A stretch of 64,000 bases of DNA from positions 1 to 64,000 of IMG/VR virus record IMGVR_UViG_3300017706_001340, one strand, 5' to 3'. Origin of the DNA: a virus. Of this stretch, positions 1-64,000 are shown in pieces. Position 1 is the first letter of the stretch, and the number at the start of each line of letters is the position of its first letter. The notes beneath the pieces were generated by a model, which was not told the origin of the DNA, made no database searches, and saw only the letters and a list, made by a program, of their open reading frames with translations. Both the position numbers and the translations under genes were made by a program.

Positions 1-204
1 GGAACATCCACATCAAATATATTGGCATCAGCATCGTTGTTATTCCCGTGTATGTAAAACTTGCCATCTGTTGTGTCGACTGTCAACTTGTCCAGTTCTG
101 TCGGAACATCCACATCAAATATATTGGATGTAGCATCATTATTACCTCCACTGACAAGAAATTTACCATCTGTTGTGTCAATTGTTACTTGATCTAGAAA
201 TGTA
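1..204 (-). repeat. 102-bp tandem repeat inside fibre-like gene
   Basis: Copies start at 1 and 103 (both begin GGAACATCCACATCAAATAT), so the period is 102 bp or 34 codons. The array enters from outside the window, so copy number is unknown. It keeps the reading frame and is a protein repeat. Confidence 0.8.
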
Positions 205-899
205 TGATCATTAACATGCAACCCACCTTCGATATAAATTGATCCACTTTTACCGGCATCTTTTTGATCTGATTGATCTGCAACTTCATAAGGATCTGGC
301 ACGACACTAACACTACCGACAAGAGTCATGCGTTGATTTGGCTGATCAATATCTTCCAAATTGCCTAAATTCACTCCGATCCATCCACCTAAATCGTTTT
401 GATTGTCTGCAGACCCTGTAATTAAGAAGGTTGAGGCACCGTCATTTTTAAAATGTACAATATCATTCGTACCATATTGATCAACGGTAAATGCTGCGGT
501 CATACCGTTTGTGTTGTCTGCTAAAACCTCAATTTCTGTAGCACTTTTGGCATGTACTTGAGTGTGCAGATATGTCAATTCACCGAGTGCAGTTAGATTT
601 CCAGTGATTGTAACATCCCCATCCACTAGCATGCTGTCCCTAAAAATATTCCAACCTATAGGGTTGAGAACCTCATAAGGTAAGTCCATTGTGTCTCTAC
701 TATTACTCTTTCCGAGGTTGCCGTTGTTAAAAGGATGTGTGTTGTTAGCACTAACAACGCCATTCAACACGAAATCACCAATGAATGGAAAGTCGTGACT
801 AGCTAGTGGGTCCAATCCACTATCTACAATGTGGGGACTTGGTAGTGTGTGATGATTAGCAGAGTGGAATTTATTGTGAAATTTTCTATTACCGGCCAT
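1..899 (-). CDS. Repeat-containing tail-fibre-like structural protein (partial, C-terminus outside window)
   Basis: The frame is open from an ATG at 899 to the left edge, 299 codons seen. The N-terminal part is Gly/Asn-rich and has a stretch around residues 90-100 (DVTITGNLTALGEL) typical of the beta-structured segments of phage fibre and appendage proteins. The part nearest the window edge consists of 34-residue repeats (102 bp) built around TTDGKF and NIFDVDVP, which probably continue beyond the edge. An exact late-promoter box TATAAATA lies 6 nt before the ATG. It follows two large virion-surface-type genes on the same strand. A tail-fibre or other virion-surface role is inferred from repeat architecture and position; no specific family is recognised. 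Confidence 0.6.
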   Translation of the reverse strand, partial: MAGNRKFHNKFHSANHHTLPSPHIVDSGLDPLASHDFPFIGDFVLNGVVSANNTHPFNNGNLGKSNSRDTMDLPYEVLNPIGWNIFRDSMLVDGDVTITGNLTALGELTYLHTQVHAKSATEIEVLADNTNGMTAAFTVDQYGTNDIVHFKNDGASTFLITGSADNQNDLGGWIGVNLGNLEDIDQPNQRMTLVGSVSVVPDPYEVADQSDQKDAGKSGSIYIEGGLHVNDHTFLDQVTIDTTDGKFLVSGGNNDATSNIFDVDVPTELDKLTVDTTDGKFYIHGNNNDADANIFDVDV

Positions 900-905
900 A
901 TACAA

Positions 906-913
906 TATTTATA
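906..913 (-). promoter_or_regulatory. Late promoter TATAAATA, 6 nt before ATG at 899
   Basis: Exact T4 late consensus TATAAATA on the minus strand. Only TTGTAT separates it from the start codon and no Shine-Dalgarno is present, so the predicted leader is about 1 nt. Confidence 0.75.
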
Positions 914-955
914 CTAGAGACGGTGCTTGAAGTACTTAATATGTCAAAACTATGT

Positions 956-977
956 CACATATTTGCGTAAATATGTG
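956..977. other. Perfect AT-rich inverted repeat (9-bp stem, 4-nt loop)
   Basis: CACATATTT / AAATATGTG around the loop GCGT, 25 bases beyond the stop of the minus-strand gene ending at 1002. No T-run follows, so a terminator or RNA-processing hairpin is only possible. Confidence 0.4.
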
Positions 978-1001
978 GAGCACAAGAGATAATATTTTAT
1001 A

Positions 1002-2759
1002 TTAACTTAATAACACCGTTTTAGATGGATCTGGAAAGACATTTATACTCTTTTCTTGCATGTTTTCTGCAATGAGTAGTTGTAACTCATATAATCTCCT
1101 CAAACATCTATTAACTGTTGCTGAAAGAATGATTTCATTGTTTGAAATGTAATTATCGAGCTTAACATCATAATTTAACGACTCTAGATCATCAACGTTC
1201 AAATATCTGAAACCGAGATATTGAGAAATACCCTTATCGTCAAAGAAAGTCGCAAACTTTCGAGAGATGTTTTCGAGCAACATCATGTTATTGTACAATA
1301 CCTTGTACAACATCTTATTATATGTGATAACATCTACATTATCATCCGGATCAATACGCAACTGATCGAATAACAAAATGCTTTGATCGATCTCACTTTC
1401 CAGGCTATTCTGAAACCCGCTATCCTCAACAAATCTATATAATGTGTTGTTAAATTCCTCGAATAACAAAATTTCATCCATAATTGACCCGTCATCTTGA
1501 ATTTTAGTGTGTATTGTTATATCTTGTAGTGATCGATCAGATATACTTGATCCTATCTCCCTATCCTCAAATCTAAATCTACCTATAAAGCTGGTGGGTC
1601 GTGACAAATATTTTTTGTAAATATTTTTATTAGTGACAATATACATTATATTTTCATTTTCCAGACTAAAATATAGCTTTCTGTATACCTCGGTCGCTAT
1701 CTCACCGTCATGCCTTCGAAAATTCATAAGATCATCTGTTGATATCATGTTGAGTTTTGCATCGAATGATGCTATTGTTGGTGCAACATCAGTTAGTGAT
1801 TCATCGTTACTTATAATGTGGAAACTATTGAATCTATAATTATATTCAATATCAATCGCTGGTTGTGTATCGAACATACCTAGGTTGAAGTTACTCTTCC
1901 AGTTTAAATGTGAATCAAAGTGTTTTAAAACACACTCTCTGGACGAGGGATCTTGATCCAATACATATATATCATTATTAACAACCGTAAAGCACACTGG
2001 AGATAAAAATCTTATTTTATCATACAACACACCTGATCCACCCACCATCCTGGTAAGCAATCTACCCGGGGTGTCATTCTTCAGGATAGCTTCATCTAGT
2101 GATGTGATACCTGAAATATCAAACTTAAACACCGTTTTATGAAAACCGTCTAAAACAAACAGCTCTTTATCTTTATTCACGTCCATATCGATGATGTCTT
2201 GGAAATTTATACCGTTGGATGGATGTGTTATGCTCGAATCGGATCTAACGATAGAGTCTAATATCGGTTCACCGCTACTGTCCAGTCTCAGCGTGTCTGG
2301 ATTGGTTATTACGTCTATATTAACTGTGTCTGTGCCACTCAACAACATTACATTCGTTTGAGTGGCTGTTATGAGGTTAAAATTATTTGGATCTATTATG
2401 TTTTGTATCTTGACCACATGCTTGGTTCCAGCTAGCTCACTGTCTGGTTCTCTGATATCTTGTGACAAAAATCCCCACTCAACACCATCACCCTTGTCGG
2501 TAACAATCCGGTCACCTCGAAGCACATCTGGTATGTCATTAGTAGGTATCACTGAATACGAGAGTAGATACAACCAATTTTTGTACAAATGTTCAATAGA
2601 GTTGTTGATACTATCAACCAATACAAAATCATTTGGTTTGATCTTGATGGACTCCCAATCTACCGGTAATACAACTTGATCACCTGGTAATCTATCTTGC
2701 AAGAGACCGTAATCTCGTATTTCATTAACTATAATTGATTCAAAGCTTGATGTGTTCAT
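1002..2759 (-). CDS. Large virion-associated protein, beta-propeller-like segments
   Basis: 585 aa, family not recognised. I chose the ATG at 2759, which overlaps the upstream TGA as ATGA; the longer reading from 2768 would need TTG. The middle (about residues 200-450) has repeated strands of the type ELFVLDGFHKTVFKFDISG and IYVLDQDPSSRECVLKHFD, resembling NHL or beta-propeller blades. The C-terminal 130 residues look helical. Similar blade-like segments (YYILDDQNNIHRYNIQTE) occur in the 1288-aa product of the upstream gene, and the two genes are translationally coupled, so they probably act together on the virion, perhaps at baseplate or fibres. That role is inference from size, order and neighbours. 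Confidence 0.55.
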   Translation of the reverse strand: MNTSSFESIIVNEIRDYGLLQDRLPGDQVVLPVDWESIKIKPNDFVLVDSINNSIEHLYKNWLYLLSYSVIPTNDIPDVLRGDRIVTDKGDGVEWGFLSQDIREPDSELAGTKHVVKIQNIIDPNNFNLITATQTNVMLLSGTDTVNIDVITNPDTLRLDSSGEPILDSIVRSDSSITHPSNGINFQDIIDMDVNKDKELFVLDGFHKTVFKFDISGITSLDEAILKNDTPGRLLTRMVGGSGVLYDKIRFLSPVCFTVVNNDIYVLDQDPSSRECVLKHFDSHLNWKSNFNLGMFDTQPAIDIEYNYRFNSFHIISNDESLTDVAPTIASFDAKLNMISTDDLMNFRRHDGEIATEVYRKLYFSLENENIMYIVTNKNIYKKYLSRPTSFIGRFRFEDREIGSSISDRSLQDITIHTKIQDDGSIMDEILLFEEFNNTLYRFVEDSGFQNSLESEIDQSILLFDQLRIDPDDNVDVITYNKMLYKVLYNNMMLLENISRKFATFFDDKGISQYLGFRYLNVDDLESLNYDVKLDNYISNNEIILSATVNRCLRRLYELQLLIAENMQEKSINVFPDPSKTVLLS

Positions 2760-5700
2760 GTTATCCAATTGATATTATTTATAGATGTATTGGCTGGTAG
2801 AGACTCATCAACAATCTCCTTCAGTTGTTGTTGTATATATTGCTGTAATTCAGTTGTACCAGCTGTGTTTGTAGTTATATCTATATCGATCGCGTTCGAT
2901 TTCTGTCCAGGTTCACGATGTTTATAAAATTTTGTGGCATGATCTATATGATTACGTTTACCGCATGGTAATGTGAGGTTGATAGACCTCACCTCTTGCT
3001 GTTCTCTGCTCAACATCTTTATTTTCTGAAAATTTAGATACTCATTATACACGCGGTACTTACGTATCTTGTAATCACCACTGAATCCATAATAATCAAT
3101 ACCTACACGTTCACTAAATGTTATGTTGTTAAAAAATGGTTCAGATCCGACCAATAGTGGATCGTGTATCGATCTACTATACTTGAACGCGGCACCACTA
3201 GCTTCATCATCACTAGATTGAGCATCTGTTAACACTCCATCAACAAACAAACTGAGATTACTATTGGCACTATTAAAAGAGAATGCGAAATGATGATAAC
3301 CGGAGGAGAAATCATCGATATTGACCACTAGCTTCATTATTTTGAACTTATCTGTATCAAAATAGCTCTGATATTTGAATTGAAAGATTAAATCGTTGGT
3401 TTGTATGTGTTTCCTACATAATTGTCGATACAACTCAAAACATGTCACATCAACTTGGTTTGACAAATTAACATCACTCAAATCAATTTCATTTTTCTCT
3501 CTAATCGTGAAGTCATCATCAACATTGAGTTTGATGTAATGTGTAACACCTTGATCATCTTTCAACAACACAATGCAGTATGTGTTGTAACCAAAGTCTT
3601 TACTCACTTCAGTTATCATATCAAAATATACTTCAGTGTAAGCCTTTTCACTTAAACTGGTGTCTAGAGACTTCAGATCCACCTGGAATAATATATTTCT
3701 CAGGTTATCCATCTTAACCACCTTTGTATCATCGTATAACACTATAATATTATTATCATAATCACATTTTATACCATTGATATTAAATTCTGCAGATAAT
3801 GCTTGGGTTGTTGAGCTTGAACCTCTATCCACTCCTCCATCTAACTTGATATAATCATCAACTGTCAACACAACACTTGAATTACCGCGAATCAGATTGA
3901 CTTTATTGTCTCTATTAACATTATTCCACTCAGTTATTAATGTGAATATCGTTTTGACACCATCTCCCTGTAACTCTATATCATTACCATCTGAACCTTT
4001 AAAATTTTCTTCCGCAATCAACTGTACCTCACTCTGTCCTGTGTCGCTACTTCCTGCACCTACAATACCTTGCCAGGTGGCATTAACACCCAGGCGATTG
4101 CTGAGAGAGTATCTGAATACCCTGTTTCCCTTGGAAAACCACACACTATTGTAATTGTCAATTGTAAAATGATCACAATTTATTCTGAACTGTAGATCCC
4201 CATCATCCACAGGTCGTATATATGTGTTATCCGATTGTTCCCAAGTGATATCACTTATTGAAGCAGCATGTTCAATTGAACCTATCACCGTATCATAAGG
4301 ATATGCTCTGTTCAACTGGTCCTTCACCTCGGTCTGAATATTATACCTGTGTATATTGTTTTGATCGTCTAGTATATAGTAAAAATTATCGTCCACTGTC
4401 GCATCAACAATAGCACTCACGTCAAACATCGTGGATTCAACCAACATGCCCTTCATGTCATATGAAGTCGCAGAAACGCTATCAAACATCATCAAATCCT
4501 CATTACCTGTCAATTTGGTGAAGCTGTTTGTTGACGATACAGGCAGTGAATAGAGTTCGGTCATCGATGTGTTGTAAACACGCACATCATGATCTGTTCT
4601 GAGTATTATATAAGGTGTTATGTTTTGTTTGTTGAACACCCCGACTCCTTGATTTGTGTAATTACCTAACATTTGACCTGCAAACGGCGTCGACCAGTCG
4701 TCTCTATGCATCTGGAACGATATTGTGAAATCACTGTTGGTGATATTTGCAGGTGTTGTTGTCTCGATGTATTGATCATGATCAAACAACACTTCATCGT
4801 TTATATTTGTCATTGAATTGCGATCTTGATCGTAAGCAGGTATGATACCATCATGAATCATACTTTCATTGTTACTGTTTATTATTGTGTCAATTTGACT
4901 CTCTCCAATTCTATAATACGCATACAAACAACCTGGTTCAAAAGTTAGGTCACTAGTTTTATCAAATATATACTGGTCTTGAGCTCCTAGTAAATCAACA
5001 ACAGTCTCAAACTTCGTCACATAACTAGAGTATTGACCTTCAATCTCGAGAGCTTTTTGAGAACTAAACTTTTCTGGATTGTAATATCTATCAACCCACA
5101 CTGGAGGTGGACTATCAATCTCCTCCCACTCATCAGGATTGATATTTGGTTTCAATCCCGTGTTTTCTATAACACACTTATAGACGGTGTTGTCATAATT
5201 GACAATAACATTGACTCTGAACAATGTCTTGTCATTCCAATCAACACCTATATTGGACTTCAACCATGAGCACAACCATACACCGGTGTCCTCATCTGAC
5301 GGTGCACCATTAGGAGTGTTGTACTTGTAACTTGCTGCTTTCTTGAATATTTTATCTGAGTTGATAGGGGTGTCTCCACCAATGGCTCCACTTTGAATCA
5401 ATCCACTGTCATTTATGTTTATTCTATCATAAGGAAACATGTGTTGTGGTGAATTGAAGTATGTGACTCTATCAGGCTCGAGTATTATTTCAGTTTCATA
5501 TGAGTTGTAATTTAAGTTCAATCCCGTCCCGGCATCGATATGATCAGATGTGAGTATTTGATCATACTCTCTATGATCAACATCACGTAAGTTTGGAAAA
5601 GGGTTGTTTCTGTTCGATCTGTTGTTTATGTTGAGCTGATTTTTCAATTGTATCACATCTGATCTTAGTAGATTGTCCTGTATGTTTTTGTGTTGTGATA

Positions 5701-6622
5701 CTATCAAATAATTATTGGTGACCGAATCATACGATTTGGTCGGGTTGATGTTCAGGTTGTTGGTGTCTCCAGTTGTCTGGTAGCTGGCCCAGCTGTTTTG
5801 AAGAGTTGTAACTGTGGTGTTTCTACTGTAAGGTATATATTTAAACACACTCTCTGGTGGATATCGTAGTGGGTTCAAGTATTCTACGGATCGTGCGAGA
5901 AGCACACCAGCGTTGTCGGTCACAGGTGTCACGTAGTATGTAGTGTTGTTTATCTTCTTATAAAATATAATATATCCATAATCTTTGTTGATGTAATAGT
6001 TGAAAAACTGCTCATCACCCGGAGTTTCATTAGATGGTTGCTCGAATACAATCAAGACAGTTTGACCATCTTGTTGCATCTTTGCCGTCATGTACACATT
6101 GTTAGTGTTATCATTATGATTGACACTCGCTAGCTGTTCATCATGTAGTGTTACAGTGTAGTATATAGCGTTATCCACCGTGTCTTGCGCCCATCTATAT
6201 GTCTGCTTAGATGTACTCGGATAAACATGTTCTCCCATGGTTAAATCACTGGTACGTACCCCCACCAGATGGTCACGTTGACTGTCTTGTTCGTCCTTTT
6301 CGAATATATACAAGTATGCGGAATTGTTGGTCACAGATGGATATGCATTTGCTAACAAACTTGTGGTGAATTGTTCCGGATATTGCTGCCCAGGTAGATT
6401 TATATCGATGATATCGTTTATCTGCACTTGATTCGTCAGTATCATAGATGAATGTTCATCTGTAACTGTATCAACACAGTGCTGTTGAGCAAAAGAGCTC
6501 TTCAACTTGATACCATCCACTGGATCGATGGTGCGTTGATCAAATGACAACGAGTCATCATGCAATTCACTTATATCAAGCGATGTCCATGATTCATTTT
6601 TACTAATCTCAACGTTTTTCAT
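2756..6622 (-). CDS. Giant virion-surface protein with LamG/concanavalin-like domain
   Basis: 1288 aa with an ATG start. Around residues 1100-1230 there is a LamG-like (concanavalin jelly-roll) pattern: YHHFAFSFNSANSNLSLFVDG followed by PLLVGSEPF and a closing strand with DYKIRKYRVYNEYL. A second short jelly-roll-like start (DFTISFQMHRDDWSTPFAG) is near residue 645, and blade-like YYILDDQNNIHRYN strands lie between. LamG folds in phage proteins commonly bind glycans, so adsorption or appendage function is plausible. A late box lies 13 nt upstream of the ATG. No catalytic motif was seen. The exact virion position is unknown. Confidence 0.6.
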   Translation of the reverse strand: MKNVEISKNESWTSLDISELHDDSLSFDQRTIDPVDGIKLKSSFAQQHCVDTVTDEHSSMILTNQVQINDIIDINLPGQQYPEQFTTSLLANAYPSVTNNSAYLYIFEKDEQDSQRDHLVGVRTSDLTMGEHVYPSTSKQTYRWAQDTVDNAIYYTVTLHDEQLASVNHNDNTNNVYMTAKMQQDGQTVLIVFEQPSNETPGDEQFFNYYINKDYGYIIFYKKINNTTYYVTPVTDNAGVLLARSVEYLNPLRYPPESVFKYIPYSRNTTVTTLQNSWASYQTTGDTNNLNINPTKSYDSVTNNYLIVSQHKNIQDNLLRSDVIQLKNQLNINNRSNRNNPFPNLRDVDHREYDQILTSDHIDAGTGLNLNYNSYETEIILEPDRVTYFNSPQHMFPYDRININDSGLIQSGAIGGDTPINSDKIFKKAASYKYNTPNGAPSDEDTGVWLCSWLKSNIGVDWNDKTLFRVNVIVNYDNTVYKCVIENTGLKPNINPDEWEEIDSPPPVWVDRYYNPEKFSSQKALEIEGQYSSYVTKFETVVDLLGAQDQYIFDKTSDLTFEPGCLYAYYRIGESQIDTIINSNNESMIHDGIIPAYDQDRNSMTNINDEVLFDHDQYIETTTPANITNSDFTISFQMHRDDWSTPFAGQMLGNYTNQGVGVFNKQNITPYIILRTDHDVRVYNTSMTELYSLPVSSTNSFTKLTGNEDLMMFDSVSATSYDMKGMLVESTMFDVSAIVDATVDDNFYYILDDQNNIHRYNIQTEVKDQLNRAYPYDTVIGSIEHAASISDITWEQSDNTYIRPVDDGDLQFRINCDHFTIDNYNSVWFSKGNRVFRYSLSNRLGVNATWQGIVGAGSSDTGQSEVQLIAEENFKGSDGNDIELQGDGVKTIFTLITEWNNVNRDNKVNLIRGNSSVVLTVDDYIKLDGGVDRGSSSTTQALSAEFNINGIKCDYDNNIIVLYDDTKVVKMDNLRNILFQVDLKSLDTSLSEKAYTEVYFDMITEVSKDFGYNTYCIVLLKDDQGVTHYIKLNVDDDFTIREKNEIDLSDVNLSNQVDVTCFELYRQLCRKHIQTNDLIFQFKYQSYFDTDKFKIMKLVVNIDDFSSGYHHFAFSFNSANSNLSLFVDGVLTDAQSSDDEASGAAFKYSRSIHDPLLVGSEPFFNNITFSERVGIDYYGFSGDYKIRKYRVYNEYLNFQKIKMLSREQQEVRSINLTLPCGKRNHIDHATKFYKHREPGQKSNAIDIDITTNTAGTTELQQYIQQQLKEIVDESLPANTSINNINWIT

Positions 6623-6635
6623 GTTTGTACACGGT

Positions 6636-6643
6636 TATTTATC
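6636..6643 (-). promoter_or_regulatory. Late promoter GATAAATA, 13 nt before ATG at 6622
   Basis: Minus-strand GATAAATA matches the T4-type late box. The predicted leader is about 8 nt, with no clear Shine-Dalgarno. Confidence 0.6.
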
Positions 6644-6647
6644 GTCG

Positions 6648-6666
6648 AGATGGTATTGTACCATCT
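6648..6666. other. Perfect inverted repeat (8-bp stem, 3-nt loop) upstream of late promoter
   Basis: AGATGGTA-TTG-TACCATCT between the gene ending at 6707 and the late box at 6636-6643. It could end the upstream transcript on the minus strand, but no T-tract follows. Confidence 0.4.
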
Positions 6667-6706
6667 AATGGTGGTGTTATATTAATTTATATTGATTATT
6701 TTACTA

Positions 6707-7054
6707 TTATGTGTCTATAATCGTTATGGTGAGTCTCGTGTCATGAAATTTATTCACCACTTCAGGTATATTCTGTTCCACCATGTCAATCTTTCTTTGA
6801 TTTTTTTTGCAAAGATCAGCTATTGTGTATGAGAATTTAACAAATGAATCACCATGTAGTACTCTGAATGGATATGGTATTTCGTAATTTTTATTCAGAC
6901 TCTTACTTGTTTGTAAAATGAACTTAACGTAATACTCATCATGTGTGAACAACATCAATTTACCTCTACGTACTGTCTTCTCACCAAGAGTGAATATAAC
7001 CTGCTTGAGAAGCAAGTTCTTCATACATTTGAGTGTGTCTAGTGGTTTATACAT
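6707..7054 (-). CDS. Conserved hypothetical small phage protein
   Basis: 115 aa from the ATG at 7054; a GTG at 7075 would add seven residues. The gene overlaps the end of the upstream reading frame by 8 nt, so coupling is likely. It has a conserved-looking core: a KNLLLKQVIFTLGEKTVRRG strand pair, then FTHDEYYVKFIL and YEIPYPFRVL, suggestive of a small beta-rich fold. From memory this resembles short hypothetical proteins of marine T4-like phages, but I cannot give it a function. Confidence 0.6.
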   Translation of the reverse strand: MYKPLDTLKCMKNLLLKQVIFTLGEKTVRRGKLMLFTHDEYYVKFILQTSKSLNKNYEIPYPFRVLHGDSFVKFSYTIADLCKKNQRKIDMVEQNIPEVVNKFHDTRLTITIIDT

Positions 7055-7433
7055 CGAAGAAGGATTGTTTCTCACCTGGAGTCATGGGGTGTATTGAATT
7101 GCTGAAGTATTCCCAGAAATCACTACCGTCACCACTCACGGGCATCTGGCTTATGAGCGTGCAATTGTCGACACTTATTGCTCTGTAATCTTGCTTAAAT
7201 ATATCCCATGCAATCACGAGATTTTTACTCGCTGGACTGTATTTTGGTGTGCCAGTTGCTTGCCTATAATGTAGTGTCTCTCTACCTGGTTCACCTTTTA
7301 ATATTACAGGTGAGTTCGTGCATAGCATGCGTCTGGTCGCTGGTGCTCCTGCCTTGGGTCTACGTCGCTTGAACTTTATTTCTAAAACATTATTTTCAAG
7401 CAACACTCGTAGTGTGCTTGCCCCTATCTTCAT
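7047..7433 (-). CDS. Hypothetical SH3-like (DUF2693-type) protein
   Basis: 128 aa, ATG overlapping the upstream stop as TAATG. The N-terminus (STLRVLLENNVLEIKFKRRR) and the motif NLVIAWDIFKQDYRAISVDN follow the pattern of small phage proteins described as DUF2693: an N-terminal helix, a beta-hairpin that rewrites a template residue, and a closing strand WDxxxxxYRxxxVD. The family assignment is from memory and moderately sure. The function of the family is unknown to me. It sits between the GroES-like gene and another small conserved gene in a tightly packed minus-strand operon. Confidence 0.55.
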   Translation of the reverse strand: MKIGASTLRVLLENNVLEIKFKRRRPKAGAPATRRMLCTNSPVILKGEPGRETLHYRQATGTPKYSPASKNLVIAWDIFKQDYRAISVDNCTLISQMPVSGDGSDFWEYFSNSIHPMTPGEKQSFFDV

Positions 7434-7864
7434 TAGTCACTCTTAGGTTGACAAACACCGAAAATTCTATCCTCATTGAGAAAACAACTGTTCTTAACTT
7501 TACCTGATCCAGACACCTCTAGATTACCAACAGCAATTCCTTTGTCGTTAGGAAACGTAACACAATCCCCTTTCTTGACCAGCTTACAGTTTGGACCAGC
7601 TAGTAACACTTCACCAATTCTCCATGTGAATGTGCTGGTGTTGATAGGTACCCACACTCCGTTTTTAAGTATTTCAGTCCCTTGGTCATTACAATCTACA
7701 TACTTGACGAGTATAACGTCATCTAAGACGGTGGTCAACTCATAACCAAACAAATTAAAATTCTCGCTACCGGCATAATTGTCTAGTTGAATGGCACCCT
7801 TTACTTGGTCATCAAGATTGGCTTGAGCATGCTGAACTTGTGCTGTGTTTGCTGCTGTATTCAT
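7433..7864 (-). CDS. 31: GroES-like co-chaperonin (T4 gp31 type)
   Basis: 143 aa from the ATG at 7864; a longer reading from 7897 needs TTG. The core follows the GroES beta-barrel pattern: DDVILVKYVD at the start, a mobile-loop-like segment (TEILKNGVWVPI), then GEVLLAGPNCKLVKKGDCVTF and a closing strand. T4 gp31 replaces GroES so that GroEL can fold the major capsid protein gp23, and this protein probably does the same. A GGGAG sequence 14 nt upstream may be the ribosome site. The gene overlaps the 3' end of the gp62-like gene by 53 nt, unusually long for this region, which fits the internal start. Confidence 0.7.
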   Translation of the reverse strand: MNTAANTAQVQHAQANLDDQVKGAIQLDNYAGSENFNLFGYELTTVLDDVILVKYVDCNDQGTEILKNGVWVPINTSTFTWRIGEVLLAGPNCKLVKKGDCVTFPNDKGIAVGNLEVSGSGKVKNSCFLNEDRIFGVCQPKSD

Positions 7865-8210
7865 AATAAGATTTAATCTCCCTTTCTGATAATTCAAGCC
7901 GCTTGGCCAATAGCTTCACATTTTCGAATTGTTTTATGTCTTCTGGTTTTTTCTTTTTGATATAATGGATTCGTTTGTTCTGTAGCCTAGGAAAAATACT
8001 CGTGACAAATCTGTAATATTGTTGTTTTGTTTCGAATGTACTGTACATCCAGTTGACAGTGTTGTTGACAAGTATGGCCATGCTTGGGCTGTACATGCTA
8101 CACCAACGATTGATCATGTATTGATTGAAACTGGTCTCGTCATCAACATTCTGTAACAACTTGCCACGTTTGGTGAACAGAATGTCGTTGAGACAATCGA
8201 ATATGGTCAC
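7812..8210 (-). CDS. 62: Clamp-loader small subunit, gp62-like
   Basis: 132 aa. GTG start, overlapping the upstream stop as GTGA. The pattern SFNQYMINRWCSMYSP, then FPRLQNKRIHYIKKKKP and a C-terminal LAKRLELSEREIKSYYEY resembles the short gp62 proteins of marine T4-like phages, which form the clamp loader with gp44 and load gp45 on DNA. T4 gp62 is longer (187 aa), and marine versions are about this size. The sliding clamp itself is about 40 kb away and gp44 is not in the window, so the assignment rests on sequence pattern only. Confidence 0.5.
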   Translation of the reverse strand: MTIFDCLNDILFTKRGKLLQNVDDETSFNQYMINRWCSMYSPSMAILVNNTVNWMYSTFETKQQYYRFVTSIFPRLQNKRIHYIKKKKPEDIKQFENVKLLAKRLELSEREIKSYYEYSSKHSTSSACSSQS

Positions 8211-8791
8211 TTACTGATTATCTTGGTTGTGGCAATAAACATGTCATCATTCATAGCATAAAACATCTCAATGACAGTGTCTTGAAGGCTTTTGATCTGT
8301 TGCTCATCAAGATTAGTACTGTATGCAAATGCTGGTGCTTTGTCACCGGCATTGATGTTGATGCCAGTGTGACCCAGAGCAGCACCATCCTTTGTGTAAG
8401 TGATGCTCACGCTGCATTTGCCTTTGTGTTGCACGATTCCACCACGTGTGAACTCTTTGTGTACAATCAAATCATCTCCATCCACTTCGATTGGAGCTTT
8501 GATCAAATTTTGTAACACATTAGCAATACCAGTGTTGAACAATCGTTGCCAAGCCACAGCTCCGAAGCTGTCCATACCAGGTATCTCCCAGCAAAAATTT
8601 ATCGCGTCATCACTGTAGATGAAATCATTTTTGAGAACATCTTCATGATCGATCATACCATCAGCTTCAACCAACATGGGGCTTCTGAATGTCACAATAT
8701 TACCAATGGGTAATGTTCTGTTTTTGAAAAATGTATATGCGAATCGGCGATGAATCAAATCACCATCATAATTGTTAACGTTTACTATCAT
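8207..8791 (-). CDS. Conserved marine T4-like phage protein (possible DUF366-like)
   Basis: 194 aa with an ATG start. The sequence begins with LIHRRFAYTFFKNRTLPIGN and contains FCWEIPGMDSFGAVAWQRLF, then PIEVDGDDLIVHKEF, KGKCSVSITYTKDGAALGHT and FYAMNDDMFIATTK near the end. Strand order and motifs recall DUF366 proteins, related to biotin-protein-ligase folds, of unknown role; this is from memory. It is the first gene of the minus unit running to gp62-like and GroES-like genes, with a good sigma-70-like promoter (TTGCAA, 17 bp, TATAAT) whose -10 box is only 6 nt from the ATG, indicating early expression. Confidence 0.6.
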   Translation of the reverse strand: MIVNVNNYDGDLIHRRFAYTFFKNRTLPIGNIVTFRSPMLVEADGMIDHEDVLKNDFIYSDDAINFCWEIPGMDSFGAVAWQRLFNTGIANVLQNLIKAPIEVDGDDLIVHKEFTRGGIVQHKGKCSVSITYTKDGAALGHTGININAGDKAPAFAYSTNLDEQQIKSLQDTVIEMFYAMNDDMFIATTKIISK

Positions 8792-8797
8792 GTGTTA

Positions 8798-8826
8798 ATT
8801 ATATGATACAAATAACTCTATTGCAA
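8798..8826 (-). promoter_or_regulatory. Sigma-70-like promoter for the gene starting at 8791
   Basis: Minus strand: TTGCAA (8821-8826), 17-bp spacer, TATAAT (8798-8803), then 6 nt (TAACAC) to the ATG. The predicted leader is 0-1 nt. Confidence 0.75.
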
Positions 8827-8830
8827 CCTT

Positions 8831-9124
8831 TTACCAATCTATAGAGTTAATAGCTTTATCATCAATAAACAGGTCATAAAATGGTTTATTAAATTTAAGT
8901 TCATGATACTTGACTCCCCAATCATTCAATTGCTGTTCAGTCAACTCAGACCAATCCTTATTTGTCGTTGACCCTCTAGCAGTCCAATAAACAATCCTGT
9001 GACCTGCATCAAATAAACTATTAGCTTTTGCAATTTTATCTAGTAATGGCTTTGCTGTCGTATGGTCGTTCCATACTGTATTGTGACAGATTGTCTCATC
9101 GATATCAATATATATAATTTTCAT
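8831..9124 (-). CDS. Small HAD-family phosphatase-like protein
   Basis: 97 aa. HAD motif I is IYIDIDETIC (nucleophile Asp and acid/base Asp) at residues 4-13, motif II is the YWTARGS region (Thr48 to Ser51), and the terminal DLFIDDKAI supplies the acidic motif. It is as short as a HAD fold can be, with no cap domain. Proteins of this type often lie in surface-polysaccharide loci. Here it is the last gene of the sugar cluster, 4 nt after the cytidylyltransferase. It may remove phosphate from a sugar-phosphate intermediate; the substrate is unknown. Confidence 0.7.
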   Translation of the reverse strand: MKIIYIDIDETICHNTVWNDHTTAKPLLDKIAKANSLFDAGHRIVYWTARGSTTNKDWSELTEQQLNDWGVKYHELKFNKPFYDLFIDDKAINSIDW

Positions 9125-9128
9125 TAAA

Positions 9129-9818
9129 TTATTTTGAGTTGTAAATATGGGCCGCGAGATCTAAATCATCCATGTAATCGATATCAAATGAATCTTTACA
9201 TGATAAGTTATATAATTTAGGGTTTATACCGATCCTATCATCATGCTTAATATAATTAGCTCTAGATGTAATAAAACATGCACTGTTTATTTCATATAAT
9301 GATCTAATATTTTGCGTGAAAGGCCACTTAACTTCACTTCTATCATAGTTTATAGGTTTAGTATCGTCCCAAATAAATTTTTTAATTGTATTTACGGACA
9401 TCAATGAATCAAAATCTGATAGAGAAGAAAAATAATCAACAATCATTTTATCGTAAAGTGTACTATCAACAAAAGGTGATGTTACATGTGTCCATAATAT
9501 ATGCTCATCATTAACAACATTTGGTACTAACTTAATTAACTCATCTGTTGTTGTACTTGAAGTACATAACCCATAATCTCGATGATGTACGATAATTTTT
9601 TTGTCATCTATATAATCATTTAACTGTGAGATTATATCTGTATCATCAGTTGATATAACAATTGAGTTAATATAATTGCATTTAATTAATTGTTTAATTT
9701 TTATTTGAAATAAGCTCAAACCGTCATTCGAAAACACTCTAGTGTTTTTATTTGGTATACGCACACTACCAGCTCTACATGGTAAAAATATAGTTACCTT
9801 ATGTTTTTTGTTATTCAT
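9129..9818 (-). CDS. CMP-sugar synthetase-like cytidylyltransferase (NeuA type)
   Basis: 229 aa. The N-terminal signature FLPCRAGSVRIPNKN corresponds to the (I/L)PARxGSKRIPxKN nucleotide-binding loop of acylneuraminate/KDO cytidylyltransferases. ISTDDTDI and WTHVTSPFVD follow in the expected order, with DIDYMDDLDLA at the C-terminus. These enzymes charge an acidic nine-carbon or similar sugar with CMP. Start ATG at 9818 with AAAGGA upstream; 8-nt overlap with the preceding gene. With the aldolase-like, HAD and nucleotidyltransferase genes it suggests synthesis of an activated sugar for the neighbouring glycosyltransferases. Confidence 0.75.
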   Translation of the reverse strand: MNNKKHKVTIFLPCRAGSVRIPNKNTRVFSNDGLSLFQIKIKQLIKCNYINSIVISTDDTDIISQLNDYIDDKKIIVHHRDYGLCTSSTTTDELIKLVPNVVNDEHILWTHVTSPFVDSTLYDKMIVDYFSSLSDFDSLMSVNTIKKFIWDDTKPINYDRSEVKWPFTQNIRSLYEINSACFITSRANYIKHDDRIGINPKLYNLSCKDSFDIDYMDDLDLAAHIYNSK

Positions 9819-10821
9819 GTTCCTTTAAATATGTGTATATATAATCAACATCAAAAGTGTTACAATTATTATCTACCAAAAAATCAATTAATTCTAAACA
9901 TTTATGTGGATCCAAGGTCATGTTAGTGATTAACTGAATGTAGGAAGGATGTATATTGTTATTGGCTGCTATGTGGTAGAGATTTGAGTAACCCCACTTG
10001 TGATTGGACTGTAGTTCATCAAAAAAGCATTTGCCTAGATTTGAAAAATTTAACTGATCTAGTCTGTTTTGAAATTTATTAAAATGGAGACATAAAGTTT
10101 CTAAATCTGTATTACCTGCACCTCTACCCATTCCCAACACCGTACCGTCTATATATTCAAATCCAAGATCCACTGCTAACAGTGAATTTGAAAACGCACA
10201 GCCCATATTGTCGTGCCCATGGAATCCCAAGCTAGTGTCAGTATTATCAGCTATATTTGAAAAGATATCAATAATCTTACTAGACGTAAGAGAACCATAT
10301 GAATCTGCAAAATATATTACCTGTAGGTCATAACAATCTAGTTTCTCAGTCACCTTACGTGTATCATCACCTGTTAAGAGAGAACATTTCATTATATTAA
10401 TGCATACTCTATAACCCTTGTCTAATACTTTTTGTATTGTATCCTCTAAGTGGTGATCAGTATAGTCATTGAAGTCACACGCAATACGAACAGTACTTAT
10501 AACACTGTTACAAGATTCAACGGGTAGTAGCTCATCAATTATATCAATACCATCGCTCTTTATATCTGCAAAGTCAATCATAATTGCATATGATTGATTA
10601 TCAAAAAAGTTAAACTCACTCAGAATGTTTTCATCTGTAAAAAAATATTTACCCTTGTAAACACTAGATTTCTTCCGATAACCCAGTTCTACTATATCGA
10701 CAAGCTCGGGACTTAAATTATATATTAAATTTTTAACAAGATTGTTATCAAAATTCCAATTAGTGTAATAACCACCATCACGCAACGTACAGTCTAATAT
10801 TTTAATACTATCATCAATCAT
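9811..10821 (-). CDS. DRE-TIM metallolyase (HMG-CoA lyase/hydroxy-oxovalerate aldolase-like)
   Basis: 336 aa. LDCTLRDGGYYTNW at residues 9-22 is the catalytic Arg-Asp loop of the HMGL-like TIM barrel, GFHGHDNMGCAFSN has the HxH metal ligands, and GTVLGMGRGAGNTDLE is the conserved glycine loop. Members catalyse aldol cleavage or condensation, and versions next to NeuA-type genes occur in bacterial surface-sugar loci. The substrate here is unknown; a condensation making a keto-acid sugar would fit the cytidylyltransferase downstream. The gene overlaps both neighbours by 8 nt. Confidence 0.75.
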   Translation of the reverse strand: MIDDSIKILDCTLRDGGYYTNWNFDNNLVKNLIYNLSPELVDIVELGYRKKSSVYKGKYFFTDENILSEFNFFDNQSYAIMIDFADIKSDGIDIIDELLPVESCNSVISTVRIACDFNDYTDHHLEDTIQKVLDKGYRVCINIMKCSLLTGDDTRKVTEKLDCYDLQVIYFADSYGSLTSSKIIDIFSNIADNTDTSLGFHGHDNMGCAFSNSLLAVDLGFEYIDGTVLGMGRGAGNTDLETLCLHFNKFQNRLDQLNFSNLGKCFFDELQSNHKWGYSNLYHIAANNNIHPSYIQLITNMTLDPHKCLELIDFLVDNNCNTFDVDYIYTYLKEHE

Positions 10822-11491
10822 TACCTATACTTTCTCTTAAAATTGTCCAATGTTTTCCATAATTAAAATTTAGATCAATCATTTTAACAGAAATACACTT
10901 CAAATAACTTCTAAAAAAATCTTCTATATCGAACATACTTGTAGCTGTATATATATCACAAACATTATTCATCGTTCTAGATGTACATATATTGATTATA
11001 TCAATCGCGCGTGTATCATTTGAACCATACAAGAAATGACCGTCCTGAATGTGAGGAATATGTTTATTTGTATATAGAGGAGAATATAACATAATATCTG
11101 GCCGTATCTTCAACACAATATCATAAACAAAATTATTTTTCAATTCATGTACAACTTTAAGCTGATTCGATTTATATAGAGATTCAAACATTCTCGTAGA
11201 ACCAAACATGCTAATGTTATTGGACCCGATCGAATCCTCATCTGATCTGTATATAGGTTGTGTCTCTATAATATAATCAACAGGATTATAAATTTTATTC
11301 AATAGACTGTGATCAGTGTGTATCACTTTAGTATTATGTTCATTATGCCATGATGGAGTTTGTGACTCACACACATCCCACGTGTGTATAAACACATCTG
11401 AACCTAATGGATTAATAAAATGTTCAAATAACGCTGAGGCACACTGCTCAAAAGTCCTCATATGACCATATAATATAACCGCCGCTTTCAT
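10814..11491 (-). CDS. Glycosyltransferase-like protein of the sugar cluster
   Basis: 225 aa from the ATG at 11491, which overlaps the upstream stop as ATGA; an 11509 start would need TTG. It begins AAVILYGHMRTFEQCASALF and has DVFIHTWDV, then a central YDIVLKIRPDIMLYSPLY containing an R-x-D pattern. This layout resembles short phage and bacterial proteins of surface-polysaccharide loci that start YGxxRTF and include VFIHTWD and KxRPDI, presumed glycosyltransferases with a GT-A-like fold. Donor and acceptor are unknown. Confidence 0.55.
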   Translation of the reverse strand: MKAAVILYGHMRTFEQCASALFEHFINPLGSDVFIHTWDVCESQTPSWHNEHNTKVIHTDHSLLNKIYNPVDYIIETQPIYRSDEDSIGSNNISMFGSTRMFESLYKSNQLKVVHELKNNFVYDIVLKIRPDIMLYSPLYTNKHIPHIQDGHFLYGSNDTRAIDIINICTSRTMNNVCDIYTATSMFDIEDFFRSYLKCISVKMIDLNFNYGKHWTILRESIGND

Positions 11492-12243
11492 GAAAACCAG
11501 TTTTGCCAAAAAATATAATCTTCATAATCTTCTGGTGTTCCGAGATTACCGTAAGGACAGTAGTTCGCCTTTACATTGAGACCATCCTTGATCATCTCAC
11601 CGTATATTTGTGTAACATAGAATTCACTATTAATAGAATTGTTTGTTTTTAAGATTACATCACTGTAATGTTTATATACGCTAGCGTCTCGAAAATAATA
11701 CGATCCACTCGAACCGCTACAGCCCGGACAATTATCAAAATCTATTGCATCAAAATTAAATTTTTCAATAACTTCCGTACATATATTATTTTCATCATGC
11801 TTAACAAAACAGTAATATTTATTGTGTCTCCAATGAGGATGCTTTAGATCATGAACATTTAGACCACCATCACAATCTACAAATGCAGAAGCCATATCTC
11901 TTAGACTTGTTTTCTGTAGTGAGTCTATATATGTAATTATTAGCGGTTGATCATCAGATATCTCGTCAATCATATTAGAGATGGAGTATAGTGGTCCTGA
12001 GTGGTTGGGCTTTATACTATGAATAGTGCCTTGTGTTAAATTTTCGATCTCTTCTTTAATTCTTGTGTGCTTAATATCTTCATCTCTACAGATAAAGTGA
12101 GTTTCATATTGGTTAAAATCTGGTATTAGCTCAACAAATTCCTGAAAAGAACTCTTACCATTAATATCTAGTAAGGACTTGTGAGGATAATTTTTTTCTG
12201 TAAATCTCCTGCTATTACCTGATAGTGTGACTATATGTATCAT
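11488..12243 (-). CDS. Sugar-1-phosphate nucleotidyltransferase-like protein
   Basis: 251 aa. The N-terminus IHIVTLSGNSRRFTEKNYPH followed by KSLLDINGKSSFQ parallels the GxGxRF...PKxLxxINGKP loop of sugar nucleotidyltransferases, although the first glycine-rich loop is reduced. A central PLIITYIDSL matches the usual metal-binding Asp region, and GNLGTPEDYEDY near the C-terminus fits the family. It should activate a sugar phosphate with an NTP. TAATG overlap with the upstream gene and ATGA with the downstream one. Confidence 0.65.
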   Translation of the reverse strand: MIHIVTLSGNSRRFTEKNYPHKSLLDINGKSSFQEFVELIPDFNQYETHFICRDEDIKHTRIKEEIENLTQGTIHSIKPNHSGPLYSISNMIDEISDDQPLIITYIDSLQKTSLRDMASAFVDCDGGLNVHDLKHPHWRHNKYYCFVKHDENNICTEVIEKFNFDAIDFDNCPGCSGSSGSYYFRDASVYKHYSDVILKTNNSINSEFYVTQIYGEMIKDGLNVKANYCPYGNLGTPEDYEDYIFWQNWFS

Positions 12244-12686
12244 TACACAATATATTTAACATAATCCGAGCAAATGCCATGAGCAGAATTATAATCCTTA
12301 TATTTAAGGGTATCCTCTCTACATATAAGCGGGATTACGGACATACTATTATAATTCACTATATCATGGCACCAGACTAATCCATTACTTATCAATACAT
12401 AACGCTCAACATCATGAAAGAAGTAAACTAGATTAGTGTCACCTAAAACATCCAAGGAGTTAAAATCCTTTGCATGTATCCATAAATTCTCAGACCTGTC
12501 TTGCAACCACTTGAGATTAATATTATATTCCGGTTCGTCATGCCCTAGAAACAGATCTCCACCGCAAACCCTCAAATCAATCTCAACATCATACCCTTGT
12601 GATATAGCAAAATCTATATACTCAGGCTTATTCTCGCTGCTCGCTATAGGTCCACATATGTTACCCCTATGAGATATTTTAATCAT
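12243..12686 (-). CDS. Short glycerophosphodiester phosphodiesterase-like protein
   Basis: 147 aa. HRGNICG at residues 6-12, EIDLRVCGGDLFLGHDEP at residues 35-52 give the GDPD catalytic His-Arg, Glu-x-Asp and His residues in order. Typical GDPD enzymes are about 240 aa or more, so only part of the barrel is present, and a catalytic Glu in the second half is not obvious. Comparable short forms occur in polysaccharide clusters. It may hydrolyse a phosphodiester-linked sugar or lipid, or serve another role. ATGA/TAATG overlaps on both sides. Confidence 0.6.
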   Translation of the reverse strand: MIKISHRGNICGPIASSENKPEYIDFAISQGYDVEIDLRVCGGDLFLGHDEPEYNINLKWLQDRSENLWIHAKDFNSLDVLGDTNLVYFFHDVERYVLISNGLVWCHDIVNYNSMSVIPLICREDTLKYKDYNSAHGICSDYVKYIV

Positions 12687-13354
12687 ACTAACACTTGATG
12701 TAGATCTTGTTTCTTAAAGCAACTGAGTGTTGAGTTTTTACTACAGTTTATAATCTCAATATCGTGTTGTTTGGCTTTATGTGACAGTTCAATCCAATTC
12801 GGTGTGTGATGTACTTCCGCATTTGGTAGGTTTATTCGATCCCCGGGTAGATAATACTCTTCAAACCAATGATCGTTTTCTTGCATTTTATCCTTAATAG
12901 TTACTTCATGACCGGTCGTACTACCTATGATTTTATTTTCGTAATTACAATCAACACCTAATAATATAATCTTTTGATAACCTAAACAAATTGCCACCTG
13001 TACCGCATTAACTCCAGAGTTACCACCATCATTAAAGTTCTTAAAATCTTCCACGCTACAATTCCACTTATTATTATTAACAAGAGTGACATTCGTGACC
13101 CTATCACTATCACTGACATGTCTTATAAAGAAAAATTGCTTTATCGGGTTAATATCTGTTGTCAGTTTCTTGAAACTATGTAAGTTAGATTTAGTAACCG
13201 TATAATCAAAGCAACCAAAGTACATTGGCCACCAATCTAATTTATAGTACATACGATATGCATTATTTAAACCGAATGTATGGTAACCGGTTAGGTCATT
13301 TAGATTGACATCTTTTAAAGATGGTCCGTTACCCATAATTATTGCTGTTTTCAT
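12683..13354 (-). CDS. MptE/DUF115-like putative glycosyltransferase
   Basis: 223 aa. The N-terminal AIIMGNGPSLKDVNL is the GNGPSL loop of DUF115 and sialyltransferase-like (GT42-type) proteins. YHTFGLNNAYRM, then NDGGNSGVNAVQVAICLGYQ and IILLGVDCNY follow, matching the usual D-G-x-T/N-A...A..LGx(K/Q)-I-LxGxD pattern. Such proteins are found in surface-polysaccharide loci and probably transfer a CMP-activated sugar, which fits the NeuA-like gene in the same operon. Activity is inferred. Confidence 0.65.
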   Translation of the reverse strand: MKTAIIMGNGPSLKDVNLNDLTGYHTFGLNNAYRMYYKLDWWPMYFGCFDYTVTKSNLHSFKKLTTDINPIKQFFFIRHVSDSDRVTNVTLVNNNKWNCSVEDFKNFNDGGNSGVNAVQVAICLGYQKIILLGVDCNYENKIIGSTTGHEVTIKDKMQENDHWFEEYYLPGDRINLPNAEVHHTPNWIELSHKAKQHDIEIINCSKNSTLSCFKKQDLHQVLV

Positions 13355-14037
13355 TATAAATTTCTAAACTGCTCCATTGAATTGTTGAAACATGCATTAA
13401 CACCCTCTCCATCACCCCAAGATCCATGTGTAGTGAACTCGGTGTTGTACCAGTAAGTTTTGAATCTATTTATACAAGTTGTACCAAGCCAGTGATCGAT
13501 CGGTTGGGTCACTGGTGATCGATCATCAAACTCTTGTATCAGTTTATCGCATGTATTATTATTAATGATATAGAAATCTGTACCCTTGTTGTTACCAGTC
13601 CACGGAAACACTTGAACATCGGTCATGTCATAAAACAATCTACCATCAATCATCTGCTTTGGTACTGGTACCGGCTTCTGTTTATAGAAAGGGAACACAC
13701 CACAATACATAATATCAGCATCCACCGGCATGTTTTCATTGATGATACACATATGTTCATCAAAATCATCGTGAAACACGCAATCATCTTCCATCACAAC
13801 ACCATAGGGCTCTCCGGATGATAAAATGGTGTTGTAGCAGTGAATGTGCTTGAGAAACAAGCTGATTTCTGCATCTGATATCTTCATGAACTTGTCGCGC
13901 TGTTGTTGAGTCAGTTCCTCACGATCATGATCATGTACAAAGTTCAAGGTAATATCACTCTGTAAATTGGTGGCTTGTTTGATGAACTGTATTTTACGTT
14001 CATCTAATGGTGTGTAGTGGCAGATGTTGAAAATCAT
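13354..14037 (-). CDS. Family 25-like glycosyltransferase
   Basis: 227 aa. Residues near 75-95 read GEPYGVVMEDDCVFHDDFDE, the EDD/E-D-D signature that marks GT25 (LOB1/LgtB-like) enzymes, preceded by SLFLKHIHCYNTIL, equivalent to the S-H..xW..i helix. A second acidic stretch and FTTHGSWGDGEGVN lie towards the C-terminus. Likely adds a hexose to an oligosaccharide acceptor. ATGA coupling to the upstream glycosyltransferase; base composition here is closer to the phage average than in the downstream half of the cluster. Confidence 0.75.
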   Translation of the reverse strand: MIFNICHYTPLDERKIQFIKQATNLQSDITLNFVHDHDREELTQQQRDKFMKISDAEISLFLKHIHCYNTILSSGEPYGVVMEDDCVFHDDFDEHMCIINENMPVDADIMYCGVFPFYKQKPVPVPKQMIDGRLFYDMTDVQVFPWTGNNKGTDFYIINNNTCDKLIQEFDDRSPVTQPIDHWLGTTCINRFKTYWYNTEFTTHGSWGDGEGVNACFNNSMEQFRNL

Positions 14038-14780
14038 TTTTTGCGAATGTGTTCTGACTCGGTGTCAACAATTAATTGCGGACAAATATATAGTTTGCCG
14101 CCCTGATCGGTTATACTTTTATTGAACGATACATGCTCACATTGTTCTCCATATGCTTCATTCCATCCACAATAAGCTGGTTGTATATAGTTCATCTTGT
14201 ATATAGCAGCACCATTGAATGCAGAGTAAACCGGAATTAAATCGGTGGTTTCGATGCTTATTTGATTCGCTGTGACAACTTCATTCACATCCCGACCTTT
14301 GAATCTTGATTCATGCCAACAATCATAATCAACCTTTCCGAACTGGTCATTGTCACAACGTAACGCCCATATGTCATAATAAGGCTTACTAATTGCAAGC
14401 AATCCAGCCCAATCAACATCTCTATATGTGGAAATCGCATCAGAAACACCATCAATCACCAAAGAACTTGCTGGTCCATCAAAGTCAACCATCAACACAT
14501 AATCATAACAACTGTATTTGTCCATGATCTTTCTAGCCAGAGTGTTTCTCGCATGCGCAATAGCGACCGTCCTGGTGACTTTATTTTTGATATGTTCACT
14601 TATCAATTTGATGTCACGCGATTGTATCAACTCCACGGTGTTATCAACAGAGTCGTTCTCATAAATCAATATCTCTGTATCGAAATATTTTTCTAGTTTC
14701 TTTAGGTTCTGATAGGCTGACAAGATATATCTTGCACCATTCTTAACTGTACCACAAACCAATATTTTTTCTCTAATCAT
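14034..14780 (-). CDS. Putative glycosyltransferase (CAP59/GT69-like)
   Basis: 248 aa. ILVCGTVKNGARYI and TEILIYENDSVDNTVELI form the typical donor-binding start, then VAIAHARNTLARKIM and VLMVDFDGPASSL give an Arg-rich helix and a DxD motif. FNGAAIYKM and YGEQCEHVSFN follow in the acceptor half. The order fits CAP59-like (GT69) or related GT-A enzymes. ATGA overlaps on both sides show it is co-translated with its neighbours. Substrates unknown. Confidence 0.65.
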   Translation of the reverse strand: MIREKILVCGTVKNGARYILSAYQNLKKLEKYFDTEILIYENDSVDNTVELIQSRDIKLISEHIKNKVTRTVAIAHARNTLARKIMDKYSCYDYVLMVDFDGPASSLVIDGVSDAISTYRDVDWAGLLAISKPYYDIWALRCDNDQFGKVDYDCWHESRFKGRDVNEVVTANQISIETTDLIPVYSAFNGAAIYKMNYIQPAYCGWNEAYGEQCEHVSFNKSITDQGGKLYICPQLIVDTESEHIRKK

Positions 14781-15589
14781 TTCGAATAGCCTGTAAAAAA
14801 TGTGGATTCATATCGATCTTCATCTTCTGGTATGTTCATGAACGCTCCGGCTGGAGTTCTCCGGAGCAACACACTCTTTAGATACTTGTCAAATATATTG
14901 AACGTTAGTCTATTCAGTGGTTTATTCGCGATCTTATGGTTGTAGACTCTCTCGGGCGCTTGTGTGTCCGTTTGCCATGTAGGTGCATGTTGAATATGAA
15001 AGCAATATGGTGGAAATTTGTTACCAATCTTATGTCCACCTGCAAATAGCTTCACTATCATCGCGTAGCATTGATCCCAACATGGTTGACCCACAAGAAA
15101 ATCGTCAAACAGGTCATTGTTCCGCAAATACCAGTCACGTTTGAACACAAACACATCAAATCCTGCAATCTCGTATCTCAACGCTGTCACCTTCTTGTCT
15201 ATCACCTGTTGAAATGACGTTACATCAGCAATATCGACCCGTGAGCAACAAAAACTGTCTGGATTGTTGTTCATGATGTATTTTATTATGTTTGGATTGA
15301 GTATCACATCACTGTTAACATAGATAAAGTAATCACATTCGATCTGTGACAAATGATTGAGTATGTCATTCACGAAAGGTAGCTGTTTGGTTGAACCTGA
15401 TATAACATCCTTGCTGCTTCTGGTCAACACGTCATGACATTTGACATCATACTTCGATATCATGTTGTTGAACTGAACATCAACAAAATCGACACAATCG
15501 AATTGCTTGGTAAGGTACACAAATGAATCGACACTTATATTCTGTCTGTTGTATCGACCAAAAGTATTTGTACCTATAACAATCTTCAC
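14777..15589 (-). CDS. Putative glycosyltransferase
   Basis: 270 aa from a GTG start overlapping the upstream stop as GTGA. KIVIGTNTFGRYNRQN at the start and CDYFIYVNSDVILNPNIIKY (DxD-like NSD) around residues 88-107 indicate a GT-A-type fold. FDVFVFKRDWYL and CWDQCYAMIVKLFAGG correspond to the acceptor side, and the HIQHAP motif is compatible with a late metal-binding His. No exact CAZy family can be given. It lies in the run of glycosyltransferase genes. Confidence 0.6.
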   Translation of the reverse strand: MKIVIGTNTFGRYNRQNISVDSFVYLTKQFDCVDFVDVQFNNMISKYDVKCHDVLTRSSKDVISGSTKQLPFVNDILNHLSQIECDYFIYVNSDVILNPNIIKYIMNNNPDSFCCSRVDIADVTSFQQVIDKKVTALRYEIAGFDVFVFKRDWYLRNNDLFDDFLVGQPCWDQCYAMIVKLFAGGHKIGNKFPPYCFHIQHAPTWQTDTQAPERVYNHKIANKPLNRLTFNIFDKYLKSVLLRRTPAGAFMNIPEDEDRYESTFFTGYSK

Positions 15590-16365
15590 GGTTTGATACT
15601 TTTTAGATACTCAACAACTTGTTCTTTTGTGTCGTTGATCTGCTCAGTACTACACACATTAACTCCGTAGCGCTCATGAAACAATTTGACACCATGTACA
15701 AAATTATCATGCCATTCCTCTTCATTTCTTATCTTGCTCTCCACCAATGATGGATCTTGATCACCAATCAACTTGTCACTCTCCGCAACATCAGCAAACC
15801 ATCTGAAGGGTGGGTGATGACCAGCGTTGATCACTCGCATGGTGTGATCCACATGCTCCATTGCATTTCTGTACTCATCATCCATCAAACCACACTCATC
15901 TATAACACTCTTGTGGTAATAACTCAGCGCACCGGTGACATTATGATACAACGCCATTTTGATATCCTTATAATCAATCACAAGCTTTGGAGCGGCTAGA
16001 TCAAGTCTCTTGTTAGCATCACCATGCAAACAAAAATTCAGATGCTTCACGCCACTAGCATCAGACAGCTTGATGTATTGATCAATCACATCATCAGTTA
16101 AAAACACTATATCATCTTCAACTAAAAACAAGTGTTCACATCCCAGATCAATCAATCGTCGTAGAGCTATGTTCTTGGATTCACCCACACCCACATTGGT
16201 TTCATTATGTATGGTGACATAATCACCACTCGGTACACTCTCCACGCCGTCATTCACGACAACGATGTGATCGATTTTATCTTTATGTGAATCGTGAATA
16301 GACTTGAAACATGACTCAAACATGGGCACCCTATCACACGTGATTATTGCAATTCCAATTGACAT
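15586..16365 (-). CDS. Glycosyltransferase family 2-like protein, first gene of sugar operon
   Basis: 259 aa from the ATG at 16365; upstream in-frame codons would precede the promoter. GIAIITCDRVPMFESCFKSI, then HIVVVNDG and NVGVGESKNIAL with CEHLFLVEDDIVF (E-D-D) give a clear GT2-type layout. A TATAAT box ends 6 nt before the ATG, so the whole operon (16365 to 8831) probably starts here with almost no leader. It is divergent from phoH. Confidence 0.7.
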   Translation of the reverse strand: MSIGIAIITCDRVPMFESCFKSIHDSHKDKIDHIVVVNDGVESVPSGDYVTIHNETNVGVGESKNIALRRLIDLGCEHLFLVEDDIVFLTDDVIDQYIKLSDASGVKHLNFCLHGDANKRLDLAAPKLVIDYKDIKMALYHNVTGALSYYHKSVIDECGLMDDEYRNAMEHVDHTMRVINAGHHPPFRWFADVAESDKLIGDQDPSLVESKIRNEEEWHDNFVHGVKLFHERYGVNVCSTEQINDTKEQVVEYLKSIKP

Positions 16366-16371
16366 ACATAT

Positions 16372-16377
16372 ATTATA
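16372..16377 (-). promoter_or_regulatory. -10 box TATAAT for the sugar operon
   Basis: Minus-strand TATAAT separated from the ATG at 16365 by ATATGT (6 nt). The -35 region is weak (TGGATT at 17 bp). Confidence 0.55.
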
Positions 16378-16398
16378 GTAAACAAACCCCATAAAATC

Positions 16399-16406
16399 CA
16401 TAAATA
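16399..16406 (+). promoter_or_regulatory. Late-type box CATAAATA, 6 nt before phoH ATG
   Basis: CATAAATA followed by TTACAA and the ATG at 16413. No Shine-Dalgarno. Confidence 0.65.
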
Positions 16407-16412
16407 TTACAA

Positions 16413-17171
16413 ATGACAAAACGTAGAGCTTCCTACAAGCGTTCCAATTCAAAAACTCGTAAGGATTCAGATATTGAAGACATACCCGAGATCGTAACAC
16501 GTAACACTATGGAGAGAAATTTCAAAATTGACTCCAAGTTTAAACTGACAGACACACACAAGAGTTTTGTTGAGTTATGTTTCAATAGTGAAACAAAGAT
16601 AGCATTCGTGGACGGACCGGCCGGTACAGCCAAAACATACTGTGCTGCTTATGCTGCGTTACATATGCTCAAATCACATAGGGTGGACGAGGTTGTGTAC
16701 ATTCGAAGCATTATAGAGAGTGCTAGCAAGAGCATGGGCGCCCTCCCGGGAGAAGTTGATGATAAATTTTTACCATGGACATTACCATTGCAAGAGAAAC
16801 TAAGTGAATTGATATCAAGCTCCACGATAAACACACTGTTCTCTACAAATACTGTCAAAGCAATACCAGTCAATTACGTACGTGGTTTGACGTTTAAAGA
16901 CAGTATGGTTATTGTTGACGAGGCTCAGAACTTAACCAAGAGTGAATTGATCACCATTCTCACACGCTTTGGTGAAGATAGTAAGATGCTAGTCATAGGA
17001 GACGCGTTGCAGAGTGACATAAATGGAAAATCTGGATTTGAAGAGATATACAACAAGTTCAATGATAGGGATAGTGAGGACAATGGCGTTTTTTGCTTCA
17101 AATTCACAGAAGATGACATACTTCGCAGTGAAATGCTCAAATTTATAGTAAAGAAGCTAGGACAGAAATAA
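16413..17171 (+). CDS. phoH: PhoH-like ATPase
   Basis: 252 aa. Walker A is GPAGTAKT at residues 68-75, and Walker B is VIVDEAQN near residue 166-173, followed by FGEDSKMLVIGDALQSDI, the arginine-finger/sensor region of PhoH proteins. A basic 35-residue N-terminal extension (KRRASYKRSNSKTRKDSD) precedes the core. PhoH-like genes are common in marine phages; the protein is a cytoplasmic P-loop ATPase with proposed RNA-related roles, unproven in phages. The late-type box 6 nt upstream is notable for a gene often thought of as early. Confidence 0.85.
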   Translation: MTKRRASYKRSNSKTRKDSDIEDIPEIVTRNTMERNFKIDSKFKLTDTHKSFVELCFNSETKIAFVDGPAGTAKTYCAAYAALHMLKSHRVDEVVYIRSIIESASKSMGALPGEVDDKFLPWTLPLQEKLSELISSSTINTLFSTNTVKAIPVNYVRGLTFKDSMVIVDEAQNLTKSELITILTRFGEDSKMLVIGDALQSDINGKSGFEEIYNKFNDRDSEDNGVFCFKFTEDDILRSEMLKFIVKKLGQK

Positions 17172-17179
17172 GTACATGT

Positions 17180-17464
17180 ATGATCAACCAATTTGATACA
17201 CTAGTCAACGAGATACTCAAGAAAGATCTAAATGTTGGTGATAAAGTCAAAAATATCAACCCTGATTGTGAGCATTATGGTTCTGAGGGTGTGGTGAAGA
17301 AGTTGACTAGAAGACCAGAAGAGAAGAGCGGTGATGTTAAGAATAAACACAATATACCAGGAAGTGATGCTGAATATGAGGTTACAAACGATACAGCCAA
17401 CGCTGACGCTGGGGATAAGCTTAAAAAAAGCTTGGATCAGCTCAAGATTAAATCAAAAACTTAA
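17180..17464 (+). CDS. Hypothetical small protein downstream of phoH
   Basis: 94 aa, ATG 9 nt after the phoH stop. Residues 18-42 (VGDKVKNINPDCEHYGSEG then VVKKL) look like a KOW/SH3-type turn. The C-terminal half is charged, ending in KKSLDQLKIKSKT. I recall similar short proteins in marine phages with the GDKV..CxHxGSxGxV pattern, but no function. The 3' end overlaps the convergent gene ending at 17448 by 17 nt. Confidence 0.6.
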   Translation: MINQFDTLVNEILKKDLNVGDKVKNINPDCEHYGSEGVVKKLTRRPEEKSGDVKNKHNIPGSDAEYEVTNDTANADAGDKLKKSLDQLKIKSKT

Positions 17465-17702
17465 GAGCTTTTTGAAACTCCTTTAAAACCCGTCCAGGAT
17501 CCCTAGCTTCTCTACTTAAAACTTGCTGCCCGTCATCATCTTCAGTGTAAAGTGGATCGACTTGTGATTGAAACTCGCGCTTGAAGCTCTCAACAAACTC
17601 TTCACTCAACTCTAACTTTCTAGGAAAGCGTTCACGTACAACTGTTTTGTATAATCCGAAATTTTCGGATATACTCTCTAATGAATCATTAAATTTTTTC
17701 AT
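17448..17702 (-). CDS. Small hypothetical protein with capsid-targeting-like N-terminus
   Basis: 84 aa, starting MKKFNDSLESISENFG. The first 13 residues fit the pattern of T4 internal-protein leaders with an (I/L)-x-E end (ISE). The remainder is highly charged and probably helical. A TATAAATA box overlaps the stop of the upstream gene, 10 nt before the ATG, so late expression is likely. Role unknown; a packaged internal protein is possible. Confidence 0.55.
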   Translation of the reverse strand: MKKFNDSLESISENFGLYKTVVRERFPRKLELSEEFVESFKREFQSQVDPLYTEDDDGQQVLSREARDPGRVLKEFQKALKFLI

Positions 17703-17711
17703 ATAACAACA

Positions 17712-18416
17712 CTATTTATACATCTTCAACTCATCTTCCGAGTTATCCGCGTCACTAACAACTGGCATGCCGAATTGATCATACAGCGTGCTAGTGTCAA
17801 CGAGTGTTTCGTCTTCTCCGTACATACCACCTTTTTCATTGACGTAAAACTCAATCATCTTGATTCTTTCATCTGTTGAACCAAAGATCTCAATCAAAGC
17901 ACTTCGATCTTCCTTTGGAAAGAATCTTTCATCTTCCTTGCTCCAATTAGTGTACATCGCTTTGAAAAAATTGTCAATTTCAGATATGAATTCAGCATCT
18001 GTCTCTCTCTTGCCGTCATCCTCTATTTGCTCATCAGTCACATTCGTGATCGGGATGATAAAAATTATATCCAACAATTTCATCGATTCTCTAACAACCG
18101 GTATACACTTCTCTACAAACAATTCATCAATATCTCCGATGCCTTTGTGATATGCCCATAATGTGTACACGATATTATCCAACGGACACCTATCAAATAT
18201 CACATGATCACTTGCTGAATAATTCTCCATTTGATCAATCATGTGATTCAGGATATTCCATTGTGTCTCTTTGGTGGTCTTCATACTATGAGATTGCTCT
18301 GGAAGTTTGACACGATATGACTCCTCAGGAGTTTTATACATCTCCCAGTTGGTCAAGAAAGCATTCAATAATGTTGTTTTGCCTTGTGCAGCAGTACCGG
18401 AAATAGATAGTCTCAT
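17712..18416 (-). CDS. P-loop kinase/AAA_28-like ATPase (NadR/thymidylate-kinase-like)
   Basis: 234 aa. Walker A GTAAQGKTT at residues 7-15 and the VIFDRCPLDNIVYTLW motif (DRxxxD) around residues 73-88 follow the layout of NadR-type and dNMP-kinase-like P-loop proteins (AAA_28). Such proteins occur in T4-like phages as unassigned ATPases. It may phosphorylate a nucleoside or nucleotide; substrate unknown. A TGTAAATA box lies 5 nt before the ATG. The TAA stop forms part of the late box of the next gene. Confidence 0.65.
   Translation of the reverse strand: MRLSISGTAAQGKTTLLNAFLTNWEMYKTPEESYRVKLPEQSHSMKTTKETQWNILNHMIDQMENYSASDHVIFDRCPLDNIVYTLWAYHKGIGDIDELFVEKCIPVVRESMKLLDIIFIIPITNVTDEQIEDDGKRETDAEFISEIDNFFKAMYTNWSKEDERFFPKEDRSALIEIFGSTDERIKMIEFYVNEKGGMYGEDETLVDTSTLYDQFGMPVVSDADNSEDELKMYK
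17713..17720 (-). promoter_or_regulatory. Late promoter TATAAATA, 10 nt before ATG at 17702
   Basis: Exact consensus on the minus strand, overlapping the last codons of the kinase-like gene. The predicted leader is about 5 nt. Confidence 0.65.
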
Positions 18417-18421
18417 ACTAT

Positions 18422-18429
18422 TATTTACA
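18422..18429 (-). promoter_or_regulatory. Late-type box TGTAAATA, 5 nt before ATG at 18416
   Basis: Minus-strand TGTAAATA followed by ATAGT and the ATG. It has one mismatch to TATAAATA but keeps the recurring spacing. Confidence 0.5.
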
Positions 18430-18449
18430 TATTAATCAGCATGTATCAA

Positions 18450-19232
18450 CTACACACCTGTGAGCTTGTCCCAAGCACTGACATGTAACCTGGTCAAACC
18501 AATATAACCATATTTTTTCGCCATATCTAAACTGAATTTGGTTCTCTCGTGAAAATCTTTCTGACTATCCAGACCTGGCATCATCATCACTCGATCATGT
18601 GGAATGTTGAATTTGTTTACAAAATCACGCTCTATTTCCTCCAGACACTCCTCAGTACTGATCACAAACTTGAACCAATAGTTCTTATGACTCATCATTT
18701 TCTCAATTGCCGCCGGATTGATTCTGCGTTGTGCTTCCATTCCACTATTTGCTAGCTTGACACTACAGTTTATCTGATCAAGCATATCAAACAATTCATC
18801 TTGAATCACTATAGTACCGTTAGTTTCGATCTCATCAAATGTATTGAGTTCGATATCATGTTCATCTTTCACGTATTGCTCGAGATGCTTGCTGAACGCC
18901 GGGATCGCGCGTTGATGTTTAGGTATTGTAGGTTCTCCACCTGTCCAGATCAAGTGTATTCTACCCTCGTATATCCACTTGTCTATCTCTTCATGTTCCC
19001 ATTGTTGAATGAGTTTATAAAAAGGTTTCTCTAAACCTCGCTTCCATACAGCTTCAGTATCACACCACCAGGTTGCCTTTCCTTCCTTGACAAGAGAACC
19101 ATTAGCTCCTCCGCACATCAAGTTACACGCTTTGAGTCTTATAAAATATGCTGGATACCCGGTTGTGTGTCCTTCGCATTGCACAGAGTAGAAACTCTCT
19201 GAAATATCTAGTGTTGTTGGTTGTTTGTCCAT
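18450..19232 (-). CDS. queE: 7-carboxy-7-deazaguanine synthase QueE (radical SAM)
   Basis: 260 aa from the ATG at 19232 (TAATG overlap with queD, GGGGA 6 nt upstream); an ATG at 19244 would add four residues. The start matches QueE: SVQCEGHTTGYPAYFIRL then KACNLMCGG with the first iron-sulfur cysteines C-x3-C, and WWCDTEAVWKRG with the third cysteine separated by 16 residues. WTGGEPTIPKHQ is the GGEP SAM-binding motif. It converts 6-carboxytetrahydropterin to CDG, the third step of preQ0 synthesis. The cysteine spacing differs from CxxxCxxC but resembles known QueE variants with a long insertion. Confidence 0.85.
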   Translation of the reverse strand: MDKQPTTLDISESFYSVQCEGHTTGYPAYFIRLKACNLMCGGANGSLVKEGKATWWCDTEAVWKRGLEKPFYKLIQQWEHEEIDKWIYEGRIHLIWTGGEPTIPKHQRAIPAFSKHLEQYVKDEHDIELNTFDEIETNGTIVIQDELFDMLDQINCSVKLANSGMEAQRRINPAAIEKMMSHKNYWFKFVISTEECLEEIERDFVNKFNIPHDRVMMMPGLDSQKDFHERTKFSLDMAKKYGYIGLTRLHVSAWDKLTGV

Positions 19233-19840
19233 TATAGTCCCCATGTGTTGGTGGATTTAGGGTCCACCCATTTGTTTGTTAGTTTTGTTTTGTTTGTGTT
19301 CACTTGCACTCCATCATTTACTGGAGGATTTTCTTTGATAGCCTCATTGCCTTGGTCCCATTGTTGAGTGATTTTATCCGCAACATCCTTGAGATAATCA
19401 TGTTGTGGTTTCACCTCATAAATCGCTGAGTTGTTTTCATGTTCGAATACCTCCACTTTGGTGCAATTACACCTCCCATCAGTCAATTCATCAACATAAT
19501 TATCTGCAACCGTGTGACAATACTCAGCAAACTTCTCGATACCCACACCATTCATAATTCTCAAATCACACACTCCTTTCTCATTTAACTTCTTGAAAGA
19601 ATCCAACTCAGAGTCGGACTCAGAGATACATGTTGTGTGATCGAATTGCTTTTGCATCAACATCTTGAGACCTTTAAGACCACCGAAATCGACAACCCAA
19701 TTGTTATTATCTAGGCTTCGTGCAGTGAACCAAAACTTGGCAGTTAATCTATAACCATGAAGAAACTTACAATGTGAATCTGCTTGAGGTTGTCTGAACG
19801 CGCAGCTACCTAATTCTATTATCTTTGTACTGGTAAACAT
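19232..19840 (-). CDS. queD: 6-carboxytetrahydropterin synthase QueD with C-terminal extension
   Basis: 202 aa. SCAFRQPQADSHCKFLHGYR carries the catalytic Cys region and zinc-binding His residues; WVVDFGGLKGL and KQFDHTTC supply the DFG..K and D-H pair. EVFEHENNSAIY holds the E near the substrate end. It makes CPH4 from dihydroneopterin triphosphate. Usual QueD proteins are about 120-140 aa; the last 50-60 residues here are polar (NPPVNDGVQVNTNKTKLTNK) and end in VDPKSTNTWGL. The promoter has TATAAT 6 nt before the ATG. Confidence 0.85.
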   Translation of the reverse strand: MFTSTKIIELGSCAFRQPQADSHCKFLHGYRLTAKFWFTARSLDNNNWVVDFGGLKGLKMLMQKQFDHTTCISESDSELDSFKKLNEKGVCDLRIMNGVGIEKFAEYCHTVADNYVDELTDGRCNCTKVEVFEHENNSAIYEVKPQHDYLKDVADKITQQWDQGNEAIKENPPVNDGVQVNTNKTKLTNKWVDPKSTNTWGL

Positions 19841-19846
19841 AGATAT

Positions 19847-19876
19847 ATTATAAACTATATCTTGCTATTTATCCAA
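19847..19876 (-). promoter_or_regulatory. Sigma-70-like promoter for queD-queE
   Basis: Minus strand: TTGGAT (19871-19876), 18-bp spacer, TATAAT (19847-19852), then ATATCT and the ATG at 19840. Confidence 0.65.
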
Positions 19877-20131
19877 CTTTATTTCTACACTTTGTAAAGT
19901 ATTGTTTATATTGTCAGTGAACCAACATGCCGCGGCACTGGCCAGTGGCAGCAACAAGCTACCTGAACTAAAAACACATATCAACACCCCGGACCAGAAA
20001 CCTAAACAAAGACTACACTTGAATAACTCTTCAAACAAGTGTATACGTGTTAATATGTTTCTTGGTTTGTTTAAAATTGTACCGTATTTGAATATCCAGT
20101 GCAAACCCACACATGCGATTATCTCTATCAC
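19865..20131 (-). CDS. Small membrane protein, DUF1360-like
   Basis: 88 aa. GTG start overlapping the upstream stop as GTGA. It has a hydrophobic N-terminal segment, then KCSLCLGFWSGVLICVF, the C-x-x-C-LGFW motif of DUF1360-type membrane proteins, and a second hydrophobic stretch (LLLPLASAAACW). Two transmembrane helices are likely. Similar proteins occur in cyanophages and other marine phages; function unknown. Confidence 0.6.
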   Translation of the reverse strand: MIEIIACVGLHWIFKYGTILNKPRNILTRIHLFEELFKCSLCLGFWSGVLICVFSSGSLLLPLASAAACWFTDNINNTLQSVEIKLDK

Positions 20132-20328
20132 TCTTGTTTCTTATCGATAATCTCGATCGCATCTGGAATCATCCGAGCTTGATCCTTGGTTAGTGTGATG
20201 ATGAATCCATCATCATCACGTATTTGTATTTTATCCTTTGACTTATTATAAACCTCCGGACACCGTTTACTGCCACAGCATAATACAACGCTGTTGCTCT
20301 TTGAGTTGTGCTTTAGATCACGTTTCAT
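20128..20328 (-). CDS. Small hypothetical protein with CCGSKRCP motif
   Basis: 66 aa. Three cysteines in VVLCCGSKRCPEV suggest metal binding or a reactive pair, followed by a KDKIQIRDDDGFIITLT beta-hairpin-like segment. It overlaps both neighbours by 4 nt, so it belongs to the operon from 21830. I recall related short proteins in marine phages, but no assigned role. Confidence 0.55.
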   Translation of the reverse strand: MKRDLKHNSKSNSVVLCCGSKRCPEVYNKSKDKIQIRDDDGFIITLTKDQARMIPDAIEIIDKKQE

Positions 20329-20756
20329 AATTCCTCGACCTGTATTATTGTCAATTCTCCAGTTGAACCATCAAACCTAGGAGAGATGTTTGTGACAAAA
20401 TCATTCTCAACATTACCCTGCTGGTCAATCATTTTGACTTGAGCGGATTTTTTGTTTGTCACTATGTTGAACGTTTTGTCATTCTCACTTCCTGTCAAGA
20501 TCGCTCCTCCGTCACCATCGTCACTATCAACTGATTTCAAATTTATCAGATGCGAAAGATCCGCTCCACGACCAGGCTTTTGTAAGAACACTTTGACATT
20601 TTTCAATCCGTTGAATGATGTACCACCTATTGTATCAGGTAGTGCCTCTCTTGTGGCACTTGGCAGCTCACGTTCCACTATCAATCCAGGACTAACCTTC
20701 GAGTAACACTCGAAAAGATTATTAAAATCATTATCATATCTACCAAATCTCTTCAT
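20325..20756 (-). CDS. Hypothetical protein, probable head-associated
   Basis: 143 aa with an ATG start. It begins MKRFGRYDNDFNNLFECYSK, with an LFE site that could be a prohead-protease cleavage point. Downstream it has a GlyThr-rich middle and short beta-like segments (TFNIVTNKKSAQVKMIDQQG) and ends ELTIIQVEEL. It is co-transcribed with the adenylyltransferase-like gene. No family recognised. Confidence 0.5.
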   Translation of the reverse strand: MKRFGRYDNDFNNLFECYSKVSPGLIVERELPSATREALPDTIGGTSFNGLKNVKVFLQKPGRGADLSHLINLKSVDSDDGDGGAILTGSENDKTFNIVTNKKSAQVKMIDQQGNVENDFVTNISPRFDGSTGELTIIQVEEL

Positions 20757-20758
20757 AT

Positions 20759-21406
20759 CTATTCACCGACATACAATCTAACGCTTGTCATCCTTGCATG
20801 TTCAGATTTATTTAGTGCATCAACAAGATCATATGTATCTTTGACTGGACTCGGACTGGATCGCTTGATGATTAGATCATCTGGACCCTTGCCTGTTAGA
20901 TTCATCAATAAAACACTGTACAATTGCCATATTCTCATTGTTTGATCTATGGTTATATGACCGTATCCAGAATTACCGATGTCATTGCTCTGCATGAGTA
21001 TTGAATATACTTCATCTTTGTCAACTCCATCGGGTATATTCTTAGCGATTGTGTTTTTATCTTTTATTGAAATTGCTGCTCTGAATGCTGTTGCACTAGT
21101 CATTCTCGCAACGCCAGCAGTTCGCACTCCGAGTAAATTATCAGAATACTTATCTGATTTTAGTATGTTTGAATATCTCGCGGAATCTGGGACCTCTTTG
21201 GTGTTACCCTTGTTTTGTGTTGATAGTGGTCTTGACTTATCTGACACAAAAATGTACACCTTCTCATTGTTTTTACATGCATCATATGCAGTTGCGTAAT
21301 GACCTATATGAGGAGGCTTGAACGCTCCGGGGAATATACCTACATTATAAACATTTTGATCCTGCTCAGTGATCAATTGTTTGTATACTCTATCGAAGTT
21401 TTTCAT
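20759..21406 (-). CDS. Cytidylyltransferase-fold protein (NMN adenylyltransferase-like) with head-targeting-like leader
   Basis: 215 aa from the ATG at 21406; an ATG at 21415 adds three residues. GIFPGAFKPPHIGHYATA carries the (H/T)xGH motif of nucleotidyltransferases of the NadM/RibF type, VYIFVSDKSRP follows, and MTSATAFRAAIS is equivalent to the ISxTxxR motif. This predicts adenylyl or cytidylyl transfer, perhaps to nicotinamide mononucleotide; the exact substrate is not shown. The first 14 residues, MKNFDRVYKQLITE, resemble T4 capsid-targeting leaders with an (I/L)-x-E end, so the enzyme may be packaged. Late promoter at 21837. Confidence 0.65.
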   Translation of the reverse strand: MKNFDRVYKQLITEQDQNVYNVGIFPGAFKPPHIGHYATAYDACKNNEKVYIFVSDKSRPLSTQNKGNTKEVPDSARYSNILKSDKYSDNLLGVRTAGVARMTSATAFRAAISIKDKNTIAKNIPDGVDKDEVYSILMQSNDIGNSGYGHITIDQTMRIWQLYSVLLMNLTGKGPDDLIIKRSSPSPVKDTYDLVDALNKSEHARMTSVRLYVGE

Positions 21407-21830
21407 GTTTGACATAATCTCTATACATATTTAGTACACCAACTGGATCACATCCACAGCCTTTGAGAAGGTTTTCTAATTGCGTAACATCTGTAGCGTT
21501 GATAATATCATTCATATTATCTGAAATTTTATCATGATAACCTCTAACCATCAGATAATCTACGACATGCTTCTTGAAACCTGATAAAGGATCTTGCTGT
21601 GCTTGTTGACATGGACTCTCTGCTTCGTATTGATCTGGTCCTAAGGACATTGTGTCACCATCCACACCTGGCACGATAGCGATCACATTTCCTAATCCAT
21701 CTTCCTCGAGTACGTACCCGACATAATCATTCATTTCATCCAAACCATTGGCTGGATCATGTTTGATCCGGATCCTTGTGAGATTTGTTTTGTTGAGATT
21801 AGACTCTAATATTGTGTTGAATCTAGACAT
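21390..21830 (-). CDS. Hypothetical head-associated protein
   Basis: 146 aa, starting MSRFNTILESNLNK, another leader with a possible ILE cleavage site. The first half has small beta-type strands (DYVGYVLEEDGLGNVIAIVP, likely an SH3-like barrel) and the second half helices with CGCDP. It is first in an operon of five genes to 19865 under a late box (AATAAATA) 6 nt upstream. Function unknown. Confidence 0.55.
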   Translation of the reverse strand: MSRFNTILESNLNKTNLTRIRIKHDPANGLDEMNDYVGYVLEEDGLGNVIAIVPGVDGDTMSLGPDQYEAESPCQQAQQDPLSGFKKHVVDYLMVRGYHDKISDNMNDIINATDVTQLENLLKGCGCDPVGVLNMYRDYVKHEKLR

Positions 21831-21836
21831 ATAAAA

Positions 21837-21844
21837 TATTTATT
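21837..21844 (-). promoter_or_regulatory. Late promoter AATAAATA, 6 nt before ATG at 21830
   Basis: Minus strand AATAAATA, then TTTTAT, then ATG. No Shine-Dalgarno. Confidence 0.7.
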
Positions 21845-21852
21845 AAACTAAG

Positions 21853-21881
21853 TTGAATTACATGTGATATGCATGTATAAT
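21853..21881 (+). promoter_or_regulatory. Sigma-70-like promoter for folE2
   Basis: TTGAAT (21853-21858), 17-bp spacer, TATAAT (21876-21881), then 7 nt to the ATG at 21889, predicting a leader of 0-1 nt. Confidence 0.75.
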
Positions 21882-21888
21882 ATGACGT

Positions 21889-22929
21889 ATGACTGATGAA
21901 TCAAATAATTATGAGTGGTTAGGTGATGATGAACTAACTGGTGAAAAGGATAGCATAGCTAGAAGTATCATGGGTGAAGAGTATAGCAAGGGATATGCAT
22001 CACCAATACGAGTATATGACACTAAAGTCAATGCAGATAAAGAATATATATCATCTTTACCGGATTTACAGAACGGTCCATCTAGTTTGATACAGGGCGC
22101 TCCAGTACCCATTCAGCAAGTAGGTATACATAATTTTAAATTACCATTGACATATAAAAAGAGGAGTGGTAAAACAATCGAGCTTGAAACAAGTGTGACA
22201 GGCAGTGTGAGTTTAGAGGCACATAAGAAGGGCATCAACATGTCTCGCATCATGAGAAGCTTTTACAATCATAAAGATGAAGTGTTCAACATTGATAAGA
22301 TAAAGGATGTACTAGAGTCATATAAGAAAAATTTAATGTGTTTTGACTCGCGAATCATGCTGAAAATATCATATCCGATACGTCAGAAGAGTTTACGGAG
22401 CGGTCTTGAAGGTTTTCAGTATTATGACGTTGTGTTCGAGGGTGACTTGACCAAGGATGGAGAGTTTAAGAAGTATATACACTTTGATTTTGTATATTCT
22501 TCAGCATGCCCATGTAGTTTTGAACTAAGTGAACATGCAGAGAAATATCGAAATCGTGCGACTGTGCCACACAGTCAGCGTAGTGTTGCTCGTGTTAGTG
22601 TCAAGTTTGATGACATGCTCTGGATTGAGGATGTACAGGAATTGTGTCTTGCGGCATTACAGACCGAGACACAAGTGATGGTCAAGCGGGAAGACGAGCA
22701 AGCATTTGCAGAGTTGAATGGCTCATCATTGAAGTTTGTTGAGGATGCAGTCCGATTACTGTATGAGAAGTTGAACAACGAACCTAGGATCAAGGATTTT
22801 AAGATTGTTGCATCACACAATGAAAGTTTGCATAGTCATAACGCGATTTCTGTGATCGTCAAGGGCATACAAGGTGGTTTCTCCGGTGGAGTTGCGAGAG
22901 ATGTGTTCGAGACAACAGGATTGAGATGA
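21889..22929 (+). CDS. folE2: GTP cyclohydrolase FolE2 (type IB)
   Basis: 346 aa. The family pattern is clear: SLPDLQNGPS at residues 50-60, PVPIQQVGIHNFKLPL, SLEAHKKGINMSRIMRSF, SSACPCSF with C207-P-C209 in the active-site loop, and SHNESLHSHNAIS near the C-terminus. FolE2 converts GTP to dihydroneopterin triphosphate, the first step to preQ0 (and folate). Phages more often carry the unrelated FolE, so this version is notable. An N-terminal extension of about 45 acidic residues precedes the core. With queD, queE and queC it completes the pathway. Confidence 0.9.
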   Translation: MTDESNNYEWLGDDELTGEKDSIARSIMGEEYSKGYASPIRVYDTKVNADKEYISSLPDLQNGPSSLIQGAPVPIQQVGIHNFKLPLTYKKRSGKTIELETSVTGSVSLEAHKKGINMSRIMRSFYNHKDEVFNIDKIKDVLESYKKNLMCFDSRIMLKISYPIRQKSLRSGLEGFQYYDVVFEGDLTKDGEFKKYIHFDFVYSSACPCSFELSEHAEKYRNRATVPHSQRSVARVSVKFDDMLWIEDVQELCLAALQTETQVMVKREDEQAFAELNGSSLKFVEDAVRLLYEKLNNEPRIKDFKIVASHNESLHSHNAISVIVKGIQGGFSGGVARDVFETTGLR

Positions 22930-23060
22930 TTAGCTACGTAGAGTGTTTGTTCGGTGAGTGTACGCATGCGATACATACATTTAACGGTGTTAGCTTGACG
23001 GTAGTATTACTCTCCGCAGCAACTGTTATCTATATAGCGGCAAGAAGTCGTATGAACTAG
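22926..23060 (+). CDS. Small single-pass membrane protein
   Basis: 44 aa, start ATG overlapping the folE2 stop as ATGA, with AGGA upstream. The sequence has FGECTHAIHTFNG and then one hydrophobic segment of about 17 residues (SLTVVLLSAATVIYIAA), ending RSRMN. One transmembrane helix is predicted. The 3' end overlaps the convergent gene at 23057 by 4 nt. No family known; the tight coupling and clean hydrophobic segment support it as real. Confidence 0.55.
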   Translation: MISYVECLFGECTHAIHTFNGVSLTVVLLSAATVIYIAARSRMN

Positions 23061-23521
23061 TCGGAGTCACCTCGAACCGCAGCTTTAACAGCTTCAGCAG
23101 CCTCGAGTTTCTTTTTTAGCATGTCAACATATACATGTAATTGACCTTGTTGAGCATATTGCTCTATTTTATCGACTGGTGGGTTTAGGATCAAGCTCTT
23201 GAGAGAATCAATTTCAGCATCAACCTCATCTGGCTCACGCTCCATGTCTGAGATTGTATCATCTATAGTATCAACCGGATCACTTATAGTGTCATCACCA
23301 ATTGAACCAATTGAATCTCCTTCTGCTGGTTTGTCATCACTCAGATCAGCAACAATATCATCTGATTCTGAGTTGATCTCTTTTTTCTTACAAACCTTAT
23401 CTTCAGAGCAGTAGTACTCATCATCCTTACAACTATTCTCTGGGGAATGTGTTGTTTCGGTCATTGAGGTGTAAGCCTCTGAAAGTAAATCCCGGTCTTT
23501 TCTCCACTCTTTATTCTGCAT
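23057..23521 (-). CDS. Acidic hypothetical protein, likely late/head protein
   Basis: 154 aa from the ATG at 23521, 5 nt after a CATAAATA box. It begins MQNKEWRKDRDLLSEAYTSM, with an LSE|A site like capsid-targeting leaders. The centre is very acidic and low in complexity (DDTISDPVDTIDDTISDMER) with a CKDDEYYCSEDKVCKKK cysteine cluster, and the C-terminus is a helix (VYVDMLKKKLEAAEAVKAAV). No family recognised. Confidence 0.6.
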   Translation of the reverse strand: MQNKEWRKDRDLLSEAYTSMTETTHSPENSCKDDEYYCSEDKVCKKKEINSESDDIVADLSDDKPAEGDSIGSIGDDTISDPVDTIDDTISDMEREPDEVDAEIDSLKSLILNPPVDKIEQYAQQGQLHVYVDMLKKKLEAAEAVKAAVRGDSD

Positions 23522-23526
23522 AACAA

Positions 23527-23534
23527 TATTTATG
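23527..23534 (-). promoter_or_regulatory. Late promoter CATAAATA, 5 nt before ATG at 23521
   Basis: Minus strand CATAAATA then TTGTT and ATG; lies just after the stop of the 58-aa gene. Confidence 0.65.
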
Positions 23535-23538
23535 CATC

Positions 23539-23715
23539 TCAATCGTTATTCTTACTGTCTTGTATTTCTTTTCTTCGTTCCTTACAAGCTTTAGTGATCT
23601 CCATGAGTGCTTTTCTTGCGCGGGTACCAGCTGCTTTGTTACCTTTTTCGTTGAACTTGTCGTTCTCGCTGACATATTGCTCGAACAGAGCGATAATTGT
23701 ATCATGTGTGTTCAT
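23539..23715 (-). CDS. 58-aa basic protein, histone H1-like motif
   Basis: Start ATG at 23715, stop TGA at 23539-23541. It begins MNTHDTIIALFEQYVSENDK, continues with a basic segment KGNKAAGTRARKALMEITKA and ends in KERRKEIQ with polar residues. Short proteins with the NKAAGTRARKAL pattern are known to me from marine phages and bacteria, sometimes labelled histone H1-like; DNA binding is plausible but unproven. An exact TATAAATA box lies 6 nt upstream, strong support for a real late gene although it is shorter than usual cut-offs. Confidence 0.75.
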   Translation of the reverse strand: MNTHDTIIALFEQYVSENDKFNEKGNKAAGTRARKALMEITKACKERRKEIQDSKNND

Positions 23716-23721
23716 ATAGTG

Positions 23722-23729
23722 TATTTATA
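23722..23729 (-). promoter_or_regulatory. Late promoter TATAAATA, 6 nt before ATG at 23715
   Basis: Exact consensus on the minus strand, then CACTAT and ATG. Confidence 0.7.
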
Positions 23730-23757
23730 GTAATAATTGGAAAATACAATACAAACA

Positions 23758-23765
23758 CATAAATA
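23758..23765 (+). promoter_or_regulatory. Late promoter CATAAATA, 5 nt before ATG at 23771
   Basis: CATAAATA then TAAAC and ATG; no Shine-Dalgarno. Confidence 0.7.
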
Positions 23766-23770
23766 TAAAC

Positions 23771-24046
23771 ATGTCAAATACATCAAAAGATGAGAATCTC
23801 ATGCTAGAGCAGGCTTATATGAGAGTATATGAAGCTAGAATGTCTCAAATTGAGTCTGATGAGAGTGTGGAGGAATCTACTGACGAGGAGCCTGAGAATG
23901 ACAAGATGGCAGCAGCAGTAGCAGTACAGCAAACAGCTGATCAGGTTGAGGATGAAGGTGGAGAGATGACTCAGCAACTACAGAAGGCCAAGCAAGAGTC
24001 TGAAAAGTATGTAAGTAAGAAGATAAGTCAGTTCAAGAAGGACTAA
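23771..24046 (+). CDS. Small acidic late protein
   Basis: 91 aa. It begins MSNTSKDENLMLEQAYMRVY, containing an LEQAYMRV helix shared in style with other likely head proteins here (for example LLSEAYTSM). The middle is strongly acidic (SDESVEESTDEEPEND), then Ala/Gln-rich and a charged C-terminal helix. Late box 5 nt upstream. It is one of the few plus-strand late genes in this part. Possible internal head or scaffold-type protein; function unknown. Confidence 0.6.
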   Translation: MSNTSKDENLMLEQAYMRVYEARMSQIESDESVEESTDEEPENDKMAAAVAVQQTADQVEDEGGEMTQQLQKAKQESEKYVSKKISQFKKD

Positions 24047-25371
24047 CGACTAAACTTCAGACTTCCTAGTATTTGATTCACTGGTGCAAATATCCCGGTG
24101 AACTTATAGATCTTAGGTTTAGATTCACCGTCAGGTGTGTATGTAAACGTCAAACCTTCACTTGGAACGATAGTGTCTAAACCACCTAACTTATTTATCA
24201 TCTTCAATTCATGTTGTAGTTTGTTCATCAACGTTAAATCACCAGTGGCTTCAATCTCTCTTGTGACTTCTTCAATGCCTTGTCTTATCTCTTGTACAGC
24301 CTGTGAGGGATTCAATGTGAGAAGATTTGATATGTTGTTGTTCAACTCAACACCAAGCTTGAGAAACAACGCTTTGAGCGGTTCGATCATGTTATTGTAG
24401 TGTGTTTTGAGTTCCCCACTACGTTCTGTTGCACTTATCCATTGTAAAAATTCTTTGTTATCAACAATGCCTTTAAGTTCCGGCAACCGGCTAAGTGCTA
24501 CGGAATTGTAATCGCTAGGCCTTTTACCGGGTGTCAACATCTTGAATGCCCACCTATATGCGATACGTCTCAACGTGTCTTGTTGAACATTGTAACCAAA
24601 TTCACGCGCTCCATTCTGTATAACATTACTCATGTAACTAATCCAGTAGTCTCCTACGTTGTTGCTAGGATTTAGTTTATGCTCACCCATCAAACCACTC
24701 AGTATACCCATATACTCACCTATAGTTGTCTCAAAATTCTTAACTTCCGGTAACTTCATCAGCGGCATGCTCGTGATTGTGAACTTATCTTGTACGTGTT
24801 GGTTGATTTGCTCGATCATACCCGCCATCATGCGACCATATTCATTGAAATCACCATCTAAAGTGTTGCCATCCTCGTCATATTCTCGGAAGTTGTGTAA
24901 AACGATCAATTCATGGTTATAAGGTATGACATTCACTGTGGCTGGCCAGATTATCTCAATGTTGATCCACCTCTTACCGTCCGCGAACAACAATTGCTTC
25001 TGTCGGTCGCTCAAAGCCATGATAGCCTTCTCTAGATCCTTGGCTGCAAACGTGAACGCTTCTTTCACGTTGTCATTTGGATGTTCTCTGAAGAATTCTG
25101 CAATACCTTTGGCTCCTTTTATAGCATTCTTACCAAAACCACGATAATGTCCTTTGTTACGAGCGAATATCACGCGATTGGCACGATGACTCACTGCTAA
25201 TGCTTGTCCATCGGTCTTTTCTTTGATCTCTCCTTTGATTCCACCGGTCAACGCTTGTTTGATGATGCGTTGCAGGTCTTCGAACTGTAAAGTGTAGTCT
25301 TCATGCACGTTCATCATATGGCCATATGCTCCACCTTCTTCTATCACTCTGTTGTATGTTTTAAAGTTCAT
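24043..25371 (-). CDS. Nucleotidyltransferase/RNA-ligase-like protein with capsid-targeting-like leader
   Basis: 442 aa. It begins MNFKTYNRVIEEGGAYGHMM. K52-T-D-G55 in EIKEKTDGQALAV matches motif I (KxDG) of covalent nucleotidyltransferases (DNA/RNA ligases, capping enzymes), followed by RVIFARNKGHYRGFG (motif Ia-like) and WINIEIIWPATVNVI (motif IIIa-like E). Related proteins with MNxKxFxEEGGxYGH and KxDGxxL occur in marine T4-like phages. The leader ends in VIE|E, like T4 head-protein leaders. It could be a virion-carried ligase or an inactive derivative; a clear motif V (KxK) was not identified. Confidence 0.6.
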   Translation of the reverse strand: MNFKTYNRVIEEGGAYGHMMNVHEDYTLQFEDLQRIIKQALTGGIKGEIKEKTDGQALAVSHRANRVIFARNKGHYRGFGKNAIKGAKGIAEFFREHPNDNVKEAFTFAAKDLEKAIMALSDRQKQLLFADGKRWINIEIIWPATVNVIPYNHELIVLHNFREYDEDGNTLDGDFNEYGRMMAGMIEQINQHVQDKFTITSMPLMKLPEVKNFETTIGEYMGILSGLMGEHKLNPSNNVGDYWISYMSNVIQNGAREFGYNVQQDTLRRIAYRWAFKMLTPGKRPSDYNSVALSRLPELKGIVDNKEFLQWISATERSGELKTHYNNMIEPLKALFLKLGVELNNNISNLLTLNPSQAVQEIRQGIEEVTREIEATGDLTLMNKLQHELKMINKLGGLDTIVPSEGLTFTYTPDGESKPKIYKFTGIFAPVNQILGSLKFSR

Positions 25372-25372
25372 A

Positions 25373-26896
25373 TTAATTGTTCAATTTAATTGTAAATCCA
25401 CCGCGACCAGGCTCTCCTGCTTTTGCACCAGTGCTAGCACCAATACTGGCATTAGACATCATGAGAACATTAAACGATTTGATTATATTATCACCATATT
25501 CACCGGTCATCATTATTGGATATGTATTAGTATAATTCTCACCGGGTACCTCACACATAGCCGCATAATACGCAAAACCCTCCCCGACAGCATAATCAGT
25601 GATCTGTATCGCACTTAATATACGTAGACCTATCTCTGTGATATGTGTTTGTTGTAATAAGTTATCATGAATAGCTGAACTCAGTATCTTCGATATTGCA
25701 CCCTTCGCGTGTTTTGGTTTACTTGCCATCTTAGAGAGATCAGTAGCGAACGCATCTTGCATCTTTATATCTGTTTTAAATTTTCCGAACCCATATTTTG
25801 ATAGATATGATGAGACGAAGCCAGCACCACCGGTCGGCTTTGATGTACGTGCTCTTAGTGTCTGTTTTATATGATTAAATTTTGTTATGATATCTTCTAG
25901 ATAACCAGCTTTATTATCTACTGTTATTGCATCTATAATCTTCTTGTTATACACTGCCTTGCCACTCAGTTGTTTAGTTATTTTGTTAGCCATCTCTAGA
26001 ATCTCATTATAGTCACAGCAATCAGATCGCTGTAATCGTTGATATATATCCTTCAGTGCTTTATGTACATCCGGTCTGCTTATATAATATGGGTATATGA
26101 CTGAAATATCTCGCATCACCGGTTCTTTTATCTCAAATATCTCATTCTGTCTTCTATTTTCATCAAAATCATCAAAGCGCTTCATGGCGTATTGTTCGAA
26201 CTTACTTGCTCTACCAACCACATCTCCCTTCCCGGGTCTGCCGGCAGCTCCCTTAAGCTCGATCTCTTCACCAGAAGGTAACATCAAGTCACCCTTCTTC
26301 GGGTTAACAGCTTCAGTAAATAAAGTTATTAACACTTCTCCATTACCTACACCGACATTACCTTCAGTGAAATCACTCAACGTGACTAGTGATTTTATAA
26401 ACTCTGCATTACCAATCATCGGCATTGTACTTCCAAACTGATTTACAAATTCATTTATAATATTGAATCTATCTCTCTTCACAAGTGATGTTAAAACCCT
26501 GAGATTCTTGCTCTCTTTTAACTCAATAAGCTCATTAACCTCACTGGTTATTCTATCCACGATACTTATATCGTTGAGATCATACATCGTATCTAACCTC
26601 TCAACTATTCCTGTAGGTATAGCCTTCCTTGCAGTAGCACTATCCCATCCACCAGACGCACACCACCTACCAAACAACTCCGGTAATCTCAACTTAGCTT
26701 CATGCGCACCTAATGATAATGCTAAGTCATCTGACATTTTAAATTTTTGATCTTTTAATTTAGAATCATCAAACTTTATTCCAATTGTAGCCTCGTTTAT
26801 CACCTTATTATATAGGTCCTGTTCACGCTCTGGGTGAGTGTAATGATCTCCTCTTCTAATACCTTTGTAGATATCACCTATCTCCCTGTTACTCAT
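25373..26896 (-). CDS. Large conserved head-associated protein, possible PD-(D/E)XK motif
   Basis: 507 aa with an ATG start in TAATG overlap with the upstream gene. The first 34 residues end LYNKVINE|ATIG, matching an (I/L)-x-E cleavage site, although this leader is longer than in T4. Around residues 195-220 the segment KKGDLMLPSGEEIELKGAAG has the D-x(n)-E-x-K spacing of PD-(D/E)XK nucleases. The rest is helical. Expressed with the 115-aa protein and the KTDG protein from the late box at 27249. Nuclease activity is only a hypothesis. Confidence 0.5.
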   Translation of the reverse strand: MSNREIGDIYKGIRRGDHYTHPEREQDLYNKVINEATIGIKFDDSKLKDQKFKMSDDLALSLGAHEAKLRLPELFGRWCASGGWDSATARKAIPTGIVERLDTMYDLNDISIVDRITSEVNELIELKESKNLRVLTSLVKRDRFNIINEFVNQFGSTMPMIGNAEFIKSLVTLSDFTEGNVGVGNGEVLITLFTEAVNPKKGDLMLPSGEEIELKGAAGRPGKGDVVGRASKFEQYAMKRFDDFDENRRQNEIFEIKEPVMRDISVIYPYYISRPDVHKALKDIYQRLQRSDCCDYNEILEMANKITKQLSGKAVYNKKIIDAITVDNKAGYLEDIITKFNHIKQTLRARTSKPTGGAGFVSSYLSKYGFGKFKTDIKMQDAFATDLSKMASKPKHAKGAISKILSSAIHDNLLQQTHITEIGLRILSAIQITDYAVGEGFAYYAAMCEVPGENYTNTYPIMMTGEYGDNIIKSFNVLMMSNASIGASTGAKAGEPGRGGFTIKLNN

Positions 26897-27243
26897 TACA
26901 AATCAGTATGTGGGTAGTTGTTGCGCACGATGCGACTCACAAGTTCTTGCATCTCTTCTAAATTTTCTGTATCAACTAACTTGGTCAATCTAGCATAGTC
27001 AACATCATCGATGTGTTTGGGAGCCATGATCAAAGCTTTTCTGATCATCTCCACATAATCCACCTTGAGTTTAGCTGTATCATCATCACCAGTATCGTCA
27101 CTCGGTATGGCACTCTCTGGTGTCTCAGTATCTGGTGGTGGAGCAATTCCTTCCGCATCCGGTTCTGCAGGAGGTGGTGGTACTGCTTCTTCTTCGCTCA
27201 GTACACTCAATTTTTCTTCGATCATTGATAAAAATTTGTCCAT
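26896..27243 (-). CDS. Small head-associated protein, Pro/Glu-rich
   Basis: 115 aa, starting MDKFLSMIEEKLSVLSEEEA, a capsid-targeting-like leader with IEE and LSE sites. It is followed by a Pro/Glu/Asp linker (VPPPPAEPDAEGIAPPPD) and a C-terminal helical domain (MIRKALIMAPKHIDDVDYAR). Late box 5 nt upstream. First gene of a three-gene late unit. Confidence 0.6.
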   Translation of the reverse strand: MDKFLSMIEEKLSVLSEEEAVPPPPAEPDAEGIAPPPDTETPESAIPSDDTGDDDTAKLKVDYVEMIRKALIMAPKHIDDVDYARLTKLVDTENLEEMQELVSRIVRNNYPHTDL

Positions 27244-27248
27244 AATAG

Positions 27249-27256
27249 TATTTATT
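27249..27256 (-). promoter_or_regulatory. Late promoter AATAAATA, 5 nt before ATG at 27243
   Basis: Minus strand AATAAATA then CTATT and ATG. Confidence 0.7.
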
Positions 27257-27884
27257 GTGTGTTGTGTCTTTTAGCCCGAGACTTTTCTATGTCACCATAT
27301 TTATTCATGTCATTACCATACAATTGCTTGTCTGTATCATCCATTCGACTCCATTGTGAAGCCACCCATTGATCCCACTTGGCTTGATCACCAGTACCAG
27401 GTCTTCCTTGTTGTTGATTGACTGTCGTTTGTATTCCCATCTGACCTTTCTGGAAGCCTGGTTTGCTAGCTATCTGTTGTTCAGCGTGGTATCGTTGATA
27501 ACCTTTGAGACCTTTCCAGTGTCTATATTTTGGGTCACTGTTTGCTTGTTGTTCCAACTCTTGATTCACATCTGACCACTGTGCTTGTTGAGCTGATGTC
27601 ATCCGTTCCCATGAGCTCTTGATTCTCTTCTCAAGATCAATATCACCCTGATTTTTACCAACATCACCTAGATCTTGAACAACACCACCCACAGCACCAA
27701 TCATGTCTCCACTCTTGGCTTTGTCCTTAAACGCCTTGCCAGCAGCAGCGAATTGATTCATACCACGCCCGATATTACCCATTATACCCTCTAGTATTTG
27801 ATTGGTAGTGACTCGAGGAGCAGTTTCTTCTGGGAAATATTTTCCTTTCATCTCATGTAGTTTATTGATGAACTTGTCAGTCAT
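27252..27884 (-). CDS. Hypothetical late protein, Gln-rich
   Basis: 210 aa. It begins MTDKFINKLHEMKGKYFPEE with an LHE site, then a small Gly/Ala region (GNIGRGMNQFAAAGKAFKDK) and a long Gln/Trp-rich part with repeated WSDVNQELEQ, WDQWVASQWSRMDD motifs. The two W-x-x-M-(T/D) segments (SSWERMTSAQQAQW and SQWSRMDDTDKQLY) look like related internal repeats. Late box 5 nt upstream. Probably a structural or packaged protein; no family known. Confidence 0.55.
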   Translation of the reverse strand: MTDKFINKLHEMKGKYFPEETAPRVTTNQILEGIMGNIGRGMNQFAAAGKAFKDKAKSGDMIGAVGGVVQDLGDVGKNQGDIDLEKRIKSSWERMTSAQQAQWSDVNQELEQQANSDPKYRHWKGLKGYQRYHAEQQIASKPGFQKGQMGIQTTVNQQQGRPGTGDQAKWDQWVASQWSRMDDTDKQLYGNDMNKYGDIEKSRAKRHNTQ

Positions 27885-27888
27885 ACTG

Positions 27889-28476
27889 TTATTTATATAC
27901 CATACCCTTAATCTTCACACTATTAGTATAATGTTGATCAAGATATTTTAGTTTGTATTTTGACGTGAATTTTTTAAATTTCTCCATGTTACATGGATGT
28001 ATTCTTGTTTGTTTGATATCACATATCATCTCCGTATACTTGCCCTTGTTGTTATTATAATATTGTATGAATGTGTTGAATTTGACCGGAGCTACGAAAA
28101 CACGTAGAGGTAGTATATTTTTTATTTGCTTCAGATAACGACTCATGAATTGTATGAACTCTGGTCTTGTGTCTCTCGTGGTACCCTTCCTTGTGCGTTG
28201 ATTCTCACACTTCTTGAAGTCACACTTGATGTCCTTGTCGCTAAAATATGTCACAATCCTGTTGTCTGTGTTGATGGTAGACACTGTATCACATAATGTT
28301 TTAGTGATGTGATAGTAATATATCACCTTTGTGTCTTGAGACCTTATATTATAATCATTAAACTTGTCATATGTATACAAATCTTGTACGATTTGCTTGT
28401 ATGCATCATGAAACACATACTCAAAGTTTAGTAGATATAAATTATGATTGTTGAGCTCAACATGCCTTAGTTGCAT
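27889..28476 (-). CDS. Hypothetical protein
   Basis: 195 aa with an ATG start; rich in Tyr, Lys and Asn, with several Cys (DFKKCENQRTR, CDIKQTRIHPCNMEKFKKF). No recognised motif. It lies 16 nt downstream of the resolvase-like gene and may share its transcript. No Shine-Dalgarno is clear. Role unknown. Confidence 0.5.
   Translation of the reverse strand: MQLRHVELNNHNLYLLNFEYVFHDAYKQIVQDLYTYDKFNDYNIRSQDTKVIYYYHITKTLCDTVSTINTDNRIVTYFSDKDIKCDFKKCENQRTRKGTTRDTRPEFIQFMSRYLKQIKNILPLRVFVAPVKFNTFIQYYNNNKGKYTEMICDIKQTRIHPCNMEKFKKFTSKYKLKYLDQHYTNSVKIKGMVYK
27890..27897 (-). promoter_or_regulatory. Late promoter TATAAATA, 5 nt before ATG at 27884
   Basis: Exact consensus on the minus strand then ACAGT and ATG; overlaps the 3' end of the upstream gene. 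Confidence 0.7.
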
Positions 28477-28492
28477 GACTAATTATCAACAA

Positions 28493-28990
28493 TTAACTAC
28501 AAATGCGCAACAATACATCCTTATACTTCTCAAAGAACCCATCAAGTGATGTGATGACATTTATCTCCTTGTACACAAGGTAGTTAGCTCCATCCAATCT
28601 ATTACAACTCTCAAACACACTTGTATTGAACGCCACGAATTTACCCTGGTTGTTGATTTTAAATATTAAAAACCAGACTTTTTCATCAGAGTAGGATTGC
28701 TCCAACCAACTGTCGAGCATCTTATTCTCAGTATAAAATTTACTGAAAGATATATCTTTATGTGCCTTGCATTCAATCTTCATCTCGTGCATCTCATCCG
28801 GTGGAATCAAGTCCCCTTCTAATAATAGTTTTTGTGAGTTTGACAACCGCGCTAACACATCAGCATTCATCCCACCGGTCATAGCACCACTGGTTGGCAC
28901 GCGAGTAAAATTTAATCCGAACACATCTGATAAGTGCTTTGCGGTGTCTCTTTCAAATGCATTTCCTTTGGCTTTTTGAGGTGATGGCAT
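28493..28990 (-). CDS. Putative Holliday-junction-resolvase-like endonuclease (PD-(D/E)XK)
   Basis: 165 aa. KGNAFERDTAKHLSDVFG at residues 8-25 gives the conserved Glu helix, then PTSGAMTGGMNADVLA and LLEGDLIPP with an Asp, and MKIECKAHKDISF with the E-x-K pair around residue 71-73. This is the order of Hjc-like PD-(D/E)XK resolvases. T4 uses endonuclease VII (gp49), an unrelated fold, so this could be its functional substitute in resolving branched DNA before packaging. Box TGTAAATA 4 nt before the ATG. Confidence 0.65.
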   Translation of the reverse strand: MPSPQKAKGNAFERDTAKHLSDVFGLNFTRVPTSGAMTGGMNADVLARLSNSQKLLLEGDLIPPDEMHEMKIECKAHKDISFSKFYTENKMLDSWLEQSYSDEKVWFLIFKINNQGKFVAFNTSVFESCNRLDGANYLVYKEINVITSLDGFFEKYKDVLLRICS

Positions 28991-28994
28991 ACTG

Positions 28995-29002
28995 TATTTA
29001 CA
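28995..29002 (-). promoter_or_regulatory. Late-type box TGTAAATA, 4 nt before ATG at 28990
   Basis: Minus strand TGTAAATA then CAGT and ATG; overlaps the stop of the upstream 90-aa gene. Confidence 0.5.
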
Positions 29003-29270
29003 TACTTGTATCGAAAGGTCTACGTTGTGTTGGTATCAAAACATCTAAACTACCATCCTTTTTCTTGGTTTTTTTAGATTTACGCTTGTCTTTCTTACCA
29101 CCTGTAGGTGTTCTCATGTCTCCAGGTGCATAAAAATCTGTGACTGGTGTGACAGCACCTCCATTACCCATGCTCCCTGCATCACCAAACACACCACCAG
29201 CACCTGCTGAATTGTCTTCTGATATATGCTTCATGAAGCATGTTTTATAATAATTTGTTTGCTTTTCCAT
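28998..29270 (-). CDS. Small head-type protein with ISE leader and Gly-rich segment
   Basis: 90 aa from the ATG at 29270. It begins MEKQTNYYKTCFMKHISEDN and continues SAGAGGVFGDAGSMGNGG, then a basic KKDKRKSKKTKKKDG tail segment. The ISE|D site and the following SAGAGG fit a processed internal head protein, and similar leader-plus-SAGAGGVFG proteins are known to me from marine T4-like phages. ATAAATA lies 14 nt upstream. Role unknown; the basic tail could bind DNA. Confidence 0.6.
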   Translation of the reverse strand: MEKQTNYYKTCFMKHISEDNSAGAGGVFGDAGSMGNGGAVTPVTDFYAPGDMRTPTGGKKDKRKSKKTKKKDGSLDVLIPTQRRPFDTSM

Positions 29271-29282
29271 TGAATGTATACT
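29255..29282 (+). promoter_or_regulatory. Sigma-70-like promoter for uvsY operon
   Basis: TTGTTT (29255-29260), 16-bp spacer, TATACT (29277-29282). It is followed by a GGAG Shine-Dalgarno at 29292-29295, 8 nt before the ATG at 29304. Unlike most promoters here, it leaves a normal leader. Confidence 0.5.
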
Positions 29283-29303
29283 ATTATTTATGGAGTCACT
29301 TGC

Positions 29304-29699
29304 ATGAAACAATTAGAAGAATATATTAAAGAGATGGGTAAAGATGTCGATCTCGATGAATTCAATTTAAAAGAGTCACAACTGAAGCTACCTGCTATCA
29401 AGCATAAATGGGTTGGTAGGTTGATCAGGCATAAGAACGAATTGGAGAGATACAATACAAATAGAGATAACATGATCAAACAGATCGCTCAAGAAGTGAT
29501 CGATCAAGCAACATATCAAGTAACACTATTAACTGCTCAGAAGGCGGCTGAAAAACACCCAAGTATCAAGCAAATAAACGACTCAATACGTGAGCAAAAA
29601 TTGATAATAGAGTTCTTGGAGAAAGGTGAGAGAATTTTTGGTGGAATGGGATTCGATATTAAGAATATTATAGAAATAATGAAGCTCGAGACACTATGA
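29304..29699 (+). CDS. uvsY: UvsY-like recombination mediator
   Basis: 131 aa from the ATG at 29304 with GGAG at 8 nt; T4 UvsY is 137 aa. It has the pattern of UvsY: N-terminal helix with LEEYIKEMGKDVDLDEFNL, HKWVGRLIRHKNELERY equivalent to the WLNKH segment, and a C-terminal EFLEKGERIFGGMGFDIKNI equivalent to the SRGFAIKHI end. UvsY helps load UvsX on gp32-covered ssDNA. Overlaps uvsW by 4 nt (ATGA), and gp55, gp47 and gp46 follow. Confidence 0.75.
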   Translation: MKQLEEYIKEMGKDVDLDEFNLKESQLKLPAIKHKWVGRLIRHKNELERYNTNRDNMIKQIAQEVIDQATYQVTLLTAQKAAEKHPSIKQINDSIREQKLIIEFLEKGERIFGGMGFDIKNIIEIMKLETL

Positions 29700-31153
29700 C
29701 GAAATCTACAGTAACATTTGATTATGATGCGAGAAAAAGATTGGCTCTCATGTCGGGAGATCACTTCGAGGAGATACGAGAACACTTTTCAGTTCATAAT
29801 GATGCTGCAAAGTTTGCTAGATACAAGAACAGGTTCATACCAAGCAGACGTTATGTTATAACACCTCAAGGTCGGTTCGAACCCGGACTCTATCACACCA
29901 TCAAGCAGTATATCCGGGACAACACCGAAGGGTGTAAGATACATATCACTGATAGCTTACGTGAGATAGTCAACCCGGGATATGACAGAGTGTATCATGA
30001 ATCCCGTGCCAAGCTGAGCCTGGACTTACGAGACTATCAACAGAGCATTGTGAGTGCTTGTTTGAAATATGGTCGTGGTGTGACTATACTGGCAACCGCT
30101 GGAGGAAAAACGCTAACAATTGCTAGCTTAATACAGAGTGTTTATCAGAGCTGCAAGCAATTGAAGTGTTTAATTTTGGTCCCGGATCTCGGTCTTGTGA
30201 ACCAAACTAGTAGTGACTTTCATGAGTATAGTACAACATTCCTTCACAGTAAGTGGACCGGTAGTGATAAATTAAACCTGGGTAGCAACGTAATAATTGC
30301 CAACATGGGAATTTTACAGAGTAGTAAATCTGAGACAGATTGGATCAAGGACATAGACATGCTGATAATTGACGAAGTGCACAAATTACGTAAAGATAAC
30401 AAGATAAACAAATTGATCAAGACTATTCGAACACCACATAAGTTTGGGTTTACTGGGACCATGCCTGAACAGCAGCTCGATCAATGGAATATAATAGGTA
30501 AGATAGGCAAAATACTATATGAACGTAACAGTTATCAATTACGTGAACAGCAGTATGTAGCGAAGGCACGAGTACAGGTTATAAAAATACTATACAATGA
30601 AAAACCACCGGTGTTCCCTGCTGATAGATTTGACCCTTCCGCACGATTTCGACGAGAGCAACAATTCATCGCGAAAAATACATTCCGGAACAGTGTCATA
30701 TCAAAACTGTCCGGGTCGTTTGATAACAATTGTTTGATAATGATAGATTATATTGAACATGGTGAAGAGTTGTACGGTATATTGCGTTCACAATGTCCTC
30801 AAAAGCAGGTGTTTTTCATCCGAGGTGACGTAGCAGTTGAAGAGCGAGACAAAGTTAAAAAATTAATGGAAAAAACAAGTGATGTGGTGTGTATTGCTAT
30901 ATCAAAAATATTTTCTACAGGAATTAACATCAAAAACCTCCATTATATTGTATTTGCAGGAGGTGGAAAGGCTAAGGTCAAAATAATACAGAGTATTGGT
31001 AGAGGTTTAAGGTTGCATAAGGATAAAAAAGGTGTTATAATTATAGACATAGCAGATATGTTACATTACGGATCACAACACTATACAAAGAGACTTAGTT
31101 TATATAAAGGAGAGAAAATTGATTATGGTATCAAAAAAATCGAACAAAAGTAA
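29696..31153 (+). CDS. uvsW: UvsW RNA-DNA/DNA-DNA helicase
   Basis: 485 aa. SF2 motifs: Q-like DYQQSIVSACL, Walker A ILATAGGKTLTIASL near residue 132, DEVH (LIIDEVHKL) near 225, GFTGTMP (motif III-like SAT equivalent), and IQSIGRGLRLHKDKKG (motif VI). T4 UvsW unwinds R-loops and branched DNA and ends origin-dependent replication. Start coupled to uvsY. Confidence 0.9.
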   Translation: MTKSTVTFDYDARKRLALMSGDHFEEIREHFSVHNDAAKFARYKNRFIPSRRYVITPQGRFEPGLYHTIKQYIRDNTEGCKIHITDSLREIVNPGYDRVYHESRAKLSLDLRDYQQSIVSACLKYGRGVTILATAGGKTLTIASLIQSVYQSCKQLKCLILVPDLGLVNQTSSDFHEYSTTFLHSKWTGSDKLNLGSNVIIANMGILQSSKSETDWIKDIDMLIIDEVHKLRKDNKINKLIKTIRTPHKFGFTGTMPEQQLDQWNIIGKIGKILYERNSYQLREQQYVAKARVQVIKILYNEKPPVFPADRFDPSARFRREQQFIAKNTFRNSVISKLSGSFDNNCLIMIDYIEHGEELYGILRSQCPQKQVFFIRGDVAVEERDKVKKLMEKTSDVVCIAISKIFSTGINIKNLHYIVFAGGGKAKVKIIQSIGRGLRLHKDKKGVIIIDIADMLHYGSQHYTKRLSLYKGEKIDYGIKKIEQK

Positions 31154-31577
31154 AAAACCGAAAAAGCCGCATTACGTCAACTCGAAAGAGTTCACTGAAG
31201 ATATAAAAGAGTACTACGGTAGTGGTGATGATGATATTGGTGAGAAACTTGGAGAAAGTATTTTTAAAATAGCAAAGGGTTTGAGTTATGCACCTAATTT
31301 CATCAACTATTCATACAAAGATGATATGGTTGGAGATGCAATTGTTAAGATGTTCTCAGCTCTACAGAGTAAGAAGTTCAATCTCGAGACCGGTAACAAT
31401 CCATTCTCTTACTTCACAACAATTGCTTTTCATGCTTTTATCAACAGAATCAAAAAAGAAAAGAAACAGAGACAGGTTGTGAGTGATTATCAAGAGATGG
31501 TATATGAGGAGCTTGCCAGTGAGTATCAAATAGGCAATCAGACTCAATCTAGTGATAGTATAGAGAATGGTTCTTAA
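31125..31577 (+). CDS. 55: Late sigma factor gp55
   Basis: 150 aa from the ATG at 31125, with AAAGGAG upstream; an earlier TTG at 31119 is possible. IAKGLSYAPNFINYSYKDDM and VGDAIVKMFSALQS, then PFSYFTTIAFHAFINRIKKE match gp55 (T4: YTDEWKDDMI...NPFAYVTQICYHAFLQRIKKE), a minimal sigma-region-2 protein. It directs host RNA polymerase to TATAAATA late boxes with gp33 and gp45. Many such boxes exist in this window. A gp33 gene was not recognised. Overlaps uvsW by 29 nt and gp47 by 11 nt. Confidence 0.9.
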   Translation: MVSKKSNKSKKPKKPHYVNSKEFTEDIKEYYGSGDDDIGEKLGESIFKIAKGLSYAPNFINYSYKDDMVGDAIVKMFSALQSKKFNLETGNNPFSYFTTIAFHAFINRIKKEKKQRQVVSDYQEMVYEELASEYQIGNQTQSSDSIENGS

Positions 31578-32622
31578 TTTAAGGAACCGTAAGGTTTGTT
31601 GCGTTTCTGATATACATGTTGGTGTACATCAAAATTCAGCAATGTGGCATGATATCTCTATAGAATGGGCTCGGTGGTTACGGGATGAGCTGAAGGAAAA
31701 GGGTGTACAGGATATCATCATACCAGGAGATTTGTTTCATTACAGAGATGAGATAGCGGTTAACACAATCCATGTTGTCACGGAAATATTGAGAATATGG
31801 AAGCAGTTTAATATAGTGTTACTTGTAGGAAATCATGATGCATTTTACAAAGACAAATCAGATATAAACTCTCTAAGTATACTGAGTGGATGGGATAATA
31901 TAACAGTTGTTGAAACGCCAACATTATACGAGTATAAAACACGAAAGATAATGATTTGTCCATGGGGTACGACAGTCAAACAAATAGATCCATGTGACAT
32001 CATATTCGGTCATTTTGAGATACAATCATTCAAATTCAATCAACACAAGGTGTGTGAGGAAGGAATAAAAAGTGATACACTTTTAAAGCGCGCTCCATTA
32101 GTGATAACAGGGCATTTTCACTTGAGAGAAGAGCGTAAGTATAAGAATGGAACTATATTATATGTCGGTAATCCATACCAGATGGATTTTGGTGATGTGT
32201 ACAGTAGTAAAGGTTATTATATTTTAGATATGATGACTGGAGAGTATGATTTTCATGAGAATAACATATCACCAACACACCAAAAAATAAAACTATCTCA
32301 AATAGTTCAACATGAATCCTTATCATCTGAAGTGATTCAGATTTTCAATAATAATATTGTCAAGTTGATTGTGGATCTCCCGGTGGCTCCAGATGATATG
32401 GATGTACTTCTCAAAAAATTTATACAACTCAACGCGATGAGCATAACCGTCGATTATGATATCAACTTTAATAAATTTGGCCTGGAAGATAGTGATGATC
32501 ACGACTTGTCCGGAGTTGATATACCAATCGCGATTGAGGAATTCGTCAATTTGCTAGAAGATGTGCCTAATAAGCAGCAAATAATTGAATACACAGTGGA
32601 TTTATACAAAAGAAATAGATGA
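31567..32622 (+). CDS. 47: gp47 recombination nuclease (SbcD/Mre11-like)
   Basis: 351 aa. Metallophosphoesterase motifs: VSDIHVGVH (residues 13-21), GDLFHYRDE, VGNHDAFYK, GHFEIQS and GHFHLRE in order. It is the nuclease subunit of the gp46-gp47 complex that resects ends for recombination-dependent replication. 4-nt overlap with gp46. Confidence 0.9.
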   Translation: MVLNLRNRKVCCVSDIHVGVHQNSAMWHDISIEWARWLRDELKEKGVQDIIIPGDLFHYRDEIAVNTIHVVTEILRIWKQFNIVLLVGNHDAFYKDKSDINSLSILSGWDNITVVETPTLYEYKTRKIMICPWGTTVKQIDPCDIIFGHFEIQSFKFNQHKVCEEGIKSDTLLKRAPLVITGHFHLREERKYKNGTILYVGNPYQMDFGDVYSSKGYYILDMMTGEYDFHENNISPTHQKIKLSQIVQHESLSSEVIQIFNNNIVKLIVDLPVAPDDMDVLLKKFIQLNAMSITVDYDINFNKFGLEDSDDHDLSGVDIPIAIEEFVNLLEDVPNKQQIIEYTVDLYKRNR

Positions 32623-34433
32623 AATATGTTGATTTTAAGCGAGTTGAGATAAAAAACTTTTTGAGTGTTGGTGAGTCACCTGTTGTGATAGAGTTCAACA
32701 AGGGTTTGAACATCATAACAGGTAACAACAAAGATAAGCTCGACAGAAGAAATGGTGTTGGTAAGAGTACTGTTGCTGACAGTGTGTATTTTGCTATTTT
32801 CGGTAGCACACTTAGAGAGTTGAAGAAAGATCACATTGTCAATAACATAACTCAACGAAATTGTTCAATTGAGCTAGATTTCAATATAAACACAGATGGT
32901 GTTATTAGCGAATATAAGATATCACGCAGATTGAGCCCCACTAAGTGTAATTTGTATAAGGATGGTGAGGATATAACTCGTGACACCATACAGAATACCA
33001 CTCAATATGTACAGGAGTTGTTAAACACTACACCTGAAGTGTTTCAGAACTGTGTGATCATGACTATAAACAACACTGTACCGTTTATGGCCAAGAAAAA
33101 GCTTGAGAAACGGAAGTTTATCGAAGGTATCTTCAACTTACAGGTATTCAGCAACATGTTGACAGATGTAAGGGCAGAGTACAACAAGGTTAACAAGGAT
33201 TTAGATATTGAGTGTGCTAGATATGAAGAAATATCAAACACACTGAGCAATCAGCAGAAGCAACAGTCAGATGCCGAGCAAGACATCATTCGTAACAAAC
33301 AAAAACTGGTTCTCCGGAAAGCGAATTGTGAAAAGGATATAAAATCAATAGAATTGGAAATTGATGATGTATCGCCAATAAACACAGATGATATAACCGA
33401 GAAGATCAACAAGATAGACAGTATCATACCTAAAGCAGAAGCAAAGATGCAAGAATTGATAGGTACAGAGAGTAAACTATCTGCGATGGTTGAGGTTAAC
33501 AAAACCAAACGATCAAAAATAAGTGATGAACACACAACATGCCCGACATGCTTACATAAACTTGATACTGAACATAAACATTTAATAAGGGAGGAAAAAG
33601 AACGTATAACAGATCAAATAGCAACATATCAAGAAGCTAGAGAGAAGGTGGCCGCTGAACTTAAAGAATCAGTTGAGTTGAAGTCAAAGTTAACGACCGG
33701 GAGAAGAGAGTTAACAAGCAAATTACAACAAGCTCAGATCGAGAGACACAAACATAAGAATTTGAGAGATCAACTTAGCAATCTACAATCTCAGATGAGT
33801 GATATTGATGATGATATCAAGTCAGTTGATAAAAATAGCGTGAGCTATGATAAAATGTTGAGTGACACATCTGACCGGCTTGATAAGACACAAGTTGATA
33901 TAGATCGAATAAAAACAGAACTAGCAAAGCTAGAGATAATTAAGTTTATTGTCAGTGAGGAGGGTGTCAAGTCGTATATCGTCAAGAAAATACTACAACT
34001 GTTCAATTCCAAGTTGGCGTATTATCTCAAGAGGATGGACAGTAACTGTATTTGTGTGTTCAATGAATATTTTGAGGATGAAATTGTTGATGAAAAAGGC
34101 AAACCTTGCTCGTACTTCAACTTCAGTGGAGCTGAAAGAAAAAATATCGACCTGGCTTGCTTGTTCGCGTTTATGGACATAAGAAGATTGCAAGGTGATG
34201 TTGCGTTCAATTTCAGCATGTATGATGAGTTGTTTGATAGTAGTTTAGATGAACGAGGTGTAGAGCTCGTTATTGAGATTTTAAAGGAGCGAATAGATTC
34301 ATTCAATGAATGTATCATGGTGATAAGTCACCGTAAAGAAAGTACCAAGCTGGCCACCGGTGAGGTTATATTTCTTGAGAAGCAAAACGGTGTGACGACA
34401 CGAGTTGAAACACCAGAAAGTGAACTTAAATAA
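32619..34433 (+). CDS. 46: gp46 recombination ATPase (SbcC/Rad50-like)
   Basis: 604 aa. Walker A RNGVGKSTVADSVYFA near residues 44-58, long coiled coils on both sides of a zinc-hook CPTC (THTTCPTCLHKL region near residue 308), a signature FSGAERKNIDLACLFAF, and Walker B FSMYDELFDSS. It is the SMC-like ATPase partner of gp47. Starts 4 nt inside the gp47 stop. Confidence 0.9.
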   Translation: MKYVDFKRVEIKNFLSVGESPVVIEFNKGLNIITGNNKDKLDRRNGVGKSTVADSVYFAIFGSTLRELKKDHIVNNITQRNCSIELDFNINTDGVISEYKISRRLSPTKCNLYKDGEDITRDTIQNTTQYVQELLNTTPEVFQNCVIMTINNTVPFMAKKKLEKRKFIEGIFNLQVFSNMLTDVRAEYNKVNKDLDIECARYEEISNTLSNQQKQQSDAEQDIIRNKQKLVLRKANCEKDIKSIELEIDDVSPINTDDITEKINKIDSIIPKAEAKMQELIGTESKLSAMVEVNKTKRSKISDEHTTCPTCLHKLDTEHKHLIREEKERITDQIATYQEAREKVAAELKESVELKSKLTTGRRELTSKLQQAQIERHKHKNLRDQLSNLQSQMSDIDDDIKSVDKNSVSYDKMLSDTSDRLDKTQVDIDRIKTELAKLEIIKFIVSEEGVKSYIVKKILQLFNSKLAYYLKRMDSNCICVFNEYFEDEIVDEKGKPCSYFNFSGAERKNIDLACLFAFMDIRRLQGDVAFNFSMYDELFDSSLDERGVELVIEILKERIDSFNECIMVISHRKESTKLATGEVIFLEKQNGVTTRVETPESELK

Positions 34434-34437
34434 AAAT

Positions 34438-35688
34438 ATGCGAACACAAATACCAAATGCATCTGTTATAGGTCTGAACACTGTGCAAGGTACAGTGATA
34501 GGATCCAAACAAAATCAACCAACCTCTCCGATAGGTAAAAGACCTCAGAGTAATCGTATAACACCCCAAACTAGACCGCGAGAAACTCAGATGCCTCGAG
34601 GTTTGAATTACTATGCTGATTTTAGTGGTTGTGGATTTTGGCGGATGTTGTGGCCAGAGCACACATTGAATGCATATCAGAAGGCGGTCATTCATGGTAG
34701 TACGGTGATGGTGACTGATGAGAAATATTATACTAACGTCAAGTGTGTACGTATACAGCGCCAAGCAACACCCAGTCAAATGAAGTTTGTCAAGTATCTC
34801 AAGCAGTTGGGTGACAAGATGAACTTCAATGTTGTGTACGAGATTGATGATATTGTGTTTCATGAAGACATTCCAGATTACAACAAATTCAAAGGTGCGT
34901 TTGTTGATGATGATATAAGAAAGGCCACCACTAGTATGATGCAGATGTGTGATGAGATCACTGTCACGTGTGATTATATGAAGCAGTATTATATCGACAA
35001 AACTGGTAACAAGAATGTTAGTATAATACCTAATTATCCACCTAGATATTGGTTGGATCAATATGATGAACAAATGACTGAGAAAAATTTCAGTAAAAGA
35101 AAGAAAAAACCTCGGGTATTGTATGCAGGTAGTGGCGCACACTTTGATGTTGACAATTTAGCTGGTCAACGTGATGATTTTTATCATGTGGTTGAAACAG
35201 TCAAAAAGACAATCAACAAATATCAATGGGTGTTCATTGGTGCATTCCCAGTTGGTTTGAGATCACTGGTACAGCAGGGCAAGATAGAGTTTTATCCATG
35301 GACGTCACTGTATGATTATCCGAGATTAGTTAAGAAGATTCGCCCTAATGTGATGGTAGCACCGTTAATCGATAATATATTCAATAGATCCAAGAGTGAT
35401 CTAAAGTTTGTTGAGGGTTGTGCGTTGGGTGTACCAGCAATTTGTCAGGATATGTGCACATATGAAAATGCACACTATAAATTCAATACAGGTGATGAGA
35501 TGGTTGATCAGATAGACAATCTGATGAAAGATAAATCGATGTACATGAAAGCAGTGCGTCGCGGTCGGATGGAAGCAGAACTCAGATGGTTAGAACATCC
35601 AGATAATCTACAAAAATATGTAGAGTTATACACATTACCGTATGGTCATAAGGACCGTGTGCAATTGAACAAGCTAAATGGTTGCTAG
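34438..35688 (+). CDS. GT4-like glycosyltransferase in the recombination operon
   Basis: 416 aa from the ATG at 34438, 4 nt after gp46; a 34405 start would need TTG. MNFNVVYEIDDIVFHEDIPD at about residue 130 and CDEITVTCDYMKQYY lie in the N-terminal domain; ISIIPNYPP-type NVSIIPNYPPRYW, PRVLYAGSGAHFD, WVFIGAFP, and KSDLKFVEGCALGVPAICQD in the C-terminal domain give the GT-B (GT4) pattern with the E-x7-E-like motif reduced. Why it sits among recombination genes is unclear; it may modify phage DNA or virion. The N-terminal 60 residues are low in complexity. Confidence 0.7.
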   Translation: MRTQIPNASVIGLNTVQGTVIGSKQNQPTSPIGKRPQSNRITPQTRPRETQMPRGLNYYADFSGCGFWRMLWPEHTLNAYQKAVIHGSTVMVTDEKYYTNVKCVRIQRQATPSQMKFVKYLKQLGDKMNFNVVYEIDDIVFHEDIPDYNKFKGAFVDDDIRKATTSMMQMCDEITVTCDYMKQYYIDKTGNKNVSIIPNYPPRYWLDQYDEQMTEKNFSKRKKKPRVLYAGSGAHFDVDNLAGQRDDFYHVVETVKKTINKYQWVFIGAFPVGLRSLVQQGKIEFYPWTSLYDYPRLVKKIRPNVMVAPLIDNIFNRSKSDLKFVEGCALGVPAICQDMCTYENAHYKFNTGDEMVDQIDNLMKDKSMYMKAVRRGRMEAELRWLEHPDNLQKYVELYTLPYGHKDRVQLNKLNGC

Positions 35689-36036
35689 TATAGCAACTAT
35701 GTTAATTTTTGTACCTTTAGAGTGTTTAAGTTTTAAAAATTGTTTCTTGTTTACCCACTTGTAATTTTTATGTTCATTAGACAGATTCACCTTGAGTATC
35801 TTGGGTGTAGCTACAAACAACTCAAAATCATTTTGTCTTATTAATGTCTTGAGTTTTGCGATTTTGATACCAGTTTCTTCAAAAACCTCTCGCTTCGCAC
35901 CTTGTGTGAAATTTTCACCGACATTCAAGTGTCCACCCGGTAATTCCCAGCCATCACCGTTGATACGTTCGAGCATTAAGCACTTGTCTCTCCATAACAT
36001 AATAACTTTTGCAACTTTATTGGTATCTACACTCAT
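35674..36036 (-). CDS. Nudix hydrolase
   Basis: 120 aa. A full Nudix box GHLNVGENFTQGAKREVFEE plus TGI (GX5EX7REUXEEXGU) is at about residues 35-57, preceded by GWELPGG. Cleaves an X-linked nucleoside diphosphate; substrate unknown (dNTP cleaning, NADH or ADP-sugar are options). Convergent with the glycosyltransferase, overlapping by 15 nt, and divergent from gp43. An ACTAAATA box lies 8 nt before the ATG. Confidence 0.9.
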   Translation of the reverse strand: MSVDTNKVAKVIMLWRDKCLMLERINGDGWELPGGHLNVGENFTQGAKREVFEETGIKIAKLKTLIRQNDFELFVATPKILKVNLSNEHKNYKWVNKKQFLKLKHSKGTKINIVAILATI

Positions 36037-36051
36037 ATGTCAAGTATTTAG

Positions 36052-36080
36052 TTGACTAAAATGACAATAACAAGTATAAT
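36052..36080 (+). promoter_or_regulatory. Strong sigma-70-like promoter for DNA polymerase gene
   Basis: TTGACT (36052-36057), 17-bp spacer, TATAAT (36075-36080), then ATAGCT and the ATG at 36087. Predicted leader 0-1 nt. Confidence 0.8.
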
Positions 36081-36086
36081 ATAGCT

Positions 36087-38651
36087 ATGTACAGAAACGT
36101 TTGCTACAATCCTAGAGATGAAACAGTAACCCTATTTACTTGGGATGATAATGGAACACGTATCGCGGTCGATATGAGTTACAACCCGTACATCTATACA
36201 GAGACAACACTCAAAAGTGACGCTCAGAGTATATTCGAAACACCACTACGTAAGAAATTATTCAAAGATACGAGACATAGAAACAATTATATAAAGGAAT
36301 GTGGAACCAACAGAGTTTTTGAGAACATCCGACCAGAACAACAGTTTCTGATAGATACATTCTGGAAGAAAAATGAGGAATTAGAATTCACACAACATCC
36401 ACTCAAAATACATTATATAGATATTGAGGTTTATTGTCCGGATGTTTTTCCAACACCTGATGAAGCTGCACAACCGATAAACATCATAACTGTGTATGAT
36501 TCTATAGATAAGCGCTTCTACACTTGGGGTACCAGTCGATTGGAAAAGAATATTAAGGATTGTGATTATGTGTTTTGTCAAACGGAGCAACAACTGCTGG
36601 AGTGTTATCTGAATTATGTGTGTAGATCACAACCAGATATTATATCCGGATGGAACAGTGAGGGTTTTGATATACCTTATATTGTTAATCGATGTGTACG
36701 CATTTTAGGTGAGGATAGTATCAAGAAATTGAGTCCAGTGGAGAATATATACAGTAGAATGATGACTGGAGCCTTCGGTAAGGAACAGCAACGGTGGTAT
36801 ATAAGTGGTGTGTCGTGCGTTGATTACCTGGATATTTACAAGAAATTTAGTATTGGGTTGAGAGAAAGTTACAAGTTAGATGCAATAGCAGAACTAGAGT
36901 TAGGTTCCCGGAAGGTTGATTATGGTAACACAAATTTAAGCTCATTAGCTGATGAGGATTGGCAGACCTTTGTTGAGTATAACATACAGGATGTAAATCT
37001 ACTTGTTGAGCTGGAGGATAAATTACGCTACCTTGAATTGCTTCGCATGTTAGCATATACAGGTTTAACCACAATTGAAAGTGCCATGGGTACTTTGAGT
37101 GTGATAACCGGTGCCACTGTTATCAAGGCTCGGAGTAAGGACCTTGTTGTACCAACCTTCATAAAGGACAATTCCAATGCAGCTAAGTATGAAGGAGCAT
37201 ATGTGGGTGAACCTCAACGTGGTTTTCAACATGCAGTTATAAGTTTTGATGCGAACAGCTTGTATCCTAACACGATGATAAGTCTCAATTTAAGTCCAGA
37301 GACAAAAGTCGGTAGAATAACTCACAAGGATGACGAGTTTGTTTATCTTAAGCATGTCACCGGGAAGGATTTTAAATTAACACATCAAGGATTTATGGAT
37401 TTTGTGAGAAAGGAAGATATCGCCATATCCAAAGCTAAAATATTATTCACACAAAAGAAAAAAGGTATCATGCCTGAGATCGTCGATGGTATCTATCAAC
37501 AACGCGTTGAAGTGAAGAAGACACTCAAGAAACTGTTGATACAATTATCAAAAATGAGCTCAGAAGATCCGGATCGATCCGCCATACAGCGGCAGGCTGA
37601 TCAATTAGACATAAAACAGTTCACATTAAAGATCTTGATCAATACTGTTTACGGTTATTTTGGTAACAAACATGCTCCGATTGGTGATCCTGATATAGCA
37701 CGTAGTATCACGTTGACAGGTCAAGCTGTTATCAAAAAATCTAACGATATCTTACGGGATTACGTTAATATTCACGGTTCACCTGGAGCTGACCCAGTTA
37801 TATACAATGATACAGACAGTAGTTACATTTCTATTGATAGAATAATGGACAAGATAGGAGATGACTTTAGTACTGATGGTATTATTGCGAAATCTGCATA
37901 TGAACAAGCACAATCAGTTGAGGATCACTTAAATGAAGAGATAACCAAATGGAGTGCCACTGCTTTGAATAGTAAGGATAGTAGATTTGTGTTCAAGCGT
38001 GAATGTATGAGTGATGTCGGTGTGTTTCTACAGAAAAAACGCTACGTGCTACATGTTTTAGATGATGAGGGTATTCCTGTAAATAAATACAAGTATACAG
38101 GAGTAGAAGTTGTCAGGAGCACGATTCCTGCGCCTGTTAAACCGTATATCAAGAAGATAATCGAGACAATGATGTCAACAGAGAGTAGATCAGAGACCAA
38201 TGATGTATTTTTGAAAGCATATGACACATTCAAATCATTACCTATAGAGGATTATTCTTTTGTGATGGGTATATCAGATTATGATAAATATGCAACTCGA
38301 TGTAACGGGTTTGTTACTGCAAAGGGCATGCCAGCACATGTAAAGGCTGCATATCACTACAATATGTTACTAGAGAAGATAGGGTTATCAGGTTTATATG
38401 AAGCAATTGACACCGGTGATAAAGTTAGATACTTTTATGTAAATCAACCAAACAAGTACGGTATAAAAGCAGTCGCATACAAATATTATTATCCAGATGA
38501 ATTCAAGAAGATATTTGAACCGGACAAAGAAAAGATGTTTGAAAAAATCATATACAGTATCATCGAGAGGTTCTATGAATCAGTGAAATGGAAGCTAAAC
38601 AAACCGAGTGCACAGGTACAGACAGATTTATTCGATCTATTAGGCGTTTAA
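36087..38651 (+). CDS. 43: DNA polymerase gp43 (family B)
   Basis: 854 aa (T4: 898). Exonuclease motif I IDIEVYCPD near residue 112, Exo II region PDIISGWNSEGFDIPYI, Exo III YNIQDVNLLVELE. Polymerase motifs: A SFDANSLYPNTMI near 386, B KQFTLKILINTVYGYFGN near 510, C IYNDTDSSYIS near 573. Main replicative polymerase with proofreading. It ends in a QTDLFDLLGV tail, similar to C-terminal clamp-binding peptides. Confidence 0.95.
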   Translation: MYRNVCYNPRDETVTLFTWDDNGTRIAVDMSYNPYIYTETTLKSDAQSIFETPLRKKLFKDTRHRNNYIKECGTNRVFENIRPEQQFLIDTFWKKNEELEFTQHPLKIHYIDIEVYCPDVFPTPDEAAQPINIITVYDSIDKRFYTWGTSRLEKNIKDCDYVFCQTEQQLLECYLNYVCRSQPDIISGWNSEGFDIPYIVNRCVRILGEDSIKKLSPVENIYSRMMTGAFGKEQQRWYISGVSCVDYLDIYKKFSIGLRESYKLDAIAELELGSRKVDYGNTNLSSLADEDWQTFVEYNIQDVNLLVELEDKLRYLELLRMLAYTGLTTIESAMGTLSVITGATVIKARSKDLVVPTFIKDNSNAAKYEGAYVGEPQRGFQHAVISFDANSLYPNTMISLNLSPETKVGRITHKDDEFVYLKHVTGKDFKLTHQGFMDFVRKEDIAISKAKILFTQKKKGIMPEIVDGIYQQRVEVKKTLKKLLIQLSKMSSEDPDRSAIQRQADQLDIKQFTLKILINTVYGYFGNKHAPIGDPDIARSITLTGQAVIKKSNDILRDYVNIHGSPGADPVIYNDTDSSYISIDRIMDKIGDDFSTDGIIAKSAYEQAQSVEDHLNEEITKWSATALNSKDSRFVFKRECMSDVGVFLQKKRYVLHVLDDEGIPVNKYKYTGVEVVRSTIPAPVKPYIKKIIETMMSTESRSETNDVFLKAYDTFKSLPIEDYSFVMGISDYDKYATRCNGFVTAKGMPAHVKAAYHYNMLLEKIGLSGLYEAIDTGDKVRYFYVNQPNKYGIKAVAYKYYYPDEFKKIFEPDKEKMFEKIIYSIIERFYESVKWKLNKPSAQVQTDLFDLLGV

Positions 38652-38689
38652 CAGTAGATTTCAGTAACAAAATAGTATATCATAACAAT

Positions 38690-39070
38690 ATGGACAAAAT
38701 AATAACATTCGTAGATAATGTAGGTCGTGTAATCGTCGGTCAAAAAGTAAAGTCTAAGGACACTAGTATATGGAGTATCAAAGAACCTGCAGTAGTTAAC
38801 GTGCAAGTCAGTCAAGAGAACGGTCAAATTTCTGTTCAACTACTACCATTTGTATTCAGGGAGTTCATTTCAGCAGAAGCGCGAGAAGCGGGTGTTGTTT
38901 GGGACTTCAACAAGAATAACATAGTCACAAGTAATAACTTAGTACTTGATGATAACATTAAAACCCAATATGAAAACATATTCACAAAGCCAGTTGCTGT
39001 TGCACAGAAGCAACCAGCCCCGGCTCCGGTTGAACCAGAAGTTGTAAAGTTATTTGATGACGAAGATTGA
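38690..39070 (+). CDS. Conserved hypothetical protein between gp43 and uvsX
   Basis: 126 aa from the ATG at 38690 (MDKIITFVDNVGRVIVGQKV). A conserved strand-rich body, with VNVQVSQENGQISVQLLPFV then FREFIS, is followed by a Pro/Ala linker (QKQPAPAPVEPEVVKLF) ending in DDED. From memory the same position in cyanophages holds a related small protein with VITLxDNVGRTIxG and QLxPLFFKEF. The acidic end after VVKLF may contact replication proteins. Function unknown. It overlaps uvsX by 14 nt. Confidence 0.7.
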   Translation: MDKIITFVDNVGRVIVGQKVKSKDTSIWSIKEPAVVNVQVSQENGQISVQLLPFVFREFISAEAREAGVVWDFNKNNIVTSNNLVLDDNIKTQYENIFTKPVAVAQKQPAPAPVEPEVVKLFDDED

Positions 39071-40142
39071 TAAAGATGTTCTCAAAGTTTTCGAAAAGCT
39101 CGAGAAACTAAATCCAGAAGCGAAATTTCTATCTGAAAGTGCACTAAGCACAGTAAGTGATTATGTTGACACAGGATGTATGGTGTTGAATGCTATCATT
39201 TCCGGTAGTTTGTATGGAGGTGTACCTATGGGTCGTATCACAGGTTTCAGTGGACCTAGTGCCGCGGGAAAAACATACATTATAAACAAGATACTAGCTA
39301 ATGGTCAGAAGAAGGGTATGATACCCGTGATATTTGATACTGAAGCTGCTGTTGATGCTAGTAGTACAGTAGGTGTGGGTTTAGATAACGAACAAGTCAA
39401 ATATGTGCCTGTTCAGACAGTAGAGGATTGTAGGAATCAAATATCTGCTTTCTTGGACGGTGTGATCGATACTAAGATGAGAGATAAATTCATCATCAGT
39501 ATTGACAGTCTCGGGAACCTTGCAAGTCAAAAAGAGATTGATGATGCCGAGAAAGGCAAAACAGCAATGGACATGGGAACAAGAGCCAAAGGTCTCAAGA
39601 GTATGATGAGATTACTAACATTCAAAGCAGCTCAAGCTGGTGTCACTATATTATTTAGTAATCATACATATGATGACCCAAGCGCCATGTTCCCTACGCT
39701 CGTCAAGGCACAGAGTGGCGGTAAAGGTCCAGTGTATCTCGCAAGTGTACTTGTACAACTCGCTAAGCGTGATGAAAAGCATGATGCTAACAGAGGTGAT
39801 TCGGATGAATTGCTACCAGAAGCCAATAAAGTTAGTGGAACAACATTACGTGCACTGACGGTCAAGAATCGATTTGTACCGCCATTCCTAGAATGTGAGG
39901 CGTATCTAAACTTCCGTAAAGGTCTTGATAAATACAGCGGACTTAAGGAGATGGCTGTAAATCATGGAGTGATAATTCAGACTGGTAGTACATTCACCAT
40001 GCCAGAATCAAAAGAAGGTGCACCTGGTAAAAAGTTAGGGTATTACAAGAACTGGAAGAGTGATGAATCACTATGGGAAGAGTATATACTTCCGGAGTTA
40101 GAAAAAAAGCTCAAGGCGCAATATAGCTATAGTGTGGATTAA
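39057..40142 (+). CDS. uvsX: UvsX recombinase (RecA-like)
   Basis: 361 aa from the ATG at 39057. Walker A GPSAAGKTYI at about residues 65-74, VIFDTEAAVD as the catalytic Glu region, FIISIDSLGNLAS as Walker B, and a RALTVKNRFVPP loop near the end. It pairs homologous DNA with UvsY and gp32. Typical RecA-core length for T4-like phages. Confidence 0.95.
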   Translation: MTKIDKDVLKVFEKLEKLNPEAKFLSESALSTVSDYVDTGCMVLNAIISGSLYGGVPMGRITGFSGPSAAGKTYIINKILANGQKKGMIPVIFDTEAAVDASSTVGVGLDNEQVKYVPVQTVEDCRNQISAFLDGVIDTKMRDKFIISIDSLGNLASQKEIDDAEKGKTAMDMGTRAKGLKSMMRLLTFKAAQAGVTILFSNHTYDDPSAMFPTLVKAQSGGKGPVYLASVLVQLAKRDEKHDANRGDSDELLPEANKVSGTTLRALTVKNRFVPPFLECEAYLNFRKGLDKYSGLKEMAVNHGVIIQTGSTFTMPESKEGAPGKKLGYYKNWKSDESLWEEYILPELEKKLKAQYSYSVD

Positions 40143-41671
40143 ATTGGTGTTTCAGCACTACTTAAATACCGTCTAAAAGCTTGTTCATAGCCACGACTAC
40201 CGGGTCTCATCTGCATTTTGTCGCGAGGTGATAAGGATTTCTCAAATTCATCTCTATGATACTCGTCCGCACCACTTCTCTGAAACATTGTCTCCTCTTG
40301 ATCTGGGTTGTATGGTAACTCTTGTTCGGGTGGTGTTGCAGTAACTGTATCATCCGGAGTTTCTGGAGCGACTTCCGGAGGAGCGGTCACTGGCGCGGTA
40401 GTTGCGTTTGAATCTTGTGGTGGTACGCTTTGTGGATCAACCTCAGGGTTAGTGACAGCAGCTTCACCGCCACCCATCATTGCCTCGGCACCTCCAGCTA
40501 ATGCCCCTGCTCCAGCGGCCATCGCACCGGTTTTACCAGCTTGGTTCAAGCCACCCATGACTCTGTCTCCGATTCCACCTTGTGTAGTTGCGGCACCCTT
40601 GACAAAACCAATCCCGGCACCGGCTATGCCAGTTTTTAATGCTGGTAATGCGATAGCTGCAGTTGCTGGGTTGGTCATCATCAAACCTAAGACACCAATA
40701 GCAACTGCGCCTGTTAAAATGCCTTTGTTATTTTTCAAAAAGCTCCATATTTTCCCTAATACACCTTGACCTCCTTGAATAGCGTTCGGGTCAATTGGTG
40801 TAACATCTGCATCCGGTGTAGCTTGTGGTGGTCCACTCGTTGTTGGAACATCCGATGCAGGTGCTTCTGGTGCAGGTGCTTCTGGTGCAGGTGCTTCTGG
40901 TGCAGGTGCTTCTGGTGCAGGTGCTTCTGGTGCAGGTGTGGCTTGTGATTGTGTGGCCTGTGATTGTGCTTTTACAAAATTCTGAAACCTTTTGTTTATC
41001 TTGTATAGTTGTGGAAACACTTCTCCCTTGCTACCACCTGGAGCACTTTTAGCAAGCTGATCTATTTGCTTTGCTATTGTTTTATTCTCATTGATGGAAT
41101 CTGACACTGGCATCCATGGACATTCGTCTGGCTGGTTCGCTTCACTAAAAAGTGTATTTATTGTGTTAGTATAGTATCTCTCTTGTATCACTTGTGAGTG
41201 TTGTGATGTAATCAAACCTGTATCAACAAGAGCTTCACAAATCATGTCATTCATTTGGAATTGATATGTATATGCCTCTGCCGCAGTTCCGGCTTCCGTA
41301 CCTGTTGGTGTTGATTGGATTTGTTGTTGTACACTCGGATCACCTTCAGTTTGAGCTAGTGCAGCAATCGCCTCTGGTCCCTGATCCACAGCACCTGCAA
41401 CTTTTTGTGCTGCAGCCGGATCCTTCGCAAGTGCACCAACCAACATATCGATCACTGGTTTGAGTAGTTTCTGAGCCGCGAAATTTTTAACTTTACCAAA
41501 TGCACCCTTGACACCATCCATCAATCCTTCGTTCATTAAAAATTGCTCTATATACTTGAGATCCGCTTCCAGTAAGTCCTCCATCTTATACTTGATTTTA
41601 TGATCAACTCTGTTTTGAAGGCTCTCCCAGATCAGATCATTATCACTTGTATTGTATTTTTTTCTGTACAT
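40139..41671 (-). CDS. Large late head protein with PAPEA repeats and glycine-rich hydrophobic domain
   Basis: 510 aa from the ATG at 41671, 5 nt after CATAAATA; an extended reading from 41692 would start inside the promoter. Near the N-terminus MEDLLEADLKYIEQFLMNEG holds LLE|A and LMNE|G sites. About residues 230-260 are five PAPEA units (15 bp each). Residues 310-400 are Gly/Ala-rich hydrophobic (ILTGAVAIGVLGLMM; AGKTGAMAAGAGALAGGAEA), possibly membrane-inserting. The C-terminus is polar. It lies alone on the minus strand among replication genes. Possible ejected or internal protein; function unknown. Confidence 0.55.
   Translation of the reverse strand: MYRKKYNTSDNDLIWESLQNRVDHKIKYKMEDLLEADLKYIEQFLMNEGLMDGVKGAFGKVKNFAAQKLLKPVIDMLVGALAKDPAAAQKVAGAVDQGPEAIAALAQTEGDPSVQQQIQSTPTGTEAGTAAEAYTYQFQMNDMICEALVDTGLITSQHSQVIQERYYTNTINTLFSEANQPDECPWMPVSDSINENKTIAKQIDQLAKSAPGGSKGEVFPQLYKINKRFQNFVKAQSQATQSQATPAPEAPAPEAPAPEAPAPEAPAPEAPASDVPTTSGPPQATPDADVTPIDPNAIQGGQGVLGKIWSFLKNNKGILTGAVAIGVLGLMMTNPATAAIALPALKTGIAGAGIGFVKGAATTQGGIGDRVMGGLNQAGKTGAMAAGAGALAGGAEAMMGGGEAAVTNPEVDPQSVPPQDSNATTAPVTAPPEVAPETPDDTVTATPPEQELPYNPDQEETMFQRSGADEYHRDEFEKSLSPRDKMQMRPGSRGYEQAFRRYLSSAETPI
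40857..40931 (-). repeat. Five 15-bp tandem repeats coding PAPEA
   Basis: Unit GCAGGTGCTTCTGGT on the plus strand, five exact copies, in frame within the 510-aa protein. Such a run could vary in copy number by slippage. Confidence 0.85.
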
Positions 41672-41676
41672 ACATT

Positions 41677-41684
41677 TATTTATG
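41677..41684 (-). promoter_or_regulatory. Late promoter CATAAATA, 5 nt before ATG at 41671
   Basis: Minus strand CATAAATA then AATGT and ATG; directly abuts the queC -35 box on the other strand. Confidence 0.7.
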
Positions 41685-41713
41685 TTGGACATTTCTATTT
41701 TATATAGTATAAT
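41685..41713 (+). promoter_or_regulatory. Sigma-70-like promoter for queC
   Basis: TTGGAC (41685-41690), 17-bp spacer, TATAAT (41708-41713). The ATG at 41723 is 9 nt further, so an ATG at 41714 would lie upstream of the predicted +1. Confidence 0.65.
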
Positions 41714-41722
41714 ATGTGTTAT

Positions 41723-42436
41723 ATGGAAAAGTGTATTGTACCGATCAGTGGAGGTTTAGACTCAACAACCATCTTATACATGGCCAAAGCAAGAAACATG
41801 CAAATACATGCAGTTAGTTTCAATTACGGTCAACGACACATGGACAGTGAATTAGCGTGTGCACAACATCATGTGAATAAAGTGGGTGTGGAGAGTTGGA
41901 AAGTTCTAGATATCACCTTCTTCAAGGAAATTGCAAACACGAGCTCATTGACAAATAGCGATATAGATGTTGCTGATGCACGTGATGTTGTGGGTGATCC
42001 TCAGACAGTTAATTATGTCCCAAACCGCAACATGATGATGTTGAGTATATGTGCTGCATATGCTGAAAGTCTTCAAGCTGAAACTGTGTTTCACGGAGCT
42101 GCTCTTGTTGATAGCCAGGCTGGTTTCTGGGATGGTAGTGTAGAGTTCTTAGAGTATATAAACAATCTACTGTCCTTGAATCGCCGAGATCGAGTCAAGG
42201 TGGAGTGTCCTTTGATTGAGCTATCTAAAGAGCAAATTATACACAAGGCTGTGTCACTTGGAGTTGATGTCTCTAAAACATGGACGTGTTACAGAGGTGG
42301 CGAACGACCATGTGGTTATTGTACGGCTTGTAGTTCTCGTATCGCTGGATTCATGTCTGCTGGCTATATAGATCCATTGGATTATCAGAGAACAGACATA
42401 CCATGGAGTGGTCAGCAACCAATATCAGCACTATAG
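41723..42436 (+). CDS. queC: 7-cyano-7-deazaguanine synthase QueC
   Basis: 237 aa from the ATG at 41723. PP-loop SGGLDSTT at residues 9-16, SFNYGQRHMDSEL, NYVPNRNMMMLSICAAYAES, FHGAALVDSQAGFWDGS and the zinc site TCYRGGERPCGYCTACSSR are all characteristic. It turns CDG into preQ0 using ATP and ammonia. Directly followed, 3 nt later, by a class-II glutamine amidotransferase. It completes a four-enzyme preQ0 pathway in the window. Confidence 0.9.
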   Translation: MEKCIVPISGGLDSTTILYMAKARNMQIHAVSFNYGQRHMDSELACAQHHVNKVGVESWKVLDITFFKEIANTSSLTNSDIDVADARDVVGDPQTVNYVPNRNMMMLSICAAYAESLQAETVFHGAALVDSQAGFWDGSVEFLEYINNLLSLNRRDRVKVECPLIELSKEQIIHKAVSLGVDVSKTWTCYRGGERPCGYCTACSSRIAGFMSAGYIDPLDYQRTDIPWSGQQPISAL

Positions 42437-42439
42437 TAT

Positions 42440-43165
42440 ATGTGTGGTATATTTGGTAGTTTCAACTTCCGGCGGTTCGAACAGCTGTACGAAGCAAACC
42501 GGAAGCGTGGTGACTTTGCGGTTGGTACGATGTATATAACTAAAAATGCATCCCCAGGTATGGCGAAAAATACCTGGTTGAGAAAGAAGCAAGGTATAGT
42601 TGATCTCACTAGTCATTATTCTTTTAAGAATGATTACGATCAATACCTGGGTCACACACAAGCACCAACAAGTATTAACCGTGAATTTAGTCCGGAGACA
42701 ACACATCCATTTGATAGTATACATTATCAAGTAGCACATAACGGTGTACTGAGCAACCATAAGCAGCTTGGAGAGGATCTACTAGACGCGTGGTGGAGGG
42801 ACGATTGTGTTGATAGTGAGATCATACCAGGATTATTATCCGTCAATGTTGAGTTTGATGAAGATATCATATTGAGCTATCAAAATGATACCGGAAAAAC
42901 TGAGGATGTGTTGACAGTTGAGAAAACATGCAGCATGCTGAAGGGTACATTTGGTTTGTGGGTGTACAGTAAACTAACAGGTGATACATTTATCGTTCGC
43001 AACGGTTGCACGTTATTTGGAAACATTGAATCTGGTGATTTTAGTAGTGTGCCTATCGCTGGTATTTGTGAAGAACCTCTGAAGGAAGGTGTAGTGTACT
43101 GCGTGACATGTGAAGGGTTAACAGAGTGTGGAGAGTTCGAATCAAGTAGTCCATTTTTTTTATGA
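42440..43165 (+). CDS. Class-II glutamine amidotransferase, possible split GAT partner of QueC
   Basis: 241 aa. N-terminal MCGIFGSF gives the Ntn nucleophile Cys, YLGHTQAPTS the Arg/His-type loop, and YQVAHNGVLSNHKQ the Asn-Gly pair of GATase II domains. No synthetase domain is attached. In archaea and some phages a GAT domain fused to QueC makes archaeosine-type bases from preQ0; here the two are separate adjacent genes. Alternatively it may supply ammonia to another amide-forming enzyme. The role in DNA modification is inference. Confidence 0.75.
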   Translation: MCGIFGSFNFRRFEQLYEANRKRGDFAVGTMYITKNASPGMAKNTWLRKKQGIVDLTSHYSFKNDYDQYLGHTQAPTSINREFSPETTHPFDSIHYQVAHNGVLSNHKQLGEDLLDAWWRDDCVDSEIIPGLLSVNVEFDEDIILSYQNDTGKTEDVLTVEKTCSMLKGTFGLWVYSKLTGDTFIVRNGCTLFGNIESGDFSSVPIAGICEEPLKEGVVYCVTCEGLTECGEFESSSPFFL

Positions 43166-43845
43166 ATAAGAACAAGAAAATTTTAATTGTAACATGCTCG
43201 AAAGATGACGGTAAAAAGTCACAGCTAGTCCAATCACTAGATGCAATACGAGATGACATATCATTAATAATAAACGCAAACAACAAGGCAGGATTGTCAG
43301 AAACTTACAACAGACAGCTAAAGCCGGAAAATCTCATAAAGCATGACATTGTGTTATTTGTACATGATGATGTGTTCATTGATGATGTCAAGCTAAGAGG
43401 TAAATTGTATGTAGCGATGGAGTCATTAAAGTATGATATTGTAGGTCTAGCTGGTGCTAGTAAGATGAAGATAGGAAACCCGGCGTTATGGCATCAAATG
43501 TCGCCCCGGGAATCATGGAGCGGTGCCGTGTCACACCCTGTAGGTGATAAGCAATTGAATATAACTAGTTTCGGACCATGGCCAGCAAGATGTTTAGTAT
43601 TGGACGGATTGTTTCTTGCAGTCAACTTGGCGAGAGTATTGGAGATTGGATGGAGATTTAACGAAGATTATAAATATCATCATTATGATATAGCTAGTTG
43701 TTTAGATGCGAACAAAGTTAAGCTCAAGATGGGAACATATCCAATCAATGTGACTCACAGCAGCCCCGGACTGAGAGACATCAACGACGAATCATTCCAA
43801 AGATCACAACAAACATTTATACGTAATTATTCAGATGTCAGTTAA
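43162..43845 (+). CDS. StrF-like glycosyltransferase (GT-A)
   Basis: 227 aa with ATGA overlap to the amidotransferase. ISLIINANNKAGLSETYNRQ and HDIVLFVHDDVFIDD are typical of StrF-domain GT2-like proteins (N-K-G-L...YN and HDDxxxD). IVGLAGASKM and VLDGLFLAVN follow. Its place in the queC-GAT transcript just before helicase gp41 is unusual and may link it to base modification, for instance glycosylation of a modified base; that is speculative. Confidence 0.65.
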   Translation: MNKNKKILIVTCSKDDGKKSQLVQSLDAIRDDISLIINANNKAGLSETYNRQLKPENLIKHDIVLFVHDDVFIDDVKLRGKLYVAMESLKYDIVGLAGASKMKIGNPALWHQMSPRESWSGAVSHPVGDKQLNITSFGPWPARCLVLDGLFLAVNLARVLEIGWRFNEDYKYHHYDIASCLDANKVKLKMGTYPINVTHSSPGLRDINDESFQRSQQTFIRNYSDVS

Positions 43846-45163
43846 TCAATTAGATAGTGAGTTCTATGAAACGATCATCGCATACAACATGTTGTTGGAT
43901 GAACCATATCTCGCGAGTATAATTGACCATCTTGATGAAAGATTCTTCGAGAATAAAAATATAGCTAATATTGTTAAGATAATAACAGAGTTTTATAATC
44001 GCAGAAGTGTTGCTCCGACACTGACTGAGATCAAGAGCTATCTTATCGATGATAAACTCAAGATGAGTTTCAAATCTGTTGTTAGTATGTTTGATGAGAT
44101 TGATAAGAACTTTAATAAGACTGAATTGTATGAAAACACAGAGAAATTTTTAAAAGAAAAGTCTGTGTACCATACACTATTAGAGGTCGCAGATCAAACA
44201 GGTGATGAGATGAACACTGGTGAGATACTACATAAATTTGAGAAAGCTTGTAGTGTGACATTAGCCGCTGATTTAGGTTTAGATTATATTGATGAGATAG
44301 ATAGACACATAAACGACTTGAAGACGATCGATAGTACAATCTCATGCGGATGGCCGTGGTTGGATAGAAAAATGGATGGTGGTTTCTTGGAACAAGGTCG
44401 AGCAATATATGTTTTCGCTGGTGAGACAAATATCGGTAAGAGTATATTTCTTGGTAACATCGCGAAAAATATTGCCGATCAAGGGAAAACAGTACTGTTG
44501 ATAAGCTTGGAGATGAGTGAGCTGGTTTACGCTAAAAGAATTACTACTAATTTGACACAGATACCAATAAGAGATTTACACTCCCGTACAGATGATATCG
44601 AGTCAGCGGTAAAACAATACAAACAACGTAACAGTAAATCCAAAGTCATCGTAAAGGAGTTTCCTCCGAGTACAGTAACATGCAAGCATCTCAAGGGATA
44701 TATAAAAAAATTAACTGACCGAGGTGTGAAGTTAGATGCTATTGTGGTAGATTACGTAAATTTACTTAAAAGTGACCTAGGTACAAACAGCTATGAGCGG
44801 ATAAAATATGCTACTGAAGAACTGCGAGCTTTAAGTTATGTGTTTGAGTGTCCCGTCATAACAGCAACACAATTGAATCGCTCTGGTTATAGTGAGGTCA
44901 ATCCAGGGTTGGATACCGTTGGAGAGAGTTATGGTTTAGCAGCAACAGCAGATGCAATCTTTAGTATATGGAGAGAGGAAGAAGATATTGAAGCTGGTGT
45001 ACTAAAATTAGGAGTCATGAAGAATAGATTTGGTGAGAATTACGGTAGTGTCATAATGGAGATTGATTACGATACATTGACACTAAAGGAAGCTAGTGAA
45101 CAGGTACAAAATATCGACATGACAGACACGATAAACAGCCTGGATCTACTCAATAACAGTTGA
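43835..45163 (+). CDS. 41: Replicative DNA helicase gp41 (DnaB-like)
   Basis: 442 aa. GWPWLDRKMDGGFLEQGRAI, Walker A VFAGETNIGKSIF near residue 190-202, VLLISLEMSELVYAKR, and VDYVNLLKSDLG with Walker B are gp41/DnaB motifs; ATQLNRSGY is equivalent to the ATQxNR motif. The ring helicase of the T4 replisome. Overlaps the previous gene by 11 nt. Confidence 0.95.
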   Translation: MSVNQLDSEFYETIIAYNMLLDEPYLASIIDHLDERFFENKNIANIVKIITEFYNRRSVAPTLTEIKSYLIDDKLKMSFKSVVSMFDEIDKNFNKTELYENTEKFLKEKSVYHTLLEVADQTGDEMNTGEILHKFEKACSVTLAADLGLDYIDEIDRHINDLKTIDSTISCGWPWLDRKMDGGFLEQGRAIYVFAGETNIGKSIFLGNIAKNIADQGKTVLLISLEMSELVYAKRITTNLTQIPIRDLHSRTDDIESAVKQYKQRNSKSKVIVKEFPPSTVTCKHLKGYIKKLTDRGVKLDAIVVDYVNLLKSDLGTNSYERIKYATEELRALSYVFECPVITATQLNRSGYSEVNPGLDTVGESYGLAATADAIFSIWREEEDIEAGVLKLGVMKNRFGENYGSVIMEIDYDTLTLKEASEQVQNIDMTDTINSLDLLNNS

Positions 45164-45179
45164 TTGTTTTTTTACTGTT

Positions 45180-45187
45180 AATAAATA
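45180..45187 (+). promoter_or_regulatory. Late-like box AATAAATA, 9 nt before GTG at 45197
   Basis: AATAAATA followed by 9 AT-rich nt; spacing larger than the 4-6 nt class. Confidence 0.4.
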
Positions 45188-45196
45188 AATTAAATA

Positions 45197-46096
45197 GTGA
45201 AAAAGATAGCTGTATTTACTGATTGCGACCTGGATGGACTTAGCTGTATGTCTGTTTTCCGATGGTTTACAAACACAAAGATGGATCACCAGATATGTTC
45301 TCAATCCAACTTCAGAAAAACATTTACCCGATGGTGTCAGAGAAATCGACCAGAGACGTTTGATAAGATTTACATCTTTGATCTTGATGTGTCACAATCT
45401 AATATTGACCTTGTTGATCATCATAATTTCACTATAATAGATCACCATGACACACATGTGGCTAACAAGGATAAGTATAAAAATGCAAGTGTGATATTGA
45501 AGGACTATAGTAGTTGTTGTAAGCTGATATATCACCTCATGGTCAAGAAGTATCCAGATAAAGTTTTAGATGATACTCAACGATTATTAGTTCTACTAGC
45601 AGATGATTATGATAGTTATGAGTTGAAATTAAAAGACTCGTATAGTCTGAATGTGATTGTGTGGAATTATGTTGGAGATAGAGCAGAACAATTTCAACGA
45701 GATTTTGGTGACGGATTCAAGGGATTTAACGAATCACACTTGAACATGATACACTTGAACAACAAACAGGTCAATCGCATATTGTCGGAGCTTGAGATAT
45801 ACAGTGGAGAGATACCTATAAATGGTAGAATGTATAAAATATATGCCACGATGGCAGACAAGAGTCTGAACGAGGTAGCACACCATGTAATCAACAGCTA
45901 TGATTGTGAGATTTGTTTGGTGATGAATTTGAGAACAAAAAGGGTTAGCTTCAGAAAGAATAAAGAAAAAATTCCAGACCTGGATTTAGGTAAGCTGGCT
46001 CAAAACATTGCAGAAGGTGGAGGTCATGTACATTCATCCGGAGGGCAAATAACAGATAATATTTTAACAGTAACAAAAATGTTACAACCAGTATAA
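45197..46096 (+). CDS. DHH/DHHA1 phosphoesterase
   Basis: 299 aa from a GTG start. TDCDLDGLSCM at residues 8-18, a central FDLDVSQ, DHHDTH at about residue 83 and a C-terminal GGGHVHSSGGQI (DHHA1 glycine motif) mark a DHH-family protein, which includes RecJ and nanoRNases. It lies between gp41 and gp32 and could degrade short nucleic acids or act as a 5'-exonuclease; the size fits oligo-RNase/NrnA-like forms. Confidence 0.8.
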   Translation: MKKIAVFTDCDLDGLSCMSVFRWFTNTKMDHQICSQSNFRKTFTRWCQRNRPETFDKIYIFDLDVSQSNIDLVDHHNFTIIDHHDTHVANKDKYKNASVILKDYSSCCKLIYHLMVKKYPDKVLDDTQRLLVLLADDYDSYELKLKDSYSLNVIVWNYVGDRAEQFQRDFGDGFKGFNESHLNMIHLNNKQVNRILSELEIYSGEIPINGRMYKIYATMADKSLNEVAHHVINSYDCEICLVMNLRTKRVSFRKNKEKIPDLDLGKLAQNIAEGGGHVHSSGGQITDNILTVTKMLQPV

Positions 46097-46407
46097 TGGC
46101 ATCTTATATTAAAGGTTCAATCTCTCAAACAGATCCTGTTGAGGTAGCGTATGAAAATGAGTATGTACATTTGTTCTTAAGCTTTTGCTCGTATGTATGT
46201 ATTGTTAAAAATAAGAAGTTAAACCTACCTAACATATTTTTGTGTCTGTTGAGAGAACCGGAGTTGAGAGATATATTCAAGATGCTCGTCGATGTGGAGA
46301 CTGATTATGATGTGCTGAAGTGTTTTCTTGATCATGACCCGACCTTACATCGCTCAAAATATATTCGCAATTTCTTGATACAAAATCCGACTCTAAATGT
46401 TAAATGA
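46096..46407 (+). CDS. Hypothetical protein downstream of DHH phosphoesterase
   Basis: 103 aa with TAATG overlap. Helical (YVHLFLSFCSYVCIVKNKKL; NIFLCLLREPELRDIFKMLV). No family recognised. The replication-gene context suggests a role with gp41 or gp32, but helicase-loader gp59 similarity was not seen. Confidence 0.5.
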   Translation: MASYIKGSISQTDPVEVAYENEYVHLFLSFCSYVCIVKNKKLNLPNIFLCLLREPELRDIFKMLVDVETDYDVLKCFLDHDPTLHRSKYIRNFLIQNPTLNVK

Positions 46408-46745
46408 CAGAATTAGAGAAGAGAATATATAACTGTTGGTTAGCGACTACGAGATCAAAAACAAACAAACCATTTAAGCTGCGTAAAAAGTGGGATGGTT
46501 TTGAGGATAAGATTGAATACAATTATGTAAAAAAAGTTGCATCTATACTTAAGAGATACGATAATATTAATATTGATGATTGGTTCAACGCACCTTATGA
46601 CTTATACCCTGAACAACATGTTGCATACGACTTGCAATTTTACAGCACTATGAAAGCATTCGCATGCTACAGAATCAACAAACAAAAAACAGAAAAACTA
46701 ACACACGACGAATTCTATAAAACGATTAAAAAAACAAGTTGCTAA
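46404..46745 (+). CDS. Hypothetical protein between gp41 and gp32 genes
   Basis: 113 aa, ATGA overlap. RIYNCWLATTRSKTNKPFKL then RKKWDGFE at the start and INIDDWFNAPYDLYPEQHVA, YSTMKAFACYRINKQK later. I recall similar proteins in marine T4-like phages (xxRxxKxKPFKxRxxF...WFxAPY) but no function. Position before gp32 makes a helicase-loading role (gp59-like) conceivable only by context. Confidence 0.55.
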   Translation: MTELEKRIYNCWLATTRSKTNKPFKLRKKWDGFEDKIEYNYVKKVASILKRYDNINIDDWFNAPYDLYPEQHVAYDLQFYSTMKAFACYRINKQKTEKLTHDEFYKTIKKTSC

Positions 46746-46754
46746 AGAGACAAA

Positions 46755-46760
46755 TATAAT
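46755..46760 (+). promoter_or_regulatory. Possible -10 box TATAAT upstream of gp32
   Basis: TATAAT 15 nt before the ATG at 46776. No convincing -35 box. Confidence 0.35.
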
Positions 46761-46775
46761 ATAAAATAAATTAAA

Positions 46776-47660
46776 ATGAGTACATTCACAAAATCCATGT
46801 TCGCGAGTATCAAAGATGCTCTAACAAAAGAAGGTAGTAGTAATAAGACTGCAGATATAATGAGAACCAAACCAGGTAATTCATATGAGGTAAGATTATT
46901 ACCTAACGTTGAAGATCCAAGTAAGACCTTTTATCATTACTTTAGTCATGGTTGGACTAGTTTCAGTACTGGTCAGTATGTCTCAGCATTGAGTCCTATG
47001 ACTTGGGGTGATAGAGATCCAATTTCTGAATACAGGCTCAAAGTTTATAGAGGTGGTTCTCCGGAAGAAAAGGCTAAGTCGGATTCAATCTTCCGGAGAG
47101 AGAATTGGCTAGTTAATGCGTATGTTGTGAATGATCCTGATGATCCTGAGAACAATGATACAGTGAAAATTTTGCGCTTTGGTAAACAATTACATAAGAT
47201 CATCATGGAGGGTATTACTGGTGAGGATTCAGATCAGTTCGGTGAGAAAATTTTTGATCTATCTAGCAGTGGTTGTACATTCAGAGTGAGGTGTGAGAAG
47301 CAGGGTGATTATCCTACATATGTATCAAGTAAATTCTTGATGCCTGCGGAAATACCTGGCATGACTGACTCGAGAATTAAAGATGTGTATGATAGCTGCC
47401 ACACGCTTGATGATACGTTCAGATCAAAAACATATGAAGAGTTGAAGCAGATGTTAGATGAACATTTTCATTGTAAGGATCCTAGTGCAGTGGAAGATTC
47501 TCCAACAGTCACAGTCCCGTCGAGTGTCAGAGAGGATACTGATACAGAGGAAGAGGTTCCTATGGATTTTGGTGATAAATCGTCAAAATCATCTAATGAT
47601 GATGACCCACTTGAAGACGATAAGGTCAAGGAGTTGTTAGCTGGTTTAGATGATGTCTAA
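46776..47660 (+). CDS. 32: Single-stranded DNA-binding protein gp32
   Basis: 294 aa (T4: 301). The N-terminal basic cooperativity region, SYEVRLLPNVEDPSKTFYHY, then an OB-fold-like core with YVSALSPMTWGDRDPISEYR, and an acidic tail ending KSSNDDDPLEDDKVKELLAG. T4's zinc ligands are not all evident (one HFHCKD late). Coats ssDNA during replication and recombination; the acidic tail binds partners. Ends 11 nt inside the next gene. Confidence 0.9.
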   Translation: MSTFTKSMFASIKDALTKEGSSNKTADIMRTKPGNSYEVRLLPNVEDPSKTFYHYFSHGWTSFSTGQYVSALSPMTWGDRDPISEYRLKVYRGGSPEEKAKSDSIFRRENWLVNAYVVNDPDDPENNDTVKILRFGKQLHKIIMEGITGEDSDQFGEKIFDLSSSGCTFRVRCEKQGDYPTYVSSKFLMPAEIPGMTDSRIKDVYDSCHTLDDTFRSKTYEELKQMLDEHFHCKDPSAVEDSPTVTVPSSVREDTDTEEEVPMDFGDKSSKSSNDDDPLEDDKVKELLAGLDDV

Positions 47661-48228
47661 TACTGAAGAACAGTCAAATCCATACAATTATAGGGATCAT
47701 GAGAATGAATCCCCGATGGGTAGAGATGATGTATTGGCGGTTGCTAGTTTGTTTGGTCAGGTCGCTGGTTCTCTGAGTGAGATTGATAAAAATAATGTTG
47801 GTAGTGAGAGTGTGAATATAAAGGCAAAAAAAATTGACCCAAAAACAGCACTAAAGAATTACACTAATAGTGCAGTCGGTCAAACAACACCTCTACCAGC
47901 ACATCAACCGATATCAATACCAACTGAACCACAACAGCATGTTCAACAGGCTCAACCAGTCCAACAACCCCTACCAGTCATAACACAACAACATGTTGAT
48001 ACTGAGAATAATCTAGAGCGACGAGTGATCGAACTAGAAAAAATTGTTGAGACGTATCGGAGCATCGTCAAATTTAAGCGTGGTATTAGCTACAACATAA
48101 CAACAAGTAAGATATCTGGTACGTTCAAGGACATGAGTACAATTCTGGACATAATAACAGCAGAACTTGCAAAGCAGACAAAAAGCATTACAATAAAGCT
48201 TAATGACAACACTAAAAATAAGCGATAG
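47653..48228 (+). CDS. Hypothetical protein downstream of gp32
   Basis: 191 aa (ATG at 47653; another ATG directly before at 47650). RDDVLAVASLFGQVAGSLSE is a helical start, then a Pro/Gln linker (PTEPQQHVQQAQPVQQPLPV), then a coiled coil (ENNLERRVIELEKIVETYRS) and a basic end. Coiled coil and place suggest a replication-complex protein; no family recognised. Overlaps gp45 by 26 nt. Confidence 0.55.
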   Translation: MSNTEEQSNPYNYRDHENESPMGRDDVLAVASLFGQVAGSLSEIDKNNVGSESVNIKAKKIDPKTALKNYTNSAVGQTTPLPAHQPISIPTEPQQHVQQAQPVQQPLPVITQQHVDTENNLERRVIELEKIVETYRSIVKFKRGISYNITTSKISGTFKDMSTILDIITAELAKQTKSITIKLNDNTKNKR

Positions 48229-48940
48229 AGCAACATTTATAAATAACTTCCTCTCACCTATAGGTAAACTGACTGAGAATACAGTCGTGAAAGTGAGAGA
48301 ACAAGAACTAGCTGCCGTTAGCTCGAGTAGTGACGGTACATTGATTGTGAATTGCTCCTTACCACAGCAAAACAGTGTATCGGATACGTTATTCCTGAAC
48401 ATACCTGACATCAATAAGTTGATAAAGGTGTTAGGTTGTGTTGAATCAGAAGAGATTGAACTGTTGTACAACAATAACAACTTAGAGTACAAGTCAGCAA
48501 ATGTTGGTTTCAAATATCACCTACTTGAAGATGGTATAATCGATCTACCATCTGTTGATATTAATAAAATACAAGGTATTGATTTTCCATTTAAATTTGA
48601 TGTACAACCAGCAATAATAAATCAGCTGATCAAAGCGAGTACATTCGTGACAGATACTAACAAAATATATTTCCATGTCAATGGTGATTCAGTTGATGCT
48701 ACACTAACCGATAAACAGAGACATAACGTAGATAGTTACACTCAGCAGATATCCGATCAATTCACCGGTGCTCCACTCACAAAGAATCTCGCGATGAACT
48801 TCGAAACAATCCGGATAATCAGTACTTTGAGATTTGACAGTCTGAGCATCCATGTAAATCCGGATTTAAACGTGTTTCTATTTCGTATAAATGTCAAGGG
48901 TTGTAATATAATCATTGTTTCTTCTGGTTACGTGGGATAA
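48203..48940 (+). CDS. 45: Sliding clamp gp45
   Basis: 245 aa. LKISDRATFINNFLSPIGKL, VVKVREQELAAVSSSSDGTL and LFLNIPDINKLIKVLGCVE, then FKYHLLEDGIIDLPSVDINK, DVQPAIINQLIKASTFVTDT and a C-terminal IIVSSGYVG match T4 gp45 family order. It tethers gp43 and acts as the mobile enhancer of late transcription with gp55. Clamp-loader large subunit gp44 is not in the window. Confidence 0.85.
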   Translation: MTTLKISDRATFINNFLSPIGKLTENTVVKVREQELAAVSSSSDGTLIVNCSLPQQNSVSDTLFLNIPDINKLIKVLGCVESEEIELLYNNNNLEYKSANVGFKYHLLEDGIIDLPSVDINKIQGIDFPFKFDVQPAIINQLIKASTFVTDTNKIYFHVNGDSVDATLTDKQRHNVDSYTQQISDQFTGAPLTKNLAMNFETIRIISTLRFDSLSIHVNPDLNVFLFRINVKGCNIIIVSSGYVG

Positions 48941-48949
48941 ATCATATTA

Positions 48950-49279
48950 ATGAAGAATAAAATTTACACATTATCATACTTTAAGAAAAGACTTAAGGAC
49001 TCAGGATACATTGTATGGGATATTATGAATAAGTATGCCATGGAGGATCCAAGGAAGTGGACTGTGCTTGTCAATCCTAGCATTGAGTCAGTATACATAA
49101 CATGTATAGTCAATAGAAATGAGCTAGGTCAACTTCCGGAATTTGAGATAAACGACGGTGGTATGCGGTTTCAGAAAAATTTGACTTTAATGACTAGTAG
49201 TATGGAGGTTATTATAAACTTACTGTCGAGAAAAGGTATTGTGGCGGATGATTCTTTATTGTATAAGAAAGATAAATAA
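48950..49279 (+). CDS. Conserved hypothetical protein
   Basis: 109 aa. NKIYTLSYFKKRLKDSGYIV then DPRKWTVLVNPSIESVYITC and EFEINDGGMRFQKNLTL. I recall a cyanophage protein with the same YFKKRxKDSGY...DPRKWT...FNDGG pattern, function unknown. It is 9 nt after gp45, and so probably in the same transcript. Confidence 0.65.
   Translation: MKNKIYTLSYFKKRLKDSGYIVWDIMNKYAMEDPRKWTVLVNPSIESVYITCIVNRNELGQLPEFEINDGGMRFQKNLTLMTSSMEVIINLLSRKGIVADDSLLYKKDK
49271..49278 (+). promoter_or_regulatory. Late-like box GATAAATA, 7 nt before ATG at 49286
   Basis: GATAAATA at the stop of the previous gene, then AATGTAC and the ATG at 49286. Confidence 0.45.
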
Positions 49280-49285
49280 ATGTAC

Positions 49286-49657
49286 ATGACACAAGAAAAC
49301 GATAAGTCACCTAAAAAACGGCAACCTGGTTCAACCGGTCCACGTAAGAAGAAGACATCAAAATCAAAGACTAATCGTAAGGATGACGAGTACAAGAAAA
49401 AAATACATAATGCCATAAAAGTTAATCTTGACGAATATCTTAAGCAACGTAATATAAATCAAAAGCAGATCACTTCCATCAATGCGATTATTGAGGAACA
49501 CTTGAGTTGCTTTATTTTGGTCGGTTATACTGATGACGGTGAACCTGTCACACTTGTAAATGCTGCAACACAAAAAGATAGTGATTCATTAGGAACCATC
49601 TTACATAAGGTTATTAAAAAATATTCAGATCCTCCAAACAATCTACCACTACTTTAA
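49286..49657 (+). CDS. Conserved hypothetical protein
   Basis: 123 aa from the ATG at 49286 (an ATG at 49280 adds two residues). A basic, Lys-rich N-terminus (KKRQPGSTGPRKKKTSKSKT) precedes a domain with CFILVGYTDDGEPVTLVNAA and DSLGTILHKVIKKY, reminiscent of short marine-phage proteins with GYDxxG and LGTLLxxF patterns. Unknown role. Confidence 0.55.
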   Translation: MTQENDKSPKKRQPGSTGPRKKKTSKSKTNRKDDEYKKKIHNAIKVNLDEYLKQRNINQKQITSINAIIEEHLSCFILVGYTDDGEPVTLVNAATQKDSDSLGTILHKVIKKYSDPPNNLPLL

Positions 49658-49660
49658 GTA

Positions 49661-50560
49661 ATGAAAATATTGATATTAGGTAAAGGGTATGTAGGAACTG
49701 CCCTGGCAAAAAACTTATCTACATGTTACGAAATCGTACATGTATCACGTTCCGAACTAGACTATACTGATAGAGGTACACTCTTCAGATATTTAACCGG
49801 TAACGACATCGAGTATATTATAAATACATGCGGTTACACTGGGAGACCCAATGTAGACGCCTGTGAAGACAATACCAGTGATACCTGGCATTATAATGTT
49901 GTTGTACCTGTTAATATACAGAAGACGTGTAAGGATGCAGGTGTAAAAATGATACACATATCAAGTGGATGTATCTATGACGGATACGCAAAGGATTACA
50001 CTGAAGAGGATGAACCAAATTTTGGGTTACATAGTAATGACAGTAGCTGGTATAGTAAGACTAAGCATGCATGTGAGATGATGATGAAGGATAAAGATGT
50101 GTATATTTTCCGTATCCGCATGCCGTTTTGTGAGTCTTGGTCAGAGAGGAACGTACTAACAAAATTAATAAAATATGATAATGTTATTGATCATTTAAAC
50201 TCTGTCACAAATATAGAAGATCTCTGTGGATTTATAATGTATTTTATTGCTGATATAACCGAGGGTACAATAGTTCATGAGTATGGTATTTACAATGTTG
50301 TGAATCCTTGTCCTGTAACAACAAGTGCTATTTGTGACCTTTTAAATACAACAGAATTGGGTAATAAAAACTGGCAGCATATCGAGTTAGAGGAACTATA
50401 TAAGACAACCAAAGCGAAACGTTCGAATTGTATACTCAGTGACGATAAAATTAAAAATTTAAACTTGAGACTACCTGATACAATCGATAGCTTGAGACGA
50501 TGCATTAAAAAGATGAAACAAGAGTTAGATGCTCAAGAGAATAACAAAGCTACTGGCTAG
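49661..50560 (+). CDS. NAD(P)-dependent sugar epimerase/reductase (RmlD-like)
   Basis: 299 aa. Rossmann start MKILILGKGYVGTALAKNLS (G-x-G-x-x-G), HVSRSELDYTD, NVDACEDN (RmlD-like PNVDxxE), HISSGCIYDG and catalytic S-W-Y-S-K-T-K. Likely reduces or epimerises a nucleotide sugar such as dTDP-4-keto-rhamnose-type substrate. It is away from the main sugar cluster, inside the replication operon. A KLLK-type C-terminus overlaps the next gene by 32 nt. Confidence 0.8.
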   Translation: MKILILGKGYVGTALAKNLSTCYEIVHVSRSELDYTDRGTLFRYLTGNDIEYIINTCGYTGRPNVDACEDNTSDTWHYNVVVPVNIQKTCKDAGVKMIHISSGCIYDGYAKDYTEEDEPNFGLHSNDSSWYSKTKHACEMMMKDKDVYIFRIRMPFCESWSERNVLTKLIKYDNVIDHLNSVTNIEDLCGFIMYFIADITEGTIVHEYGIYNVVNPCPVTTSAICDLLNTTELGNKNWQHIELEELYKTTKAKRSNCILSDDKIKNLNLRLPDTIDSLRRCIKKMKQELDAQENNKATG

Positions 50561-50873
50561 TAATAGTCATAAACGGAAAATATTTGCTGTAAGAGAAGGT
50601 ACCTACAAGGGTAACTTCATTGTTTGTGTGAATGTATCAGACGAAAAGTATGATTTCTTGATGTTACCACATAATGAATCTATATCAATGTCTAGAGATG
50701 ACTTTGATACCGGTATAAAAAATAAAATAGTTGACGTTATTGAGAAATTACCTCATAATGTATTTGAAATCTGCTGTGCACAATATAATGAATCAAAAGC
50801 CAAAGACAATATTAATAGACTCAAGCAATCTGTTACACCGAGCGGTGTGGATCGCGGAGAACACGAGAAATAA
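50529..50873 (+). CDS. Conserved hypothetical protein
   Basis: 114 aa. KIFAVREGTYKGNFIVCVNV then YDFLMLPHNESISMSRDDFD, IVDVIEKLPHNVFEICCAQY. A pattern REGTYxGxFxV...FLxLPxxxxxxxxxxxFxxG is known to me from cyanophage hypothetical proteins. The end overlaps rnh by 86 nt, unusually long. Confidence 0.55.
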   Translation: MLKRITKLLASNSHKRKIFAVREGTYKGNFIVCVNVSDEKYDFLMLPHNESISMSRDDFDTGIKNKIVDVIEKLPHNVFEICCAQYNESKAKDNINRLKQSVTPSGVDRGEHEK

Positions 50874-51708
50874 CGTACATCCAGCATCCATCTTCCTGGG
50901 TAGTATAAGGAAGTATGCAACGATGTTCAGTTGTTGTAATATATATTCAATTTGGGACAAGAGGCTCATAAGAGGTGTCAAAAACTATCGTAGACTTGCT
51001 AAAAATGTTGAATATAAGGGTAACAGAGACGTAGTTAAGAATGAACATGTATTTAGTTACGAGGAATCAACAACAGAGTTATTGAACTGTTTGGGTATTA
51101 AAAATATGTACCCTGGAATACTTGAAGCAGATGATGTAATTGCTTGGTTATGCAAGCAAGGTGATGACCGTAAGGTGATTGTAAGTGTTGATCAAGACAT
51201 GCTACAATTGGTGAGTGAAAATGTTGATGTTTATAGTCCCATAAAGGATAAGCATATAAATCTAGACAACTTTGAGGAACATACAAATGTATCAATTGAT
51301 CAATTTTTGAGATACAAATCATTGATTGGTGACAAATCCGACAATTTACCTGGTCTAGATAAATGTGGACCTAAGACAGCTAAAAAATTAATTACAGAGT
51401 GTCCGAATGACAATTTATTAATTGAAAAGGTAGGAAACGAGAGGTTGAGAAATTACTTTGTGAATTTAGAGATGATTGATCTCAAGCAAGGAGAGTTGAA
51501 GCACCCAGAGGATACAAAACTGTATATCAAACAGTATGATGAATTACAAGAACATCAACCGGATTTTGATACCTTTAGATCGAAGTGTGAGTCACTTAAT
51601 ATGAATAGTATTGTTAATCGTATAGATGACTGGAAACAGATATTCACGAATAGTAATATAAATGATAAGCTTGAAAGCATTGTAAATAGTCTATCCTTGA
51701 ATAAATAG
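50788..51708 (+). CDS. rnh: RNase H / 5'-3' exonuclease (T4 Rnh, FEN-1 family)
   Basis: 306 aa from the ATG at 50788. ILIDSSNLLHRAVW (first catalytic Asp), ILEADDVIAWLCK, VIVSVDQDMLQLV and GDKSDNLPGLDKCGPKTAKK (H3TH) are the FEN motifs. Removes RNA primers on the lagging strand. It overlaps the 114-aa gene by 86 nt. Confidence 0.9.
   Translation: MNQKPKTILIDSSNLLHRAVWIAENTRNNVHPASIFLGSIRKYATMFSCCNIYSIWDKRLIRGVKNYRRLAKNVEYKGNRDVVKNEHVFSYEESTTELLNCLGIKNMYPGILEADDVIAWLCKQGDDRKVIVSVDQDMLQLVSENVDVYSPIKDKHINLDNFEEHTNVSIDQFLRYKSLIGDKSDNLPGLDKCGPKTAKKLITECPNDNLLIEKVGNERLRNYFVNLEMIDLKQGELKHPEDTKLYIKQYDELQEHQPDFDTFRSKCESLNMNSIVNRIDDWKQIFTNSNINDKLESIVNSLSLNK
51700..51707 (+). promoter_or_regulatory. 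Late promoter AATAAATA, 5 nt before ATG at 51713
   Basis: AATAAATA then GTGTT and ATG; overlaps the rnh stop codon. Confidence 0.7.
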
Positions 51709-51712
51709 TGTT

Positions 51713-51898
51713 ATGAACAACATACCATTTGTACAACCAATCATAATACAGTCACCATTTAGTGGTAGTCCAATGAAACCTCAGATTAGAACTAGAGAGA
51801 CAGAAGGTAACATCTATACCGAGGCACATTGGTATTGTCCTGATTCCGGTAGATTTGTGCGAAAAGGGGTCGTAAAGATTGACCCTGTGAAAAGATAG
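51713..51898 (+). CDS. Small late protein
   Basis: 61 aa. FVQPIIIQSPFSGSPMKPQI and YTEAHWYCPDSGRFVRKGVV. No family recognised; a single Cys makes a zinc site unlikely alone. The late box 5 nt upstream, inside an otherwise replication-type region, points to a virion or late role. It is short but has its own promoter. Confidence 0.6.
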   Translation: MNNIPFVQPIIIQSPFSGSPMKPQIRTRETEGNIYTEAHWYCPDSGRFVRKGVVKIDPVKR

Positions 51899-51927
51899 TT
51901 GTCAAACCTGATCTTATAGTTTATAAT
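51899..51927 (+). promoter_or_regulatory. Sigma-70-like promoter for primase gene
   Basis: TTGTCA (51899-51904), 17-bp spacer, TATAAT (51922-51927), then 8 nt to the ATG at 51936. Confidence 0.75.
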
Positions 51928-51935
51928 AAACTGGT

Positions 51936-52949
51936 ATGATTATACCAGAAGAATTCATAATTCAAAAATTCTATCAACATGCCGGTTATCCCAAGCATGT
52001 ACGATCAACCAATACTTACATGGGAGGTTGTCCGATATGTAGAGAAGGTAAGAGTTGGGGAAGAAAGTCTAGATTATATTATATACCTAAAGATGGTGTG
52101 ATATGTTGTCATAATTGTGGTTGGTATGGTAAGCCATTGCAATGGATATTAGAGGTTGAAAAAATACCATATGATGAATTAATAAAACAGATAGATAAGT
52201 GTGATTATACATATGGAGTACCTGTTGAAGAGAAAGTGAAGCAACAGACAGCGGATTTACCGCTGGATAGTATAAATTTATTTGACAAGTCACAATTGTC
52301 ATATTATGTTAATGAGAGTATCGTCCGGCAAGCCGCAGAAACTATCGTTAAACGTCGGTTAAATACAGCAATTAACAAACCAAAATCAATATATGTCTCA
52401 CTAAATGACCCGGTGCATAAAAACAGACTGGTTATACCCTTCTATGATAAAACGAGGTCCATTCTGTTCTATCAGACGCGAACGATACTAGCGAGTGACG
52501 AGAGACCCAAATATTTATCTAAACAAAATAGTGAGAAGACACTGTTTAATTATGAGCAAATTGATTCTGGTACTGATAATGTATTTATAACTGAAGGACC
52601 GATAGATTCATTCTTCATCCGGAATTCTGTTGCAGTAGCTGGTATACAAGAGAAGAGTAAGAACACATTCACTACAACACAACAATCACAGATCGATCGA
52701 CTGTTTTTAATGCAAAAGGTATGGGTGCTGGATAGTCAGTGGTTAGACTCTGCTAGTAGAATGAAAAGCGAGATGTTACTAAAATCAGATAACTGTGTAT
52801 TTATATGGCCTAAAGATATAGGTATGAAGTTTAAGGATATTAATGACATGTGCATACACTTTAAAATAGATGAGATCTCTAGCAATTTCTTGCTGGAAAA
52901 CACTTACTGCGGACTTAAAGGTATTGTGAAACTTCGACAGGTCAGATAG
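51936..52949 (+). CDS. 61: DNA primase gp61
   Basis: 337 aa (T4: 342). N-terminal zinc ribbon: CPIC (C32, C35) and CCHNCGW (C57/C58, C61), then a TOPRIM-like core with VFITEGPIDSFFIRNSVAVA and a following VWVLDSQWLDSASRM. gp61 with gp41 primes lagging-strand synthesis. Own sigma-70-like promoter. Its 3' end overlaps the convergent head gene by 8 nt. Confidence 0.9.
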   Translation: MIIPEEFIIQKFYQHAGYPKHVRSTNTYMGGCPICREGKSWGRKSRLYYIPKDGVICCHNCGWYGKPLQWILEVEKIPYDELIKQIDKCDYTYGVPVEEKVKQQTADLPLDSINLFDKSQLSYYVNESIVRQAAETIVKRRLNTAINKPKSIYVSLNDPVHKNRLVIPFYDKTRSILFYQTRTILASDERPKYLSKQNSEKTLFNYEQIDSGTDNVFITEGPIDSFFIRNSVAVAGIQEKSKNTFTTTQQSQIDRLFLMQKVWVLDSQWLDSASRMKSEMLLKSDNCVFIWPKDIGMKFKDINDMCIHFKIDEISSNFLLENTYCGLKGIVKLRQVR

Positions 52950-53391
52950 ATTCTGAACCAGACTCCTTACGTCTTGCTAATAGTAGATATTGTTTGAGAG
53001 ATTCACTCAACCCGGATAGATCTTGTGCTAACCTTGATATTTTTTTACTCTCACTACGTTGTATATCTGTGAGTATACTGTCACAATCTGCAGAATTAAT
53101 TGTAAAGTTTATTGATCCTTGATCTGTACCGTTGAGATAATCAATAAAATTTTCAACTTCACCTATCCATGTGTTTAATGTCTGTATGGTCCTAGCCGTC
53201 TGTTGTTGTTTCAATGCAATCTCCGGATTGTCCGGGATGGCCAGCTGATCAACGTTACCGGCATCCATTTGTGCACCTGCCGCGGCAACCTCTGCTTCTG
53301 GATCCTCCGGTAAAGGTGTTATTGGACCTGGCTGGAGATCTTCAGGAGCCTCCTCTATTATACTGAAAAATTTTCTTTGAAATACGTTCAT
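52942..53391 (-). CDS. Head-associated protein with capsid-targeting-like leader
   Basis: 149 aa. It begins MNVFQRKFFSIIEEAPEDLQ, with an IIE|E site, followed by a Pro-rich acidic stretch and a helical C-terminal domain (TIQTLNTWIGEVENFIDYLNG). From memory a cyanophage/marine T4-like structural protein has the same MNxFQRKFFxLIEE start. Two late boxes (53402-53409 and 53423-53430) lie upstream. Confidence 0.65.
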   Translation of the reverse strand: MNVFQRKFFSIIEEAPEDLQPGPITPLPEDPEAEVAAAGAQMDAGNVDQLAIPDNPEIALKQQQTARTIQTLNTWIGEVENFIDYLNGTDQGSINFTINSADCDSILTDIQRSESKKISRLAQDLSGLSESLKQYLLLARRKESGSESI

Positions 53392-53401
53392 GATCTATGT
53401 T

Positions 53402-53409
53402 TATTTATG
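53402..53409 (-). promoter_or_regulatory. Late promoter CATAAATA, 10 nt before ATG at 53391
   Basis: Minus strand CATAAATA then AACATAGATC and ATG. Confidence 0.6.
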
Positions 53410-53416
53410 CTAGTTG

Positions 53417-53430
53417 TATAAGTATTTATT
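53417..53430. promoter_or_regulatory. Quasi-palindromic late box serving both strands
   Basis: TATAAGTATTTATT reads TATAAGTA on the plus strand (10 nt before ATG at 53435) and AATAAATA on the minus strand. The same type recurs at 57338-57351. Confidence 0.5.
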
Positions 53431-53434
53431 GAAC

Positions 53435-53869
53435 ATGTCACAAGAAAAAAACAAAAAAGAAACATTATTCGAAGATCTTCAAGCTGGATCAAATAACTTC
53501 ATGGGTGTAGGTAAGGGTCCTGGTCAATCAGCTATGCAATTGAAGCCGGCTAAGATAACGTTGATGGATCTAATAAGCCAGGCGAAAGATTGGGAGAATC
53601 AGATGGGTAAGGCACCCAACCGATTACCATACCCGTTGCAGGATGGTCTTGGTGATCAATTAGGGGATTTATATGTTAAATCAGTCGATATAAAGAATAA
53701 AGTTGCAGAAAGTGGAAAATTTAGTATAATTAAAGATAATGAAAAGGCATACAAAGCTGTACAGCGTATACATAAAAAATTATCTGCTATTGGCGCCGCG
53801 ATACAAGATGTTGTTGATGATATTGACAACCTTGGAGTTGGTACCAGTACTACTGAATACCATGCATGA
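53435..53869 (+). CDS. Conserved late hypothetical protein
   Basis: 144 aa from the ATG at 53435. It begins MSQEKNKKETLFEDLQAGSN, with an LFE site, then PAKITLMDLISQAKDWENQM and two helices ending KLSAIGAAIQDVVDDIDNLG. Probably a virion or head protein. Divergent from the MNVFQRKFF gene and controlled by the shared palindromic box. Overlaps the next gene by 4 nt. Confidence 0.55.
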   Translation: MSQEKNKKETLFEDLQAGSNNFMGVGKGPGQSAMQLKPAKITLMDLISQAKDWENQMGKAPNRLPYPLQDGLGDQLGDLYVKSVDIKNKVAESGKFSIIKDNEKAYKAVQRIHKKLSAIGAAIQDVVDDIDNLGVGTSTTEYHA

Positions 53870-54303
53870 TTAGAAGTATAGTAACATCAATCGCGATAAC
53901 CAGTGTTGTTGCGGCAATAGGTGGATTACTATTCAATTATATTTTTGATTACCATCTAATCAAGTCAATTATATGCACATTCCTGGTACAAATTGTTATA
54001 TTCTATGTTTGGAACAGTATATCACAAATGATACTAACCATCCGAGTAGAGCAAGAGCAAACCCGCCAAGCTGAGATGTTGTCTCAACAGGGTATTGATG
54101 TCGTGTGTGCACACTGTAAGAGTGAGAACTTTGTACCTATAAGATTAGACGAATCAAACGAATTTGCATGTGATAAGTGCGGTAAAGAGAATTCTATATA
54201 CATTGATATATCAATTGCACAAAAGGCTCGTATACTTGATAGAGATCAACTATCTGTTAATTATATCAAAGATAAATTAGATGAATCAAAAAAAGTTAAG
54301 TAA
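53866..54303 (+). CDS. Membrane protein with two TM helices and zinc ribbon
   Basis: 145 aa. Hydrophobic segments VTSIAITSVVAAIGGLLFNY and IICTFLVQIVIFYVW at the N-terminus, then a CAHCKSEN...CDKCGKEN zinc ribbon at about residues 82-105, then a helical end. Inner-membrane topology with a cytoplasmic zinc ribbon is likely. Similar proteins occur in marine T4-like phages; function unknown. Confidence 0.65.
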   Translation: MIRSIVTSIAITSVVAAIGGLLFNYIFDYHLIKSIICTFLVQIVIFYVWNSISQMILTIRVEQEQTRQAEMLSQQGIDVVCAHCKSENFVPIRLDESNEFACDKCGKENSIYIDISIAQKARILDRDQLSVNYIKDKLDESKKVK

Positions 54304-54724
54304 AGATAGCGAGATACAAAACATGCCGGTGACAAAACCCGCCTCAACCGTAAGTGATAAACCACCAACTGAGCGTATGACGTTCGATCAACTGTGTGAG
54401 TGTATGAACAATTTCTTCAATGATAGAGATTTCGAGAGCAAACAGGCATTTAAAAAAGGATACACATGCACTGTTGGTGAGGATTATACAAATATTGATT
54501 TGTTGTGCAACATGAACGATCTAGTATATAATTACTGTAACAACAATGAGAATATATCCAAGACAGAAAAACGGAACCTCAAGACTTTATGTAGTGGTAT
54601 CAACTCTGTAACGATGAGCATGGAGCAATACAACATTACAACACAAATGGATAAAGTCCTGATCTCAACACTAATGGGATACATATTAAAAATAACAAGA
54701 AATTACTTTCATGATAGACATTGA
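54281..54724 (+). CDS. Hypothetical protein
   Basis: 147 aa. Start ATG inside the previous gene (23-nt overlap). PPTERMTFDQLCECMNNFFN and NDLVYNYCNNNENISKTEKR helical segments. Unrecognised. A small-terminase (gp16) role is conceivable from the position a few genes before gp17 but no motif supports it. Confidence 0.45.
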   Translation: MNQKKLSKDSEIQNMPVTKPASTVSDKPPTERMTFDQLCECMNNFFNDRDFESKQAFKKGYTCTVGEDYTNIDLLCNMNDLVYNYCNNNENISKTEKRNLKTLCSGINSVTMSMEQYNITTQMDKVLISTLMGYILKITRNYFHDRH

Positions 54725-54986
54725 TAAACACAAAAAAACAAAGGTCGAATTGACCACACCTAAAGGCGCCAAACATGTTATGTCAGAGTATGAAATCAGC
54801 AGATGGTTCTCCATGATAGAGGCGGTTGATATCATAGATCAGAAGGCAAATCAACTAGGAATAAAAGGCAAGGGTGTTAATTGGGTGAAACCAATCGCAA
54901 TACAAAAGTATATTGATGAACGAACAGAGAGTATGTTGTTCGAAGTCAAGGATGATCTAAGTAAAGAGAAGAGATGCACTACATAG
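54711..54986 (+). CDS. Hypothetical protein
   Basis: 91 aa. ELTTPKGAKHVMSEYEISRW then FSMIEAVDIIDQKANQLGIK. Small helical protein, no family known. Overlaps both neighbours (14 and 13 nt), so it is part of the 53435-55306 transcript. Confidence 0.5.
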   Translation: MIDIDKHKKTKVELTTPKGAKHVMSEYEISRWFSMIEAVDIIDQKANQLGIKGKGVNWVKPIAIQKYIDERTESMLFEVKDDLSKEKRCTT

Positions 54987-55306
54987 TAGGTACACATTTA
55001 CAATTACCTGCATCTAAATCCGGGCAACAGATTCGCCCCGGGATGACCAGTCAACAAATTCGTGCGAATAGCCGGGGACCGGCCGGTTTTGCTGAGCAGC
55101 GACAGTTACTCACTCCAGGTACACAATACACACTTATACGGATATTAAAGGTGGATGATGGTGTGAATTATATCTTCTCATCCAGCGTTGGTGATCGAGT
55201 CACACTATCATTCAGTAGTGTATCAGAAGCAGAAAAGTTTATATCTAGTGTTATAGGTGAAGCGGTCCCGGATTATTCATCTGCATATATAGATCAAACG
55301 GATTAA
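54974..55306 (+). CDS. Hypothetical protein
   Basis: 110 aa. It begins MHYIVGTHLQLPASKSGQQI, has RGPAGFAEQRQLLTPGTQYT and a beta-type end (NYIFSSSVGDRVTLSFSSVS then EAEKFISSVI). No family known. Its 3' end overlaps the convergent neck gene by 4 nt. Confidence 0.5.
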   Translation: MHYIVGTHLQLPASKSGQQIRPGMTSQQIRANSRGPAGFAEQRQLLTPGTQYTLIRILKVDDGVNYIFSSSVGDRVTLSFSSVSEAEKFISSVIGEAVPDYSSAYIDQTD

Positions 55307-56028
55307 TCATCATATCCACCGTATATATCGTCATAGTCCCCATATACACTATAATCAAAAATATTCCGGCCTTGCCGGTCAATATCATTGAAATATAGAC
55401 TATCATCTTCCATCTGCTCATCACCACTCAATCCACCGTGGTAAGTATCATCAGTTGGTTGCTGCAACCCAGGTTCTTTATCAATACCGAGCTCATAACT
55501 ATAGTCGAAACGCTTGCCTTTTATCAGCCAGACATAATGACCTAGTAATGGATTGAGTTGTTCAACATCTTGGTCCAATCTTTCAGTTATTTCGAACTTT
55601 TTAGCACCTCTCCCACCTGGTCTGGATGATCCGAATTCACTGAGCTCTATAACATCGCCAGCATTTGGTTCTGGATTAGGATTATCCTCAGAGCTCATAG
55701 CTAATGTGTAACTCTCGATGGGTATAAACCCAGTCAGTTCATCATCAGCCATAAGACCAAACTTTTGAAGTACAACTGAATTTTCATTCAATGTCATAGC
55801 AAATATCAATTTCTTTGGATCTTGAAACTGTTGAGCAGGTGACTCTCCGTATAGTGGATCAACATTCTGTAGTGTGGTGCCATTAACATAATAGTCTACT
55901 ATTGTACCATATTGATAGATCTGCTCGACCCACCACCCTTTGTAATTGTTTATCTCATTGCAATTAGCATGCTTGTCTAAAAATCGCAAACTATTACTAT
56001 GCTTGAATATATCATCAATCTCACTCAT
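55303..56028 (-). CDS. 14: Probable neck protein, gp14-like
   Basis: 241 aa. WWVEQIYQYGTIVDYYVN then DPLYGESPAQQF, VVLQKFGLMADDELTGFIPI, NAGDVIELSE and KKFEITERLDQ...LLGHYVWLIKGKRFDYSYE follow the order of gp14 (LGED...F; FGLEMRDQATF; PNEGDLI; FEIKFVE; YKLSCELFRYS in T4). gp14 joins the head to the tail with gp13. The last 40 residues are acidic and Tyr/Gly-rich. The family link is moderate. Coupled to the upstream 128-aa gene by an 8-nt overlap. Confidence 0.5.
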   Translation of the reverse strand: MSEIDDIFKHSNSLRFLDKHANCNEINNYKGWWVEQIYQYGTIVDYYVNGTTLQNVDPLYGESPAQQFQDPKKLIFAMTLNENSVVLQKFGLMADDELTGFIPIESYTLAMSSEDNPNPEPNAGDVIELSEFGSSRPGGRGAKKFEITERLDQDVEQLNPLLGHYVWLIKGKRFDYSYELGIDKEPGLQQPTDDTYHGGLSGDEQMEDDSLYFNDIDRQGRNIFDYSVYGDYDDIYGGYDD

Positions 56029-56407
56029 ATCTTTTGAGAATATAACAATCTTTGACAGGGTCCCAAATTATACCAACACCTGAGAATAATGTCTTCGGTT
56101 TATCTTTAGGTAGTTCCTTTATTTTATAATTCTTCATTATGTGCTTTATATCAACATCGGATAACATTTTCATTTTAGATGTACCATTACGGAGAGCCTC
56201 GATCTTGTGATTCAATTCTCCAGCGAATGCGAACTCACCCCCACCGGTATGTCGCCCCTGATACCTCTTGGCAACTTGATGTTGATTCATCGCTCCACCA
56301 CCTCTTGACACCTTACGATGCCATGGACTCTTCGCATTATCTCTCTTTCGTTGCTGATAATCCTGAAACTCAAGGATCACGTGAAATCTATCTCTATAAA
56401 CTGACAT
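56021..56407 (-). CDS. Hypothetical late protein with ILE leader
   Basis: 128 aa from the ATG at 56407; a TTG directly before it is unlikely. It begins MSVYRDRFHVILEFQDYQQR with an ILE site, has a basic middle (KVSRGGGAMNQHQVAKRYQG) and ends SGVGIIWDPVKDCYILKRYE. TATAAATA lies 6 nt upstream. Role unknown; probably virion or neck assembly, coupled to the gp14-like gene. Confidence 0.55.
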   Translation of the reverse strand: MSVYRDRFHVILEFQDYQQRKRDNAKSPWHRKVSRGGGAMNQHQVAKRYQGRHTGGGEFAFAGELNHKIEALRNGTSKMKMLSDVDIKHIMKNYKIKELPKDKPKTLFSGVGIIWDPVKDCYILKRYE

Positions 56408-56413
56408 CAACAG

Positions 56414-56421
56414 TATTTATA
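56414..56421 (-). promoter_or_regulatory. Late promoter TATAAATA, 6 nt before ATG at 56407
   Basis: Exact consensus on the minus strand, immediately after the T-run of the terminator at 56427-56446. Confidence 0.75.
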
Positions 56422-56426
56422 AAAAA

Positions 56427-56446
56427 AGCCGTTCAAATGAACGGCT
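56427..56446 (-). terminator. Rho-independent terminator
   Basis: Perfect stem AGCCGTTC / GAACGGCT with an AAAT loop; on the minus strand it is followed by TTTTTTT. It ends the transcript of the gene at 56478 and the T-run continues into the TATAAATA box. Confidence 0.8.
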
Positions 56447-56477
56447 CTTTTTGTGATTTGGGGGGTTAAATTGAAAA

Positions 56478-57338
56478 TTAATCTCCGATCGCCTTACTTT
56501 TAGGGTTGTTGATCTTGTTGCTACCGGATCCAGTGTTACCTGCATCTGGATGTGTACGATCACCATGTCCACCTAAAGGTTTTGGATCTGGATCTTCTTT
56601 TACAGTACCACCGTCAGCAGTTCCACCGTCAGTACTACCTGTTTTTGAGCTCTTAACCTTATTACTCTTGTTACCTGCGTAAGGATGTTGACGATCACCG
56701 TGTCCACCTAGGGGCTTTGGATCTGGCTCACTAACAACACTATCACCTAACATCTCATCATCATTACCAAAAGGATTATCACTCTCACTATCCTCTAGTT
56801 CATCACCAAGCTCATCTTCACTATCTTCTAGTTGATCCATCAAAGCTTCATGAAGCTTTTCTGCTAGGTCACGAGGAAGACTAATTGTAATTTCATCACC
56901 GCCGATTTCAAGCTCGTCATCACCGAACTCTTCATCGCCTCCTGTGTCTTCATCACCCATTCCACCTATATCGGCAAAAGGATCATCACCTTCCATGATT
57001 GTTGAGTATAATTTGTCAAAGATATTTGTAGGTTCGTTGCTCATAATTGTAGAAGTATTTATTTGCTCCTTGGCAATTTTCCCGTGTTTTTCTTTGTTTT
57101 CTTTTAATCTATCACTTATTTTTTTCATGTAATAGTCACTATCCTCACCAGAATTCTCTGGAGTCACTACATCTTCGACACCATCTGGAGTGTTCTCCTC
57201 TGGTTTCAAATCACCTGCAAGCTCAGAATCTCCGAGTGCTGATGGACAATCTCCGGATTTCCAGACCTTGTTATCTTCATTTTCTGTTAACAAGTCGTAC
57301 GCTTGCTCAATGTTCTTGATATCTCTTGACTCATTCAC
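56478..57338 (-). CDS. Late head/virion protein with GGHGDR repeats
   Basis: 286 aa from a GTG at 57338 that is 5 nt after a CATAAATA box; upstream ATG is out of frame. N-terminus MNESRDIKNIEQAYDLLTEN has an LLTE|N site. The middle is acidic (MGDEDTGGDEEFGDDELEIG), and the C-terminal third has two copies of DPKPLGGHGDR-x-HP-x-AGN, 45 residues apart. Likely a processed head or decoration-type protein; unknown function. Confidence 0.6.
   Translation of the reverse strand: MNESRDIKNIEQAYDLLTENEDNKVWKSGDCPSALGDSELAGDLKPEENTPDGVEDVVTPENSGEDSDYYMKKISDRLKENKEKHGKIAKEQINTSTIMSNEPTNIFDKLYSTIMEGDDPFADIGGMGDEDTGGDEEFGDDELEIGGDEITISLPRDLAEKLHEALMDQLEDSEDELGDELEDSESDNPFGNDDEMLGDSVVSEPDPKPLGGHGDRQHPYAGNKSNKVKSSKTGSTDGGTADGGTVKEDPDPKPLGGHGDRTHPDAGNTGSGSNKINNPKSKAIGD
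56535..56727 (-). repeat. Two direct repeats of about 58 bp coding the GGHGDR motif
   Basis: Imperfect copies at about 56535-56592 and 56670-56727, period 135 bp (45 codons), in frame. They encode DPKPLGGHGDR-x-HP-x-AGN. Confidence 0.75.
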
Positions 57339-57351
57339 ATAAGTATTTATG
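57338..57351. promoter_or_regulatory. Quasi-palindromic bidirectional late box
   Basis: CATAAGTATTTATG: plus strand CATAAGTA (11 nt before the terminase ATG), minus strand CATAAATA (57344-57351, 5 nt before the GTG at 57338). Confidence 0.55.
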
Positions 57352-57356
57352 TTAAC

Positions 57357-59096
57357 ATGTCAACAAAACAAACCACAACACCAAAAAAACCGAAAGTAGA
57401 TCCAAAACATGTATACATGGGTAATCAAAACCTACCCACGAGCAAGGCTGAGTTTGAGTGGACACCTACTATGGTCAGAGATCTTAAGAAGTGCCAGAAA
57501 AACTTACTATATTTCGCTGAAAATTTCTTTACAATCATAAATCTTGATCGCGGTAGGGAGAAGATAACACTATTTAAATGTCAGAAGAAGGTATTACGAG
57601 CACTACGAGACAACAGATTCAACATTGTGTTAGCCTCTCGACAGGTAGGTAAAACGACAATGATGACCATATACACTTTATGGGTAGCTTGTTTCCTCGA
57701 GGATCAACGTATACTTGTTGTAGCAAATAAAGAGCAGACAGCAATAAACATTTTCAAGCGAATCAGACTGGCGTACGAACAACTACCAAACTGGATTAAA
57801 CCTGGTGTAGTTGAGTACGGTAAGACAAGCATGACATTAACCAACGGTAGTAGTATCGGAATCAGCACTACCAGTAGTGATGCTGGTCGAGGTGATAGTT
57901 GTAATTGTTTGGTACTAGATGAGCTAGCATTTATTGACAATCATCTTGTTGAGAGTTTCTGGAAGTCAGTGTATCCGATAATATCATCTAGTAAGAAGAG
58001 TAAGATCTTCATCGCTAGTACACCAAATGGAACAGGTAACTTGTTTCACGATCTATATAGTAATGCAATCCGAGGAAAAAATAATTGGTGTGCGAGTCGC
58101 ATCGACTGGTGGGAAATTCCTGGTAGGGACGAGAAGTGGAAACAGGACACAGTACAGTCACTCGGAAGTACAGACATTTTTGATCAGGAGTTTGGATGTC
58201 AGTTCATAGAAACTGGTGAGAGTGTGTTGGATGAGGAGTTGATACGTAAGAGCTCACTGTCCATACAAGATCCGGAGCATCTATTCGATGATGGTAAATA
58301 TAAAGTATGGTCCTTGCCTGATGAAACACGATCTTATGCAATTGGCGTGGATATATCAGAAGGTGTAGGTGAGGCTGCTAGTGTCATACAGGTAATTGAC
58401 ATAACAGACTTGACAGAGATTGAACAGGTAGCAGTATATCACAGCAATACTATCAGTCCGTACAACTTCACAACAAAATTATTAGAGGTACTACAACAAT
58501 GGGGGTCTCCACCCGCGTTGATAGAGAGGAACAATTGCGGTGCACAAGTTGTAGATACATTAAAGAATGTATATGGTTACGAGAATATAGTCAATTATAC
58601 CCCAAGTAAAAATCAAGCAATTGAACGTCCTGGAGTAATAGCACATACAAACACCAAATATAAAGGTGTTGTCAACATGAAATATTGGTTGAGTGAAGTT
58701 TATTCGGTTGTGTTGCGAGACACTAACACATTAGAGGAGTTGAAAACATTCGTAAGATATCCTAATGGTACATGGAAAGCGATTAAAGGTACAAATGTGC
58801 ATGATGACAGAGTCATGAGTTTGATCTGGTCACTCATGATACTTGAAACATCAATAACCGAACAGTTTTTTGAGATTTTACAGGTGGATAAAAATAACAA
58901 GCCGGCAGAATTAGGTCGTTTGGACTTTGGTTATCGACAGTTCAGTGACACACTCTCACTTTATAGTAACGAGAAACAACAAAATAAATACAGTGCACTG
59001 CCCATATATATGGATAGTGAGAACTTCGATAATACAAGCGAAGCAAACAACCCGGAGCTTGAAGAAATGCAAGAACAAGGATGGACAACAGTATGA
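57357..59096 (+). CDS. 17: Terminase large subunit gp17
   Basis: 579 aa (T4: 610). Walker A LASRQVGKTTMMTIY near residue 92-104, Walker B NCLVLDELAFI near 182-192, coupling motif IASTPNGTGN, and the nuclease half with IGVDISEGVGEA (first Asp), and ERNNCGAQVVDTL; NVHDDRVMSLI holds the late Asp. Packages DNA into proheads. The small subunit gp16 was not recognised nearby. Confidence 0.9.
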   Translation: MSTKQTTTPKKPKVDPKHVYMGNQNLPTSKAEFEWTPTMVRDLKKCQKNLLYFAENFFTIINLDRGREKITLFKCQKKVLRALRDNRFNIVLASRQVGKTTMMTIYTLWVACFLEDQRILVVANKEQTAINIFKRIRLAYEQLPNWIKPGVVEYGKTSMTLTNGSSIGISTTSSDAGRGDSCNCLVLDELAFIDNHLVESFWKSVYPIISSSKKSKIFIASTPNGTGNLFHDLYSNAIRGKNNWCASRIDWWEIPGRDEKWKQDTVQSLGSTDIFDQEFGCQFIETGESVLDEELIRKSSLSIQDPEHLFDDGKYKVWSLPDETRSYAIGVDISEGVGEAASVIQVIDITDLTEIEQVAVYHSNTISPYNFTTKLLEVLQQWGSPPALIERNNCGAQVVDTLKNVYGYENIVNYTPSKNQAIERPGVIAHTNTKYKGVVNMKYWLSEVYSVVLRDTNTLEELKTFVRYPNGTWKAIKGTNVHDDRVMSLIWSLMILETSITEQFFEILQVDKNNKPAELGRLDFGYRQFSDTLSLYSNEKQQNKYSALPIYMDSENFDNTSEANNPELEEMQEQGWTTV

Positions 59097-59674
59097 ATGA
59101 CACTATACAGCAATCAATTTTAAACAAAAGCAAGAAGGATAAATTTGTATTCATCCTCACACTACCTGAGGCTATGAAGGAAATCGCATACACACAATCA
59201 GAGAACCGAGATGATGATCACGTGCTACCTGATACATTACAATTCAGCGTGTATGGCGCTCTGTTACCATCTGTGCGAGTAGATAGTGGGAACATACGAT
59301 ATGGCGGACAAGCTGTGAAGTTCAGTGCACATAGCCGTCCGGAATATGATAATGTTAGAGTAAACTTTACTGTTGACAATAGATTCAACAACTACTGGGT
59401 AATATGGAAGTGGCTAAACATCATGAATGATGATGAATCCGCTGTTTTTATGTCAACACGTGACATAACAACACAAGAATCCATATTTAAACAATATCAA
59501 GGCACAGCAACAATGTATGCACTAGATGAATATAACAAACAAGTGGCAAGATTCGACTATCAGGGGGTTGTCCCTGTTAGTTTAGGTGAGATAGACTACA
59601 ATTACAGGACTACAGACGAGATTGATACCACGTTTGAGTTCTCTTTTTCGAAGCTCACTCCAACTTTGTTATGA
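59093..59674 (+). CDS. Tail-tube-like structural protein
   Basis: 193 aa from the ATG at 59093 (ATGA overlap with gp17; an ATG at 59081 adds four residues). FVFILTLPEAMKEIAYTQSE, GALLPSVRVDSGNIRYGGQA, DNVRVNFTVDNRFNNYWVIW then KWLNIMNDDES, and a closing YNYRTTDEIDTTFEFSFSKL are like gp19-fold tube proteins of marine T4-like phages. It may be a tube end or neck protein. Precedes gp18 and gp19, but is not the main tube. Confidence 0.6.
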   Translation: MNDTIQQSILNKSKKDKFVFILTLPEAMKEIAYTQSENRDDDHVLPDTLQFSVYGALLPSVRVDSGNIRYGGQAVKFSAHSRPEYDNVRVNFTVDNRFNNYWVIWKWLNIMNDDESAVFMSTRDITTQESIFKQYQGTATMYALDEYNKQVARFDYQGVVPVSLGEIDYNYRTTDEIDTTFEFSFSKLTPTLL

Positions 59675-59701
59675 AAATCTTCTAAAAGCTGGTCATGGAT
59701 C

Positions 59702-59709
59702 AATAAATA
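59702..59709 (+). promoter_or_regulatory. Late promoter AATAAATA with normal leader for gp18
   Basis: AATAAATA, then 18 nt with the Shine-Dalgarno AGAGG (59715-59719), 8 nt before the ATG. Confidence 0.7.
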
Positions 59710-59727
59710 ATTCCAGAGGTAACAATT

Positions 59728-62700
59728 ATGGCACGTACAATACAATCACCAGGAGTAGAGGTCAAGGAAGTCGATCTTTCTTTGCGCCCACAATTACCAA
59801 TTGGAACTACGGTATTTATACCAGGTTTCGCTAACCAAGGACCGACAGACGAGTTGCTGACACTCAGCAGTCTGAGCGAGTTTGAGCAGATCTACGGTTT
59901 GCCTCAAAACGCTGCAGAGAGGTACATGTACCACACCGTCAAAGCAGTGTTTCAAAGCCCTGCTAATGTTCTGGTATCCAGGTTACCATACGGTCAAGGA
60001 GCTGGTGCAACTGTTGCTGATAAATACAGTGTTCAAGTGTTCCCCGTTATACCACGTCCGATTATGATTGATCTCGGTGATTACGAAGGTGAGATTAACA
60101 CAATCGCGACAGACACACGAAAAATTGCATGGTATCCAACAGATAGCAGAACATTATCTGCTGAAGGGTCAGATTTCGTGCTACCAGTGGCAGCAACATT
60201 TACAGGAGAAGTAGGAGGAGCTACATATACTATAACAGCTGATGTATCCGGTGAGGAAGGTAACATCACTCTTGTGGGTAACAGTTTATCTTCAGTAGGA
60301 CAACTTATAACTGAATCCGGTGTCTCAGTATCTGTATTAACAGGTGATGATACATACACATTACCAACCGGTGAAAGCATAACCTTAGCAGGTGGTCAGT
60401 CAGGTTTCAGTACCAAAGTAGTACCAACAGATCAATGGATCTTTGGTACATCCGCACCAGCAGGTGATTATACATCAACAACACTTAAAGATGCCGTTGA
60501 TAGTGTGTTGGCATCATTGAGTAGTGTAGAACTTTACGGTCAACCATTAAGCTCATATGCACAAGGTGATACATTTTGGACGGAATCAATTGCAGATGAC
60601 ATATTAAGTGTACCTGCTTTAAAGGCGTATCAAATACCAGAGGTTGCAGAGCTTGTATCTCAGGCTGTTAATGCAGTTGGATGGGATCTAGGATCAAGTG
60701 ACAGGTATTACTTAGGTGAACCTAGCAACATTGAGTTGTCGAATGACGAGTTTCAGAAGACCATCAAAGGTGAGATTAAAATGAAAGAGTCTGAGGCTGG
60801 TAAGCTTGAGAACCAAAAATTCACATCATATAACGACTTGTTAACCAAAGGTGGTGCTGGTCTAATGATTGTCAATGATAAGAAGTTTGTTATTAACGAA
60901 AAATTTGAAGGTTACTACATCGGAGTGAGTGACAACACAAATCTCAATCCAGCAAGTGATTTTGATAGTGTTGGAAAGCTCAAGTCATTGAGTAAGAAGC
61001 TCGGTGGTACCACTGGTGGTTATGTTGATGTACCGGATCAGAGTGATGGTACACGTAGTCGATTGACATTCTCTTTGAGTGCCGGATTTTTGTTCGATCA
61101 ATTTGGAAACAAGCAACAGGTCGGATTAGATGGTAGCATGAGTGAAGTGCTTGAGAATTTGAGTGAGTTTGATTTGAATACTGAAGAGTTCAGCGATGTT
61201 CTAACATTGGCTGTATTCAAAGTGAGACAATCAACATTAGAGCCAGATGCTACCAAGCTAGATTACCTAGTTGCTGACAGCGTTATTGGTAGTGTTAATT
61301 ACTTCAGGGAACGCTTCTTATCAACAGGTGGTACAGCTGTATCATACTACATTGAGAGTGAGGCTGAAAATAGTAATAACTTGTACCTCAAGATGAACGA
61401 GGGTATCGCTAAAACAGCTGGTAACTGGCAAGATGAGAACGGATATCCTACAAGGAAGATACGTATTTTACCTGCTAAGGATACACGATACTACGATGAA
61501 TTGGATGGTGCTGAGCAAGCCGCTCTTCAGGGTGAGACTGTTGAAGAGAAAAAAGAAGTCAATGACTTCAAAGTGAGTCAGAGTTTCCTCAACGGAAAGG
61601 AAGAAGCTGAAGATAGATTGTACATCAAATCATGGCAAGATTTACAGAGAGCCGGTGCTGCTGCTATCAAACATGGTAACAACGTATATCCACACGGAGT
61701 GTATCGCAAGCAAATGGCTGAAGCCAAAGAAACTGGTAACATACCATCAAAGCTTGATCGTATATTTGAGCTTGCTGATAACTTTGACCTGTTTCCGATC
61801 GACATAACTGTTGAAGGTGGTCTAGGTACTGTGTATGTAGGATCAGAAGGTGGTACTAAGGGTCATTTCGATGATGAAGAGTTCTTCCCGATTGGTGAAC
61901 ATGTTGTTAGTAGTACAGGATTGAGTGGAAGTGGTCTGTATCAAACAAAAATAATTGATAATCGTAATGAAATCAAATTCTTAACCGATTATGACACAAT
62001 TTTTGATACATTCAAGAGTTTCAGTCAATTTGCACGTAAAGATAATATTTTTATCGCCGATCCATTACGTTACATATTTGTACAGGGCCGAAATAGTAAA
62101 ACATTGACAAGTAAGCAGCGTGAAGCAGGAGTAAACTTCTCTCAACACATATACTGGCCGTTGCGTCACATGATGACAGGTGGTACCAAGAACAGTAGTT
62201 ATTGTACAACATACGCCAATTGGGGATTCACAAACGATAAGGCCATGAACAGGCCAGTTTGGGTACCAATGAGTGGTTTTGCAGCAGCAGCCATGGCTAA
62301 TACGGACAGTAACTTCTATCCATGGATAGCCCCTGCTGGTTTCACAAGAGGGCTTGTGAGCGGTGTTCAAGATTTAGCGTTTTATCCTAAACAGAAAGAG
62401 CGTGACCAGTTGTACAAAATCGGATTGAATCCAATTGCTAATTTTCCTAATGAAGGATTTGCAATATTCGGTCAGAAAACAATGCAAGCAAAACCAAGTG
62501 CTTTTGATAGAATTAATGTGAGAAGATTGTTCTTGTATCTGCAAAAGGCAGTGATGAACACTATCAAGTACTTTGTATTTGAACCAAACACATTGTTCAC
62601 TCGTACACAAGTTATAAACGTTTTAAGACCTATATTTGAAGAGGTGAAGAACACGCAAGGATTATATGACTATCTATTAGTATGTGATGAGCGTAACAAT

Positions 62701-62832
62701 TCACCTGATGTTATTGACCGTAACGAGCTTGTAGTTGATATTTATATCAAACCTACACGTGCTGCGGAGTTCATCTTAGTGAACTTTTATGCTACCCGAA
62801 CTGGTCAAGACTTCAGCGAATTAGTGTCGTAA
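59728..62832 (+). CDS. 18: Tail sheath protein gp18, enlarged
   Basis: 1034 aa, against 659 in T4. N-terminal ARTIQSPGVEVKEVDLSL then TTVFIPGFANQGPTDELLTL and C-terminal NVRRLFLYLQKAVMNTIKYF and FEPNTLFTRTQVINVLRPIF are typical. About 400 extra residues lie in the middle: an Ig-like Thr/Ser/Gly-rich section (VAATFTGEVGGATYTITADV, residues ~150-230) and further insertions around 340-470. They probably stand out from the sheath surface. Strong RBS and late box. Confidence 0.9.
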   Translation: MARTIQSPGVEVKEVDLSLRPQLPIGTTVFIPGFANQGPTDELLTLSSLSEFEQIYGLPQNAAERYMYHTVKAVFQSPANVLVSRLPYGQGAGATVADKYSVQVFPVIPRPIMIDLGDYEGEINTIATDTRKIAWYPTDSRTLSAEGSDFVLPVAATFTGEVGGATYTITADVSGEEGNITLVGNSLSSVGQLITESGVSVSVLTGDDTYTLPTGESITLAGGQSGFSTKVVPTDQWIFGTSAPAGDYTSTTLKDAVDSVLASLSSVELYGQPLSSYAQGDTFWTESIADDILSVPALKAYQIPEVAELVSQAVNAVGWDLGSSDRYYLGEPSNIELSNDEFQKTIKGEIKMKESEAGKLENQKFTSYNDLLTKGGAGLMIVNDKKFVINEKFEGYYIGVSDNTNLNPASDFDSVGKLKSLSKKLGGTTGGYVDVPDQSDGTRSRLTFSLSAGFLFDQFGNKQQVGLDGSMSEVLENLSEFDLNTEEFSDVLTLAVFKVRQSTLEPDATKLDYLVADSVIGSVNYFRERFLSTGGTAVSYYIESEAENSNNLYLKMNEGIAKTAGNWQDENGYPTRKIRILPAKDTRYYDELDGAEQAALQGETVEEKKEVNDFKVSQSFLNGKEEAEDRLYIKSWQDLQRAGAAAIKHGNNVYPHGVYRKQMAEAKETGNIPSKLDRIFELADNFDLFPIDITVEGGLGTVYVGSEGGTKGHFDDEEFFPIGEHVVSSTGLSGSGLYQTKIIDNRNEIKFLTDYDTIFDTFKSFSQFARKDNIFIADPLRYIFVQGRNSKTLTSKQREAGVNFSQHIYWPLRHMMTGGTKNSSYCTTYANWGFTNDKAMNRPVWVPMSGFAAAAMANTDSNFYPWIAPAGFTRGLVSGVQDLAFYPKQKERDQLYKIGLNPIANFPNEGFAIFGQKTMQAKPSAFDRINVRRLFLYLQKAVMNTIKYFVFEPNTLFTRTQVINVLRPIFEEVKNTQGLYDYLLVCDERNNSPDVIDRNELVVDIYIKPTRAAEFILVNFYATRTGQDFSELVS

Positions 62833-62833
62833 G

Positions 62834-62841
62834 ACTAAATA
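62834..62841 (+). promoter_or_regulatory. Late-like box ACTAAATA with strong RBS for gp19
   Basis: ACTAAATA followed by AGGAGG (62845-62850), 8 nt before the ATG at 62859. Confidence 0.55.
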
Positions 62842-62858
62842 ATTAGGAGGACAAATTT

Positions 62859-63407
62859 ATGCCAGATGTAAGACAGACAATATCAGATTTCTATAGAGTA
62901 GCACAAGAACGGGATTTCAGCCGTGATTTCCAGTTCCGTGTTCTCAATATTCAAAACGGTGACAGTAGTGTTACCATAAATGAGGACGATCTAGTGTACG
63001 CCAAGGGTGGTAGTATACCGGGCCGGACGATCAATGTATCCGAGATACCATTTATGGGACTAAACTTCAGGGTACCTGGTGGAGCCACATATACAGGTGA
63101 GTATACACTCAGCTTTTATAGTGACCGAGTCGATAGCTTGAGAACATTGTTGTTAAACTGGACTAGAGACACATTCGATGATGCGACTAGTACCGGTAAT
63201 TACTTCATTGCAAAAGAAACATCGATTGTTGACTTAGTACAACTAGACACACAGTTGAATCGAGTGAGTCAATACACACTCGTTGGTGCATTTCCTACAA
63301 GTGTTGGTGATGTATCATACGATCCATCTGGTAGTGGTGCTCCTGTTGAGTTTGAAGTCACATTAGGTTATCAATACGTTCGTAACCAGAGCTTCCAGTC
63401 TTTGTAA
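62859..63407 (+). CDS. 19: Tail tube protein gp19
   Basis: 182 aa (T4: 163). SRDFQFRVLNIQNGDSSVTI then IPGRTINVSEIPFMGLNFRV and TGEYTLSFYSDRVDSLRTLL and TSVGDVSYDPSGSGAPVEFE at the C-terminus are typical gp19. Polymerises into the tail tube inside gp18. AGGAGG Shine-Dalgarno. A terminator follows at 63431. Confidence 0.85.
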   Translation: MPDVRQTISDFYRVAQERDFSRDFQFRVLNIQNGDSSVTINEDDLVYAKGGSIPGRTINVSEIPFMGLNFRVPGGATYTGEYTLSFYSDRVDSLRTLLLNWTRDTFDDATSTGNYFIAKETSIVDLVQLDTQLNRVSQYTLVGAFPTSVGDVSYDPSGSGAPVEFEVTLGYQYVRNQSFQSL

Positions 63408-63430
63408 TATTTTTAACATATTATACCATC

Positions 63431-63460
63431 AGAAAGCCGCTTTCGAGCGGCTTTTCTGTG
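63431..63460 (+). terminator. Rho-independent terminator after gp19
   Basis: Stem AAGCCGC / GCGGCTT with loop TTTCGA, extended by AGA/TCT with a one-base bulge, followed by TTTTCTGTGTTT. Confidence 0.75.
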
Positions 63461-63467
63461 TTTGGGT

Positions 63468-63475
63468 ATTAAATA
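63468..63475 (+). promoter_or_regulatory. Weak late-like box ATTAAATA, 9 nt before ATG at 63485
   Basis: ATTAAATA directly after the terminator, before the next structural gene. Confidence 0.4.
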
Positions 63476-63484
63476 TTATTGTAT

Positions 63485-64000
63485 ATGTTTGATGATATTA
63501 GAAGAGTTGGAGAAAAAGTCGATGATTTACTCGGTACAGATATATTCCCGTTTAATTATCCATTCAGTCACACTGAAAACTTCTTACAACATATGGACAA
63601 GTGGGAGTTCGCAATACCAAACAAGTTTTTATGGTTGATTAACATAGAAGAGGCTGTACATCCCAACAGGATGACAAGTAAAAACTTCTCATCACTACAC
63701 CCGATACCCAAATTTATACGCTCTTCTAACATGCACGCTTTGGAACCAGGTGATAATGGTCAACATTCAGGATCCATCAATGCACCCGGTTCACAAACAA
63801 AAGGATGGGACATAGATCAGGCTAGAGTTGAGATAACTCAGGATACATACATGAAGACCGGTGGTGGTAAGCATGGATGCTTGCTTGCTCAAGGTGTAGT
63901 CTTACCAGGTGAAAACTACGAAATACGAGATGTACCCATTCAAAACAACATGGGGTTTCTTCCTGGTAAAGTGGGAGGAAATCGTTCCGGCATGCAACCA
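63485..64000 (+). CDS. Structural protein downstream of tail tube (partial)
   Basis: 172 codons, open to the window edge. It begins MFDDIRRVGEKVDDLLGTDI and has FPFNYPFSHTENFLQHMDKW, EFAIPNKFLWLINIEEAVHP and then SGSINAPGSQTKGWDIDQAR. The beginning looks like a tail protein that contacts the tube, perhaps a baseplate hub or tube-initiator protein; in T4 the portal gp20 follows gp19, and this does not look like a portal. Assignment by context only. Confidence 0.6.
   Translation, partial: MFDDIRRVGEKVDDLLGTDIFPFNYPFSHTENFLQHMDKWEFAIPNKFLWLINIEEAVHPNRMTSKNFSSLHPIPKFIRSSNMHALEPGDNGQHSGSINAPGSQTKGWDIDQARVEITQDTYMKTGGGKHGCLLAQGVVLPGENYEIRDVPIQNNMGFLPGKVGGNRSGMQP

Follow-up and report, generated by a model that had tools for sequence, protein, structure and literature searches.

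A nucleotidylyltransferase gene on the minus strand of a viral record carries the three segments of its catalytic domain in the order A-C-B, where its in-order relatives have A-B-C, and this looks like a non-circular permutation. The window, by which we mean the whole 64,000-nucleotide stretch analysed, comes from an 87,769-base IMG/VR virus record that contains a T4-type terminase and, as judged by eye, a tail-sheath gene. Our joint reading, to which we give a probability of about 70%, is that of a permuted A-C-B nucleotidylyltransferase of marine T4-like phages, delivered by the head and pairing with a KxDG ligase-like cargo. The rearranged segment order is an unusual feature that the initial annotation of this DNA overlooked. 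It is the new, testable point here; packaging is plausible and has precedents. The gene and its parts are as follows.

20759..21406, minus strand: segment-swapped nucleotidylyltransferase gene, 215 amino acids plus stop; an open reading frame with its start set from relatives, nine other loci and purifying selection
21365..21406, minus strand: leader, residues 1-14, ending LITE, with a predicted prohead-protease cut before Q15; F4 and E14 invariant (n=9)
21227..21364, minus strand: segment A (residues 15-60: beta1, HxGH helix, beta2); residues 9-59 match positions 11-58 of the in-order profile, 53.8 bits
21296..21328, minus strand: GAFKPPHIGHY, HxGH nucleotide-binding motif, residues 27-37; GAFKPPH.GH invariant (n=9); Pfam PF01467
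20984..21187, minus strand: segment C (residues 74-141), second here and last in in-order relatives; profile positions 114-175, 29.2 bits
21080..21100, minus strand: TSATAFR, SxTxxR-type motif, residues 103-109; S104, A105, A107 and R109 invariant (n=9), T or S at 106
20762..20959, minus strand: segment B (residues 150-215, its end placed by eye), last here and normally in the middle, with SPVKDTYDLV; residues 151-200 match positions 61-103

This is a real gene under purifying selection. The protein is also encoded at nine further loci, with 40-75% identity to the window protein. One of these, L035, was dropped, its protein being identical to that of L034, so that the counts below refer to nine distinct sequences, the window's included, in ten records; all A-C-B members are metagenome contigs. 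Comparison of the window gene with that of relative L001 gave a pN of 0.16 and a pS of 0.85, and the close pair L009/L033 a dN/dS of about 0.09. In its longest form the open reading frame begins at 21415 (MSNMKNF...). This MSNM start was discarded and 21406 preferred, because L001 has no such upstream extension. The initial annotation had the gene at the same place on the minus strand, with 215 codons plus stop and the same start.

By its sequence the protein belongs to the HxGH-superfamily nucleotidylyltransferases, slightly above the Pfam cut-off: CTP_transf_like matches roughly the first hundred residues with 21.8 bits, the cut-off being 21 (the 218-residue form was searched). NCBIfam TIGR00125 scores 29.3 bits against 27.7 over residues 22-63, and 26.9, slightly under the cut-off, on L001. 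The second motif reads SA[TS]A.R in all nine distinct sequences. The nucleotidylyltransferase fold and the two signature motifs already proposed for this gene are thus borne out by Pfam and TIGR00125, and also by the AF2 model and the structure matches described below.

The segment order was read with a profile of 12 in-order relatives, which finds A, C, B in 9/9 distinct family members. An earlier run of the same profile had given three pieces in all seven members searched, in the order ~1-59, 114-175, 60-104 in at least five of them. Segment B is matched with 15.7 bits in the window protein and with 21.8-31.7 in the other eight; shuffled tails (n=990) never exceed 6.7 bits, whereas the genuine C and B pieces score 12.1-31.7. 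Held-out relatives were in order A-B-C in 17 cases out of 17, as far as matched: L029, L031 and L032 match in two pieces, L013 ends after B, and L018, L022 and L026 are close to profile rows. Outside both the 12 profile rows and the 17 held-out relatives are L025 (same protein as L024), L030 (cut), and L037, L039, L040 and L043 (near-copies). A second profile (A4), which is not independent of the first as 11 of its 14 rows are common to both, gives A, C, B in 10/10 records, and places segment C at positions 116-176. With A4, B ends at 100-115 and C starts at 111-117, and the cut therefore falls just after the strand ending GE.

The motifs tell the same order. Distant phage relatives found by the family-profile search read GAFKPPHxGH (A), next SAEESxxVWxxY and the SPVKxTYD of B, and finally SATxxR (C), whereas the window family has the part with SATAFR in second place and that with SPVKDTYD at the end. 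Aligned by hhalign, the permuted and in-order families match with an E of 9.4e-31, only with C skipped (a 90-residue gap). The canonical segment order of the HxGH superfamily is therefore not found in the window protein, which is a sequence relative with this feature changed. As a consequence of the A-C-B order, profile searches mainly catch the first part of the protein.

An assembly artefact was discarded because nine distinct sequences all show the A-C-B order, and the eight besides the window's are 40-75% identical to it. Circular permutation was discarded as well, A-C-B being no rotation of A-B-C. The simplest and probable route is a tandem duplication of B-C in a canonical A-B-C gene, after which the first B and the last C were lost. 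No intermediate (A-B-C-B-C or similar) was found, and scans with both neighbour genes returned only contigs already known. Searched by tblastn against 50,697 phage records, the window protein had no match at E 0.01, and the L001 protein only weak matches, up to E 10; a scan of the genome contig collection confirmed no relative. The open literature that we searched held no precedent for a permuted or segment-swapped nucleotidyltransferase. To our knowledge, non-circular segment swaps have rarely been seen within a catalytic domain that has in-order relatives for comparison.

The AF2 model of the window protein (pLDDT 87.2, pTM 0.82, from an alignment of nine family sequences only) has the elements beta1-alpha1-beta2, then those of C, then B as helix-strand-helix-strand. 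VIA-align superposed model residues 19..215 on 1gn8_A 1..90 (88 residues, 2.2 A, Z 6.0) and residues 19..142 on 5ts2_F 0..158 (104 residues, 3.1 A, Z 5.8). These are our "A+B" and "A+C" readings, taken from the first and last residues and the lengths that the aligner reports, and a Z near 6 is weak if taken alone. The best Z values were 6.8 for PPAT and 5.8 for NadM, both for partial matches, and none of the 50 matches listed joins 19..215 to a full-length PPAT. If A is common to the two partial PPAT matches, B and C are each placed correctly relative to A. From these two superpositions, the three segments are predicted to pack into a canonical PPAT/NMNAT-like fold with the two motifs side by side.

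Sequential whole-chain comparison by Foldseek gave a TM of 0.20-0.22 and an rmsd of 14-15 A to most PPATs (TM 0.20 to 1gn8_A), and no more than 0.36 to NadM; searched against the viral model library, the model had a best TMq of 0.39 and nothing matched at E 0.001 or below. As a control, we modelled residues 1-170 of the L014 protein, which is in order (pLDDT 86.4, alignment of 14). This model fits 1gn8_A over 143 residues, 16..170 onto 1..158, at 3.0 A (Z 14.2, TM 0.65), and a full-length match of an in-order relative to PPAT reaches Z 14.6.

The initial annotation had predicted a head-targeting leader, and this prediction has indirect support from its conserved end and from relatives. The sequence LITE and the Q that follows it are residues 11-15. 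The leader ends in [LI]xE in eight of the nine sequences and in FYE in the ninth, and AF2 makes residues 2-17 a helix with a pLDDT of ~64. Residues 1-14 diverge faster than the body of the protein in 9/10 pairs compared. A terminal [LI]xE is a general rule for sites of the T4 prohead protease. The leader has the form of a T4 propeptide, with 10-20 N-terminal residues, a Glu at the end and L or I two residues before it. Excerpts of published work describe T4 propeptides of 10-20 residues (PMC5694885) and a T4 capsid targeting sequence that needs 10 residues, with targeting depending mainly on residues 4 and 7 and processing on residues 8 and 10; LIE-9 is there said to fit the T4 cleavage logo (PMC9026906).

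One family record out of ten, L033, holds both a Peptidase_S77 protease (E 2.9e-27) and a Gp23 capsid protein (E 7.6e-97), the latter with LKE at the expected place in its N-terminal arm, as judged by eye. Neither was found in the nine other records, which are fragments and include the window's (87.8 kb) and G008 (98 kb). Relatives fused to a second domain, described below, have LxE at their joints. Among the minus-strand ORFs of 17.0-29.4 kb in the window, 9/18 have [LI]xE at residues 8-20, versus 11/63 ORFs elsewhere; the motif occurs in ~14% of internal stretches, and at least that of the QueD-like ORF is probably due to chance.

Published proteomes bear on the same point. NMNAT-like proteins are listed for the virions of S-CBWM1, S-SZBM1 and S-SCSM1, and a cytidyltransferase is discussed among the virion-associated proteins of S-CREM2, in passages of PMC10665884; the S-SCSM1 protein is also mentioned in a passage of PMC9602691. 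The S-CBWM1 virion protein is without such a leader. Against the claim that packaging would set this gene apart from NAD-pathway genes, usually expressed in the cell, stand these cyanophage proteins, already reported in virions. Packaging of the window protein in the phage head is plausible by analogy, because of its T4-like leader, the protease and capsid protein of L033 and the cyanophage virion proteins. In analogy with the T4 internal proteins, the 14-residue leader ending in [LI]xE would carry the enzyme into the prohead and be removed there by the T4-type protease of the phage, and the processed enzyme would enter the cell alongside the DNA.

Two further proteins of the window bear on heads and leaders. 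The part of a small protein (28998-29312, minus strand) that follows HISE, starting with D, resembles the N-terminal arm of the group's major capsid protein (72% over 25 residues with that of L052, E 1.4e-8), and is possibly a capsid-arm mimic. The protein encoded at 25373-26896 (minus strand) has its first ~43 residues in common with proteins of L001 (3242-4327), L005, L009 and L034, the remainder being widely different: with L009 the match is confined to these first 43 residues and one 40-residue stretch, and with L001, L005 and L034 identity is 26-29% over the first 225-241 residues. The bodies are PD-(D/E)XK-like by eye, and a constant leader with changing cargo is also found in T4 internal proteins. 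Pfam gave nothing for the L001 relative of this leader-swapped gene.

The gene adjoins two neighbours on the same strand, both with leader-like starts.

21390..21830, minus strand: upstream neighbour, starting MSRFNTILE, overlapping the gene and conserved with it in relatives
21837..21844, minus strand: box AATAAATA, of the form [AG]ATAAATA, 13-15 nt before the start of the upstream neighbour
20325..20756, minus strand: downstream neighbour, starting MKRFG...LIVE, a conserved adjoining gene

The [AG]ATAAATA box stands before the neighbour's start in the window and in 7/7 relatives examined (L033 and L035 are outside this count). We take it to resemble the T4 late promoter. The co-directional run around the gene includes deoxynucleoside-kinase-like and QueD-like genes. 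A shared late operon had been proposed; the neighbour overlap, the co-directional run and the late-promoter-like box bear this out only in part. Over the window, TATAAATA occurs at 14 sites against 6.2 expected (e.g. 17713-17720, 27890-27897, 56414-56421), and 0/100 shuffles reach 14. If one mismatch is allowed, 24/81 ORF starts have such a box in the 60 nt preceding them, many at 11-18 nt; these boxes are either a late promoter or an AT-rich initiation signal.

Elsewhere in the window, genes at 18450-19840, 21889-22929 and 41714-42436 encode FolE2 (GCHY-1), a QueD-like PTPS and QueC of the deazaguanine route, together with a QueE-like protein assigned by eye and without Pfam match; L001 has a FolE-like ORF (6773-7417, by eye) at the place of the window's FolE2. 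This set of genes suggests modified DNA. Genes that look by eye like sugar-nucleotide or glycosyltransferase genes follow one another over 9129-16500 (minus strand); the three of them that were searched gave a CTP_transf_3 cytidylyltransferase, an HMGL-like protein and a sub-threshold NTP_transf_3 match.

A candidate partner of the enzyme is encoded about 3 kb away.

24043..25371, minus strand: KTDG ligase-like protein of 442 amino acids with the leader MNFKTYNRVIEE, followed by GG; relatives are fused to an in-order nucleotidylyltransferase

We call it ligase-like from the motifs KxDG, EG..F and YK. The label rests on these motifs because the PDB profile search with the KTDG family gave nothing meaningful; Pfam likewise gave nothing for the KTDG proteins, and two PHROGs without assigned function each matched one KTDG member. 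Fusions to the nucleotidylyltransferase are observed with the ligase-like part first in L010, L027 and L028, and last in Microcystis phage Mel-JY01. To count them, we took the best 80 of the 441 KTDG loci confirmed among the first 600 candidates. Among these best 80, 38 ligase-like ORFs contain GxFxP..GH, always ahead of the ligase-like part, compared with none in 229,931 residues of other ORFs (six-frame ORFs, many of which are not genes). Of the 80 ORFs, 54 run off a contig end; 25 of the 26 complete ones also have the GxFxP..GH motif or a profile match. In the same best 80, [LIVMF]xE directly precedes 65/79 ligase-like domains, the joints of the 14 others ending in M, not E. That the two domains occur fused in either order and also split speaks for their working together, with LxE sites parting them. 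The sequences thus suggest that the swapped nucleotidylyltransferase and the separately encoded KxDG ligase-like protein form a pair. In L011, L024 and L045 (Flavobacterium phage immuto), an in-order nucleotidyltransferase is found behind a polymerase-beta-like domain in large multidomain proteins; this domain is Pfam DNA_pol_B_palm in L024 and was recognised by eye in L011 and L045, and L024 has a polynucleotide-kinase-like part in addition.

The enzyme most likely still transfers AMP or CMP, taken from an NTP, to a small phosphorylated acceptor, because the modelled canonical fold puts both motifs side by side. The initial annotation took the acceptor to be NMN, and an NMN adenylyltransferase that uses NMN and ATP to form NAD+ in the infected cell, packaged or not, would agree with the best named profile matches of the family, all weak, which are of the NadR and NadD types and of one phage NMNAT family, with Foldseek putting NadM and NadD first for an in-order relative, with the NMNAT annotations of cyanophage relatives, which are similarity-based, and with a NUDIX gene at 35674-36036. 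Every equivalog score is however far under its cut-off (22.9 bits at best against 201 for the NadR/NadD/NadM profiles, and nowhere near the cut-off for the PPAT models). PPAT structures match at least equally well and rank first when the in-order relatives are used for the profile search, PPAT and NMNAT structures being both partial matches for the window model, and NAPRTase (PF04095, NadV family) was matched in none of 12 records, none of which is known to be complete. Since no NMNAT, NadR or PPAT equivalog nears its cut-off, NMN as substrate is a guess, and we hold this reading to be unlikely. It could also be that the permuted domain is catalytically dead and has a nucleotide-binding or structural role in the head: the permutation may disturb the ATP site, and the T of SxTxxR is replaced by S in 4/9 sequences. 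With HxGH invariant, SA[TS]A.R kept in all nine and a low pN/pS, a dead enzyme is somewhat less likely still.

The leader and the position of B each allow another interpretation. If the leader were an ordinary N-terminal helix and its [LI]xE fortuitous, the enzyme would stay in the infected cell; the background of the motif in comparable internal stretches, the unspecific character of a low-pLDDT helix and the nucleotide-metabolism genes among the co-directional neighbours would all fit. It is nevertheless an improbable account, on a par with the NMN one, given that E14 and F4 are invariant in a stretch that diverges faster than the body, that the minus-strand ORFs around the gene are enriched in [LI]xE, and that parts of the published record report NMNAT-like proteins in virions. 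As for B, its position after C at the chain end means that the connecting linker could reach a neighbouring subunit, and the model is monomeric; in such an intertwined dimer, B of one chain would complete the partner's fold, the halves being canonical in space but shared. AF2 puts B with A in one chain, with a block pLDDT of 91-97 (78 in its final five residues), and many alignment rows fit the A+B reading to a single PPAT subunit at 2.0-2.4 A, which makes sharing between chains distinctly unlikely.

We therefore return to the head-delivered, permuted enzyme, which would probably act with the KxDG ligase-like cargo, as the fusions suggest. A bolder extension, in which we place little trust, is that the two proteins form an injected nucleic-acid repair kit, where cofactor is remade or ends are prepared; if true, the kit could remake the ligase cofactor, for instance by turning released NMN and ATP into NAD+. 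The finding links marine phage nucleotidyltransferases, a numerous and little-understood set, to a head-targeting leader and a ligase-like partner, and these ties make the function of virion-carried enzymes testable.

Among known systems, the T4 internal proteins IPI-III resemble the window protein in having a short N-terminal leader, which in T4 is removed by the prohead protease, and a conserved leader before diverse cargo (passages of PMC3012670 and PMC9026906); they differ in that the cargo here is a predicted enzyme whose targeting and cutting are only predicted. Injected multidomain proteins have been described, in part of PMC5512222. PPAT (CoaD, e.g. 1gn8) has the superfamily motifs in common with the window protein, and 88 residues of the model fit 1gn8_A 1-90 at 2.2 A, but PPAT is A-B-C and there is no sequential full-length match. 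NadM and NadR of phages are described, along with NadV, in a section of PMC9503650; NadM, NadD and NadR are alike to the window protein in their HxGH and SxTxxR-type motifs and give the best weak profile matches; the window protein stays under all their equivalog cut-offs, has another order, and has no NAPRTase partner in the record fragments. Closer in setting are phrog_395, a cyanophage cytidyltransferase family that matches the window protein weakly and over ~52 residues only (E 1.4e-6, no strong full-length match), and the S-SCSM1 protein QFG06348, a phage nucleotidylyltransferase annotated as a virion protein, with a leader ending LxE (MKSFLQFLKE, then A); QFG06348 has in-order segments and is longer, 409 amino acids with further regions. 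The in-order marine relatives (L014, L017, L037 and others, and Flavobacterium phage immuto) share the GxFKPPxxGH-type motif, in many cases SPVKxTYD, and in several a leader ending LLLE, but are A-B-C and often part of large multidomain proteins. As both orders thus exist within one phage protein family, the folding, stability and catalysis of A-B-C and A-C-B enzymes can be compared directly.
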